Of a DNA stretch of 64,000 nt, positions 1 through 64,000 are shown one piece after another. This DNA comes from Kingdonia uniflora (lineage: Eukaryota > Streptophyta > Magnoliopsida > Ranunculales > Circaeasteraceae): assembly GCA_014058105.1 (NCBI GenBank), contig JACGCM010001948.1:2294001-2358000 (forward strand). Reading direction: 5' to 3'. The notes under the pieces were generated by a model. The model was not told where the DNA came from, did not search any database, and saw only the letters and a list, made by a program, of their open reading frames with translations. How positions within the stretch are numbered: the stretch's first letter is position 1; each line of letters opens with the position of its first letter. Position numbers and translations under genes: made by a program.

Positions 1-3000
1 AAATGGCATCACTTTCAGAGTTTATAACTTTAAGAACATATTCAGCATTTCTATTTAGGTTATCGCAAATTGCTTCAACCACCAACTCATCCCACAAAGG
101 TCTCACCCAAATGGTCCACTCTTTAATGCTCTTCAAAAAAACCTCTTTTAGTCTCACCTCATACCAAAGTTGTCTCACCGAAACAACAAGTGGCCACTCT
201 TGCTCCTGTTCTTCAATCAGTTCAAGAAATAACCAAACCCCACGAAGCTTCCAGCATTGTTCCGCTTCTTCCCAATCATGGGTGGCCCTTAATTCTTTAA
301 TCTTGACAGATTGTTGATCACCCAGATCAGGGAAAAACACCAACCTCTCATCCGAACCGTCCTCGTGATCAAAGATTACACCTTCCCACCAGGCCTCATT
401 AACAAGAGCATCTACACAAAGTCCATAGTGTAGCCCCCCTTGATGGACTTCAAACGTGGGTGGTTCTGGCCTTATGAAACTGCGGTGGTAAATGTGATGC
501 TGAGGCCCAGCTCTCATTATGACAGGTGGAACATCTACCAAAGCTGTGAGGCGCGCGGAGCCATCATCAAGGAAAATATGGTCGTAACAAACAAGATAAG
601 CTGAATCATTGTGGGAAGGAAATATAGTGGCTAAATGCCATGACCCGTGGAATCCATCTTCGACGCTCCTCACCTGTAACACGCACACAAAAACAAATAA
701 GAAAGATAATTTTCTAGTTATGGATACAAATCATACCAAAAACCATGGTTCAAATATCCGAAATTCTAACTAATAAACTCAAAATAAGCTGGCTTAAAGC
801 GAAAGAAAAAGTACCTATTATGGCAGATACATCATTATATATCGGTTCAACTGACAAAGATATAATCAACATAATTAACCTTTTACCCAAAAAAAATATA
901 ATCAAGAAAAAAATAGTAAAATGGCATTGGAACAATGTATATGGTAGAGATCGTGATTTATGGTCATTGTGATGTTCGGGTACATCATACTATTGTATGG
1001 TGTGATACACCGGATCATATCTTAAGATTAATATTAGTAGGATTTGTTTCTATCATTAGTTATTTTAGTATTTAGTAGTTGAAGTTGGTCGAAGACTCAA
1101 GTTGGTTATTTGAAGTTGAAGTTGAAGTTGAAGTTAAAGACTATCTTCGTGAAGTCCCGATTATTCGTGAAAGTGTTTGCTTATATATGTGATGATTTGA
1201 TTGAAGTTTTTCAAAGTGAAGATCTCAAATCGTGCATGTCTAGAAGTTGCAAACGCATTATGTTCGTGCACTCTCACCATTCGTTTGAGGGGGAGTGTTA
1301 GAGATTGTGATTTATGGTCATTGTGATGTTCGGGTACATCATACTATTATATGGTGTGATACACCGGAACACATCTTAAGATTAATATTTAGTAGGATTT
1401 GTTTCTATCATTAGTTATTTTAGTATTTAGTAGTTACCTAGGAGTTAATTTTCTACTAGGACTCTAGTGGTTTCTATATTTAAATCCCTCTTTTAGGGTA
1501 ATTGTAATTGTTTCTTCAATAATCAATAAAGCTTTTATCTTTCTTTGCTTAATTTAACTATATCAAACATCATAACAAGTGCATTGATTATATTATGATA
1601 TATAGCAAAGGTAATGGCCAACCAATCTATATTCCCCATAATATCAGTTTGTTGAACAAATGGATATTTCTTCGTTATAACTAGGGATGGGTATCAGTCG
1701 GTTTGTTTCGGTATTTTGCCTATAAGATTACCAAAACCGAATAGTTCGATTTACCAAAACACAAAACCAACACCAAACCGTTCGGGTTTTTTCATTTTTT
1801 CCATTATTTTCGGTAATTTTTTATAAGTGACTTTTGGTAATTTAAACTAAGCTTTTGGTTTAGGTAATTCTTGAACAATCAACAAGATCTTACAAGTCAC
1901 CAAATTAAATTACCGAAACTAATAAATGCTATAAAATATAACATAAGTCTATATATCTTTGAAATAGAATCGATATTATCATCTAATGGCATCCGAAGAA
2001 AACCAACGTAAAGGACAAAAAGACAAACATAAATTATAGAGAGGACAAGAGTAAAGTGTTTTTTGATATTTTGGACGAAGGGGTGTTTTGGTGACATTTA
2101 ATTTAAATAGTTTATATTTTACAATTTTTGTTGTTTAAATGTCGGTATTTATATATTTTGATAATTTCGTATTGGTATTTTTGATTTTTAGGTATTATCA
2201 ACCCAAAACCAACCATAAAGAATTTGTATTTTTTAATTTTTTTTGGTTTTTTCGGTTTTAAGAAATATGAAACGTGCTCGTAACCCATTAGTTTTTTTAG
2301 TTTTTACCACATTAGTTGTACCTCTACTCATAACCCAAAAATGTCGACCAACGTTATCGTTGTGGGAAAGAGGGCGAAAAAATCACTAAAAATTAATTCT
2401 AAGGCCGGGCACGAAACGTAGCGAAGTAAACATACCAAATTCTTTTATTTTGTAGTGGTAAAGGAGAAAGAACTCTTTTGCTTCAACTCGAGCTCTTGAA
2501 ACGTCGGTAAGAAGGATAAAGTACTCAAAACTGTAAAGAAACGGTTGTCTTAGCAGTCAGCTCGGTGGTCTTTAGGGTTTTTGTGAAGAACAAAAATGGA
2601 GGCCGGTGGTAAAGAGAGAGAGATAAATGAATAATTGAGGACCTAATAGGATTTGGGTTTGAAAAGTCATGTTACCTACTTCGCCACATCATACTGCCTT
2701 GTTGGCAAAGTTCCCCAACCAACTTTCATCTAAACTATTCATCAAGCCAAATGTAAGGCCCCAATCATGGGCTTAGGGTGGGTCTATAGGAGGGGGGAGT
2801 TCTATAAAAGGGTGTGTCTATGGATCCATTCCCATATATATACTAGTGTACACTCGTGCCTACGCCACGGACCACGCTCCCTAAATCGACGCGGTAGGCC
2901 GAGCCGACTTTTTTAGAAGAGAGCGTCGAACCCAGGGCCCACCGACCCCCTCCGCAGATCTGCCTCGCAACACGCGTTTTAACCTAGATCCATAGAGAAG

Positions 3001-6000
3001 GAGCTCGGATAGCCCAGAATGTCCCACCTAAATATAACCCTAGGGAGGAGGGGACACCCCAAGCTGTATATATATATAGGGAGAGGATCCAGAGCCACAC
3101 CCCTTAAGACACACATCCAAACACTAAACAAGAAGCATCCATCTGCCTAGATGGGTGACTCTTATTAAAGCGGTTGCCAACTAGTTTTGGTGATGTGGTG
3201 AAATCGGTGGCTGGACTCGATGACGTGGTATTTGCTTAATTTGAATCCCAACCACAAATCTTTCTTCTTTCTCTATCTCTCTCCTCTCTCTCTCTTTCTC
3301 TATCACAAATCTGTCACAAGTTTCAAATCTGCCCCCATTGATGAGCTCCTAAAACCCTAAAAATGACGGGTCTTCACCATTGAAGCGGTGCTACAGCTGC
3401 AATTCCTTCCATTCGCACCATCGTTGTACTCCCTTAGTAAGTTACATCCTCTCGAGGTGCAAATCTTAAAGCAAATTACGTGTTACTTGACGAACAACAA
3501 ATGTTTACATCCTCCTCTTAGATTAATTTAGTTTAAAGTTTCAAGGGTTTTGGAGGTGAGGTTACGAAATGCGCCTTTATTTCAAAACCTTCAAACCTAA
3601 AAAGATAAATGTCTTCTCACGAAGCTGTTAACTAGCAATTTTTATTGATTTTTTGGGTTTTTATGTGATCTGAACGTGAGTGTAACGAAATATACCAAAC
3701 ATTCATATGGGTTGCGAAAAAAGTATATTTCGTTACCTTGTCAAGAAAAATTAGATTTTCGTTACCGAAAGCAACCATAGTTCCTCTCGTTCGCACATCT
3801 GCCTCTATAGATTCTAACCGTGTTTCTCTATCTCTCTCAGATTGAAAATTATAACCGTCATATTGAAGAATTGAAGACTATGTTACCCATCTCTCACTGT
3901 ACGGACACCTTTTTAGGGTGCTGAAGTTAATGTTATGGGAAACTATGCTTAAATGTCTGAGAATTAATGTGTTCTGAGAGTTGATTGGCATTGGCATTAA
4001 TTTAATATACTGGTGATCCCTATAATTCGTCCTATTATTATGATGTAATCCCGAAATGTTTTCATCATATTGGAATAAGGACATTTACATTTACCTCAAA
4101 TAATAGCCATATATTCATCTCAATGTTTGTAATATTCAATTACATTTTGTGTATCAAGAGACAAATTTGCATACTTATGAATTCGGGGACATTTATCTGG
4201 TAACGAAAACAGATTTTTTCGTAACTAAGTTATTACGAAAGGATACTGTTTTTTACTATTTGGTTTCCAAATTAGTCCATCTACTAACCAAATAACTCAA
4301 CTTTTCGAAGGTTTCGAAAAACGAGATTTTTTAACTCATTTTGTCTTGAAATGTATAGTTTAGTATAACTTAGTTAGTTACGAAATCAACATATTCCGTA
4401 ACCAAATAACTCCATACTTTTGGGAGGATATGTGGTTACGAAAAGTTGATTTTCGTAACTTAGTTACAAGGTTAGTTACGAAATCCCTTCTTCTTTTTTT
4501 AACAAACTAACTCTTAATATATTTTTAGGGCAATTTAGTCACGAAAAATGGGATTTTGTGACTAACTTAGTTACGAAAAATACAATTCCGTAACTTGGTT
4601 AGTTACAAAATCAACCTATTTCGTTACCAACTAACTTGTAAAAGATTTTTAAAATGTTGCAGTTATTGTTTGTAAAGCTATACTTGAATGTTATGGGAAT
4701 TGATGGGTTCTGAGTTGATTGACATTGTCCTTAATTAAATTACAATATTTTTATACATGTAGTCCTCGGTATTCGCTAATATCCTCAATCATTTTTGCTC
4801 TTTAGTAAATTCATTCGAGCAGATAAATATAGTAAAAATGGCATGCCAATGTATTTAGCTACGTAGTCATCGGCCTTCGCCCGTATCATCCTCGTAGTCA
4901 TCAGTCTTCGCCCATATCATCCTCAATTTCGAATCAATTCTACTGTGTGGATACCAAAAGATGGAATTTCCAAACAGTGAGAAACTATAATACATGCCAG
5001 AAATGTATTTAACACTATAAAAACACCAAGAAAATCTATTAAACATTGGTAACAAAACTGGTCACGAAAGATCCACTTTTCGCAACCGGTCACAAAATAT
5101 CCACTTTTCGCAAGGTCACGAAAAAACCATATTTCGATACCTTCAACAAAACTTTTTCAGTTGATAAAATCCAAAACCACCAAACAACTAAAATTAGTAA
5201 TAAGTTTTAAGAAGAATTGTTTTCTGAAACTACCCGCATCAAACCACAAACCGATGATTGACAATGGCGCAAATCAAGCCACATCAAATCCCCAAAAAAG
5301 TTCTTTCAAGCCCTAGAAAAAATTATAAAGCAACTTAGGAGTACATGTTCTTAAATTAATACAGCTCTTTTAACAATAGAGACAATGAGAGTTGGTTGGT
5401 ATTACGAGCTACGAACGGGATGGTTGGTATTGGATCGACATCGACGGATGTGCGAACGAGAAAAACTACGGTTGCAACGGCGCTTATATGGTGGTGCTCC
5501 GCCAATTTTAGGATCTCATCAATGGAGCCTGATTTCAAACCCAAAAATTTTTAGAAAGGGAGAGAAATGGGTTTGAAGAACTAGGTCAGTGATGTGAGAG
5601 AGAGAGAGAGAGAGACAGGGGATGTAAAAAATAATAATAGAGGAGGGAGAGAGGTTTGACTTGTTAGGTGAGGTTTAAACCACTAGGTTATGCCACATAA
5701 TTACCACTTCACCATACCCAGTTGGCAGCCCCTATTATAGGAGCCACCCATCTTAACAAATGAACTGCCCTTATTCCATGTTTGGAATGTGTCTATAAAG
5801 GGTATGGCTCTGGATCCTCTCCCATATAAATGTATATAATATTTATATAATATATATATATATATTGTAGGTAAATTGGTGTTTCTTTCAAGGTATCTCG
5901 TTTTCTCCTTAAATTATTGTTTAATTAATGAAATCTTCATTTTTTTGACTTTTTCTTTACTAAAAATCATCTAGATTTCTTATATCCTAATGTTTTTCAT

Positions 6001-7459
6001 TTATAGATTTAAACGAGTTTTTTTTCTTCTTCTTTATCATAACAATTTTTAATTAAGTTTAATTCATTTTGCAGGTTTGATATGGTTTAATGTTTGTAGC
6101 AGGTAAGTCATCTATGTTTTGTTTTTCAATATTGTTTTTAGTAATTATAGTTTTGATTTAGTAGTGTTATCTTCATTCAGATGATAATTTTTTTGAACAT
6201 GTGTTCTCTCATAAGAATTCAAAGACAGTATGGTTGTTGTTCTTTCACGGAATACATGATTAGAGGAAGGAGAATCTACTTCCAAAGAACTTTGGTTAGT
6301 ACTGAATCCAAGGAAACAAGCCTTTCAATTACTACTCTATGTTCACATAATAATCATCGTACTTTCTTATAGGCGAGTTCAAATAGGGATCGCGAACAAC
6401 AACATTTTGTTATTATGAAAAGGGGTTAAAGCTTAAGGTACTAGAGGCGAAGAAGAATGAACCCAACGAACTTCCGAATTCCAAAAAAAAAGTTGGAGTT
6501 GAAGAATTCGGCGCAGTAAACACTTTTGTTACAATTTAGTAAAAGGTGGACAGCCTGAAGCAAATGTTACATAGCTTAGAAACAGGGAAACATGGGTATG
6601 ATTTAGGGAAGAGGATGAAATATCCCTTTACTTCTTTACTTAAATAGTAAGTGTAACTAGAATACCGCGAAACGGTAGGGACCGACGATTATATAGTCTT
6701 AAACTTAAACGTGAGTACCGGCTAATATACACAAACATCCTCTATTTCTCTATTTCTCAACAATAGAAATTACAATTTCCAAATGTTATAAAGAGTTGTT
6801 CTTGCTAAATGACCCTTGTACTGTTATGCATCGAAGAGGCTGTGCACATGTTTTGCTACAAAAGGCTACCAAGTTCATTAAGTCCGGTGCATCTAGTTGG
6901 GGGACTCTAAAATATCCTTTTTTAACTAAATTTCATAATGTGGCTATTAACGTGCAATAATTTCGTTAAATTAGATACTCTAAAATATCCCTTAAAGATT
7001 GTCAATATAGTTACTGATTCATGCGCAAAACGTGTGTGCCCTAGTTAATAAAAGCAATAAAATGCATAGAAAACACGATAATCGCTTGACAACATTACCA
7101 AAAAAAAAACTATATTAAATTATAAACACATTGAAGGTATTCCCACAGAAATGTAGACAAATGGGTCCTCAAAACATGAAACCAAAAAAAAAAAAAAAAC
7201 ATCTTAAGAAACAAAGTTACACCACATTCCATCTTCTTCCCTATTGGGTCCAAATAAATTGTTAATTTAAGACCATAGTAATTAAAAAACCATGCAATGG
7301 GTATCTAAACACTAAATTTGACATAAAAAATGTAGAACAAGTGAAACAAAATATTACCTCCACTTTCTGATTCACCGAAAGAAGTTTATTCGGGGCTTCT
7401 TCTCTCTTCCGTCTCTTCTTCTTCCTATCACAGATATCCTCCAGCACCAGAGACCCCAT
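1..7459 (-). CDS. IDM1-like PHD/GNAT chromatin regulator, gene A (5' part, cut by window edge)
   Basis: Two exons are visible. Exon 1 (7459-7358, 34 codons) starts with Met-Gly-Ser-Leu and has a Lys/Arg-rich patch (KKKRRKREE) that may be a nuclear signal. Its GAG|GTAATA donor is identical in position and context to exon 1 of gene B. Exon 2 starts at 673 after a TTACAG acceptor and runs open past base 1. It encodes two Agenet/Tudor-like modules (WHLATIFP and YGLCVDALVNEAWWEG regions) followed by the WVRPLWDE region, roughly 70% identical to gene B by eye. I see no stop or frameshift, so this part could be functional. The PHD and GNAT exons would lie outside the window. Intron 1 (674-7357) is 6.7 kb against 0.44 kb in gene B, because transposons have entered it. 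Upstream DNA (about 7460-7560) also resembles gene B, so the duplication included the 5' UTR. Family role (established for IDM1/ROS4): histone acetylation that limits DNA methylation and silencing. Confidence 0.85.
942..1577. mobile_element. Ty1/copia-like remnant: two LTR pieces around a short internal stub
   Basis: About 135 bp beginning TGGTAGAGATCGTGATT (942) recurs at 1298 as TGTTAGAGATTGTGATT with few differences, and the second copy continues to about 1577. Just before the second copy is a purine-rich tract (TTTGAGGGGGAG), as expected for a polypurine tract next to a plus-oriented 3' LTR. The first copy breaks off near 1083. The stub between them contains a GAAGTT microsatellite (1111-1136). 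I read it as a copia element with almost all of its interior deleted. No convincing TSD was found. Confidence 0.5.
1684..2296. mobile_element. Possible hAT-like non-autonomous remnant
   Basis: The stretch starts TAGGGATGGGTATC and is full of CGGTTTGTTTCGG and ACCAAAACCGAA type repeats in both orientations. This is typical of the subterminal regions of plant hAT elements. The right edge is vague and no clean 8-bp TSD is visible. No coding capacity. Confidence 0.3.
2560..2836. mobile_element. Orphan MULE-like right terminus
   Basis: Bases 2790-2836 (CTATAAAAGGGTGTGTCTATGGATCCATTCCC) resemble the right terminus of the neighbouring 2.7-kb element at 5785-5823. The upstream 200 bp (CTACTTCGCCACATCAT, GTTGGCAAAGTTCCCC) are likewise similar to its subterminal region at 5680-5760. 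No matching left terminus was found, so this is probably a truncated relative. The left boundary is approximate. Confidence 0.4.
2837..3078. other. GC-rich island between two MULE-like ends
   Basis: About 200 bp here are far richer in C and G than the surroundings (CGACGCGGTAGGCCGAGCC, CCCAGGGCCCACCG). No ORF or known domain is evident. It may be a retrotransposon fragment into which the flanking elements jumped. It ends in a TA-dinucleotide run that abuts the next element. Confidence 0.35.
3079..5823. mobile_element. 2.7-kb non-autonomous MULE-like element with ~48-bp TIRs
   Basis: The left end GGGAGAGGATCCAGAGCCAC (3079) is matched in inverse orientation by the right end at 5776-5823, with only a few mismatches over about 48 bp. 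The element sits in an AT-dinucleotide stretch, so the 9-bp TSD expected for a MULE cannot be resolved (left flank ATATATATA, right flank ATATAAATG). No transposase or other protein-coding gene is recognisable. Most of the interior is an array of a short palindromic motif (next entry). The TIR is related to that of the 12-kb MULE at 8219-20456. It lies wholly inside intron 1 of gene A. Confidence 0.7.
3550..5150. repeat. Dispersed palindromic motif GTTACGAAA / TTTCGTAAC
   Basis: The motif GTTACGAAA or a one-base variant (GTCACGAAA, TTTCGTTAC, TTCCGTAAC) recurs about 20 times in both orientations. It is densest at 4200-4625 and appears again at 5060-5140. Copies are often paired head to head, 10-25 bp apart, giving imperfect hairpins. 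No open frame spans the region. The motif is not concentrated elsewhere in the window. Confidence 0.7.
5824..7357. other. Remainder of gene A intron 1
   Basis: AT-rich intronic DNA with a TA-dinucleotide run (5840-5865) and two poly(A) stretches (about 7100 and 7183). I see no gene, terminal repeat or structured repeat here. The short ORF at 6181-6372 has no recognisable similarity. Confidence 0.4.
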
Positions 7460-7842
7460 GAGACTTGGAATTGCGTAGAGGGAGAGACACAAGGGAGCGT
7501 ATGATAAGCAGGGAGATTGGTGCGTACGTTAAGCAGAGCAGAGTGGGGTTTTTGTTTCGGCGGAAGGAGAGGAAGAGGAAGAGAGAGTATGTAAACTTGT
7601 CACTCGTCCCACAAAAATATGTGGAATTGTTTTCAGGGACAGATGTCCAGTTACATTTTAATTGGTGTTTGTCAAAGCGTGTTACAGCGTATTTCGAACT
7701 AGTCTGAAGATTGGACAAAAAGTGTACCGGTTATATGTGCGTTCCCATTTTTAGGTTTTGAAAGCAATGTACTAAGTCTTACCTTTGATCTTCAGCTCAA
7801 ACTTTAAGGAACCAACTGAGCATCTCTTGCAATGCATTAGTT

Positions 7843-7876
7843 TGCAGTGTGCAGTTTGCAGTTTGCAGTTTGCACA
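7843..7876. repeat. Heptamer tandem repeat GCAGTTT
   Basis: About five head-to-tail copies of GCAGTTT (one variant GCAGTGT) lie about 390 bp upstream of the gene A start. The stretch between gene A and the MULE (7460-8218) otherwise shows only 5' flank similarity to gene B. Confidence 0.7.
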
Positions 7877-8242
7877 GGTTCGATTCTACTTAAAAATGAA
7901 TTCACATTTTATAGAATATAGAAATGACTTCTAAATATATATAAAAAATTATTGGGTGTGCAATTGTAATTTGATAAAGGTTGATACAGAAAATGATAAA
8001 TAAAATATTAGTAGTTCTAATTTGTACGAGAAGCAGTTGTATTTGTACAAGAGTACACTTAATCAAACAAGTCTAGGAAGTGTTTTCACACTACACTTTG
8101 GTTTTTCCTAAAACATTTTTTTGCTGTAAATTAAAACTCTCCACCCTTCTTCATTCCCACTCTCTAGTTTGATCTCCCTCATCATTATTGGATCTAAACT
8201 TGTATGCATTATCTCTTAGGGAGAGGATTCCTCTTGCTACAC

Positions 8243-8450
8243 TCTGTCTTAACCACACACTCACTCTCTCTTGCCAACTCACTCACTCTCTTTTTGCCTA
8301 TGTGGCATCTCACTCACTCACTCCACTGACTCACTCACTCCACTCAATCACTCTCTCTATAATCCTTTCTCACTCCAAAATATATATTTCACTCTCTCTC
8401 TCCCGATTTCCCTCCACTCAATCACTCAGTCTCTCACTCCAAAATTCAAA
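8243..8450. repeat. Left subterminal CACTCACTC low-complexity tract
   Basis: A tract of CACT and CTCT repeats directly inside the left end of the MULE. It is the mirror image of the GAGTGAGTGAG tract inside the right end (20225-20345). The two apparent ORFs here are by-products of the repeat. Confidence 0.75.
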
Positions 8451-8742
8451 TTCTCATTAAAATTTTACTATTTCTCTCTCTCTACCTTCGATTAACGTAC
8501 GATTCTTTCTCAGTTTATCTCATTGTTGGGAAACTGTATTTTGGGAACGTGATGTTGGAATTGTACTACAAAGGTAATTTGTGCAAGGGTATTGATTTTG
8601 CTTGATTTAACAGGTTAGTGGACAGCAGCTCAACATCTACTAACATCAACTCCCAAACCCAACATCTACCAACAGGTGAGTGGTGTGCAAAAATTTTCTC
8701 TGTAGATTTAAAAATTGTTGTACACTACGTAATTGACATGTT

Positions 8743-8985
8743 ATTGTCGGAATTTGGCCATGCGACAATTTAGGAGTGGCATACAACACAGCAATCGATA
8801 AATTTACATAGTTTAATTGTCGAAATTGAATAAGTCAACAATAATTAATGACTAAATTGTCGCAAACCCAATGCATCGACAAAATTATTTTCGAATACAT
8901 TAGAAATCAACAAAATATTTTCGAAAACCCCAAAAATTGACAAAAAATTGTCGATTTATAGGGTTGTCGACAATATAACTCAGTG
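8743..8985. repeat. TTGTCGA palindrome cluster A
   Basis: Five exact TTGTCGA/TCGACAA heptamers by hand count, including one full TTGTCGACAA palindrome at 8963. Many one-base variants (TCAACAA, TTGTCGC) are present. The cluster lies in the 5' non-coding region of the transposase gene. Confidence 0.75.
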
Positions 8986-9581
8986 AAACTTGTTTATGTT
9001 ATAGATATGGGGTTTATTCAATGGGTGTGCAATTTATTTCATAAATGTTTTGGCGGGGAACATGATGGCTACGATAATGAAGTAATTCCCCTCGTCTCCC
9101 CCCTAATGAAGAGGTTGATGAACTATTTTGGTCCCAAGTAGTATTACGTATGGAAGCATTGGAAGCTGCAGAACAAGAAATGCAAGCACACATAGATTTG
9201 TAGAAGAGCTAGAAACTTGTCGGAAGTCATCTTTCGAAGAATCTGATTGAAGGGAATATGTTTGGGATTGGGGACCTGTAGACTGTACTTAGTGATGTTG
9301 GGGTAACATGTTACTGTAGTGTATGTTTTTAAACCATCTAATGACATACATGATGTACAACTGTGACCCATAAATTCTTATGTAATTAAAGTTTTTCTTA
9401 TGAAAAGCGGTGCTTTTTTGTTTTGCATTTGTGGTTACTTGTCTGTCACTTTTGATTCTATATGTTCGTCTGACTGTATGGATGTATTTGATTAATGGGA
9501 TTGTATCCAATAATTCATCATATATGACAGAATAATAATATAAAAGATTTTGTTGAACAAGAGTGGTCAAAGATAATCTGA

Positions 9582-12192
9582 GATGAATCACCACCAAGGG
9601 CTGCCAACGAACATACGTCGGGTGTGTGTTCCGGAACACCTGATTGTACCATTGATTCTTTGTTTGTGGATACGCCATATGAAGGGCAAACTTTTAATAC
9701 AGCGGATGACGCAAGTTCCTTTTATGAACATTATGGAAGGAAGGAAGGGTTCTCCATAAAGAAGTGCAACTATAACATACGACCAAGATCCGAGGAGATA
9801 GGACGAGTAACATTTACTTGTTTGAGCAACGGTTTGTCAAAGAAAAACAAAACTTCTTATACAAGTGAACAAGATGGGAAGAAGCGATCTTCTTACCAAT
9901 GTGGGTGTAAGACTACTTTGAACATTAGTTTCTCAAATGTGCATAACCACAAGCTTGTGTCACCTCGCAACCACCATCGTATGAAGATTAATCATTTCTT
10001 TTTTAAAGATGCAAAAAACCTTACTGAGACTTTTGAGCTACACAACATCTCAGTAAGCAAGGTGTCTGCTTTATTCCCAGACAAGAGCTTTAACAAACGT
10101 GATTGCTACAACCACAAAGCCAAGGTTAACAAGGAACGTCTATCGAGTGGTGATGCGAAGGCTGTATTGGATTGGTTCAAGAAAAAGCAACTCGAATATC
10201 CTATGTTCTACTTTGAAATTCAACTCGATGATGATGACAGAACACTTTCTTTTTTTTGAATAGATTGTCGATCCCGAATGGCGTATGAGGCTTTTGGGGA
10301 TGTGGTGACATTTGACACCACGTATAGGACAAACGTTTATAAGATGTCATTTGCTCCATTCGCGAGAATAAACAACCACTACCAAATAATCTAACTCAGA
10401 TGTATTTTGTTGAGGAATGAGCAAAAGACCACCTTTACTTGGTTATTCCATACATGGCTAAAGGCGATGAGCAATAAACACCCGACGACTATTATCACTG
10501 ACCAAGACGTTGTAATGGGTGTCTCCATCCTTAATGTTAATCTCAGTGTTATTATTACAGAAATTGTCGGGTAAATGTGTTATTATCCCTGTGTCGACAA
10601 TTATTGTTGAAATCCACAAAGTTGACAATTTATATTGTCGAAAATCATGAACTCAACAATTTATTTTGGCAAAAATCATGAAGTTGACAATTTATTTTGT
10701 CGAAAATCAGCAAGTCGACAATTTAATTGTCGAAAGCCACCAAGTCGACAATTGATACTGTCGAAAGTCATGAAGTAGACAATTATAGCTGAAATAATGC
10801 CAATTAATTGTGAAATCGACAATAATGTCAATTAATTGTGTACTGATTATGCAAAATCGACAATCTATGTTTTATAATATCTGTATTTTCTCGCAGGTGT
10901 TCCCGAATACCAAACATCGGCTCTTCTTATGGCACATCATACACAAGTTCCCTAAGAAAATTGGTCATATTTATTGAGATCCATCTGCATTCAAAACTGA
11001 TATAGATTCAATTATCCACAACACATATGATCCTGCAGAGTTCGATAGAAGGTGGAATGAGATTATGAAAAAACATAATTTTGATGACAACAATTGGATG
11101 CAAGGAATATTTAATATAAGAGAATGATAGATACCTTTGTGGAATAGAGGTACTTTCTATGCTGGCATAAGTACCACTGGCCGAAGTGGGTCAACAAACA
11201 ATTTCTTCAATGGTTGGCTGCTTCCTTCAACTGGTCTGTACAGTTTCGTGATGAAATATGCGACAACTTTATTAGACGCATTTGAAAGAGAGGAGGAAGA
11301 GGACTTTCAATCCCAACATAGATATCGGCAAGTCAGACCTCATCAGACTCTACTAAAACATGCAATAAAGATTTATACAAGGCAAATATTCTATAAAGTT
11401 GAAGACCAATTCAATCAAACTGTTTGTTTTGTAATAATAGAAAAGAGCATAGACGGCAATGTTCAAGAAATACTTGTGAAGTCACATAACAGACCGCCTG
11501 AAATTTTTGAGCTGAAGATAGACTTGGCCAGCCTGACAGGCCATTGTGAATGTAAGTTGTTCGAGTATGTAGGTCTGCCATGTCGTCACCTCTTCAAGGT
11601 TTTCTCCAAATATGATGTTCTCCAAATTTTAAATGCATTCATTCTACCAAGGTGGAAGATTGGTGCAAACAAATATTCTCGATCATACGACGAGAGTCTC
11701 TTAGATAGAGTGAATTTGAGAAAACCTTTATGTCATAGCCACCTCTCACTTCGCACAGTAAACCTTTTTGAGAGGGCATCAACGAATAATGCAAGCTTCA
11801 AATATGCAATTTCAAGGCTAGAAGAGCTTGACTTACACCTAAATATGTACGATGCATCTCTCACTCGACTCTCAGGTTCAGATCTTTTAATATCAACTCC
11901 ATTAATTGAGACAGTGATGTCTTCAGCTCCTATTTTGGATCCTCTTGTGGTACAAACCAAAGGTTGTGCAAAAGATGATCACAAGAAATATGGCCGATGG
12001 AAGGAAGGAATGGAGATAACTGTAGAAAAGAAGAAAAAGACATGAAAAGGGTGCGGAGTCTTTGGCAACCACGAGAAACGAACTTGCCCACAATTGAAAT
12101 TATTGTTTCAAAAAGTAGAAGCTGGTGAATACCCTAATACGAGAAATAAGCACTTCCCAACTTGTACGATGACATATGTTAAATATTTCTAA
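9582..12192 (+). pseudogene. FAR1/MURA-type MULE transposase (nonsense-riddled)
   Basis: A cut-and-paste transposase of the Mutator superfamily in its FAR1-like form. Domains in order: a FAR1-type DNA-binding zinc region (FYEHYGRKEGFSIKK, about 9700-9950), an MULE DDE catalytic region (RSRMAYEAFGDVVTFDTTYR, 10275-10330, and TIITDQDV, about 10489), the FPNTKHRLFLWHI motif after an intron (acceptor TCGCAG, about 10897), a SWIM zinc finger (CECKLFEYVGLPCRHLFKVF, 11549-11608), and a terminal zinc knuckle (GVFGNHEKRTCP, about 12054). In-frame stops sit at 10257 (TGA, expected Trp), 10392, 10976, 11126 (TGA, expected Trp), 11129 and 12043. The intron at roughly 10540-10896 holds repeat cluster B. 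The true start is unclear: the frame is open from 9582 but has no ATG there, and a coding-like stretch at 9090-9200 could be an upstream exon. Ordinary length for the family; inactive as it stands. Confidence 0.85.
10563..10866. repeat. TTGTCGA palindrome cluster B (transposase intron)
   Basis: Eight exact heptamers plus variants. A unit of about 45 bp is discernible: TCGACAATTT, a short AT stretch, TTGTCGAAAATCATGAA. The cluster is confined to the intron between the DDE block and the FPNT block of the transposase. Confidence 0.8.
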
Positions 12193-12483
12193 TTTATTTG
12201 CCTCGTTTTATACGTAGGAGCTGGTACAAATGATGGAAGAAATGTACAATTAGACGACCATGGTGTAGGGAGTTGCTGAACAACTTTATATGCTTGCATG
12301 TCCGTCTACAGGAACTTCCCTTATTGTTGTACTTAAGTTTGCATTTTTAGCGATATTAAGTACATTAAAGTAAGATGGAGGGAGCCTGAGTTGAACACTA
12401 CACTGATATTGATACAATTTTAAATGCCACTGCAACATTGTACTGATATTGATACAGTTTTAAACACCCCATCCCTAGTATAA

Positions 12484-12843
12484 ATGTCAATTATGTTGCT
12501 TGAGGAGGTTCCTATTGTTTCTTGTATTTTTGGTAAGATGGCTAAAACTAGGTATCAAACTCGTCAGGATGCATTTCTCCGTCGTGTGCATGAGAAGTAT
12601 AAGGAGTTGGTAGAGCGATACTTTGGTTTGAATAGTATCCACAATCCGACATTGTCGCCGTTTGAGGTGTACTATCTGGATTTGAGCAAGGAGGAAGCGT
12701 AGGTGTATAGGGAAGAGTATCTCTACCATTGTCAGCTACAGTTCGTGATTCTGAATCCGCGTGAGCGTGTGGCTAGTCTCATCAACCAGGCCAAGGCGAT
12801 GGTGAGGGAAGAAGATGCGCTTGCCGCGATGAACCACGCATAA
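12484..12843 (+). pseudogene. Small unknown MULE-borne ORF with one nonsense codon
   Basis: An open frame of 119 codons from ATG at 12484 (a second ATG at 12538) to TAA at 12841, interrupted once by TAG at 12700, where CAG (Gln) would restore it. The translated segment is charged and helical in character (RRVHEKYKELVERYFGL, then NPRERVASLINQAKAMVREE) and looks coding on both sides of the stop. I do not recognise the family. It sits between the transposase 3' end and repeat cluster C, on the transposase strand. It may be a small accessory protein of the element or a captured host exon. Confidence 0.45.
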
Positions 12844-12977
12844 TGTTTGCCCTGGTGACCGTTTCAGTTGTAACTAGTATGTTGTTTTTGTCTCTTTGTC
12901 ATCTGGTTATTGTGGAATAAATTGTTATTTTCGTAGACTCTCCATCTGGCTTTTTATGTTGTTCCAGTGCCTACACA

Positions 12978-13330
12978 TATTGTCGAATTGGGCGACTATT
13001 TGTTGTCGATAATATAATTGTCGACAATAATAATTGTTGATAATTTCGTATATTCGACAATTAATTGTCGACTTCACCTTGACATCGACAATTAATTGTC
13101 GATTTCACCTTGAACTCGACAATCGTATATTCGACAATTAATTGTCGACTTCACCTTGATATCGACAATTAATCGTCAATTTCACCTTGAACTCGACAAT
13201 TAAAACTAGCGACCATTTATTCTCGATTGCACCTTCAACTCGACAATTTATTGTCGATTGAACCTCCAACTCAATAATTACAACTGTCCACTGCACCATG
13301 AACTCGACAATGAGACCCCTCGACAATTAC
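12978..13330. repeat. TTGTCGA palindrome cluster C (31-bp units)
   Basis: The densest block: 17 exact heptamers by hand count. At 13050-13200 it is organised as units of about 31 bp, made of the 18-bp palindrome TCGACAATTAATTGTCGA followed by the spacer CTTCACCTTGA. The spacer survives in at least five copies. It lies between the convergent 3' ends of the transposase/small-ORF unit and the plant mobile domain gene. Confidence 0.85.
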
Positions 13331-14173
13331 AAATGTTTTGTGAAATATCTACTTTTGTCCAGAAGCTACAAAAAATACATAGATTTATGCGGCAACTATG
13401 CATCATCAAAAAACATACAAATATGTACAACATTCAAGAAAACAAATCGTTTGTACTGTAATCCCGTGGGTAAACGTTGTTGTCCTTCATCAACTTCATC
13501 CAAGCTTGGTTTGGCGTGTCAAAATAGGTCTTCACAGATGCCTTCATAAAATCATCTGGAATCTCCAATTGTACATGCGCCCACCATAGTGTAGAAACCG
13601 GAAGAATATGTGATAGGTACTTGGTCTTTAATTTTACAAAGTTTTCATCAAATGTCATCCCAACCCTCCAATACTTCGTACTATCAGCAAGAATGTTTTC
13701 AAACCTCTCTAATTTGGTAATCTTGTTGTTTGCTTTTGGCCAGAACGTGGGTAAAAATATTCAGGCCTCCTTGTTGCTGAAGAAGATCACCACATTCTCG
13801 TAATATGTTGCCAACAAATGACCCATATACAAATATACCACAAATACACCATTAAAGTTAAACGCCCGTAGCAAAGTATCATACCTTCTCTTTCCCAAAT
13901 TATTGTAAGTTATATCTAACGTTTGACTGAACAAGCTCTTCCAATAAGAAGGTTTCTTGGTTATTAAGGTACACAAGGACTGCTTCACATTCAAGAACTT
14001 CAATTGGCTCTGATATGCATATGATGCAACAACCTTAAACGTTGTGTTCCCATCCTTTTCAACGTCGCATATATCCAGTTGGAACCAATTAAATGGTTGA
14101 AACAAAGTTTGTCTTAGCTTAGTTTTATCATCAATCTTTTTCAACCTCGAATCAATCATCTCGTTATACTCAC

Positions 14174-14190
14174 CCCCCCCCCCCCCCCAC
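14174..14190. repeat. Poly(C) run
   Basis: A cytosine run of about 17 bases, broken once, followed by ACCCC. It lies just upstream of the C-terminal part of the PMD gene and is unusual in this AT-rich sequence. Confidence 0.8.
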
Positions 14191-14734
14191 CCCTTTTAAG
14201 ATTAAGTCATTCTGATATTCCCTTTTTGGACCCTCTTGAGCAATAGTTAAAAGTTCAGTAAATTGTCGACCTAATTCCTCCCATGTCGGGTCATCTGGGT
14301 CTTAAAAATCCCCTTCCCTTCCTTCAATAACATTTTTTTGTGTCAGGCGCCACACTCCCTGTATTGCAACCACAACCACAATAGTGTAGTTAGAACTTAC
14401 AATAAAGTAATTTAAAGCCAAACTACAAGCGTAGGATGACAAAGGTACACACCCACTCATTGTCATTTTGAAGATTGAATCTCATCTTTTCGGATATAGT
14501 CAGTTTGGTTTCCTGTATAGTATAGGGCCCATTTTGAGAGACATTATTAATATTTGGTGAAAAGCAAATTAGAAGTCACAGGACAACTTACAAGCCTGTT
14601 AGTTTCATGTATATATTTGGCGTACCACCTGTCATGAGTAGCCTTCACCTATTAAATATGGGTTTATACATATATAAATAGTTAAATACACAAAATTAGA
14701 GTACAAAAGACTTACTTAGAGGCTGGATAATAAA

Positions 14735-15025
14735 TTATTGACAAGATTTTTTATAAGTCGACAATAAATTGTCGAGAACCACCATGATCAACAATAAATT
14801 TGTTGATGACCCACCAGAATCGACAATAAAATTGTCGACATATATCTCTTTCGACAATTTCATAATTTGGTAGATTAAATCGATTATAGCAATTGTGATA
14901 TTGTCGATTATCACAATTATCGACAATAAATTATCGAAATTGAAAAAAGTCGACAATCTTTAGAGGGTGTGATAGCCAATGTACATTATTGTCGATAATT
15001 GTTGAAATCGACAATAATATATCGA
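14735..15025. repeat. TTGTCGA palindrome cluster D
   Basis: Ten exact heptamers in both orientations with variants such as TTGTTGA and ATCGATTA. The cluster falls in an apparent intron of the PMD gene. Confidence 0.8.
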
Positions 15026-16048
15026 AATCAAACAAGGGTCAAACAACTTAACAATACGCATGACAGACAATATTGGTAATAGTTAGTCTTTTATAATAAA
15101 AATTGAATATATTTAAAATGCATATATCAAAAAATCCACTGACATAGAAACTCTCCTCTAACAAAAAATGAACTGATTCAATGTACATTACTACAGAAGG
15201 TGTCGTCCAATTACACATGTCTAAATTAACTTACATTCTTATCTCTCTCACTTAACTTCCTCTATGTTTCTTCATATTTTGCGCTTAACTCGTAGTACTT
15301 CTGTATCCAGTCCTTGACTCATACGACGTTTGCCTCTGAGTGTGCAACCAAATTTAGTTGTACATAAAAAGAAGGATAATCATGAAACAAGTAATAAATG
15401 GCATATAGGTTTAGATGCACTATATTCTATATAATATTTTTTACTCACCGATAAGGGTTGTGGTTAATGATTTACAACTTCTATCAACTTCTCATTGATA
15501 GTAGCCAAGGTCTCATACTCCAGCACCTGTTATCAATCATAAATGAGTACTTTCCAAAAAAATGAATAACTCTCAATGAACTTGTTTCTCCTTGGCATTC
15601 ATAGTAGGAACCTTCATAGTACTTACTTTCTTTTCTAATTGTAGGTTCAAATCTGCAAGTGACATCTTCATTGAACAAACATCTTGTGACAATTTCTTAT
15701 TTGTTTCCTTCAGTGAATTGTACTCCAAGTTCTGATAACAAACATGTATGGCATCTATGAACAACACAGAAAAGAGGGAATGTTAAAACATGGTGAACTA
15801 AAGTAGGGGAAAAGAAACTACGAATACATTGTCATTCAACTTCTTTTTTATTTCGCTGAAGTCTTTCTCGCAAATCGAGACGAACACTTATTTTGCATGA
15901 AGGTCGGCTTGCAATATGTCATTTGACTCTTTCAATCTTTTACATTCATCTGTCTGTAATAGTAAGGGAAATAAATTAATTAAAGTCACTAACAAATTAA
16001 TTAGTAAGGCAAATAAATTAAAATAGATTTTCATTGAGTAAGCATAAA

Positions 16049-16268
16049 TTGTCGATTCTTGATATAATCAACAATTAGTTACCATATTTATTGTCGATTA
16101 TGCATATAATTGACAATAAAGTACTATAAATTGTCGAATCTCTTTATAATCGACAATAAAGTAATATAAATTGTCGATTATTTTTATAATCGACAATAAA
16201 TGACTATGAGGCCATTTGAACTTCGAATTCGACAATTAACATTGAATGTGACTACTAATTGTCGAGTA
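16049..16268. repeat. TTGTCGA palindrome cluster E
   Basis: Eight exact heptamers arranged as alternating ATTGTCGATTAT and ATAATCGACAATAAA pairs, 15-25 bp apart, each pair able to form a hairpin. In an intron between coiled-coil exons of the PMD gene. Confidence 0.8.
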
Positions 16269-17041
16269 TGTCAATATTAGTTAAAAGGTGAGGAGAGTGT
16301 GTGCCTACCTTCAACTTGATAGCCTTAAGCAATTCTGATTTTGCCCGGTCTTCTACCTCCTTCGCTGACTTCAACGAATGGACTTCATACTTCAAGTTGG
16401 AGTTCTCATCTTCTAAACAAGAGAGATCTTCATTTTGGCCCTCAACCTGTAAAAGAGTAGAAGCATATTAGAAGAAGGAACAAATTTACTACTCCAAGGG
16501 CCAAACACTATAATAACAATACTCGCATGTTCATGTTGTGAAACACCACCCCTATCGCCTAATATCCTCCCATCATCATTTTCATCAAGATTAACAACAG
16601 CTGGGCAAAGTTTGGTGAATGAAACTTTTTTAAACCATTTGAAGTATCCTTTAGCACCGACGGGGATTCTATCATGTACTTTTCTCCCCCTCATCTCGAT
16701 TAAAGAGTCCCTTCATTTCCCTCTAGAGAATTGATCTGCCCAATCATACTTTGATTTGCATGCGCATGGTTGAGTAGCAAAATGCAAACTGCTATTCTTG
16801 AGGCAAATGGGATTCATAGGCATAGATTACCTTCGGTTGAACTGGCGTTGTACTCGGTCAGGATAGTACGGCTCGATGTGTTCAGGACTACAAATGAAAT
16901 CGGTGAAACTAGCAACTTTTTTGAATACATGTCTGTCTGCTCTCTTCTCCAAGTACGGGTCCCAGACGACCTAGAACACGAAAGAAATATATATTAGTAA
17001 GTTAAATAAATTTATACAGATTTTTACTAAGTAAGATAAAA

Positions 17042-17310
17042 TTATTGTCGACGTATGGAGAATCGACAATTAGTTACCATATCAATTGTCGATTATCCAT
17101 ATAATCGATAATAAATGACCGTCGAATTGTCGATCCTTCAAATACTCGACAATAAATTTACATGAAATTGCCGACAGTTCATATAATCGACAATTAATGA
17201 ATATGAAATTGTCGAACATTCCAAATGTTCGACACTTTCTTACTATGAAATTGTCGACATTCCATATATTCAACAATTTTGAACTATAAATTTTCGACAA
17301 TTTCGAACTA
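17042..17310. repeat. TTGTCGA palindrome cluster F
   Basis: Nine exact heptamers in the intron between PMD exons 3 and 4, with recurring AATGAC/AATGAATATGAAATTGTCGA spacers. A further single copy (17390-17396) lies inside exon 3, just before its donor site. Confidence 0.8.
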
Positions 17311-18409
17311 TAAATGACTAGGAAATTAATACTATAACGGGAAATTAATCCAACAAAGTTAAAGGGAACTTACATCCTCAAGCTTATAATTGTCGAACGC
17401 TTCTCTAAAGATCTTTAAAGTTTTTTCACCAGTTCTTTCGCTTATCGTTCTAGTCCAAGACCACCTCGTACAGTACTCAGGAGCACGGGAATCATTGGGT
17501 TTTGGAATTTCAGGTAGCTTCGGGAAGTGCTCGAATATCCAGGACTGTAAAAATTAAAAAACCTTCAGTTACAACTTAAAGAAAGCAACAAACCAGCAAC
17601 GAAGCCAAAAAATGGATCCATACACTCACCTCTAGCAATGTAGTACAGCATGCAAGAGTTTTAGCATTCACTCTCGAAGAAGTGCCTGAGCTGTAATACA
17701 GGTGTGCCAAGGTCGCAGCTCCCCATGACCATGTAATCTTTGAGTTCTTGTTCTCAAAGAAATTAAGATACTTCGGTGACACATCAGTCCCTTTCTTGGT
17801 AGGGAAAAGAAAAGATCCTAAAACATACAACATGTATGCCTTGGTAACTGCTCGAGAAGACAATCTCGGGGATTCAGAGGAAGAAGATGCCTCTACTGCG
17901 TCGGGGTCGTGCACAATTCTTCCAAGCTTGTAGGCGAAGAAATCTACCATCTTTACCAGTGAACGAGATATCCCCGCCCCTCCAGCCTTCAGATTAAGGT
18001 AAACTTGATCGCTTTGGAAAAAATAGTCTCTAAAAACTTGTTTGACATTAGTTGCTCCTAACTTCCCCTGAACAACTGTCATATCACCGCTAACTCTCAA
18101 ACCAACTAATCTCCACACATCCTCCAATGTTATAGTAATCTCACCTCATTTGAAATGAAAACTGTTGGTCTCTAGATGTCAACGCTCGGCGAAAGCTGTA
18201 ATCAATGTTGCGTTGTAGTGTATGTATGAAATGGCTCTAATTCTGTCAAGCCCTTGTAGATTCACCAGTTTTTGGACCTTCTTAACCTCCCTACCAATGT
18301 CCCGAGTAGGACTGTGGTGAAATACTTGTAGGCAGCCGGGGTCCTGTAAATACAATATAATCATATTTTTCATTGTCTAAATAAAAGAAGGGAACTGTAA
18401 TGGCATAAT

Positions 18410-19020
18410 TTTGTAAGCTCAAGGTGGCTCGGAATTAGCTCTTACACCAATGTGTATGTGCAAAAACTAATGTGAAATAAGAAATGACACATGTGATTTA
18501 GCGTGGAAAACCTCTGAATAGGTAAAAAACCACGACCTCGGGTTGAGGGTTTTAGTAATAGTGATTTTTATTGCTTGAGGCTGATATCTTATTACAAGTG
18601 ATCTCTCAAACTAAAAATTATTGATCTTGCAAATAAGAAGTTTGGGTGTTTGAGAATCTATAAATTATAGTTTTTCTTGGTGATTTCTAGTATATTTTTC
18701 TGGCCATTGTCTATTCTGGAACTTTTTCTTTATATAGGCCTTGTCCGCAGTTCTTTATCATGCTAAAACACATTCTCCGAACAACGAGGTAAGTGGTGCT
18801 TGATTGAGTAACTGTTGAGTTCGTGAGAGGCATGTGTCTTTGAATTGTTCATGTTTTTCTATTGTGCTCGACCCACATTTCTTCATCAGTTTGTGGCGTA
18901 GGTGTCAATGCTGACTGTTTATGTCACATGTAGAATGCGTGAGTCTGATACGGAGGTAGTCTGGACTGAAAATAGATCGAATTGGGTTAGATCAAGAGAT
19001 AGGTCCTTACAGGAACATTG
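18410..19020. mobile_element. Possible LTR-like insertion in PMD intron 1
   Basis: PMD intron 1 (18344-19064) contains sequence reminiscent of plant LTRs: GCGTGGAAAACCTCTGAATAG, the phrase AAAACCACGACCTCGG, and a TATATA-bearing stretch near 18730. It contains no TTGTCGA copies, unlike the other non-coding parts of the element. Boundaries and family are unproven. Confidence 0.3.
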
Positions 19021-19619
19021 CTGGAATTGGGATCAAAACTAAAATAATTGGCTATTTTCAGTACCTGTCTAAGAGCTAGAGCTTTTGCTTTGTGGGTCTG
19101 GAAGTTCGCCAGCAAGCAGGTGTCCCTGGGGCCATATTCGTCCGCTTCTAATTCATTTGAGTCATTATTGTTGTCATCCTGGATACCTTATTTGCCCGTG
19201 GTTCTCGTATCCTGTTCTTGTTCTTCAACTGTAGGGTTTAGGAAAGCTTCATATTGCAGACTATCGCTCGCAGGAGCTGCTTCATTGTCATAGAAATAAT
19301 CTGTACTATAAACAGATGCTTGGGAATCACTGCCACTTGTAGAACGACTTTCAACATCCTGAACTTCTTCAGATGTCATTGCCACCTGAGGGACACTCCT
19401 ACTTGCTTTTGCCCTACTAGAATCAGTTTTGCTCCTTTTGGCAGGCACGCGAGGAGGTTTATTAAAATTTGGATGCGAGGGATCTTCTCGCTGTGAATTT
19501 AGCCTCTTCCGATGCGAGGCTGTTGGGCATATCTTCGCTAGGACTTTCTATTTTGGTGTCATTCTGCTTAAGAAACTCAAATTAAGCACTGACATAGGCA
19601 TTGAAACAGTTTAAGCACT

Positions 19620-19967
19620 AAATTGTCGCAATAAGAAATTGTTGACCACTCTAAAAATCGGCAATTAATCACTACAATATTGTCGATGAGAGATAATTTT
19701 GACAAATATTTTCAATAAATTGTTGATTTTAAGATAATCGACAATTAAAATTGTCGATTTATGAAATCTTCGACAATGTTTGATGCATAGTATTCCCTTA
19801 TTTGTCGACACATTGATTTTCGAGAAATTTTAAATTGTTAAACATCAAATATATCGACAATATTTTGTCGAGTTCAACAGAATCGACTATTTTTTTTGAA
19901 AAAAAAACAACATAATTTATGTCTATTAATCAGACTTTGACCCAACATAGAGTGGGTAATTTGTCGA
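19620..19967. repeat. TTGTCGA palindrome cluster G
   Basis: Seven exact heptamers to 19868 plus one at 19961, with many variants. The cluster lies upstream (5') of the PMD start codon, mirroring cluster A upstream of the transposase. Confidence 0.75.
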
Positions 19968-20224
19968 TGTTTTGCTTAAATCCTAAAATTTGGGGAAATT
20001 CCTCAAAAATTTGGTAAAAGAAACAAACAAAAAAAGACGTAACGGATTGTGCGGGAAAATTTAAACAAAAATAAGAAGACAAGATGATGGGAATAGGGAT
20101 CCTTTGAAAGGAATGCATTTGATTACCTGGTCAATGAGGGAGGTGTATGATGACAGTTCTCTGGTTTACAGCTCCCAAATTCGGTGTATGATGACAGTCT
20201 CCGAGGTTTAGAAATGATCACCGG

Positions 20225-20345
20225 GAGATAAAGAGTGAGAGAGAGATAGTGGCTGAGGGAGAGAGTGAATGTAGGCGAGTTGTCGGAGTGAGTGAGTGAG
20301 AATAAGAGAGTCTGACCGGTAGAGTGAGAGAGTGAGTGAGTGAGG
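20225..20345. repeat. Right subterminal GAGTGAGTGAG low-complexity tract
   Basis: GAGT and GAGA repeats just inside the right end of the MULE, the mirror image of the left tract. A T-rich stretch (TTTTGTTTTG, about 20350-20378) follows. Confidence 0.75.
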
Positions 20346-20456
20346 GTAGTAGTTTTTTTTGTTTTGTTTTGTTTTTTTCAAATTTGTCGTCTCCCAATGC
20401 CATTGTGTGGTCAAGAGAGTGTAGTGCAGTTTGGGTGTGTCAGGGGAATCCTCTCC

Positions 20457-21540
20457 AAATTATTAAATTTTTTGTCTTTTATGCTAATTTGAGGATTTTT
20501 CATGTGGTTTTATGCCCCTTCGGAAGTAGCTTCTTGGAGATTGTAGGGTTTTATGACACCATATAAATTTTCCCGACCACCAACTCAGGTCGTTTCCCCT
20601 CCGATTACCAGAATACTAGTGGTAAGTAATCAACTCATCTTTTTAATTTGAATTACGGGTTAAACCCATTAATATTCTCATCGATCAATTTCAAAGGGAT
20701 TCCGTTTTCGAATCAAACCCAACAATATCTTCTCCCCTATATTTTCTATCAACTAGAGTTCAATGGAGACTTAAAATCCGTATCTTCATTTAGCACAAGT
20801 CAATTTAAGATTCTTAACAATTGTTTGGTGTGTTTTTTCCCTAATTTTTTAAAATAAAAGCCAACAAACAACTCATTGCTAAGATTCTTAGAACTGAAAC
20901 TAAAATAAAATCGTTTTTGATTTGTTTATTCTAAAATAGGTGTATAAGCTAGTTTCCCTTCAGAGTTCATATTTAATCAAAGTCGAAACTAGATTCATTT
21001 CAGTCAGTTTTGTGGAAGCAACCTAGTAGAGTGACCTGTGTACTTAAAACTTGTTTCACAAAATGAAGCTACTTATACTTGAGCCAAGTCACAATTATAA
21101 TACATAACCTAAAAGAACACACACACAATTGAGTTAGACTTGCTCCTGTAACATCCCAAAAGAGATAAATCTCACTAGAACACAGTTAATAACTATTTTC
21201 ATTCATATCTTAAACGCCACATCAATTCGTATCACATGTACGAGCAAAATTGACAATAACTTCCTCTGCTAATATATATAACTTGCTCCTAAATGTACTC
21301 GATAACATTATGCATTACAACAAACTTTTGTATTTGCTGCCTACTATACACAATAATATTAACGTCTTGGGGAATAACTGAAAGGATAAATTATGGTTAT
21401 CAATCCTGACGGCTAGCTTGGTCATCTCCGGTTGTACTTGTAATCAAAATATTTACTTCTTTGTCTTCCTATCATCTGCCCTTTTAGTTATATCAGTAGA
21501 TGAGTTAGTTCTGTTATGTTGTATTGCGGCTGGAAAGAAA
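20457..21540. other. Intergenic stretch between MULE and gene B
   Basis: AT-rich sequence. I see no gene, repeat or terminal structure that I can support. Confidence 0.4.
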
Positions 21541-21541
21541 C

Positions 21542-21826
21542 TAGTTAAGGTCTAACTGATGTCTTCCTTCGTGTATAGTTCTTACAATTGTAGCAAAAAG
21601 GTGGCATGTCCCTCTGTCTTTCATCAAAATGTCTAATCAAGCATATTCCATCTGTATCAGTTTCAGTATGCTCATGTTTGATATTTCTTTGTTTTGATGC
21701 CTGCAAAAGATAGGGGATTAATACATATACAAGTAAAATGCAAAAAGTAAATAAGGAATTATGACTAATTTATACCACGACAGTTAAAGGAGTGGCCTGG
21801 ATTGGAGCGACATTTGAATGGTGAGA
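21542..21826 (-). other. Two coding-like exons downstream of gene B, unassigned
   Basis: Minus-strand segment 21826-21774 (after a TTGTAG acceptor) can be read SHHSNVAPIQATPLTV and ends at a GT. Segment 21702-21542 begins after TTTGCAG and reads open for about 53 codons (ASKQRNIKHEHTETD... ending CKNYTRRKTSVRP) to TAA. The two join in one frame, but I could not join them in phase to exon 9 of gene B through any obvious donor. They may be extra 3' exons of an alternative gene B transcript or remains of a duplicated 3' end. Confidence 0.3.
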
Positions 21827-23135
21827 ACTACAAGAGAAAACAAATAGGTAAGAGGAAACCTAAGTTACAACCAACCAGTAACAAAGAACAACCTATAACT
21901 AATATAGTATTAACGATATTTCTACTCTAAATAGTAAGATTATGTTGTTTCCAACTACTAAAAAAACAAGTACATAACTAATTTGATACAAGAGGAAATA
22001 TAGTTGTATTTTCTTGTTCATCTATTAAATTATACACAGAAGAGACGATTAAGTTACATTCCATAAAATAACATAAGCAAAACATAAACCATAAAGCGCA
22101 AAGCAAACTAAAACATCTAAGAAGTTGGACATGGTTTTCTTTTACCAGCATCTTTTAACTGATTTCATCCCTGATCTTTGACCAGAAGATCAAAAATAGC
22201 AAAAACTTTGATCTAACGACTTGTACATTAGGATGTCATGTGAGGTACCTAGCAGGAAAAAAAAGTGTCATGTACCTAATCGTCTATCACAGTGTGGATG
22301 TTTCTTTTTGTGGCCGGCGTTGTTCTCTCTCTCAATTTTGCATTGGACTTTCCTCTTTTATTCATTATTTTATTCTATTCCTAGGATAATCAAGGATTTC
22401 ATTCCTACTTTATCTTTAGCTCCTGGCGCGAGGAGACATGAGTGTTTATGAGACAATCATTTTTCTCGGAAGTAGATTAGAGTCAACTTAGTTGTTTTAG
22501 GAGAAATTTCTTCAAATAAGGAGCATAGCCTGCAACGTTAAACAGTATTAACGTATGTGTTTGAAATTTGATTATAAAGAGAAAGATCTCCTGTCATTCA
22601 CTAATTTTCCTAAGGTTTAATCCTTCAAATCAGTTAGTTCCTTAATCATTCATATCTTCTAATTTCTGCAATTGTGTTTACTTAATCATGCATATGTTCA
22701 GATTTGCAGGTAATTTTTTTCTCCTTTCTCTACAAGATTCAAGATGCTGAGTGAACCCAACTTCAGAGAAAAATGTGCCCCTACTTGTATGATTTCTCTA
22801 GATGGAGTTTGATTAATAAGGAGAAAGCTGTCTTATTAATTTGCAATTTTTCTAGGTTAATCCCCCAAATTGATTTACTACTTGGTGATTCATATTCACC
22901 AAGTTGCTTTTGAACAGCTTGGCAACTTTCGTCCTTTTTCTACATATTCTTCGCTTGTTAGTGAGCGTAATTAATCTGGAAAGTTTTCGATATGTTTTGC
23001 AAAATCTTTCCTTCCTCTCATGTTCATCATGTGTTGATTCTTGGTTGATGCATTGGTATATACTTCGTATTTAAGATTTCTTCATACGCATATAGATCTT
23101 AAAGACAAAAGGGAAGGGAATAAGAAGTGAACAAA

Positions 23136-26100
23136 CTAAACAGCGTCTTGGACCGATATTTGTTCCGCGGTAGTACTTTGCCCTGCCTTAGTTACTTGAA
23201 AACCGAAGCTCTTATTACTTCGAGTGGTCAAATCTTTGTTGCTATCACGTTTTTCTGAAAGTAAACATGACAGAAATAAGTTTAATGTGCTGAGAATTAA
23301 GGTTTCAAAGAGAGACCAGTTTTTTTCTTTATGTACTACCTCTTGATCTGACTGAATTTGCCATCGATGTCAAAATTTTCTTGCACATGGTAGTACCTTG
23401 AAAAGTCAGGAAAGTGTACCCTAAGAATTCCAATCTTTCAAAAATTGTCATCTTTGAGTATCCAAATGACTTGGTCCATGCCTGTACCACTTGAGGAGCA
23501 GAAGGCAAAACAACAGTCTCAACTCCTAATTCTCTGAGCTTCTGAGACCAAGAAAAGTTAACAGTGAATCTATCAACTCCTGCAGATACTTGAACTAACA
23601 TGGGATACTTATATTTTATAGGTTTTCTTATAAGGCAAAATTCAATTATTAAACATGAATACCGTAGATCGCTAACTGGGTTGCTACGAGTCTCTACTGA
23701 CAAGAATCGGAAGCGTTTTATGAATTAAGAATTTTAGATAGATAAATGCGCTTGACATTACCTTCTCTAGAGTATTCATTAGAATGCGGCACATCCCTTG
23801 CTCACGAAATTGGACGCCAGTACCAACAAGAGGTACTTCTGCCACCTTCTCACCAAGTACTCTAGAAACAGAAAAAATATCATAATTTTATGAGAGAATA
23901 AGTTAGGCTAAGGGAGAGGAGGTTGATTCTACTATGAGCTCTGTAATCATACCTAACTGTAGCCACAGAGATCAGTTCATCCTCCCTCTCCAAAAGCACA
24001 GTGTAGAATCCTTGAAAGTGTAGACGATTCAGCTTAGCTCTGCAGTGTTCCATAAAAATCGGCATTAAAAACATTAAATTTTGTTTAATAAGGTATTGAT
24101 AACTCTAAGAGTTCTTGTCAGAAGCAAATGCCCATTAACAAGATACACATTCCTCCACTCTCTCATTTTCATTTACGCTTTTATATACTCCTACATAGTA
24201 TAACAGTCCAAGATATTCTAAGCTTTCAGTTCAATTAGGGTATCTATCTCTAAAACTCCATGCACTAAAATATGGGAAATCCTTAACATTTTAACCGCGT
24301 GGCGCACAGCCTAAGTAGGTGTTCGTGGTATCTCATCCTTAAAGACTAAGCTTTGTTGTACCGTCACATTAGCGGAATGTCATAGTCGTCAAAAACTAAT
24401 TCGGTAATTCAGATACTTAAATGTGTAGGGTACTTATTTGCAGGTTTTAGGGTGCAAACTGACAACAACACTGCAAGCATAGTGGATCTTAAACAGATGC
24501 GTATATAGATAGGAACTTCCAAATATGTGCCACGACACTCGTCTAGGCACTGATTTGTGAGGAACACATAAAGATGTTTTAAGAAGTTTTTTTTGTATGA
24601 ATATATTCTTCATGTACATCATCCTTACAAAAAATTAAATTATTTCAACACTTCTATCAACATTAAGAAGAGATTTGAAGTATAACATATCGTTCCCGTT
24701 TTTAGTCGTCAATTTTATCTAAAATTTGACGTTATGTTTTATGATGTAGTAATGTCGGAATGACCTAATCGTGTACAAATATAATCTAAGTGGCAAAGAG
24801 ATCATATTCATACGGATGACACTTCTTTAATGGTCTTTAAATGAGTCTTAATAATTGAGTGTCTAAGAAATGTCCCCAAATCCAGTGTCCACGGATCCAC
24901 TAGTTAGTAGAATATGAGATTAACGGTTCAGGTAAGGATAAAGGTTATCCTTAACAGATTGGATATGATTTGTGATGTAGGAATGCCGAAATGGCCTAAT
25001 CGTTTATGTAAGATCTCAGTGGCAGAGAGATCATATGCATATGGATAAAACTCTTTTAATGGTCGTTAAATGAGTCCTAATATAATTGAGTGTCCCCAAA
25101 TGGAGTGTCCACGAATCCGGTAGTTAGTAGAATACGAAATTAACGACTCGAATAAGGATCAAGATTATCCCTAATGGATCGGATATGATTTTGAATCCTG
25201 TGGTCCTAAAGAATTTTGGATCGGGTCGGATTTCAGGATTTTCTTAACGGACCGGACTAGATTTGACTAAGGTCCTAGTCCAATCCGGTCCATTAACGAC
25301 CCTATTTGCTACCACTAGAGCTTTATTCTTCTCAATAAAACCATATGACAGAGAAAGGAATCAATTCCTCTGCGCACGTCTTATGATGAACATAAAATCA
25401 TCATGCATAGTTTGTTGCTAATAAGTAGGGTTATCAATGGATCAGAGTTGTACCAGATGTTATACAATTCTGAATCTGATCCGAAGTTTAATCGATTGAA
25501 TCCAAATCCATATAAGAGATTTCACATTCAAATCCAAGTATTATTCGGATATCCAAATCCGAATCAGAATTCAAAAAATTTACACATGTATTTTTTGCTA
25601 TTACCCCACATAATTATTTACAAAGAGGAAACTCAAAATTAATTTTACACCTCATAGTATATATACTCATAGAAAAGACTGAAAAAATTTAGCATAATAA
25701 TATATTTACACCTACTGAAGATTATAGTAATTTGAATAAATTTTATTTGTTGTAGAAACTCTTAAGCGAGTTATAGAAACAAGAATCTTTAAAATTCTTG
25801 TAATCTTTAAGGGGAGCAGATCCGTGGATATTCAACTTTGGGACACTCTTGTAGACACTCAACTATTAGGAACGCATAAAGATGTTCAAAAACATTTTAA
25901 CCGTATGGATATGAGATTCTTACCATTAAGGTCATCCTCACAAACAATAGGTTATTTCAACATTTTTATCAACATTAAAAAGATATTTGAAGTACCCCAA
26001 ATTGTAGTCGTTTTTAGTTGTCTATTATATCCAAATTTTAAAGTTGTACATTATGATGTTGAAACGTCGGAATGACCTAGTAATTAACAAATGATGATCT

Positions 26101-29100
26101 CAATAGTAAAGAAACATACCCATTAGTTAAAATGTATTTAAACATCTTTATATGTTCCTAATAATTGAGTGTCTAGAAGGGTGTCTTAAAGTTGAGTGCC
26201 CACGGATCCGCTCACATCATTAAGAAAGAAATTTGGAATCTCTATATATTTATTTGCAAAGTAAAGATATATTTTGGAAAAATATTATTAATCCAAATTG
26301 GATTCGGATGTATAATAGACTGGATTGCAATCCAGATCCAAATTCAATTCAAAACTTATTCGGATTTCAATTTGACATCCAAATCCATATTTAAATTTTT
26401 CGGATCGGATTTTGGATTTTGTCCAACCCTACTAAAAAGGATCAAGAACAACATCTTCATATAGATGGCTCAACAAGAGAGTAAATGGATATTGGTAAGA
26501 GAAACTAGCAAAACAAAAAAATAGAGAAACCAAGTCTTTAAAGGCTTACGCTCACACCGATGGTAGCAAAGTTCCACATTGTAAGATAATGCTTGGGAGT
26601 TCACACCAAGAGAGTTATAGGATCTTATGTGCATAAGAGACATCAAAAATCGACGGACGAATAACTGTAGAAGGTATGCATTAACAGAAGGCTAACTAAA
26701 CACATAATTAGACAAATAATCAATATATAAGATTAGACTTACTCAACGTGTTAGAACTCATGGGAATAACGAAAAAAGAAATATTGTATGCTCAAGAAAA
26801 TTTACATGACATGAAGTACATAATTTTTGTACAACATGATTATAACAGCAATATCCATTTTGTCCCTCGGCATAAAAAGACAGACATATTGTCGACCAAA
26901 CATAACTTTTAATACGTTCATCTTTTGGACAAGAAATAAAGTATATAGTACAACAAAAAAGAGTTCAACGAAGAAAATAAACAAGATGCTTGGCAAAAGT
27001 TTGCTCGAAAAGAGAAATATCAAAGTAAGAGCATTTGAAATTTGGCTAGTAAGAGTTCAACAACTTCCCTATAAAAACCCTAGGAACAAGAAGATTGGTG
27101 TACAATACAATTTGAAGTTAAATATAAAACAACTAGAAATGTATTTGCCGCCCAAATTAAATCAAAAGCTATGGAACGTGGACACTATCTTGAAAGAAAA
27201 AAAATGTGACACTCGCGGGGACACTCTCATCAACTTCTAGACATATTTTAGGTTGTCCAAATCTTTGGACGTGTTACTCAATCCTACTAACTTCTACAAC
27301 TATTTCCATGTATGTTATTAGTTGTTACTAAATCAACCTTTGGTTATCCAGTTAATGTGGTTTTAACATTTTAACAATAGTTTAAAATCATAAAATTTGT
27401 ACAATCATAGCCACACAAAAAAGAGTACAAGATATATGGAAAGAAAAAAAATTATGCATGTAAATTTATGGTGGTGTCCACGTTTTTGCTTATTTTGAGG
27501 CGCCCATGTCCGACACTCACTTCGTACCCGTGTTGGACACCAACACGCGTACCTGTGTGTCAATGTTACATAGATCAAAAGCATTCAACGGTAGAAGAGT
27601 ATTGAGTATGAATTATTGCAATAGAAAACATTAATATCAAATTAATCAATCAATGACCCTACTTTAATAGGTCCTTACACGTCAAAATGAATTATATCAA
27701 AAAGTGTAAGCGAGACATAACTATTCTTATTTTATTTTATATTTACTAATAGTTACTGCATTTATTTTTTAATAATCTACGAATTCTATAATAGATATTA
27801 TGATGATTGGAAAACCACCATTGAGCTCTTGGGTGGAGGCTGTGTGACCCTCCACCCTATGAGAGGCCATGAGTTGAACCCCTATATGGTGATAATTGTT
27901 GGACAACAACCCTAAGGGTTATCTTGTGGGCATTTGTGCGGTGTACCTCTTCAAAAGCTTCACCCTTAGGAGCTTGTGGTTGCCGTTGGACTTTAGATGC
28001 CCTTCAGGGCTTGGTTAATCTGCGGTTACAGATCCTTAAAACCGGCTTATCTTCCAACAAAAAAAAAATGTTGACTGGAAAACCTTCCTCAAATTCATAT
28101 TGGAATAATATATTTTATTTGAGAATAAATAACATGTTCCGAGGTGAAAATAGTACAACCTGAAGGCAAAACTAAAGGAAAACAATACAAATCACTAATC
28201 ATCACGAGATCTTCAAACCGAACGCTTTTAATGACTATGAAAGAAGAAAACCAATACAAAATAGTCGTGTATACGTCGATGCTAATTGCTTCCACGGTCT
28301 TAATCTTTTGATCAAAGTATTTATCATTCCTCTCCTTCCAAAAAACTCGTCCAATAACGTGGGGTAAGGTCCCAGATAATTCTTCCAGCCTTCCTTCAAA
28401 ATGGCTTGCACCACCACATTTTTAAGGATAAGATAAAACCCCGTTGAAAAACCCAAGACACGCCAAAGAGATTAAGAAAATGATTACACAACTCCATCAC
28501 CCGTCTGGCGTCCACAAAGAAGACCCAAGGATTCCACATTTATACATTTTTATCTTAATTGGTATTTAGTCGTGCCTCGATTTTAGGAGAGAATAAAGGA
28601 TTTTTATTCTTTATATGATGATGGAGAGTTAGGTTTGTTCTTCACCATAGGCTTGGCCTTGAGAGAGAGAGAGAGAGAGAGTAGTTTGCTTTATTTCAAT
28701 GAAATGGCTTTCGCACATTGTTTCTTATTATAGTACACCAATTACTTGGATCAACAATTTGTTGATTAGTCTATTGGTGTGTAATTGAAGAAGTTTGGAA
28801 CAACAAAAGAATATTGGAATTATTTAAAGAAGTTATAGAGGCAATCCCACTTTACCGGATGATATGAATTGGAGTCCAACATTCGGACTACTCTATACGG
28901 AGACAAAATAAGAAAAATTATTTCGTTATTTAAGGTTTTGGGATCAATTAACACTCGCGGAGATAATAGACTTAATGCCATAAAACTATATCTATATTGC
29001 ACATTTCCATTTCCAGGTCTCATTAAATTTCTCCTACAAGGCTAAGCCTTTTCTAACAAGCTCACAGTAACTCAAATCCTAACTCTCCATCCCTATATAA

Positions 29101-32100
29101 AAAATGGGAATCATTTATTCTCTCCTAAAATCGAGGCACTAACATTTATCCTAAGCCTCTTAATTAAACAAATAAATTAAACATTAAATTAAATCCTAAT
29201 TTAGAGAGAGACCCTGCAACGTGGATAACGATCGTTGTAGACGACCCCGTGACCTATCAGTTATGCCTCATCACTAATGATGGTTTGTATTTTACATTGT
29301 TATTTCTCCTTCTTCCTCTCTTCCCGTTTAACTTAATCTCTTATGTCATTTAGATTATTAAACACATAATTCCTTGACTATATTTCAGAAAAATTCAGTT
29401 CAAATCAAAAAAGCAAGCACGAAGCTTCCCGACAACCAATAGTTACATCGAAGCATTGGGGCGACTGAAAGTTGAATTGTTTGGTTTCAAAACATTTGGA
29501 GTCCAGGCAACTTCAATATTCGGTGGCAGATTATTCTAATTAATATTAATACATAGATTAAGCTTAGGATGTGTGACCCCATTGATGAGATCATAAAGAT
29601 CATGTAGAGAGAGAAATTGGGAGCTAAGATTTGAGAGTTTCACAAGGATTACTCAATGGTAACGGGGGTTTGTAAAACTAAGATTTCCACCTGAAAGTAT
29701 ATGTGCTTGTTTGCTTGCAGCAGATTTCCCGGTTGTTAGAGTAGGCAATTTTCAATTCTAGCTTGGCATTCTTTGGTTCTGCCCTTATATCCCTTGATTC
29801 CGCAATTTCTTCCTTACACTGGAAACCGTTACCATATTTCTTTTTGAAGGAAAACCAATATCAAATCAACAAAGCTGAAGAAGCATGCAAATAAATGTTT
29901 CATAATAGTCTAATTCCAGAGAGCTTATTATTATATACCAAAGGAAATGCCTGACTTGACCTTAATCAAATCATGCAAATAAATGTGGGGTCTAATTATT
30001 TACACTATAAAGACAAAATCCTTAGAACTTGTACTCAGACTTCGCGATTTCATACGTTTTAATATTCACATGTAAGGTAAGAAATAATGGTAACAGGTAA
30101 ATGCCATAACGGAGCCGTGATTTAATCAAAACATTGATGGAGAAGTTCTTGCCTAAAAGCCTAAGACATAAGACTTTACCAGATATAACATGCAAAATTT
30201 TCTTACTCATTTGCTAGAAACGCTTCAAAATAAGAACGTGTACAACTTCATGGCAACAAAATGGTCTACTAATATTTACTGTAGGCAAAAAAGACTAACC
30301 TTTTGTTGAAAATAACATCTCTAACAAGATCCTTTGTGTGGGATTCTTCCACGGGCTCAAAGCACTCGTGCAATATATCAAGTGCTATATTCAGCTTGGA
30401 ATGATCCTCCGTCAAAGTCTTGGTGTCCATACCCTCTTGCGAGAATTTCAAAATAGTCCAAAATAAATTATCGCTGCCCACTAGAATCGGTTTCCCCAAA
30501 AGCTTCTTGAGACCAACAAATATCTGCAAAATAAGAGAACATCAGTAGTAAAAATAGATGATTACTGAGCCACGTAACAGTTACCATCTACTTTTAAGAT
30601 CAGACACAAATCAAAATCTAAACACAGCCACACACTTGCAGTAACACTTCTATCCAAAATTTAATAATTATGTGAATAGGTGAATATGCAACGGGGAAAA
30701 AAAGACTAACGTAAATAGTTCATAAATTCTTATATTGAATTGTGAGATAGAAACATTTATTGACGTTCAAAATCTACTTATATTATTACGTTATATCGCG
30801 TAGAAATATTTATCTCACTTTTCAACATATTACTTTGTTATTTTTATTCTACATAAAAATTCAGCTTGAACATAGCCAGCATAAGTATAATAATACTCGC
30901 CTATACCGTATCTTAAATTCAAGAAATAGGAAGTGAAGTATCTTAGATGAAAAAAAGTATCTTAGATTTAAAAGGCGTTCCGTCAAACAACCTGTATGCG
31001 TGTCAAACACAAACACACCTGCCATGTACCAGTTAATTCTTACATAATTAATAAGTTATTGCATTACATTAAGTTTAACCGTGTTGGAGTTCCCACTGAC
31101 CCATGAAAAAGGAATAGAATCTGCCAGTTTGCAGTGACAAGATTCTAACATATATAACTTTTACTAAACATGTAAAACAATAGTATGTAGTACACTAGGC
31201 ATGCGATTTATTAGTAATGCCAAACATAGCATGTCGCTGATGTTCTTCTTTTCTTAATACTTTTATAATGACTAATAACAACTCAAACAAAAAATGGCCT
31301 TTAAAACACAACATTCCTACCTAAGGGTCAACTTCTACAAACTAACTGTCACTACTTGTGCTTCCCTCATTGATTATTCTCTGTAATTTGTGAATCTACA
31401 GCAAACCTAAAAGTCGAACAGGTTATCCAATATTTCATAATATCAAACAATAGCATGAGCTCCCAGTCTTGGTTGATCAGACCTGCCTATGGGAAATAAC
31501 CTCTCTATTTCTCTTCTGGGTAAAGGAGAGTTGATAAAATAAAAGTAACTATTGAGAGTTGACAAATTAAAATTTGTATCTCTAGTGAGTTGATTAAGAA
31601 TTTGGTTATTGCTCATGTAATTTTCAATCCAACTCAAGCAGAAATAAAGCGATTATAACAGAATAGTAAACCTATTATAGAATAAGAAAGCATACTAACA
31701 ACATATCTAAAGAAGCTAAACTAAGGAAAACTGTACAAGGATGCCTATGCAAAAACAAGCACGCATGAGACAAAATAAAGCTTTAAGGCGCAATAAACTC
31801 TATGACGCAAATCAAGATCAAAGCTTAAATTTACTTAATTCTTGGAGTACCTTCTCACATTTTTTACTGCAAAACCAATTGCTCTTGGTTATATCCAACT
31901 TCCTCCTCCTTTCATTGAGGCAACCCAGATGATCTATAAGGAAAGTAAACAAAAATATATCTTCACACCCATCACATGTAAGTATTAAACTTGGCTGCTT
32001 AAGCATAAGAAGTCAACTTACATTCACGCTCGCATTGATCGCAGTATAGAACTGTGTTCTCAGTGAACAGTCCAGCGTTTTCATTAAAATTGCTCCTGCC

Positions 32101-34939
32101 ACAACTGCCACAGTGACAAGATGGACAAAACCATGTTCCCTCTGGCAAATACTACATTTACATTAAGAAAAAATTGTTTAATCCAACATTAAACTCATAT
32201 TCACGCTTGCTTGATCAAGCATCGGAATTGCAATAACTCATAATTACAGTTAATATATTCCACTAAAAAGAAGTTCAACTTGAACTGAATTAGTAAAAAA
32301 GGAAATCAAACCTCTAAACCAACGCAATGTAAGTGGTAAGTGGACGGGCATTGATCGCACAATATTAAATCGCCCCCATAATGACAGATGGAGCATTTGT
32401 AGTCACTCCTCTCGTAAACCTGTCGGGTTTTGATCCTCCAATGTGGCTTCCCTGCGAGGTTTTTAAGCATGTTTTTTTGGAGCATTTGCTCTTGGCACTC
32501 TAAGAGAGACCTCCCATCTTCCAAAAAAATATGAGCTGAAGGCCGGTTTGAAGTGCCACGCGCATGAGCTTCGAAGTTAGTAAGATTGAATACTATTTGG
32601 CAACAGTCGCACTGTATCCCATCTCTAGTTATCCTACCTTCAAGCATACAGAGAAGTTCTTTCTTAATCATGTACGTTACTTTTGTCCTCGGCAGCAACG
32701 CGTTATAGTCTATCAACCAAGCCAGAATTGTACGAGGAGTATGAGTTGCAGTACTCTGAACTGTACTCCCACGAGATCCAAGATCATATAAATTTACAAC
32801 AGGTTGAGGGCAATAATCAGATACAACACACTCATTATTAGAACAGGTCTTGGGTCTTGCTTTCTCTTTACAGAGTTTCAAACCCAAATTTTTCTTAAGA
32901 GTAGAGCGACCAATCTCAGCCTTTTTGTTTCGTGGTTCAAGGATTTCCGGAGTTTCCGGTGAAGTTCCATTCTGGGCACTGGATACGGATAACTCAACAG
33001 GTAAACTAACCATACTTTGTGGGTCATTTTGTGATTTTAGAGTCTGGGCACTTCCTACGCCTTTTGTCAAAAATATGCATACCTGACGAAGTGAGTAAAA
33101 CTTGCCCTGTCCTTTGGGAGGTGTATAACGCATTCTAACCATTTCTCTGTTTGTATCTTTCTTGGATTCAATTTTCCAGCCTATATAAGAAAGGTGCATC
33201 CTAGCTTTCAATACTGCATTTTGATAGTTGCCTTCTATTGAAGCAAGCAAGAAACTTCCCAAGGCTTCCGGGCAATTTTCAGCTCGGGGAAGTATGTTTT
33301 GGCTTGCGGGTAACCAAGTGTTTTCTATTTCTGACAACGAATGCTTACGCTTGAAATCCAAATTACCTCTGCTCTGTTTACCACCACTCATAGCACTTCC
33401 AAAAGCCACTTGGACTTCATCTTTGCATCTAAATTCACTACTTGTGGGACCAGAATGTGTAGAACTATCAATTTGCTCATGAAGAGTAAAATTTGGATCA
33501 CAAGAATCATCTGAACAAGTGCTGGTGGAGCAATCATCATCCTTCATTAGAATGTCACGCGATGGGCCTAAATGTCCAATGAAATCAATTTCACCTGAGG
33601 CACGGGGTTTCTTTCTTTTAACCCATGATCTAGCTAACTCTGCTTCGTATTCGGAGCTAACTTCTCCACTAGGTTCAAATGGTTCTAAGAACTCAGTTTC
33701 CTTTACCTGAATCTTCCTTTTTTCGCACGCCTTTTTAACCAAGGTGACTGTATTTTCAGAGTTTATAACATTTAGAGCATGTTCAGCATTTTTATTCAGA
33801 TTATCACAAATTGCTTCATGCACAACCTCGTCCCACATAGGTCTCACCCAAAAAGTCCACTCTTTAATGCTCTTCTGGAAAACCTCTTTTAGTCTCACGT
33901 CATACCAAAGTTGTCTCACCGAAACAACAACTGGTAACTCCTGCTCGTATTTTTCAATCAACTCGAGAAATAACCACAGACCACGAGGCTTCCATACCTG
34001 TTGCGCATCTTCCCAATCATGAGTGACTCTTACATCCTCAAACTTGATCACTTGTTGGTCCCCTAAGTCTGGAAATAACACCAACCTCTCATCTGAACCA
34101 TCCTCCTGGTCGAAAATAACTCCTTCCCACCAAGCATCACTAACAAGAGCATCTACACATAGACCATAAGTTAGGCCCCATCGACTGATTTCAAAAGAGG
34201 GAGGTTGTGGCCTTATTAAACCACGATAATAAACGTGGGCTCGATTACTGGGAATAACAGGGGGAACATCTACCAAATCCGTAAGGCTTGTGGATCCTTC
34301 ATCGGCGAGAATATGGTCATAATGAACCAAATACATAGAATCGTCGTGATATGGACTGATAGTAGCTGAATGCCATGATCCGTCAAACCCGTCTTCAGTG
34401 CTCCTAACCTGTCATCACAAATACGTTTTTAAACGAAATAGACTTAACTCTAAATTACGTCAATCTGCATCAGCTACTTTACATTAAGCTTAAAACAGAG
34501 GAAACAAATTAACAAGAGATTAAGGAAATTGATACTCGACCCTAAAGATAACCTTTTTATACCTAATCTTCCCATTGGGTATCCAAAACAACATGAAACT
34601 TGGCACAAACACAGTGACAAATACTGCCCGAGACGTTCTACCACGAAACAGTTAACTTTAAATTAGTTCAATCTAAATCATCTACTTTACATTAAGATTT
34701 TCAGCTTCTCATACATATATAACTGATTAAGGAAATCAATAACCGCCCCTAAAGATAACCTTTTAACGCCTAATCTCTCGATTGGGTATCCAAAAAACAA
34801 CGAAGCTCAGCCTAACTAAACATTGACAAAGGATAAGAACCATTACCTCCACTTTCTGACCCAACATTAAACCCCTTTTAGGGGTTTCTTCTCTCTTTGA
34901 TTTCGGCTTCTTAAAATCGTCTTTGAGCATAGACTCCAT
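23136..34939 (-). CDS. IDM1-like PHD-finger/GNAT histone acetyltransferase, gene B (complete, 9 exons)
   Basis: Exons: 34939-34847, 34408-32312, 32151-32022, 31933-31851, 30523-30300, 24039-23953, 23861-23762, 23541-23340, 23254-23136. All junctions are GT-AG and the frame stays open for 1044 codons. Domains by residue: a basic patch (KKPKSKREETPKR, about 10-25); two Agenet/Tudor-like modules (about 32-165); a TPL-binding-like domain beginning RTILAWLID (about 590-675); PHD finger 1 starting CSICHYGGDLILCDQC (703); an extended second PHD (HCGSCGRSN ... YCDQCEREYHLGC ... WFCSKKCEK, to about 801); and a GNAT fold (FYTVLLEREDELISVATVR, then FREQGMCRILMN, the acetyl-CoA loop, then the WTKSFGY region, to about 1000). 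Family knowledge: IDM1/ROS4 reads chromatin, acetylates histone H3 and opposes DNA methylation in the nucleus. The start is chosen because the homologous Met is conserved in gene A. If intron 8 is retained, a TAA at 23329-23331 ends the protein slightly earlier. Confidence 0.9.
24530..25195. repeat. MITE-family copy with tandem duplication of its right half (gene B intron 5)
   Basis: Sequence near 24530-24600 (GACACTCGTCTAGGCACTG, AGGAACACATAAAGATGTTT) matches the left half of the MITE at 25814-26213. Its right half (ATGTCGGAATGACCTAATCG ... GTGTCCACGGATCC, to about 24900) matches the other half. About 230 bp starting near 24740 is repeated head to tail from about 24975 to 25195, with point differences and small indels. 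Confidence 0.6.
25426..26431. mobile_element. Non-autonomous hAT element with 8-bp TSD
   Basis: The left end TAGGGTTATCAATGGATC (25426) and the right end GGATTTTGTCCAACCCTA (to 26431) are inverted relatives. The flanks are CTAATAAG (25418-25425) and CTAAAAAG (26432-26439), an 8-bp TSD with one mismatch, diagnostic of hAT. Subterminal TTCGGAT/ATCCGAA repeats are abundant. No transposase frame. A MITE is inserted inside it, leaving about 600 bp of hAT sequence. Confidence 0.75.
25814..26213. mobile_element. MITE with ~100-bp TIRs nested in the hAT element
   Basis: The left arm (GAGCAGATCCGTGG, then TAGACACTCAACTATTAGG, then CATAAAGATGTT) is repeated in inverse orientation at 26110-26213, with most bases matching over about 100 bp. 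The element is about 400 bp and has no coding capacity. The superfamily is not fixed because no clear TSD was seen. Confidence 0.65.
27817..28071 (+). mobile_element. tRNA-type SINE with 13-bp target duplication
   Basis: About 255 bp ending in a run of ten A (about 28059-28068), flanked by TGATTGGAAAACC (27804-27816) and TGACTGGAAAACC (28072-28084), a 13-bp TSD with one mismatch. The body starts ACCATTGAGCTCTTGGGTGG (a candidate A-box region) and carries GAGTTGAACCC, close to the pol III B box GGTTCGANNCC. The 3' half (AAAACCGGCTTATCTTCC before the poly(A)) is the LINE-recognised tail expected of plant SINEs. It lies in intron 5 of gene B, opposite to the gene's orientation. Confidence 0.75.
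28572..29139. mobile_element. 568-bp MITE with long TIRs
   Basis: GTGCCTCGATTTTAGGAGAG begins the left arm, and its inverse ends the element at 29139. Similarity continues through ATGGAGAGTTAGG and GGCTTGGCCTTG, for about 100 bp in all. A GA-dinucleotide run (28664-28681) follows the left arm. No protein is encoded. TSD not resolved. Intron 5 of gene B. Confidence 0.65.
34440..34845. repeat. Tandem duplication of ~205 bp in gene B intron 1
   Basis: Sequence around 34450-34600 (TCTACTTTACATTAAG-like, CCCTAAAGATAACC, CATTGGGTATCCAAAACAAC) recurs at 34660-34800 in the same order. Part of the unit (ATTGGGTATC near 7297) also survives in the same place in gene A, so the sequence predates the gene duplication. 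Confidence 0.65.
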
Positions 34940-35319
34940 GAACGCGAAATCGTGTAATGTAACCAAAAAGAGGGGTGCGTACGATAAACAGGGAGAATGG
35001 AAGGGTTGCGTAGGATAAGAAGAGAGATATTGGAGAACATCTAGGGTTTTAGATACGTCGTAGTGAAGAAGAGTCTGTGTCCGAGTCAGGGTTTTGGCTA
35101 AAACTTGGCGATCAAGAAAAAGGAAAGTACATAACTCGGAACCAAAACGCTCACTAGATATCAAAATTCAAACAAATCACATTGAGATAATAAACGAATC
35201 AAGATGACCCCACCTTTAGGTTTTCTTTTTAGAGTGAATATCAGGTTACTCCAGGGTGTAGCCTAAAGCCCCAAACTCTTTTCTTTTCTTTTTTTCCTTT
35301 TAAAAGGTGAAACCCGATA

Positions 35320-35759
35320 ATGATTGTAAGCATAGTTGATGTCGATCTTGATCTGACTCAAGAACAAGATGATATTGTAGGCAATGAAAGGAATGATGAT
35401 GATGGTGGTACATGAGAATCCTATAATACTAGTAATCCAGGTAGTAACTCGGGTAACACTAGTCAGGGTAATATAATTGAAAGGAGTTACCCGACAAATC
35501 AAGGGGTTACATACTTTTTATTGAAGAGGCCGATTTTGACTATGCAACTCAAGACTTCAATCACGATTCTCGTCAAATATCAAATAATTACAGAAACCGA
35601 CGAGGTCGAACGGGAAAGTCGCAAAGAGGATTTGGGTCAGGTTCATCTCACGGGAGTTATGATACAGGTTCTCTTTTATCACACTTCGAATCACACTTCG
35701 ATGGCATGAGCATGGGCACTGGCTATTACCCACATATGTCCACTTTTGATGCTCAGTAA
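35320..35759 (+). pseudogene. Relic C-terminal coding fragment, Gly/Tyr/Arg-rich
   Basis: One frame reads VDVDLDLTQEQDDIVGNE and continues through Asn/Ser/Gly-rich sequence with a TGA near 35413. After a frameshift near 35524 it reads EEADFDYATQDFNHD, then NNYRNRRGRTGKSQRGFGSG, then GSYDTGSLLSHFE, ending at TAG/TAA about 35759. An acidic stretch followed by an RG/GY-rich tail would fit the C-terminus of a transposase-derived (hAT-like) or RNA-binding protein, but I cannot assign it. It lies upstream of gene B, in opposite orientation. Confidence 0.4.
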
Positions 35760-36804
35760 AACAACCCCTCAGGGTCTTTTTGGTAACGCAAATTCGTACA
35801 TTAATGCGACGTCTTATGGGTACGAACATGGTCATCATCACATTCTTCGAGACCACACATACAAGCGTATAGTAGTAATAGTTGTAAGTGGTTGTCTCCC
35901 CTGAGGATTATGTCGTACTTAATCCAACAAGAGTACGAGAACCGCATAAGAAACTGGATCCTTTATTTCAAGTATTTTGCATGGAAGGAATATTGTTGGA
36001 ATGTTTCTAACGCCAACTCACAGTAAGAAAATAATATTTTTGAGGAACCACGCCACTCATATATGTATTAGATTATTACATATCTGTAGCTTTATGAGAC
36101 AATTTCAAATGTTAAGTTTTAATTTGTAATCGAATTGCTTGTATTTTATTGTAATAAACTTATTGATTATCAATTTCCCATTTAACATTCTTATTTACTT
36201 TTCCATAATCTTTTTTCAAGTTCAAATATTTTTTTAGACTTCCTTCACATTTTCACATATTTTAAGTAATATTATCCACATATCGTAATTATCAAAATAC
36301 CAATAAAAAATACCCGCTGATATATCGTGATAATTCAGTTTAAACCATTTTTTTGCATTAAAGTATTACAAAATAGAGTGACCAAAAAGCCGTGCTAAAT
36401 TGAAAATGAGAAATTTTAAATACACCGCATACTTAAGAAGCTCACCCCATTTTATGCTCACCCCACTTTAAGATTAATTAGCTCATATTCTATTTTTTAA
36501 GAAACCAAATTAAGTTACAAATGTTTAATAGGTAGCTCACCCAACTCCTGGGTAATTTAGTTTCTCCTCATTTCATTTTCAGGTTTCGAATATTCAAGTA
36601 TGCCTCTCTTTGTCATTTTCACTCAGTCCAAATTTTAGATATTTATGGGTAAAAGCCGTGATTTCTTTTCTAGTGTATGTCTCTTTTAAAATATATGAAA
36701 ATGTGCATTTTCTTTGGTGAGTGTATGGATATTTTTGTTACTAACGATCGTGATCATGGGATTGCATACGGGATGCATTATATGTTGTTAGCATGTGTTC
36801 AAAA
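35760..36804. other. AT-rich spacer between relic and copia nest
   Basis: No gene or terminal repeat recognised. Short A/T runs only. Confidence 0.4.
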
Positions 36805-37486
36805 TGTTATCCAATCTGCATGAACAAATAACACCACTTAAGGAGATGATCGAGTCTAGTATATACACACTATCTCATTAAGATAGATTCACCCCTTCCA
36901 CAGTACTTTGCAGGAATGTAGGCCCCTGTCTCTCAGGATATAACGATTAGTCACATAGAGAAGAAAGTACCTCTATCTCACCAAATGAACCTTGATTGCG
37001 TATGTTTTCTCTCATGAAAATGACTAAAGAAAATTCTAAAAAATTGATGATGATAAATGAAAACAAAGTCTAGTTATATAGAGCATATGCGACTTTTTAC
37101 TAAGGGTCACACCTCAAGTTAGTGCCTCTTCACCAAGAGTCACACCTTAAGATGCGTTTGTTGGAGACAACCCAACTCACACCTTAAACCCAAAAATATG
37201 ACAAGTGTTCCAAGGAATCCCCAAGGCCGAATCATAGACTTATAATAATAAACGGGTTCCTAGGTCGAGCAAGCCCATGGGTAGCTCATGCACCCAAGCT
37301 AGTTTGCACACATGGGTTACACATGCACGTGTGACCCACCAACTCTCACACACATCACAACAATTTAAGTGTTAAACTTACTTATATAGTAAAGTTGAGC
37401 TTCCCTCATATCCAATGTGTGACTAAACACTTAGTTCTACCATTTAAGGAAAAGGGAAACCAAAAACCTATTTATATTTTCCAACA
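36805..37486 (-). repeat. copia 3' LTR
   Basis: 682 bp ending ...TTTTCCAACA on plus, which is TGTTGG on the coding strand. It matches the LTR at the other end of the element. Confidence 0.85.
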
Positions 37487-38046
37487 ATACCCCACATTTG
37501 AATGGTAGCAGATAAACTCAATTTTATTATTTTTTAAATTAGGGATTGGTCCTGCATTGAGAGAGGTGTCTTATGGACTTGAACCTTCCCTAGTAAATAA
37601 CAATCGGATTTACGCTGATTAGTAAACATATGTCTTGAACTGTCAGCTTTAGTGTAAACCAAGACAATAGTCTTCACACAATACTATTCCAAACGCAATC
37701 GACTCTCACAGTTGTATTCAATTCAGCCCTGAACAAATCTCGGATTCATTAGTACTATTATAAAATTTTGTTTATAAAATTCTCATGGAAGCGGCCCCAC
37801 CTCACACTCATATAGGTGATTGCCTATTAAGAGTACCCTGTCATACCCCACTTGTAAATACAAGTCATAGGAATCATTAAAAGTTCATATAACTTACCCT
37901 GAAAATCGTAGGTTACACTGTTCACATCATGGAATGAGCAGGAGTTAAAATCTCTTCAGTGTTCATGTTGAGTAACTCACAACTAGTTGTCCTATTGAAC
38001 CTAGATCATGGGATCTCCAATCAATTAGGTTAGGTTTCCGCTGAGG

Positions 38047-38845
38047 TTAACTCGTAGTTAAAGGCTTTAAGCCCATTCCCCTCGATGTGGAAAAAACTTG
38101 TATTTTTGCCAATATTTTTGTAAATGGATCCGCTAGGTTGTTACTGGACTTCACAAAGTCAATGGATATAACTCCACTTGCAAGTAATTTTTTTACAGTA
38201 TTATGTCTATGACGTATATGTCGTGACATACCATTATAGACATTATTCTTTGCCCTTCCAATAGCTGTTTGATTATCGCAATGAATACATAAGGCAGGTA
38301 CTAGCTTTGGCCACATAGGAATATCCTCTAAAAACTATTGAAGCCACTCAACTTCATCTCCTGCAAAATCTAGAGTAACAAACTCCGATTCCATAGTCGA
38401 TCGAGCTATGCATGTTTCTTTTGAGGATTTCCATGAGACAGCTCCACCACCAAATGTAAACACGTATCCACTTGTAGAGTATGACTCGTTAGAATCTGAT
38501 ATCCAGTTTGCAATATTGTATCCCTCAATGACAGTTAAATATCTTATGTAGTACAACCCATAGTCTATTGTATGCTTTAAATACTGTAAAACCCTGATTA
38601 ACACTTCCCAGTGGCTCGGTCTAGGGTTTATAGTATATCGACTCAGTTTGCTAACTGCATAAGCAATATCTAGTCTTGTGCAGTTCATAATATACATTAG
38701 ACTGCCTATTATGCGTATATACTATATATGAGAAATAGGCTCACCTGTGTATTTAATCAATTGACGTATATTGTCGTATGGTGTTTGAACACCACGACAG
38801 TCAAATTTATTAAACTTCTTAAGTACATTCTCTATATAATATGAT
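38047..38845 (-). pseudogene. copia RNase H region
   Basis: On minus the sequence continues from LSQSYYIE (just left of the inversion breakpoint) through [18 protein letters not shown] and [20 protein letters not shown] to IHCDNQTAIGRAKN and SIDFVKSSNNLADPFTK. These are classic Ty1/copia RNase H motifs. An interior stop near 38725 and one between the two main frames (about 38333) show decay. Confidence 0.85.
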
Positions 38846-38857
38846 TGGGACAACACA

Positions 38858-39506
38858 AGTACTTAGGAATTGGTAGATCTTTCACCTGGCAACAAACCTA
38901 TAGGTTGCAAGTGGATTTTCAAACAAAAATTTAAACTTGATGGTCCAATTGAAAAGTACAAAGCAAAACTTGTTGCCAAAGGTTATAGGCAAAAAAAAGG
39001 CTTGGACTATTTTGATACATATTATTCAGTGACAAGAATAACTTACATTCGTATGTTGTAAGTTATTACAGCAGTGCATAAGCTTGAAATACATCAAATA
39101 GATGTTAAAACAGCATTCTTGAATGATAAATTAAATGAAGAAATATATATGAACCAACCTGAGGGGTTCATTGTCAGAGGCCAAGAAAATAAAGTGTGTC
39201 GGTTGATTAAATCTCTCTATGGATTGAAGTATACACATTTACAATGGTATGACAAAATTGATGGAGTCATGATGAATGATGGCTTCAAAATTAATGAATA
39301 TGATAGATGTGTCTATATTAAAAGTATTAATAGTGAGCATGTAATTGTGTGTCTTTATGTAGATGATATGCTCATTATGGGGACTAACATCAATGTCATT
39401 ATGTCAACAAAGAAAATGTTGTTCAAGAACTTTGATATGAAGGACTTAGGTGTTGTAGATGTTATTCTTGGTATAAAGATTAACATAACACCACAAGGAT
39501 CTGGTT
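38858..39506 (+). pseudogene. copia reverse transcriptase segment, inverted relative to its element
   Basis: Plus-strand frames encode ELVDLSPGNKPIGCKWIFKQ, then EIHQIDVKTAFLNDKLNEE, then EQPEGF-type and YGLK motifs, and the active-site motif CLYVDDML (about 39350). These are the copia RT in normal internal order, but on the opposite strand to the integrase, RNase H, LTRs and gag around it. The segment starts and stops where the flanking minus-strand motifs resume, so it is a clean in-place inversion of about 650 bp. One stop lies between its two ORFs (39060). Confidence 0.85.
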
Positions 39507-39509
39507 GTG

Positions 39510-40921
39510 AATTATAGAGTTTATCTCACTCTACACAACCTCTTTCCAACTAGGAGCTTCAGGTGTAGCCATGGTTTCCTTGAGGTTCGAGGCTCATTTT
39601 CTAATAGGAATGCTACAAAATCTTTGCTAAAAGACTTAACAACTTTAAGTCATTCCCCACATCTTGGTTCTGCTTTAAAATCAGAACTTGTAGGAGTGGT
39701 ACGCTGATAACTACTATAAGCAACATTAGTTGTTCTTTTAAGAGAATTCACATTATCACTCTTTTTATATGGAAATATATTTTCAAAAAATATAGCTTCT
39801 CGTGATTCAATGATGGTATTCTCATGCACATTATTTATTTCAGATTTGTATACGATAAATTTATATGCACTATTGTTATTGGCATTGCCAATACAAATAT
39901 AGTCAATAGTTTTAGGTCCTAACTTAGACCTTTTTGGCAATGGTACTTTTACCTTTGCCAGACACCCCTACAAATTTTAAAACTTATAAGAAGGCTCTCT
40001 ACCTTTCCAGAGTTCATAAGGAGTTTTATCAATCTTCTTGTGAGGTAACTTGTTAAGAATATAATTCGCAGAATGTAACGCTTCCCCCCACAAGTTTTGC
40101 GGCAAACCAGAACTAATAAGCATAACATTAAGCATATTTTTTAACATTTTATTTTTCCTCTCAACAACTCTATTTTACTGAGGAGTGTAAGGTGCAGTAG
40201 TTTGGTGTATAATACCAAACTTAACACAAAGTTCTCCAAATGGAATATAGTCGTACTCCTCACCTTTGTCAGTTCTAAGAATTTTTATCTTTTTGTTGAA
40301 TTGAGTCTCAATCTCATTTTTGAAAATAGCAAACATTTTCAGTGCCTCATCTTTGCTTCTGAGCAAGTACACATGACTGTATCTTGTGCAAATTATCTAT
40401 GAAAGTAATAAAGTACTCTTTTTTGCCTCATGTTTAAATAAACTTTAAATCACAGAGATCAGTGTGAATCATCAAATCTAGTGGTTCAATTTTTCGTTGT
40501 TCAATAAAATGGAAAGGTTGTTCTACAAATTTTGCTTCAACACATACTTTACATTTTTTTTCTTGCAATCAAGATTGAATTTAGGCAGCAATCCTAAATG
40601 GACTAATTTACGTAGCGAACCATAATTTACATGTCCTAATCGTTGATGCCAAACATTAAATGACTCAAGCAAGTAAATAAAATTCTCATTCTTATTGATA
40701 ATTGAAAATGGTTTACCTAAGACTGCTAATTTGAACAGTCCATCACGCTCATAACTTTTTTTTATGAATACACCATTCGTAGTCATGATATATCTGTTTG
40801 ACTCAAACACTAACTTAAAACCATTCTTGATCAGTAATGCTCTGGAAACATAGTTTCTACGAATATCAGGCACATGCAACACTTCATTCAAAGTAACTTC
40901 TTTTTCAGATATGAATTTCAA
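39510..40921 (-). pseudogene. copia GAG-pre-integrase and integrase region
   Basis: Minus strand: VTLNEVLHVPDIRRNYVSRA and VWHQRLGHVNYGSLRKLV (GAG-pre-integrase), then the integrase core pieces IKILRTDKGEEYDYIPF and GIIHQTTAPYTPQ (40372-40175), then the C-terminal KLGPKTIDYICIG region (39940 downwards). Several stops and frame changes lie between the pieces. Confidence 0.8.
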
Positions 40922-41097
40922 GACTTCTTTCTCTTTTCCTTTGACCCTTTACATCGAAACGTTGCCTATAAACACTTTCTCTTCATGTTAAGTCTTATTA
41001 TAGGTAGTAAATAAACTCATGTCATAGCCTATATAGCGTGGGGCCCCTATGTCCACAAACCATCATCTGGAATCGCTTGCAAGGTTAATTTTAGAGA

Positions 41098-41376
41098 TCA
41101 CTGCACACAAGTTCTCCATCTCAGCAATGTTTGTTTGAATGCCTTTATCACTTTCTGGTCCATTTTTACGCTTGCGGCATTCCATTCACTTGTGCTCTGG
41201 TTTGCCACAAATATAATAACTCCTTGTGAACTTCTTAAAGTCTTTGCCCTTAGGGCACAAATAATTCTTCCTATTTTTCCCATTTTTCCTATTTTTTTTA
41301 TGGGGTTTAGGGTTCCCTCAACCATGTTAGCCTTGGCATCGTAAGAATGAACAACATCCTTCTTATCGTTGGATTT
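41098..41376 (-). pseudogene. copia gag C-terminal (zinc knuckle) part, left of the Athila insertion
   Basis: Continues the gag frame from beyond the Athila element (EEDNKSNDKKDVV, then the CHKCGKKGH-like zone, here degenerate). The gag half at 59157-59762 joins here once the Athila and one GTTAT are removed. Confidence 0.65.
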
Positions 41377-41381
41377 GTTAT

Positions 41382-42489
41382 TGAAGCAAGAAAAACTCGG
41401 TCTTTAAATACCCCGCTCAAAACTACGGGTATCGTAATATAATAAGGGTAAGCGGGGGTCGAATCCACGGGGAGTAAACGTATTAAAAATATGTTTTCCT
41501 AATTAACTAATAAACGAATCTAAACTAATTTTGATAAAAAGATTTGGACTAAAAAATAAATCTAAATTACTAACTTTCGGTACGATTATAAGGAAAAAAA
41601 CTTAGGCTTTGAATCACTTCTGACTTAGTTTACTAAAACGATATGAAAACGGTAGCTTCTATCCGCACGTAATAGCCATGGCTAGGTCTAAGATCTAGGG
41701 TTTGTGGCTAAAACCCTAGGTAAGAACTTCGTTGTTCATGGACAATTGAATCTAGGGTTTATAAACTTATTTTCATGGCAAGGTGGAGAGTATTAACTCT
41801 ATTGATCTAAAATTCTCTTTGAGCATGAAAATAATCGAATATGGCTAATTCAGTATCTTCCTCATATCCGTAGTAACTTAGAGTTGTCATGGCTAGATCT
41901 ACGCTTCGTAACTACAAATCAGAAAATTGAAGATTAATTCTAAATCTAAACTACTATTAACATCAATTTAGCTCACTTCACCGGATGTTCAATTATTAGT
42001 CTAAGTTAAGGAAACTAACTTTTTATTAATGGTGTTGATCACAGCTTAAGTTAAACGCATAAAATAAAAGAGAGAGATACTGAAAACTATAAACTTTAAT
42101 CATTCCTGAGATTGAGATGTGTAAAATACATTGAATTGCTCTCATATTTATAGGAAATATGAGAGACTTGTTTACAATTCTGAAACTCTATCCCTAAGTA
42201 AAGATAAATCCTATCTCAGATAAATCCTTGTAGAGTCATTCATCATCTTTATTCCATGGAGAAAATCTGCAAGTACATTAAATATAGACATCTTCCTTGT
42301 ACCTTAGAGACTACTGGAGATGCTTCAGCTCTTTATGCCTTCTATTAAATGTATTTTTCTACTTATTAGCTCCAACAACGATAAATGCCTAAAAATAAGA
42401 AAATGTTACTAACATTAGAAAATAATAAATCAGGATTAACAAAATGATACTTTTAGGCGTATTAATCCTACGTATTTCTACGTCTATCA
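41382..42489 (-). repeat. Athila 3' LTR
   Basis: 1108 bp, nearly collinear with the LTR at 58000-59146 apart from point differences and the GA microsatellite. The polypurine tract (GGGGGTTT on minus, 42490-42500) abuts it. Confidence 0.88.
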
Positions 42490-43353
42490 AAAACCCCCAA
42501 ACTTGCCATTTTGCTCGTCTCGAGTAAAATAAAAAAATAAAATTAAACTAAGAAAGGAAACCACTTTTGCAGGACTCGCGATTGCATTTAGCGTATGCAA
42601 CAAGCCGTTAAGCCCCAGGTGTCCCTGGTGGACGAGTATTGTCTCGTGAGGGTCTACAGTGACTATACCCACAAAAGTCAATAATGACATTATGACAATT
42701 TTAAATGACAAAAGACTCATTTCTTGTTAATTTATCCTTATTTAGTTATGACAAAAATATGTAAACAGGAAATTCCTCAAAACCTATTATTCTCCGAGTA
42801 TACCATATAATATATTGCACTTATCCGAAACTAGAGATACTATATCATGATTAGAAAGAAATTCAAGTATTTTACCAGATATATCTGAGTGTATTGTGAA
42901 GATAGTTTTATTGCTAATACATTGTCTAGAATCATTGAGTCAATGTATGGTAGTCGAGTACTTACTGAAATATATTTAACGGTCAGTTTGGCAAGTGTCT
43001 TAGTCAATTTTACACCCCGGTTTCTTTCTTTTTTTATAGCTTTTTTAAGTACATTGTTTTTTAGTGAAGCCTCCGTAATAAGGAGTTTTCGGTTGACAAT
43101 CCCTGCCAGTTGGCTAAGGTGCCGGGGTTTGGTACCTCTTCGTGACCTAGACTCAGGATTCTCACAAGTAATATTTTTCGTGCTTATTTCACATAGTTCA
43201 TGGTCATACTCGAGATTGGTGATAATTTTTCCTATTTCAGTTCTTAATCACGCGAGTAGCCTTGCAGCGTGAAAGTTTTTAGAACAACTTTGGTTTATTT
43301 TATTTTATTTTTTTCTTTTTATACTTTCGGGAATAAACTTATTCTTAGGCAGT

Positions 43354-43630
43354 CACTACAAAAAATGAGTATTAAGGACCAGATATTAGTGACGGAGTAA
43401 AATTTGTTTCTAATAATATAATATTTGGGACGATTTTGAATCAGTCTATAATATTTTTAGTTTATGAGACGAAAATAATTACTCTGTCCCTAATAATATA
43501 AGTTTAGGGACTGTTGGATTTTGCCGTCCCTAATTGTATAAGTTTAGGGACTCTTGGATTTGGGCGTCCTTAATTGTATAAGTTTAGAGACTACTGGACA
43601 TGGCCGTCCCTTATAGTTTAAGTTTAGGAG
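43354..43630. repeat. CACTA left subterminal repeats
   Basis: Units of about 55 bp containing GTCCCTAATTGTATAAGTTT and AGGGACTNTTGGAT recur at least three times (43490-43625). Confidence 0.75.
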
Positions 43631-43723
43631 TGGATAAAAATACTACGAAAACGAAAATGCCTAATTTCATGCACACAAGTTAACTCCCATTCCTTACAAT
43701 TCTTTTTCCCTAAATTCTCTGTG

Positions 43724-43810
43724 CACTACACCAAAATATCAACATTGTCACGGTCTCTTTCTAATTTTGCCACGAATATATGTCATGGTAACCTTTGCAC
43801 ATGACTTGTT
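43724..43810. other. Second CACTA-like terminus inside the element
   Basis: CACTACACCAAAATATCAAC at 43724 is a classical CACTA end, followed by TGTCACGG/CCACGAA and TTCGTGGCAAAT subterminal-like repeats. No matching opposite end was found, so it may be a truncated nested relative. Confidence 0.4.
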
Positions 43811-44559
43811 CGTGGCAAATTTCCTTGTTGTCAGTGGTTATTTTGACTTATCCTTTTGCCTCACAGTTTATTGTATTGTTGGAGTTAATAACTTCGAAGA
43901 TAACCAAAACTTGGACTCTCCGATCTCTACACACGCTATTTTTGATCTAAAACTTGGGAATTTTTAAATTGTTATTCTGAAGGTGGGGAGGGAGAGAGAG
44001 ATCACATCCTGGAATCAGGTTTCCCTTATTTTTTCTCTCATTATTTTTCATGTTTTAACCTTAGATTGTTCATGATTTTGGTGTGCTTGTTTTTAGATCT
44101 TATAGATTTGCTTAGATTTCTTGATTTTAGTTTTGGGCTTTGTGTGAAATATCAATTGATTTCGGTTTTTGATTGACCTAGATATCACAAATATTTTCAA
44201 TAATTTTGTTGTAATTGTGAAATAATGAAATTTGTTGCGATTATGAGTCACGATGATGGGATGAATCTTGGCATCTATCGTTTTTAGTTTATTTGGGGAT
44301 CTGTTTATGTTTTAAAACTTCTACATTTTGGTTTTATGGTATTGTGAAATAAATAAAAAACCCACACATTTACTTATTTGACTTTATGTTCTTAGTCCGA
44401 CTAGGAAATAATTCAATGATAAACTCAAATTCTCTCTAATTTATGTTTTTAATTGAACCCTTGTTTACGATATTTGACATGTTGGAAAGTCTTATTTTGT
44501 TTATCAAGACCATCCGTCACAAGGTCTTTTTCACGTTAGATACGGTGAGCAAATGGCAA

Positions 44560-44800
44560 TTTGACGTCAGCGTCTGGTGATTGGTAGTGTTCATTGTCAA
44601 AAATGCCCCATTCTTCCATTCATTTCTCCTCTCTCTCACTCGATCTCTCCACGGCCTCTTCTCCTTCTCTCTAGATCTCACTCCTCTCAAAATTACAAAC
44701 ATGACTTCTTCTGTGATTCTCTCTCTAATGGCGACTTGGAGTGTTTGATTTCACAAAGTTTTTAGGGTTTCAGCCAATCTCGTCTTTGGTAAGCTTTTCT
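44560..44800 (+). other. Likely captured 5'UTR/first exon region
   Basis: A CT-rich stretch (CTCCTCTCTCTCACTCGATC) followed by an ATG region and TTAGGGTTTCAGCC, then GT-rich sequence. It looks like a plant 5' UTR with its first intron boundary. It may belong to the gene from which the DHHC fragment came; parent not identified. Confidence 0.3.
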
Positions 44801-45565
44801 ACTCCAATCTCTTATTTTTGATTCATTGCTCTTATCTAGGGTTTATCATCTTCTTAATTTAGGGTTTTGATCGAAATATTTTCCTGTACCTGGGGTTCTA
44901 AAATTGGTCTAAAATAGCTGTTGTTAATTGATGAATCATGTTAGTACAGTTTGTAGGAATCATGTTAGAGTGTCTGCTTGAGAATTGGTAGTTAGAAATG
45001 CCATTGTTACTGTTTCAGAACTGTGTCTCCATACTTGTGATTTAAGTTAAAATAAAATTGGCCTCGATTGCCATTGTTAGACCACTTTGTTTGTGCGTTT
45101 ATATATCAGATTCAGGTCAAAATGAAATGTGGCCAACATTGTAATTATTAGGGTAGCTTACGGATAGTGAGAAATTATCAAAGTAAATGACCTCACAGGT
45201 GGCGTCGAAATCTCCTAGCATGTCACTTCTGTTTTTGCAAAAGTTTGAAAAATCAGTGAGTTTCCTTCTGTATGATTTTGGAGGATGAAATACTTATAAG
45301 ATGTTGGAGGAAACCAAATCTAGACGTTATCAGACCGACATCAAGAGGTCTTTCCTAAATTAGTATAAACAGATGCATATAAATGGGATTTGCAATTGAA
45401 GACTAAATCCTTTTCTACATTTTGCCTAAACAGATGTACCTTTGCAATTGAAAATATTTAACAAACTTATTGTGGATTTTTATATTTTCTTTGTTCAATA
45501 TATCGTCTACCTCTTCACAAAATGATTGCTACCCCATGGAAACAAATGACTCTCAGTTAGAATGT

Positions 45566-45738
45566 TGAACAGGGAACAAACCGGTGGTTGTTAAAGTAGA
45601 GCCCGACAAGCCGGTGATTGTTAAAGTAGAGCTGGAAGATAACGTTTTTCCTGATATGGAAATTGATGAGAGTATTCCAGTTGATCTCCCAAATGTCCAT
45701 TTCTGCCCTTCCGTGCCTACTCTTAATCCATCTTTCTT
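45566..45738 (+). pseudogene. Captured exon of unknown gene inside CACTA
   Basis: An open frame reads NKPVVVKVEPDKPVIVKVEL, then EDNVFPDMEIDESIPVDLPN and VHFCPSVPTLNPSF, ending at a good TT|GTAAGT donor (about 45738). The KPV(V/I)VKVE phrase is an internal 30-bp duplication. Acidic and Pro-rich; I do not recognise the parent. Confidence 0.45.
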
Positions 45739-46227
45739 GTAAGTATTTTAACAACATATTCTAGCTTTTTTTGGAGCCTTCCACTTGGACCAAATAGTTT
45801 TTTCTTAAGAGATCATGTTTAGTGAAGACATGGTAAATAATCTAGCTTTTCTGAAGCTTTCAGCTTAGACCAAAGATTTCCTTCTAAAAGGATCACATCT
45901 TTTCTTGCTTTAAATAATGGTTATGCTTACACAGTTTGTTATTAGCCAAAATTGAGGATCTCCTAACCCCAGCCCCCTTGGATCCTTTTTCTTTCGTTAT
46001 TTGGAGATAGCCCTATATGTACCTTGTGCTGCAAAATACCCTAAAATATTTAATTAGTACTTAAAAGTGGTATAACGCGGCTTCTAATATGTTTAAAGTG
46101 ATGCTTGGTCTCCAAATGTCGAGCTTATCTTTTGTGCACTCAAGTCATTTCCTGGTCGATTTCACTAAATTTTTTGCAAGTGGAATACTTATGCCTCTAC
46201 AAATGATGCAGACTATGGGTTCTTCTC

Positions 46228-47175
46228 TTGCTTATCTCTGGTACAGATCCTGGAATTGTTCCTTGCAACCTTCACCCTCCAGAACCTGAAGATGATGGCT
46301 ATGCTTCTTGTTTATCTTCAGAATTGCCAGGAAATCAGGCTGGTCCTTCACGATTACCACCCATAAAAGATATCCTTGTTAATGGAATTATAGTGAAGGT
46401 TAAGTACTGTCACACGTGCATGCTTTATCGCCCACCACGGTGCTCTCATTGCTCTATCTGCAATAACTGTGTTGAGCGCTTCGATCATCACATTGGGAAG
46501 GTATGTCCTAATGTTTAATACAAACTTATTTGGGAATATGTCTTACATTTTAGGGTGACATCCCATGCATGTATGATGATATTACTTAACTTTTTATCCT
46601 GTCAATGGCTGCCAAGATATCTAATTGCAAAATGTCCCCGAGATATATTACTGTATCATCATGCAATGCACCTTTTTTTTCGTTGATGTCCCAGTTTTTT
46701 CAGGCCTCACTATCTTTAATGTCTCATATTGCAGAGAAATTACCGATTTTTTTTTATGTTCGTCTCATCCACAACCATGCTGTGTCTATATGTTTTTATC
46801 TTCTGCTGGGTAAACATCAGGAAAACAATGGTCACACATCACATAACTCTCTTGAAGGCTTTCGGAAAATCTCCCGTGTCAGGCATTCTCATATTATACA
46901 CGTTTATAACTACTTGGTTTGTTGGAGGTCTCACAGCCTTCCATATCTACTTGATTTGCACGAACGAGGTATTCTTCTTCTCTTCTTTTGTCATTTCCCC
47001 ACTTCAAAAATTGTTGTAGTAATTAAGTACTTTTGTTATTGTAGACAACGTATGAGAATTTCCGTTACAAATACAATAGAAAAGTGAACACATATAATCT
47101 TGGATTGGTTCGTAATGTGGCCGAAATCTTTATCTCTAAGCGGCCTAAATCTAAGAATAATTTCAGAGCAATCAC
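46228..47175 (+). pseudogene. Captured DHHC protein S-acyltransferase fragment (catalytic Cys deleted)
   Basis: Three exons with GT-AG junctions and continuous frame: 46228-46500 ([46 protein letters not shown]), 46735-46968 (NYRFFFMF, then two hydrophobic transmembrane stretches), and 47045-about 47175 (TYENFRYKYNRKVNTYNLG, SKNNFRA). This is a plant DHHC palmitoyltransferase (PAT) of the endomembrane type. The active site reads DHHIGK where the family has DHHCPWVGQCIGK, an apparent in-frame 21-bp loss that removes the catalytic cysteine. N-terminal membrane helices and the C-terminal tail are missing. It ends abruptly against the EFR3-like fragment. Confidence 0.8.
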
Positions 47176-47184
47176 GAACAGAAT

Positions 47185-48800
47185 TCTATATGACTGATTA
47201 CCATTAACTTCTGTAAATGCTTCATCATCTGTCAATGTGGAAGCAGGCATGATCTCATTGAACGCTTGAAAACCCATTTCTGCAAGCGGAAAACATGGTC
47301 GTGGAATCTCCAGGAACAGTACAGCTCCCAGTGGATACACATCATCAGGTGAAAATCCCTCTAAGAGCTGCTCTTTTATGCCAGAAAATTCATCATCTGA
47401 CTTTTTTTAGAAATTGCGATGAAACAATCTCCTTCAACTTTTTATCATCTACTTTTACTTCCGAGAGAGATTTTGAAGCCATAACTTCATCTTCCTTCGA
47501 ACAAGAAATTGTCTTCTCACTATCTGATATGATATACGCAGCCTGAAGCTTCATATCATTGACAACCTCAAAGAAAGGATCAACTGTTTCATGAGTGAGT
47601 GATGCTTTCACATAGGGAACTAGCTCTGGAAGATTTGCTGCTTTTGCTGAAAATATAAGCATGGCTGATGCTAGAGTAAAGAGAGACCTTCTACAAGATG
47701 GCTGCTAACCCCCTTCTTAATCAAGGGAGTTGCTCCTAAGTGAGAAAGCAAGCTGGAAACATCAAACTAGAGCTACGTGACTGAAGTTCTTTGTTCGGGA
47801 AAATAGTAAAGTGAGGCTGTAAGAGTGTGACATTGCCTCACAATTTGTAGGCGCATTTTTTGTTAATGTTGTCCAAACCAAAATATAAAAAAGCCAAAGA
47901 CCAACTTCGTGACTACTCAGCCTAAGAGAATTACCTCTTTTTTTCCGTCAATAACCACGTATGGTGAAGAAAGCTTGAAGCTGTGGAATGGACAAACAAT
48001 GTTATTTAGAACACCCATATCCATATTTTGATTTCTTTCCTCATTCATTCCTTCATCCATGACATCTGTTTGACATTCACCTCCACTATAAACAAAGATG
48101 CTTCTCCTTGACTTCTGCGAGGCTGTAGCAGAAGAATAAAATCCCCAAAGAGCTACGGATGCTTTTCTGTTTGGGTCTGACCAAGAACAATCAAGTGACG
48201 GCATAAGCACAACAGAGAATATGCGATGACCTCCAACTCGTATTTCAGGATCTGGGTGGGCCATTTCTAGAATCAACTGGTAAAATTGAGCTTCAGGAAA
48301 GGCCTTTTTGTAATACGAAATGTTAGGGACAGTGGATATCAGTTGTGCCGTACGATATACTGATAATATAGTCGCCCTCACTAGAATAGCTGTAGTTGGG
48401 ATATTTTCAAGCACCATAGCCATCATATCAAGAATTGGCCCCGCATCTCCAACCTTATTTGAGAGTTCTGCAAGGTAATCTTCTAAAGCAGAATGAAGAT
48501 CAGTATTTGAATTAATACTAACATCCTCATTACTCGATGTTTCCACTAAATATTGCGTGCATTTCCTTAAGTGTTTCATCAGATCACTTATACTGCACCA
48601 ACGATTCTAACAGATCCATGGAGCTTTGCTTGTTGTGCAAGTTGTGTGGTGATATTAATAATGTTGACTTGCATATTACACAGATTGAGACAACGTTCTT
48701 GTGATATAAATGCTTTACTAAGATCGACAAGCACATGGTTTTTTTGCCCTAACTTCTCCATCTGCAGTTTTCACCATGAGCGATTCTCGATTCGCTAACA
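47185..48800 (-). pseudogene. Captured EFR3/SEMI-ROLLED LEAF 2-like gene fragment
   Basis: Minus-strand exons encode an armadillo-type EFR3 homologue (EFR3 anchors PI4-kinase at the plasma membrane; SRL2 is the plant member). Motifs: TTQLAQQAKLHGSV (about 48640), DLMKHLRKCTQYLVE, then EMAHPDPEIRVGGHRIFSVV (about 48240), ending at a GAG|GTAATT donor (47935). Then RRSLFTLASAM and AANLPELVPYVKASLTHET (47690-47580), then KEQLLEGFSPDDVYPLGAVL and AFNEIMPASTLTDDEAF to about 47185. There are frameshifts near 48590 (2-bp insertion) and 47405 (in an A run) and stops near 47720, so it cannot make protein. It faces the DHHC fragment tail to tail. Confidence 0.75.
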
Positions 48801-48897
48801 AACAAACATGTGATCTTCTTTGGTGAGTCACTTTTCCCATAACCATCTTCATTATTAACAATCTAAACCTATTTTGTTGCGGCTCCGTTCAGATAGT

Positions 48898-49640
48898 AAA
48901 GTTTACAAAATTCCTATAAGCTTTTTGAACTGTTCTTCTTTCACATTAATAAGGTACAACGCAAAACTTAGGGACTTTATATTTGTCTTTATTCATATAG
49001 GAGATATGGCATGCTTCAGACTGGGGACTTCATTTATATTCTCAAGGTGAATATAATTTATTTGACTTCCTTAGAAGTATTCATGCTCTTTAATATTGTT
49101 TTCAATCTTCTATTGTTAGTCATGGATCACACATTCAATTCTGGGATGCTCTGTTCCAATAATTTAGGTCCCCAATCAGTGTTACCAACAGTTTCAGTTA
49201 TATAAAATATTATTTCACAATGAAGAAGTAAAATAAGATATCAATTACTTCTTAAAAAACAAAAAATAATTTATCCATTCGCTATTTTCAGTGATTAGGT
49301 TGTGGCAGCATTAACATAACACTTGTCTATTTGCATTGCAACAACTCATATAAAGTCCACACGTAGTTTTAACAGTACTAAAAGGCTATGGCATGTTACT
49401 AGTTTTTTTGCTCTGCCATATTTTTGTAGTTTGAGATTGTACAACTAATTTTCACTTGCTCCATCACTGGTCTCCATAGGCTTAAATAGTTAAGTTTACA
49501 AATTTTCCATAGGCTTTTTGAACTGTTCTTCTTTTACATTAATAAAGTACAATGCAAAACTTAATGACTTTATATTTGTCTTTATTCATATAGGAGATAT
49601 GGCATACTTCGGACTGGGACTTCATTTATATTTTCAAGGT
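48898..49640. repeat. Direct repeat of ~150 bp inside CACTA
   Basis: 48898-49048 and 49493-49640 are near copies (CTTTTTGAACTGTTCTTCTT, TATTTGTCTTTATTCATATA, GGAGATATGGCAT shared). Between and around them is AT-rich filler without recognisable coding sequence. Confidence 0.75.
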
Positions 49641-49889
49641 GACTTAGGATGTTGGACTTGTAACTCTTCATGTAAAAATAATAATTTCATTGTTATTGTT
49701 TTCTTTTCAATTATTTTTGATATGTCCTTTAGTTTCTTTTGTATATCAAAAAACACATTTGTAATCACTTTACCTTCTTTTAAATTAACTTGTGGTTGAT
49801 GAATGATTTGTATTATTTAACAGGGTGTAATTTAAATTGCAAAAATACTATATTTAGCATTACTTTCTTTTAGAGAAACAAATCTGTTT

Positions 49890-50520
49890 AAAATGTTATG
49901 TATTAAAGACAGATAGAATAATACGGCTCTATTAATATTGGTGTTGGTAGAAAAATTTGGCGCCTTACTTTTAGAGACAAACAATTTTGTTTCAAATGTT
50001 GTTTATTAGAAACAGAATAATCCGTCCCCAATAATATTAGCGCTGGCGGAAAAATTTGGCGCCATGCTTTTAGAGACAAACAAATCTGTCTCAAATGTTG
50101 TGTATTAGAGACAAAATAATCTGTCTCCAATAATATTGGCGCTGGCGGGAAAATTTGGCGTTATACTTTTAAAGACAAACAAATTCGTCTCAAATATTGT
50201 GTATTGAAGACAGAATAATCCGTCCCCAATAATATTGGAGCTGGCGGGAAAATTTGCGTCATACTTTTAAAGACAATCAAATTCGTCTTTAATATTATGT
50301 ATTAAGAACGGTTGCACACCGTCCCTAGAAGAGTTGAAAAACAAAGATTTTTAGAGACGAATTTTTGTTGTCTCTAAAACCGTCCTTAATAGTATTAGAA
50401 ACAGATGTGTCCGTCCCTAATGTATTTGGGACGCCACCCTAAAGGGGCAACACTTTACCGTCCCTAAAGTCGTCCTTAATAGCTGTAGGGACGGATTAAT
50501 AGCCTTTTGAGACACATTTT
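49890..50520. repeat. CACTA right subterminal repeats, ~98-bp units
   Basis: About four tandem units start at CTTTTAGAGACAAACAA (near 49969, 50067, 50165, 50263), each containing AATAATCCGTCCCCAATAAT and GGCGGGAAAATTTGGCG. They are followed by GTCCCTAA repeats up to the terminus. Confidence 0.8.
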
Positions 50521-51429
50521 TGCCATCCCTAAAAGTGGTTTTTATTGTAGTGAGTTGTCTCCCTTAGAGCGAATTATTCTTAACATAAATACTAGATTTT
50601 CCTAAAACAGATCAATAATCTATCGAATGTATAAATTACAAAACTATAGTGAAGCGCAGGTTTTCAAAATATACCACGTTAATTTTAATTAGTCGCTAAT
50701 TAAAAAATAATACATCTAACTTAAGATGGTGTAGAAAACATTTTAGTGTAAACTTTGAAGTTATTGGTTTCTTTTTAAATTTATTCGGGTTTCCCAACCA
50801 ATATTTATGTCAAAATAAATTCAGTCTAAATGTTGAAAATTTATCAAAAGTACATCATAAATTGTTAAGAGTGTCATTATTTCACTTTTCTTCAAAAAAT
50901 ATTTTAAAAATAATTTTCCTACTCCCAAACTTAGATAAAATATTGTTCATAATATTGGAGAACAAAAAAATAAAAATGAAAAGAAAAATTAGAATTTCTC
51001 ACTTGAATATGTCGTGGGTTGCCTCCATAAAGCGCTAAGTTTATCGTCTTCAGCTAGACAAAACTCTCATACCCCCAAACTTATGTGAAGTCAATGAATT
51101 ATTCGGGGACAGACATTTCCCTATATTCGGGCTTGCAAAGATTTATATTTGGAAAATTTTCTAAAGGGATTATCTCGAGATAAGGTTTAAGATGTTGGTC
51201 ATTGACGTTAAAAGTTTTCCCAGTACAATAATTTTTTTACTTCAGCCCGACCATTTAAGTGTATGTTTACGACTTCAAACAGGCCATGCCAACGGGTTTG
51301 TAATTTTCCAGGAAAAAGACGTAACTTTGAGTTAAACAATAAGACTTTTTGTCATGCTGTAAAGATATTTCAGACTATATATTTATCATGATATCTTTTG
51401 GTCTTCACCTTATATATTTTAGCATTGTC

Positions 51430-52342
51430 CTACGTCTTTTGTCTTATTTCTTCTAACTCACTTAGTTGAAGTTTTCGATAAAGTCCTGCTGCGTATATTT
51501 GAAAATTAAATCTCATAATTGCCAAGTAAGCTTTATGTTCTAATTCTACTTTATGTTCTAATTCTACAGGCAAGTGATAAGTTTTGCCAAAAATACATCT
51601 ATAATGTGACATTTCAATTGAGGTTTTATAAGCAGTCTGATAGGCCCAAAGAGCATCATTAAGACGGGTGTACCAATCTTTATGATCTGGTCAGACAGTT
51701 TTCTCTAAAAAAAAATTAATTTCCCGATTTGAAACATCTACTTGCCCACTTGTCTGTGGATAATATGGGGTCAACTTTATGAGTAATGTCATATTTGTGC
51801 ATAAGACTTTTAAAATAACAGTTACAAAAATGAGTTCTATCATCACTTATAATTGCACGAGGTGTACCAAATCGGACTAAAATGTTATCGTTTAAAAAGT
51901 TAATTACGACAGTGTGATCATTTGTTCGACATGGTACAGCTTTCACCCATTTAGAAATATAGTCAACTGCTACTAAGATCCACAAATAACCATTAGACAC
52001 CGGAAATAGGCCCATAAAGTTAATGCCCTAGACATCAAAAAATTTAACCTCTAAAATGTTGTTTAGAGGAATCGCATCCCGACGACCCATGTTGCCAATT
52101 TTTTAGCAACGGTCACATCATGAACAATAGTCGTAAGTGTCCTTAAATAAAGTAGGCCAATAGAAACCATATTGAAGTACTTTATTAGCTGTTCTACGGG
52201 GCCCAAAATGACCACCATCATCATGAAGACTTTTTAAAATTTGTGGAATGTCATTTTCAGGGACACAACGACGAATCACTAGGCCAGCGAATTTAAATAA
52301 ATAGGGATCCTCCCAGATAAATCTCTCTAGAGATTGTTTCAA
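51430..52342 (-). pseudogene. Athila integrase
   Basis: Zinc-binding part GGHFGPRRTANKVLQYGFYW (52342-52118), then core domain ILVAVDYISKWVKAV, NILVRFGTPRAIISDD and THFC (52015-51716), then [19 protein letters not shown] (51612-51430), a phrase typical of Athila integrases. Stops and frame changes separate the parts. Confidence 0.85.
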
Positions 52343-52449
52343 ATCTCTTTTTATCTTGTCTGCTCAAATCTGGTGGAATGTATCATGCGACTAAGTAATT
52401 TGTAATGTCGGCGAACCAGGGTACCCTATTAATATTCATTAACTATTCA

Positions 52450-53660
52450 TCAGGAAAATGCTTAGGAATAAAAAAGTCTTCGCTAATGTGGTCAACTATC
52501 AAACGCAATAAATGGTCGACAACAACGTTTTCTTTCCATTTTTATCACGTATTTTGAGGTTAAATTCTTGGGGTAAAAAGACCCAACGGATAAGACGTGG
52601 GTCAACGTCCTTTTTATTAAGAAGTTATTGAAGGGCTGAATGATCAAATTACACAATGACTTTTGACCATAAAATGTATGACCGAAATTTTTCTAACTCG
52701 AAGACGATGGCTAACAACTCTTTTTCAGTCGCCGTATAATTAATTTGGGCATCATTCAGTGTTTTACTCGCATAACAAATGACATGGGGTGCCTTTTCAA
52801 AACATTGTCCTAACACGGCACCCACAACATAATTTCAAGCGTCACACATAATTTTGAAGGGTAAGGTCCAATCGGGTGGTTGAATAATCAGTGATGTGGT
52901 CAATGAGGACTTAAGTGTTTCAAAAGACTTGTGGCATTTATCGTTAAAATCAAAATGGATGTCTTTAGCAAGTAAATTGCATAAAGGTCGTGAGATTTTG
53001 CTAATGTCTCTAATGGATCGTCTATAAAAACCTGTGTGCCCGAGGAATGTCCGAACGTCCTTCACTGTTTGTGGAGGAGGTAGAGATGAAATCAAATCAA
53101 TTTTTTGCTTTATCAACTTCTATCCCCTTAGATGATATTAAATGGCCGAGTACTATTCCATGATTTACCATAAAATGACATTTTTCCCAATTTAGGACTA
53201 GGTTTTTATCTTTACACCGGATCAAGGCCAATTCTAAGTCTAGAAGACATTCATCAAATGTGGAGCAATAAATAGAAAAGTCATCCATGAATACCTCTAA
53301 GAACTTTTCTACCATATCTGAGAAATTCTTAACATACACCGTTAAAAGGTCGCGAGTGCATTGCATAGGCAAAAAGGCATGTGACGTTAGGCAAAAGTTC
53401 CAAATGGGCAAGTAAAACTGGTTTTATTTTGGTCTTCGGGGGTTGCTAAAATTTGGTTATATCTTGGATAACCATCCAGGAAATAGTAAAATAAATGACC
53501 AACTAAACGTTATAATATTTGATCCATGAACGGTAATGGGAAATGGTCTTTTGGAGTAGACGCGTTTAGTTTTTGGTAATCAATGTAAACTCGCAATCTT
53601 GTCTGAGTGCCGGTGGGTACTAGTTCATTGTTTGTATTCTTGACGATAGTAATACCTGAT
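52450..53660 (-). pseudogene. Athila reverse transcriptase and RNase H
   Basis: RT motif region VFMDDFSIYCSTFDECL (53300-53240; the YxDD box is FMDD here), then NWEKCHFMVNHGIVLGHLIS and KGIEVDKAK. The RNase H connection is SSLPPPQTVKDVRTFLGHTG and FYRR ... DASDYAVG-like (53116-52800). The 5' part of RT (fingers) is visible at 53420-53660 with stops. Confidence 0.85.
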
Positions 53661-53662
53661 TT

Positions 53663-54832
53663 CTAAGGTACTACTTGGACTGGGCATACCCAAGAGCTGT
53701 CGAAGATGGAATAAATAATTCCCGCATCAAGAAGCTTCATAACTTTTACCTTTACTACCTCCTTCATTGGAGGGTTCACACGTCGCTGTGCTTCTCGAGA
53801 TGTTTTGGATCCTTCCTCTAAGTGTATCATATGCATAACTACTAATGGGCTTATTCCTTTTATATCTGCTATTGACCATCCAATTGCTTCTTTGTGGGTG
53901 TCTAGTACTACAAGTAGTTTATTTTCCTGATCTAAGTCCAATAAAGATGAAATGATAAAGGGAAGAGTTTTGTTAGGCATGAGTAACCGATATCCTAGAT
54001 TATCTGGAAGTACTTTTAGATCAAGCTTTGGCGGTGACACAATAGAAGGAACTGGGGGATTAGAAGACACAGGGAGCAACTCGAATTTAGAAGTATACCG
54101 ATGAGGATGAGTGTATGCAGGATGATTATTTTCAATAACTGCTAAAATATCTTTTAGGATTGAATCGTGAATACCAACGATGTCGTCTTCCAGACAATCT
54201 TCTAAGAGGTCGTCCCTAGAATGTTTGGAGATAATGGTGCCTATCATATTATACTCTTCAGCAGAATCCTGATATTGCCTCATGGCATTAAAAATGTTCA
54301 GTTCCAAGGTCATGTTACCGAATGTTAGGTTTATTATTCCATTTCTACAATTAATTATAGCGTTGGAAGTAGCTAGGAATGGTCGATCTAAAATAATGGG
54401 GATTTGGCCATGGACATTCGAAATCAGTGGTGTATCAAGGACTACAAAATCTACTTGAAGGTAAAATCCGTTCACCTTAATTATCACATTCTCAACAATA
54501 CCCCTAGCAGTTTTGGTGGATCTATCAGCGAGTTGAAGTTATATCCTAGTGGGCATAAGTTTTCCTAAATCGAGGTCCTCATATACACAAAATGGAATAA
54601 GGTTTACACTATCCCCAAGATCAAGGAGGGCCTGCTGGATGTTGTGCTTTCCTATTACTAAGGGAATGGAAGGACATCCTGGGTCCTTTTGTTTGATCAG
54701 AATTTCAAATGGTAGGACAGAGCTAACCTGCTCAACACTAAAGGAATTCTTCCTAACTCCGGTTCTACGTTTCTTTGTACACAGTTCCTTAAGGAATTTA
54801 GCATATGACGAGAGCTGATCAATAGCGTCCAA
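53663..54832 (-). pseudogene. Athila aspartic protease and linker to RT
   Basis: 54832-54539 carries the retropepsin motif ALLDLGDSVNLIP (Asp-Leu-Gly in place of the usual Asp-Ser/Thr-Gly), preceded by the Athila phrase YAKFLKELCTKKRR. 54487-53663 continues with ILDRPFLATSNAIINC and FGNMTLELNIF, ending in SIFDSSWVCPVQVVP, the entry to RT. One stop (about 54538) separates the two frames. Confidence 0.85.
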
Positions 54833-54879
54833 GAGCAGAATGTTAATTCGTACTTGTTTAAATAACTCGATAATATCTT

Positions 54880-56520
54880 TCAGGCCTTCGTTCTTTTTGG
54901 TATGAACAAGTCGGTTAGGGAATGGGTCCTAGGCACATAAGGCTTGTCTACTAGGTTCGGTAGAGTTGGAACATGATGTGGCCTAGATATTACTATTTTG
55001 GGCTGGCTAGATGCTAGATTTTCATGGGCTTTTTCTAGAGATTTGGAAACCAAATTGCTCTTAGTTGACGGTATAGGGTTTGGTCTGGTTTCTATAGTTC
55101 TCTTATTCCTAAGGGTCATAACTACTTGAGCAGTTTCAATGTTCTTAGGTGAGCTTTGTTGGGTATGAACCTCAAAGGTGACCATCGGGTTAGCAATTGG
55201 TTGACTAGGGAATTTTCCCTTTTCTTGTTCACTTAATTGGCTTGTTATTTATCCTATTTGGGTGTCTAGCTTCTGTGTAAAGGCTCGCATTTCTGAAAGT
55301 TCCCTAGAATTTTGCTGGGTTACCCCCTAATCTCTGTGATAAACTGTTGGAGTGTGGATTCTAAACTAACTTGGTGGGCTTGTTTGGTCGGGTATGTTTG
55401 ATTCTGCTGATATGGTAGAGGATTATAACTAGATTGTCATTGCGGTTGATTCCTCCAAGAAAATGCTGGGTTATTTTGCTAATGAGATCTGCCAAAATTA
55501 TTTTAGTGTTGTCTCCTTTCATTATCCAAGATAGCATTAACGTGGTCCAGATTATAATTAATTAACTCAGGGAGTTGTGGATACGTGTGTGCATAATGGA
55601 TCAGATCATTGCATAAATTACAGACCCCAGGAATAAAAGCTGTTTTAGGGGCCGCTACTTTCGCTACGGCCATAGCCTCGACTTTACGTGTAAGAGAGTC
55701 CAGTTGGACTTTTTATTCAAGGCTTTCAGGCAATTCAAGGATGCCTCCTTTTCTAATGGGCCTACGATCACGAGAAGTAAAGTCCTATTGCTGGGATGTC
55801 TCAGCGTATTTATCAAGAAATGCATATGCGGCAGTTTCATCCATATCTTAGAATTTTCCTGAGCTACGGGCTTCAATTGATTCACGAGTTGAAAGAGTTA
55901 ACCCGTACAGAAAGAATTGGATTAGTCACTATTTCTCCAAACCATGATGGGGGTACTTTAATAATTTTTCCTTAAAACGATCCCATGCTTCGTAAAAAAT
56001 TTCTCCGTCTTCTTTAAGGAAATTAAAGATATCACGTTTTAAAAGGTCGGTTTTTTTCATGGTGAAAAACTTAATTTTAAACTTCTATTTAAGGGTGTCC
56101 CACTTGTCAATTGACTGGGATGGCAGAGAATTTGGCCAACGTTTTGCCTTGTCTTTAAAAGAGAATGGGAAAAGGAGTAAATAGATGTACTCCATTGTTA
56201 TGTCCTTACATAGAAACGTTAGGCAGATAGACTCAACTTCATCGATATGTAAGTATGGGTCTTGATTATTGAGTCCATGAAAAGGTGGGATTAAGTTCAA
56301 AATCAAAGGCTTGATATCGATCTGGGTTGCCGTAATTACTGGCAACTTAATGCATTTTGGTGAGTTTTTTGAAACGAGAGCAAAAAGCTCCCTCAATGAC
56401 ATGTCACCAATTAGTTTAGGAAGAAATTCGTTTTTAGTTTCAACGTCGTATACGGCCTGAAGGTCTTTCTGTTGGACTTGATTAGTCGTATTAGCTGTTT
56501 TAGAATCGGTGGTATATCAA
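54880..56520 (-). pseudogene. Athila gag region
   Basis: 56402-56085 includes GLNNQDPYLHIDEVESIC and PFSFKDKAKRWPNSLPSQSI, the retrotransposon gag domain. Frames continue in pieces (55885-55664; 55185-54880 Pro/Ser-rich). The gag reading frame is broken by several stops between 56085 and 55200. Confidence 0.8.
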
Positions 56521-57977
56521 TGTGTTGCCTAATCCGATCGTACTTGGGCATATACTAATGAAATGAAATAAAATTGCAAAATTCAACGGGAATTTAAACG
56601 CACAATTTAAGATAAACACATTAACGGTTTTTAAAGTTAAATTAACTAAGTCAATCCTAATCTAGATGTTAATCAAACTGGGTAAGTTGGGGTGGTGTGT
56701 GATTCCTAACACGAAAGTTTTACTATGCTAGCAACGGTCTTAGTGTTTGAGCATCAGTCCTCACACCCGTGTGCCTCGCCTTATTATACGTGACTCACAC
56801 GGAACGGTGACGTCGCTTAACAACCGATGGTTCACGGCTCTTGGCTAAAGTGCTTCCTATGAATCCGTGTGGGTACCCCGGTCCGGTACCTCCTAATTCC
56901 TCAGGTGATGAAATCCCTTGGAAATCTTACTAATAGTTTTTTAAGTTTTAATTAAATTTAAAGGTCATGACAGTTATGAACGTGTGATACGAATTTCTCC
57001 GTATCCCTAGGTGGGAGGTCCCATTCGCTGGAGATTCACTTGGGTGATGAAATCCTGCGGAAAAGCCCTAGCGGTTAAAGCCTTTACTATGTTAAACATG
57101 AAGCAAAAATTGAAACACGATAACAGCTCAATCCAAACACAATAATTTTTTTAATTTAAGAGCAACGTGTATTTGAGCAGTTTACACGACTTACTTTCCT
57201 AATGTCGGGGCAGAGCAGTAATGAACCCCTTTTATGTATTAAGTTTTAAGGGAGGACCAACCTACGGGAAGTGTTTCCCGGTGAAGCTGTGGCCGCCCCT
57301 TAACTTAGGGGGCGAAAGAAGGAAATGCCCCATCACTTAGAGGACACAAGAAGGATAAAAGGATTAGTGAACTTACGAATGCAAATAAAACAAAACATAT
57401 ATTAATCCAATTTTTAATATATTGTAGTTTATAACGTCCTTATTTTCAAATGAGTATATCGTTTTAGCTCAGTTGAGAGAGATCATTAAATAATACCAAT
57501 TTGGAAAGATAATTCAGAAGGGAAAAACATTGAAGAAGAAAGTTTTCTTTAATTTTGCTTCCCTATAGCTCAAAACAAGCGATTAATGAACAGCGGCGTC
57601 CTTTACTTAGACTATTTTTACTGTTGTTTCAAAAAGCTGTAAATCTCTTATGGTTAAACATAAAATTATGATCTATAACAATTCGGAAAGAGTTTTGAAT
57701 TACCTAAAACTTTTTTAGTAAACATATTCCCCAATTGTGAAGTATAGATGGTCAAAAACCGTGAAACATTTAGAAGCACACTTTTCGATGAAAACTGAGT
57801 ATGTTTCTTCCAAAATTAATATCTCCGAAACCGCTTATAAGAAAATTTTGAGACTAATTTATTCGAAAAGAAATCTCAGAGATCTAATCATAAAATAAAT
57901 TGGAAACTTAACAACTAAAATAAGATAATAAATTGATTAGCTAAAATTGAAAAATAATGATTTAATAGACCGTTGCC
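56521..57977. other. Athila 5' untranslated leader
   Basis: About 1.45 kb between the PBS and gag, without long frames, as is usual for Athila. It contains short direct repeats around CCTCAGGTGATGAAATCCC and GTGATGAAATCCTGCGG (56900-57060). Confidence 0.6.
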
Positions 57978-57995
57978 TCCCCGACAACGGCGCCA
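57978..57995 (-). promoter_or_regulatory. Athila primer binding site (tRNA-Asp)
   Basis: Minus strand TGGCGCCGTTGTCGGGGA, four bases inside the 5' LTR, complementary to the 3' end of tRNA-Asp. This is the usual primer for Athila-lineage elements. Confidence 0.85.
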
Positions 57996-57999
57996 ATTT

Positions 58000-58683
58000 T
58001 GATACAAGAAAAACTCGGTCGTCAAATATCCCGCTTAAAACTACGGGTGTCGTAATATAATAAGGGTTAGCGTGGGTCGAATCCACGGGGAGTAAACGTA
58101 TTAAAAATATGTTTTCCTAATTAACTAATAAACGAATTTAAACTAATTTTGATAAAAAAGTTTTGGACTAAAACATAAATTTAAATTGGTACAATTATAA
58201 GGAAAAGAACCTAGCCTTTGGATCACCTCCGGCTTAGTTTACTAAAACGATATGAAAACGGTAGCTTCTATCCGCACGTAATAGCCATGGCTAGGTCTAT
58301 TCGCATCTAAGATCTAGGGTTTGTGGCTAAACCCTAAGTAAAAACTTCGTTGTTCATGGACAATCGGATCTAGGGTTTATAAACTCCTTTCCATGGCTAG
58401 GTGGAGAGTATTAACTCTAGTGATCTAGAATTCCCTTTGAGCGTGAAAATAATAGAATATGGCTAATTCGACATCTTCCTCATATTTGTAGTAACTTAGA
58501 GTTGTCATGACTAGATTAACTCTTCGTAACTACAAATTATAGAATTGAAGATTAATTCTAGATCTAAACTACTATAAACATTAATTTAACTCACTTCATC
58601 GGAGGTTCAATCCTTAGCCTAAGCTAAGGAGATTAGCTCTCCATTAATGGTGTTGGTCACAGCTTAAATTAAACGTATAAAAT

Positions 58684-58736
<53 letters not shown>

Positions 58737-59146
58737 CTGAAAACTGTAAGCTTTATTCCTTCCTGAGATTGTGATGTGTAAAATACATAGAATTGTTCTC
58801 CTATTTATAGGAGATAGGAGAGACTTGTTTAAAATTCTGAAACTTTATCCCTAAGTTAAGATAAATCCTATCTCAGATAAATACTTGTAGAGTCCTTCAT
58901 TATCTTTATTCCATGAAGAAAATCTATAAGTACATTGAATATAGACATCTTCCTTGTACCTGAGACACTGCTGAAGATGCTTCAACTCTTTATACCCTCT
59001 ATTAAGTGTTTTTTTCTACTTATTAGCTCCAGCAACCATAAGTGCCTGAAAATAAGAAAATGCTACTAACATGAGAAAATAATAAATCGGGATTAACAAA
59101 ATGATACTTTTAGGCGTATTAATCCTACGTATTTCTATGTCTATCA
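58000..59146 (-). repeat. Athila 5' LTR
   Basis: 1147 bp. It differs from the left LTR by scattered substitutions, a small insertion (TTCGCATC region near 58299) and a GA microsatellite of about 25 dinucleotides (58685-58733), where the left copy has only a few. Confidence 0.88.
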
Positions 59147-59156
59147 GTTATCTTCT

Positions 59157-59762
59157 TCAATCCTTAGCCTTACGACCTGTTCCTCCAACTTTGTTTTCCT
59201 TCCTCTTATGTTTCAGATAACTTTTGAAGTCCTTCCCGGATGAAGGTAACTTCTCAATTATCACAGCAACTTGAAATGATTCACTTAATTTCATACCTTC
59301 TGCATGAATATCATGCAAGATAATCTGTAGTTCCTGTACTTGACTGATTACAGTCTTGGAATCCACCATTTTATAATCTAGGAATCTGCCGACTACAAAA
59401 AATTTCAGTCCGGCATCTTCCGTCTTATACTTATGGTCTAAGGATTCCCACAGTTCCTTTGCAGACTCCATTGAACTATACACATTGTATAATGTGTTGT
59501 CCAACCCATTCAGAATATAATTCCGACACAGAAAGTCATAATGAATCCACGCCTCCACTGTTACTACAGTTGTTAGGTCAGTTTCTTCCTCCTTGAACTC
59601 TGGTTTGTCCTCCTTGAGGAATTTTGCCAAACTTAGAGTCGTGAGAAAGAATAACATCTTTTGCTGCCAATGCCTGAATTCAGTACCATCGAACTTCTCA
59701 GGCTTTACCCTTAAAACTTGTGCGTTGCTCTCTTCACCCTCCTTCTCTGTGAGATTTACCAT
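59157..59762 (-). pseudogene. copia gag N-terminal part, right of the Athila insertion
   Basis: 201 codons from ATG 59762: LRVKPEKFDGTEFRHWQQKM and LFFLTTL (gag N-terminal motif), then ELWESLDHKYKTEDAGLKFF and LPSSGKDFKSYLKHKRKE, all typical copia gag. The true gag frame continues in another phase near 59190 (expected LRIEEDN), so one frameshift is present just before the Athila junction. Confidence 0.85.
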
Positions 59763-59806
59763 TATTTCAATCTTTGATCACACAGAAAAATAGTATGTCT
59801 TAAGAT

Positions 59807-60490
59807 TATTATCCAATCTGCATGAACAAATAATGCATCTTAAGGAAATGATCAAGTCTAGTATATACACATTATCTCCTTAAGACAAATTTGTCCCTGC
59901 CACATTGCTTTAAAGGAATATAGACCCCTGTCTCCCAGGATACAACAATCAATTACAGGGAGAAGAAAGTACTTCTATCTATCTGCCAAACGAGCCTTGA
60001 TTGCGTCTATTTTCTATCTTGAAAATGACTCAAGAAAACTCTGAAAAGCTGATGATGATAAATGAAAATAAAGTCTGGTTATATAGAGTATATGTGACTC
60101 TTCACCAAGGGTTACACCTCAAGTTAGAGCCTCTTCACCAAGAGTCACACCTTAAGCTACATATGTTGGAGACAACCCGACTCACACCTCAAACCCAAAA
60201 ATATGACTAAGTGTTCCAAGGAATCCCCAAGGCTGAATCATAGACTTATAATAATAAGTGTGTTCCTAGGTCGAGAAAGCCCATGGGTAGCCCATCCACC
60301 CAAGCAAGTTTGCACACATGGGTCGCACATGTGCGTGTGGCCCACCAATTTTCACACACATCACAACAAGTTAAATGTTAGACTTACTTATATAGTAATT
60401 GAGCTTTCCTCATATCCAATGTGGTACTAAATACTTAGTTCTACCATTCAAGGAAAAAGAAAACCAAAAACCTATTTGTATTTTCCAACA
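59807..60490 (-). repeat. copia 5' LTR
   Basis: 684 bp matching 36805-37486. The expected tRNA-iMet PBS next to it (about 59760-59806) is not recognisable, so this zone is decayed or rearranged. Confidence 0.85.
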
Positions 60491-60519
60491 CAAAATTGGC
60501 CGTATAAAAAAGAAGTTAA

Positions 60520-61044
60520 GGAGATTAGAAAGATATCAAAACACTTATCGGGATATAATCGAGTCTATTACACGTACATTATCTCCTTAAGACAAATTCA
60601 CCCCTGCCACAGTGCTTTGTAGGGTATAATCTACCCATGTCTCCCAGAATACAACGATCAGATACGAGTAAAAGAAAATACTTCAATCTACCCGTCAATC
60701 AAACCTTGATTGCGATTACTATTCGTTGGATGAAAAAGACTCAAAAAAATTGTAAAACTTTATTATTAAACAATAGAAACGAAGTTGGGTTATATAAAGT
60801 ATTGGTGCCTTTACACTAAAGGTCACACCTTAAGTTGATATCTTTTCACTAAAGGTCACACCTTAAATCACACATTTTTATGTGTCTTTTGGAGACAACT
60901 CAGCTCACACACATTACAACTCATAAGTAAAGTCTTAACCATAATCTAGAGTTGTGTAACCTACATACCCAATGTGGTACAAAATAAACTACTTAAATAT
61001 CAACAATTCAAACTAAGGATAAAACCACAAGGTTTTTTCCAACA
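60520..61044 (-). mobile_element. Diverged solo LTR related to the copia LTR
   Basis: The order of motifs repeats that of the copia LTR next door: CGAGTCTATTACACGTACAT, ATCTCCTTAAGACAAATTC, CCACAGTGCTTTG, AACCTTGATTGCG, AAAGGTCACACCTTAA twice, and the end TTTTTTCCAACA (61044). It is clearly more diverged than the two LTRs of 36805-60490 are from each other, and no internal region accompanies it. Left edge approximate. Confidence 0.65.
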
Positions 61045-61324
61045 TTATATCTCTTGATGTTATTTCAAGGTTAAAATGCTATATTTTATCATATTTTTGC
61101 TAAACAAAATTTTTTTTACGAGAAATTACTCATATTTTGAGAAGTTTAAGCGACAAAAATTATATATGAAGATCCAAATTATTTAGGTTGTTAGATAAAT
61201 GATCGATTAGGATATGAGGGGTGAGCTTTTAGAATGAAATATTGTTGTGTTATTATTTTGAGGGCATATTTGAAAGACCTATGAAAAATAGTTATGTAAC
61301 ATAAAACTAATTGGCTGGGGTGAG

Positions 61325-61660
61325 TGTTGGAATAATAAACTGATTTACCTCGTTTCCAACAATACGTAAGAAGCAAAAAGAAATATTATAATATGACCGG
61401 AGATAGAGGTTGCAGCAGCACTGAAACAAGAACAAAAATTGGAACAAGTGCAGAGCCGAGTCGCAGACAATGTCGATTTCTTTAAGACATTTCCGCACAC
61501 TGCCCAGCAAACAGTATAACGCTGCACGGTCTCCCCCAGGATAAAATGACGGTTTTATGTTAATGAGTTCTCTTGCAGAGAGAGAACCTTCTGTTACTTT
61601 GTACTTCTATTATATACTCGGATTCAGAAATTCATGAAACAGAGAGAGAGAGAGAGAGAG

Positions 61661-61691
<31 letters not shown>

Positions 61692-62228
61692 TGAAGAACT
61701 ATGGTTTGAGAGATATATAAAAATACTGCAGGTTGGTTTTCTTTTATAGACCAAAAAAGAGCCATTACAGGAGGGAAAATAGGGAGACACGCCCTCAACA
61801 AAGGCTAGTGGGACATGTAACGTCTGAGTCAAAACTCAATGGATAGATTTAAAATGGCTAGTAAAGGAAATGAACCCAAGCCTAACTCCAAAGAACTTTT
61901 CAATAAAAAGAATAAGAGACCCATGGGCCCCAGAGCCAGAAAAAGCCAATTACCCAAATCCCAAGACCTGAGACTCGAGCCCGAGCCGGCGTATGTGTGC
62001 AAGTGTGTTAGAATAAAATCCCACTACAGACTCACACACTCACATGTTTCCTACTTACTCATGTCTATAACCAATGATTAAGTTAGATGATATATATCTC
62101 TTCGCATTCTCACTTTCTAAGCAATGTGAGACTATGTTCAAAGAACAAAAAATAAGCTACCAAACCAAATGGTCATGGGTTCGAATCCGCAAAGGTTAGT
62201 TTTCGGTTTTTAGAGATAAAACCCAACA
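61325..62228 (-). repeat. Probable 3' LTR of a second copia element
   Basis: The right edge CCCAACA (62228) is followed by CCCGCATAATATC, a polypurine tract on minus (GATATTATGCGGGAA). The left edge is set tentatively at TGTTGGAATAATAAAC (61325). It contains GA (61641-61660) and TA (61661-61680) dinucleotide runs and a TATAAAAG box on minus near 61748. Confidence 0.45.
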
Positions 62229-64000
62229 TTCCCGCATAATATCTATAAAAACGTATACGATAAAATATCTGAGTAAAAAATCCAAAACTGTGTATATGTA
62301 GAGGTGTATTTCAACTTGAACATTTACTTTAGTGAATATAAAATCAGAGACTAGAATATAGAGTGACTTTAGTCTTGAACTCTAAATTCTTAAGGGTACA
62401 AAGAAATTATATCACATACAGGTCCTCTAGTGCAAAGTTCTTAAAGCCAGCGCATTAATTGCCTTGCGCTCGTATCCCAGTCATAATGAAGGCTCTAGAG
62501 AACTTGTCCAAGTTCCCATAGGAAGCGGCCCCACTTTCACAATTATCAAGGTAAGTCTATCAGAGATGCTCATGTAGGCATCCCACTCTAAATGGAGTAT
62601 AGTCCCCATTAAGAGTTATATAACTCATCATTAACCTGTTACAGGATATCATGCTCTATAGGGATGGACTAGGAGTTAAAACTTCATTCTTTAAATGCAT
62701 GATTCTCAACAATCACTCTGTGATTTGTTTTTCTCATTGAACCTATTTCTTGGGATCCCCAGTCTATAGGTTGAGTTACCATCTTAAAGTATTCAAAACT
62801 AAATGGGCTTTTGTCTCATTCCTTTTGAGTGTTCTACACCTTTTTCCCGTGCTAAAGGATTAGCCAGGTTCACTTCAGACCTCATAAACTCCACTCTTAC
62901 AACTATTGCAGTTAGCTTGCCTCTAACTGAGTTGTGCTTAAGACGAATTACAAGTTTCTTACCGTTGTAGTAACGGTTCTGTACAAAAGCGATAGTGGCA
63001 GTACTATCATAGTAAATAAGTATGACTGGTATTTGTTTATCTTATAAAGGGATATCTGACAGTAGGCTTCTCAGACATTTTACATCCTCAGTAGCAGCAG
63101 TTACTACTATCTACTCAGATTCCATCGTTGATTGGGCTAAGATGGTTTTTTTTAGACCTCCAAGAAACTGCCCCACCTGCTATGTTAAAAACATAAACAT
63201 TAGTAGCCTTGAAATCTTTCGAAAGGGTATTCCAATCGGCATCGTAATATCCTTCAAGGACCACGGGAAAACTCTGGTTGTGTATTTCTATGTGCATGGT
63301 TGTGTATTCCTAGGTGCATGGTTTTTTTCAAATAACGCATGACCCTATCTATAACATGCCAATGTTCTATACTAGGTCTACTAGTAAACCAACATAGTAC
63401 CCCCACTGCGTAAGTAATGTCTGGTTTAGTGCAATCAGTTGCATATCAAAGACTACCGATTATGCTAGCATACTCGGATTGTCTTACATTGTCTCCAGTG
63501 TTCTTAGACAACTTTACACTAGGGTCAAAAGGAGTACATCCAGGTTTACAGTCAAAATAATGATATATCTTCAGAATCTTCTCAATGTAATGAGACTGAT
63601 CTAATGAGATACCACCTTTTGTCCTAGTAATCTTAATTCCCAGAGAATAACACTAGCCTCTCCAAAATCTTCATGTCAAAGCTCTGACTTAGAAAAATCT
63701 TGGTCTCGTACACAACATAAATGTTAGAACCAAAGATAAGTAAGTAATCCACATATAAACATATAATAGTGCAGGCATTATCAACTATCATATAGTAAAT
63801 GCATTTGTCACTTTCGTTAATTTTAAAACCGTGTAAAATAACTATGCTATCAAACTTTTTATGTCATTATTTAGGTTCTTGTTTAAGACCATACAAAGAT
63901 TTAATCAGCTTACAGACTTTACGTTCCTGACCAGGTACAATAAATCCTTCAGGTTGGTCCATGTATATTTCTTCTTCCAAGTCACCCTTTAAAAAAGTAG
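62229..64000 (-). mobile_element. Second Ty1/copia element, 3' part, runs off the window
   Basis: On minus, from 64000 leftwards: RT end pieces ([18 protein letters not shown] and KSLYGLK, 64000-63880), a YVDDLL-like region near 63740, then DITYAVGVLCWF and HWHVIDRVMRYLKK (63450-63340), then LEGYYDADWNTLSKDFKATN and VFNIAGGAVSWRSKK (63297-63115), all RNase H, and degenerate sequence to the polypurine tract at 62229. Its layout is that of the first copia, but it is a different, decayed copy; here the RT is in the normal orientation. Confidence 0.75.

Follow-up and report, generated by a model that had tools for sequence, protein, structure and literature searches.

Phased arrays of one heptamer in the non-coding spaces of a Kingdonia uniflora Mutator-like element, candidate docking sites for a symmetric DNA-binding protein

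Introduction

Why should a transposable element fill its introns, its intergenic space and the regions upstream of its genes with dozens of copies of a single heptamer? This question is raised by a Mutator-like element (MULE) that occupies positions 8219 to 20456 of a 64,000-nucleotide stretch of the Kingdonia uniflora genome (here called the window). The VANDAL elements of Arabidopsis (VANDAL21 with its protein VANC21, VANDAL6 with VANC6) are likewise MULEs in which a short motif lies densely in introns, intergenic regions and upstream regions. According to PMC5735166, the non-coding density of the motif directs VANC21 binding to VANDAL21, and VANC21 expression removes methylation from whole copies. 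Sequence-specific anti-silencing through motif arrays was found described only for these VANDALs in the open-access literature searched, which yielded no description of arrays of TTGTCGA, the Kingdonia heptamer.

Results

A Mutator-like element with three interrupted genes

The element is bounded by the 12-base sequence GGAGAGGATTCC, present at the left terminus (8220..8231, plus strand) and, inverted, at the right terminus (20445..20456, minus strand); the ends of its relatives read GGGGAAGGATTT. A target-site duplication was sought for the window copy and none was found. The transposase gene lies on the plus strand and comprises an exon with a FAR1 DNA-binding domain (9582..10256; Pfam PF03101, E = 2.4e-8), an exon with the MULE domain and an in-frame stop inside it (10272..10535; PF10551, E = 9.8e-25, obtained with typed letters joined over the intron and X at stops), a GT..AG intron (10536..10896) and a C-terminal exon with a SWIM finger (10897..12042; PF04434, E = 6.2e-5). 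Together, the FAR1, MULE and SWIM domains, along with 9/9 target duplications in two relatives (L013 and L021, below), place the element in the Mutator superfamily. A small open reading frame (ORF) of 101 codons with one internal TAG follows on the same strand (12538..12843); in a protein search with this ORF, no candidate shared three words.

The third gene, on the minus strand, encodes a plant mobile domain (PMD) protein, so that PMD and MULE transposase sit in one element as separate, convergent genes. It includes an N-terminal exon (19065..19565; 55% identity in a tblastn search with protein P0001), PMD domain exons with in-frame stops (16716..18376; PF10536, E = 2.3e-51, searched as typed joined letters with X at stops), coiled-coil exons, and exons for a C-terminal domain that has no Pfam family and contains an in-frame stop (13434..14361). 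The last are homologous to the Kingdonia proteins P0004, P0065, P0111 and P0112. Because all three genes carry in-frame stops, the window copy is probably dead. A PMD query returned 110 protein matches; the 104 from Kingdonia uniflora vary widely in identity, and one of these lies in a gene model with a kinase domain.

Heptamer sites are concentrated in seven non-coding blocks

An exact count gave 68 TTGTCGA/TCGACAA sites in the element (35 TTGTCGA and 33 TCGACAA), against an expectation of 1.5 from base composition, 1.8 from a first-order Markov model and 6.2 from a second-order model fitted to the element's own sequence. An earlier note on this DNA had counted about 65 by hand against one or two predicted, an observation that the exact count confirms. 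The motif is not equally dense in other DNA of this genome: the remaining 51.8 kb of the window hold 3 sites, and 40 kb of control DNA from eight arbitrary positions hold 10. Among 7-mers with at least six occurrences in the element, the heptamer ranked third for enrichment relative to the rest of the window, behind the overlapping ATTGTCG and a poly-C run.

Seven non-coding blocks, the number given in the earlier note, contain 65 of the 68 sites. Block 1 (8743..8974) lies upstream of the transposase and has 5 exact sites, or 10 with one mismatch; block 2 (8 exact sites) lies within the transposase intron, and block 3 (12980..13326; 17 sites) between the two convergent genes. Introns of the PMD gene hold block 4 (14738..15014; 10 sites), block 5 (16049..16265; 8 sites) and block 6 (17045..17300; 9 sites), the last in an intron with GT..AG ends, and block 7 (19623..19967; 8 sites) lies upstream of that gene. 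Three sites are exonic, at 10265 in the transposase and at 14263 and 17390 in the PMD gene, where one had been reported before; we read them as codons of conserved residues. The heptamer had also been called palindromic. By itself it is no palindrome, and the inverted repeats come from pairs of heptamers.

Four known motifs were considered and rejected. FHY3/FAR1 reportedly bind CACGCGC, which has 0-2 occurrences in the element. The same holds for each of the VANC21 and VANC6 motifs and for the DOWN motif of MAIN/MAIL1, CATGCAGTTT (PMC9899485).

Alternating sites follow a spacing rule

Along the blocks, the heptamer alternates in orientation (35 plus, 33 minus), and the distances between neighbouring sites obey a rule that the earlier note had missed. 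For inward-facing pairs of exact sites within 7-45 bp, 15 of 19 lie 18-20 bp apart, start to start (mean 1.7 and largest value 7 in 2,000 random placements), and such pairs are present in all seven blocks. Outward-facing exact pairs fall at 11-13 or 21-23 bp in 12 of 19 cases (null mean, 3.4; largest, 11). With one mismatch allowed, in counts that take in overlapping shadows of palindromic sites, there were 9, 6 and 5 outward pairs at 11, 12 and 13 bp and 4, 8 and 2 at 21, 22 and 23 bp, with none at 14-20 bp. The 21-23 bp class is the 11-13 bp class plus one helical turn. Exact sites on the same strand gave 10 pairs at 30-32 bp, corresponding to a 31-bp unit. All pair counts are inflated by tandem duplication; the tandem arrays in the blocks differ in their units.

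The sequence between the heptamers is far less constant. Spacer identity between blocks was 0.468, compared with 0.446 for shuffled spacers and 0.556 within blocks (39 units), although blocks 5 and 6, at 0.57, may be related. When five tandem arrays were cut by phase, identity was 0.877 in motif columns and 0.669 in other columns, a value to which block 1 contributes without feeding the motif columns and which rises to about 0.71 when block 1 is excluded. The higher identity of motif columns and the near-unrelated spacers between blocks indicate that the remaining sequence drifts around a preserved heptamer and geometry. One local satellite expansion, a competing origin named in the earlier note, is rejected on two grounds: the spacers of different blocks are dissimilar, and arrays are present at many places in the genome.

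The blocks also show signs of decay. The CpG of the motif has undergone a C-to-T or G-to-A change in 18 of the 51 one-mismatch sites that they contain. The observed/expected CpG ratio reaches 1.79 within the blocks, as against 0.59 for the remainder of the element and 0.67 for the remainder of the window. From these changes and ratios, we infer that the window copy has probably been methylated in the past.

Related arrays recur across the genome

In the 1.0-Gb Kingdonia uniflora assembly, inward pairs with spacers of 0-10 bp numbered 5,912, against 17 for a reversed control. We sampled 20 stretches of 10 kb, representing 46 of the first 50 places in contig order. Choosing loci by such pairs favours loci that have them, and motif-free copies would be missed; the selection did not act on the preference for 2 bp among spacers of 0-10 bp, nor on the outward distances. 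At least five heptamer sites were present in 15 of the 20 loci. The other five (L004, L005, L008, L014 and L020) have 2-4 sites each and resemble isolated pairs in other repeats.

In searches with eight queries, homologues of the transposase, of the small ORF or of PMD proteins were detected in eight of the 15 site-rich loci, in two of them (L006 and L009) through the small ORF alone; the other seven showed no homology to these queries. Transposase homology was detected in two of the 20 loci (L003 and L010), and tblastn identified small ORF homologues in L003, L009, L010 and L011. The motif, which might have been absent from other copies of the element, is present in them, though these copies were found through the motif. 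Its placement was examined in six loci (L003, L010, L011, L017, L018 and L019) with a mask of PMD-gene homology that required at least three matching proteins and left transposase exons outside. Only 7 of 147 sites fell within the mask, equivalent to 0.35 sites per kb versus 3.51 per kb elsewhere, and we take three of the seven (L003, positions 8569, 8610 and 8670) to lie in an intron.

Arrays were also found in L013, L015 and L016, with no protein homology in the 10 kb of each. Inward spacing in L006, L013, L015 and L016 was 19, 14 or 11-12 bp; the array at L015:4743-5310 has inward pairs at 14 bp, a 7-bp spacer, or IR7 in the terms used for auxin response factors (ARFs). Two gene-poor segments, L002:4332-5411 and L007:4617-5521, are alike by blastn, and in the L002 arrays, whose units measure about 52 bp, both TTGTCGA and TTGTCGG are present (TTGTCGAACCCGACAA). 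An intron of the window PMD gene contains a dispersed repeat (18396-19011; about 615 bp) that recurs in L005 (79%) and L017 (83%). Translated arrays sought in 134 proteins gave no clear signal. Among viral contigs there was one match, an IMG/VR contig, with no array seen in 1.2 kb of it.

A close copy and two gene-poor relatives

L010 is a close paralogue of the window element, with 74-81% identity in the transposase, 68% in the small ORF and 65-83% in segments of the C-terminal domain. It is cut short on the left, and the adjoining 3 kb have no heptamer site; its 10-kb stretch includes the transposase and, of the PMD gene, the C-terminal part but not the PMD core. Its arrays stand at four places that match those of the window, namely the transposase intron, the space between the genes and two introns of the PMD gene, and repeat units have been gained or lost relative to the window. 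Comparing the two copies, identity was higher in motif than in other columns at all four places (0.87 versus 0.73, 0.92 versus 0.87, 0.82 versus 0.67 and 0.83 versus 0.65). Estimates of dN/dS came to 0.82 in the small ORF, 0.36-0.55 across segments of the transposase and 0.23-0.41 in the C-terminal domain.

Two further elements, gene-poor and MULE-like, carry arrays; queries with the transposase, the small ORF and PMD proteins detected no homologue at either locus. One (L021, 3942-6646) has identical termini, GGGGAAGGATTTAGAGAC, 26 heptamer sites and a 9/9 target duplication, TACATATAT, which is weaker evidence owing to its TA-rich flanks; its longest stop-free frame is 158 amino acids, compared with a largest value of 121 in 50 shuffles. 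The other (L013, 6470-9021) has 11 sites and a 9/9 target duplication, AAAAAGTAA. No heptamer occurs within 200 bp of either end of these two elements or of the window element, the outermost sites lying 489-803 bp from the ends. This placement argues against their being terminal cleavage sites.

A distant family keeps the heptamer and changes the spacing

L003, which shows homology to both PMD and MULE transposase, is much further removed from the window element (identity of 44-66% in transposase segments, 40% in the small ORF and 35-53% in PMD-gene segments), and synonymous sites are saturated, with pS of at least 0.75 in seven of nine segments. Its arrays nevertheless occupy the same transposase intron, the intergenic space and introns of the PMD gene. 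The PMD intron with block 6 (16970-17374 in the window) corresponds to L003 8359-8710, and both contain an array; further PMD-gene introns with arrays match blocks 4 and 5 less exactly. In L003, L009, L011, L017, L018 and L019, 21 of 25 neighbouring inward pairs are 9 bp apart, a distance favoured by the locus selection (spacers of 0-10 bp), and 16 of 23 outward pairs are 41-45 bp apart (about 42), values that were not selected. Across all families, a period of about 10.25 bp was the best of seven tried for outward distances (R = 0.58, 65 pairs). Inward distances are dominated by two values and picked out no single period.

Between the window and L003, dN was 0.36-0.53 in six segments of the PMD gene, 0.22 and 0.31 in the transposase and 0.51 in the small ORF, with the FAR1 exon the lowest of the segments compared. 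Relative to the transposase, the small ORF is upstream in L003 (842-1123) and downstream in the window. An array stands directly upstream of the small ORF in L003, L009 and L011.

Discussion

Alternating, helically phased sites in non-coding DNA, found in elements with and without genes, suggest an array for a symmetric protein that acts in trans. Our preferred reading, which we hold tentatively and at a little below an even chance, is that the arrays are cis docking sites for a symmetric DNA-binding protein, likely encoded by the element itself, which keeps the element open or transcribed in the manner of VANC. A two-fold symmetric, sequence-specific protein would dock in trans on the seven blocks and on arrays across this MULE clade of the genome, recognizing TTGTCGA copies that alternate in orientation and stand at helically phased distances. 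By occupying promoters, introns and intergenic space, it would then do what VANC does for VANDALs and hold the element open or transcribed. We infer the binding itself, the dimer geometry, the anti-silencing role and the identity of the array-binding protein alike; an anti-silencing or activating role is proposed by analogy with the behaviour of VANC21 (PMC5735166).

The most likely docking protein would be element-encoded, with the product of the PMD gene (PMD, coiled coil and C-terminal domain) as the leading candidate. PMC7156037 treats PMD as a domain whose function is unknown. The product of the PMD gene comes first because AlphaFold predicts a confident long coiled coil in the PMD homologue P0113, alternating inverted sites being compatible with a dimer, and because the PMD gene diverges faster than the transposase, as VANC does. 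The product of the small ORF, named in the earlier note as another possible binding factor, comes from a sequence that diverges just as fast. The C-terminal domain of P0113 was predicted with low confidence, and the small ORF model (pLDDT 49) was uninformative. The same divergence also counts against the candidate: the heptamer has stayed constant although the PMD gene changes faster than the transposase, which could point instead to the FAR1 domain or to a host factor.

That second pointer leads to the most serious host rival, the ARFs, because TGTCGA fits the TGTCNN element that they bind. Sites collected by the MULE and read by ARFs for its transcription would resemble composite auxin response elements, bound by ARF dimers, in having the TGTC core in inverted pairs, and in maize, ARFs prefer sites that occur in clusters, with direct repeats phased at 10 bp (PMC6207667). 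The spacings listed for ARFs are IR7-8 and IR18, ER3/13/23, and DR4-5, DR14-16 and DR25 (PMC12041631; see also PMC10690724). The 31-bp unit sets same-strand sites at DR24-26, a range that includes the DR25 listed for class A (PMC12041631); for this match and the IR7-like pairs at L015 we keep the rival. However, the dominant window spacings are IR11-13 and ER6-8/16-18 rather than the inverted and everted spacings listed, and the blocks hold 71 TGTCGA against 3 TGTCGG, the preferred ARF site (PMC10690724). With core and direct-repeat spacing fitting but inward and outward spacing and the last base off the ARF preference, the match mostly fails, and we consider ARFs an unlikely answer. Reading by the transposase through its FAR1 domain, for autoregulation or transposition, strikes us as distinctly unlikely. 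The domain is present, and the lowest dN of its exon between window and L003 suits a constant heptamer, but the heptamer-free ends of three elements (nothing within 200 bp, outermost sites at 489-803 bp) do not suit terminal cleavage.

Other explanations dispense with an array-binding protein. The arrays could be by-products of tandem repetition, or silencing nucleators that give rise to small interfering RNAs (siRNAs): repeat units do expand and contract, and tandem repeats can be siRNA sources and targets of RNA-directed DNA methylation (PMC10398659). Such an origin seems quite improbable to us, given that motif and spacing persist even as the spacers of different blocks diverge, and that different families have the heptamer in common. 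We give still less credence, and indeed very little, to a role of the inverted pairs as intronic RNA hairpins. A 7-bp stem could form from each inward pair, but of the 11 units (among 50) in which both arms have changed, one shares a change that preserves the stem, and blocks 1, 3 and 7 lie outside introns.

Docking by a symmetric protein, our preferred reading, invites comparison with known systems. The VANDAL parallel, drawn in the earlier note, holds in part. Placement of the motif, gain and loss of repeat units between copies, and carriage by gene-poor elements have counterparts here; in Arabidopsis, the VANC6 motif is shared by AT9TSD1, an element termed unrelated to VANDAL. In contrast, VANC21 sites have one orientation (PMC5735166) whereas Kingdonia sites alternate, and VANC families changed their motif whereas Kingdonia relatives share the heptamer and change its spacing. 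The VANDALs carry a VANC gene where this element has a PMD gene, and no DUF1985 or DUF287 (VANC) domain was detected in 10 ORF pieces of the element, which cover part of its exons (Pfam, E up to 1).

Spm/En, a CACTA element, has repeated short binding sites for TnpA in subterminal positions and CACTA termini. The Kingdonia arrays instead fill the interior and avoid the ends, and the termini are GGAGAGGATTCC. TnpA is an element-encoded protein linked to activation and demethylation (PMC10398659), in which it resembles the docking protein proposed here. PMD-C-capturing MULEs of grasses and Amborella also combine MULE transposase and PMD in one element; as described in PMC5418596, PMD-C is fused to the transposase there, whereas in Kingdonia it forms a separate convergent gene and is accompanied by motif arrays. 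In that paper, Ikeda et al. raised the speculation that MULEs use captured PMD against silencing.

A more far-reaching proposal, which we regard as rather unlikely though less so than any of the rivals above, is that of an anti-silencing system that evolved independently and acts across the genome. This MULE clade would have captured a host silencing-type PMD gene as its array reader, and family specificity would reside in geometry rather than motif: the same heptamer, with inward distances of 19 or 9 bp and outward distances of 12, 22 or 42 bp, in helical-turn steps. If true, this would be a second lineage, differing in both gene and array design, and would show that transposable elements evolve motif-array anti-silencing repeatedly; the PMD domain would gain a testable role. 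The spacing difference between families would offer a handle on how a transposable element could keep its activator specific.

The window contains other sequences of interest. A CACTA-like sequence spans roughly 43354-50500 (right end provisional), with inverted GTCCCT/AGGGAC-type arrays near 43486-43628 and 49867-50304. On the minus strand, a 701-amino-acid open frame (32309-34411) has Agenet, DUF7028, Tify-binding (TDBD) and PHD-type matches, and a second Agenet frame lies at 2-730, also on the minus strand.
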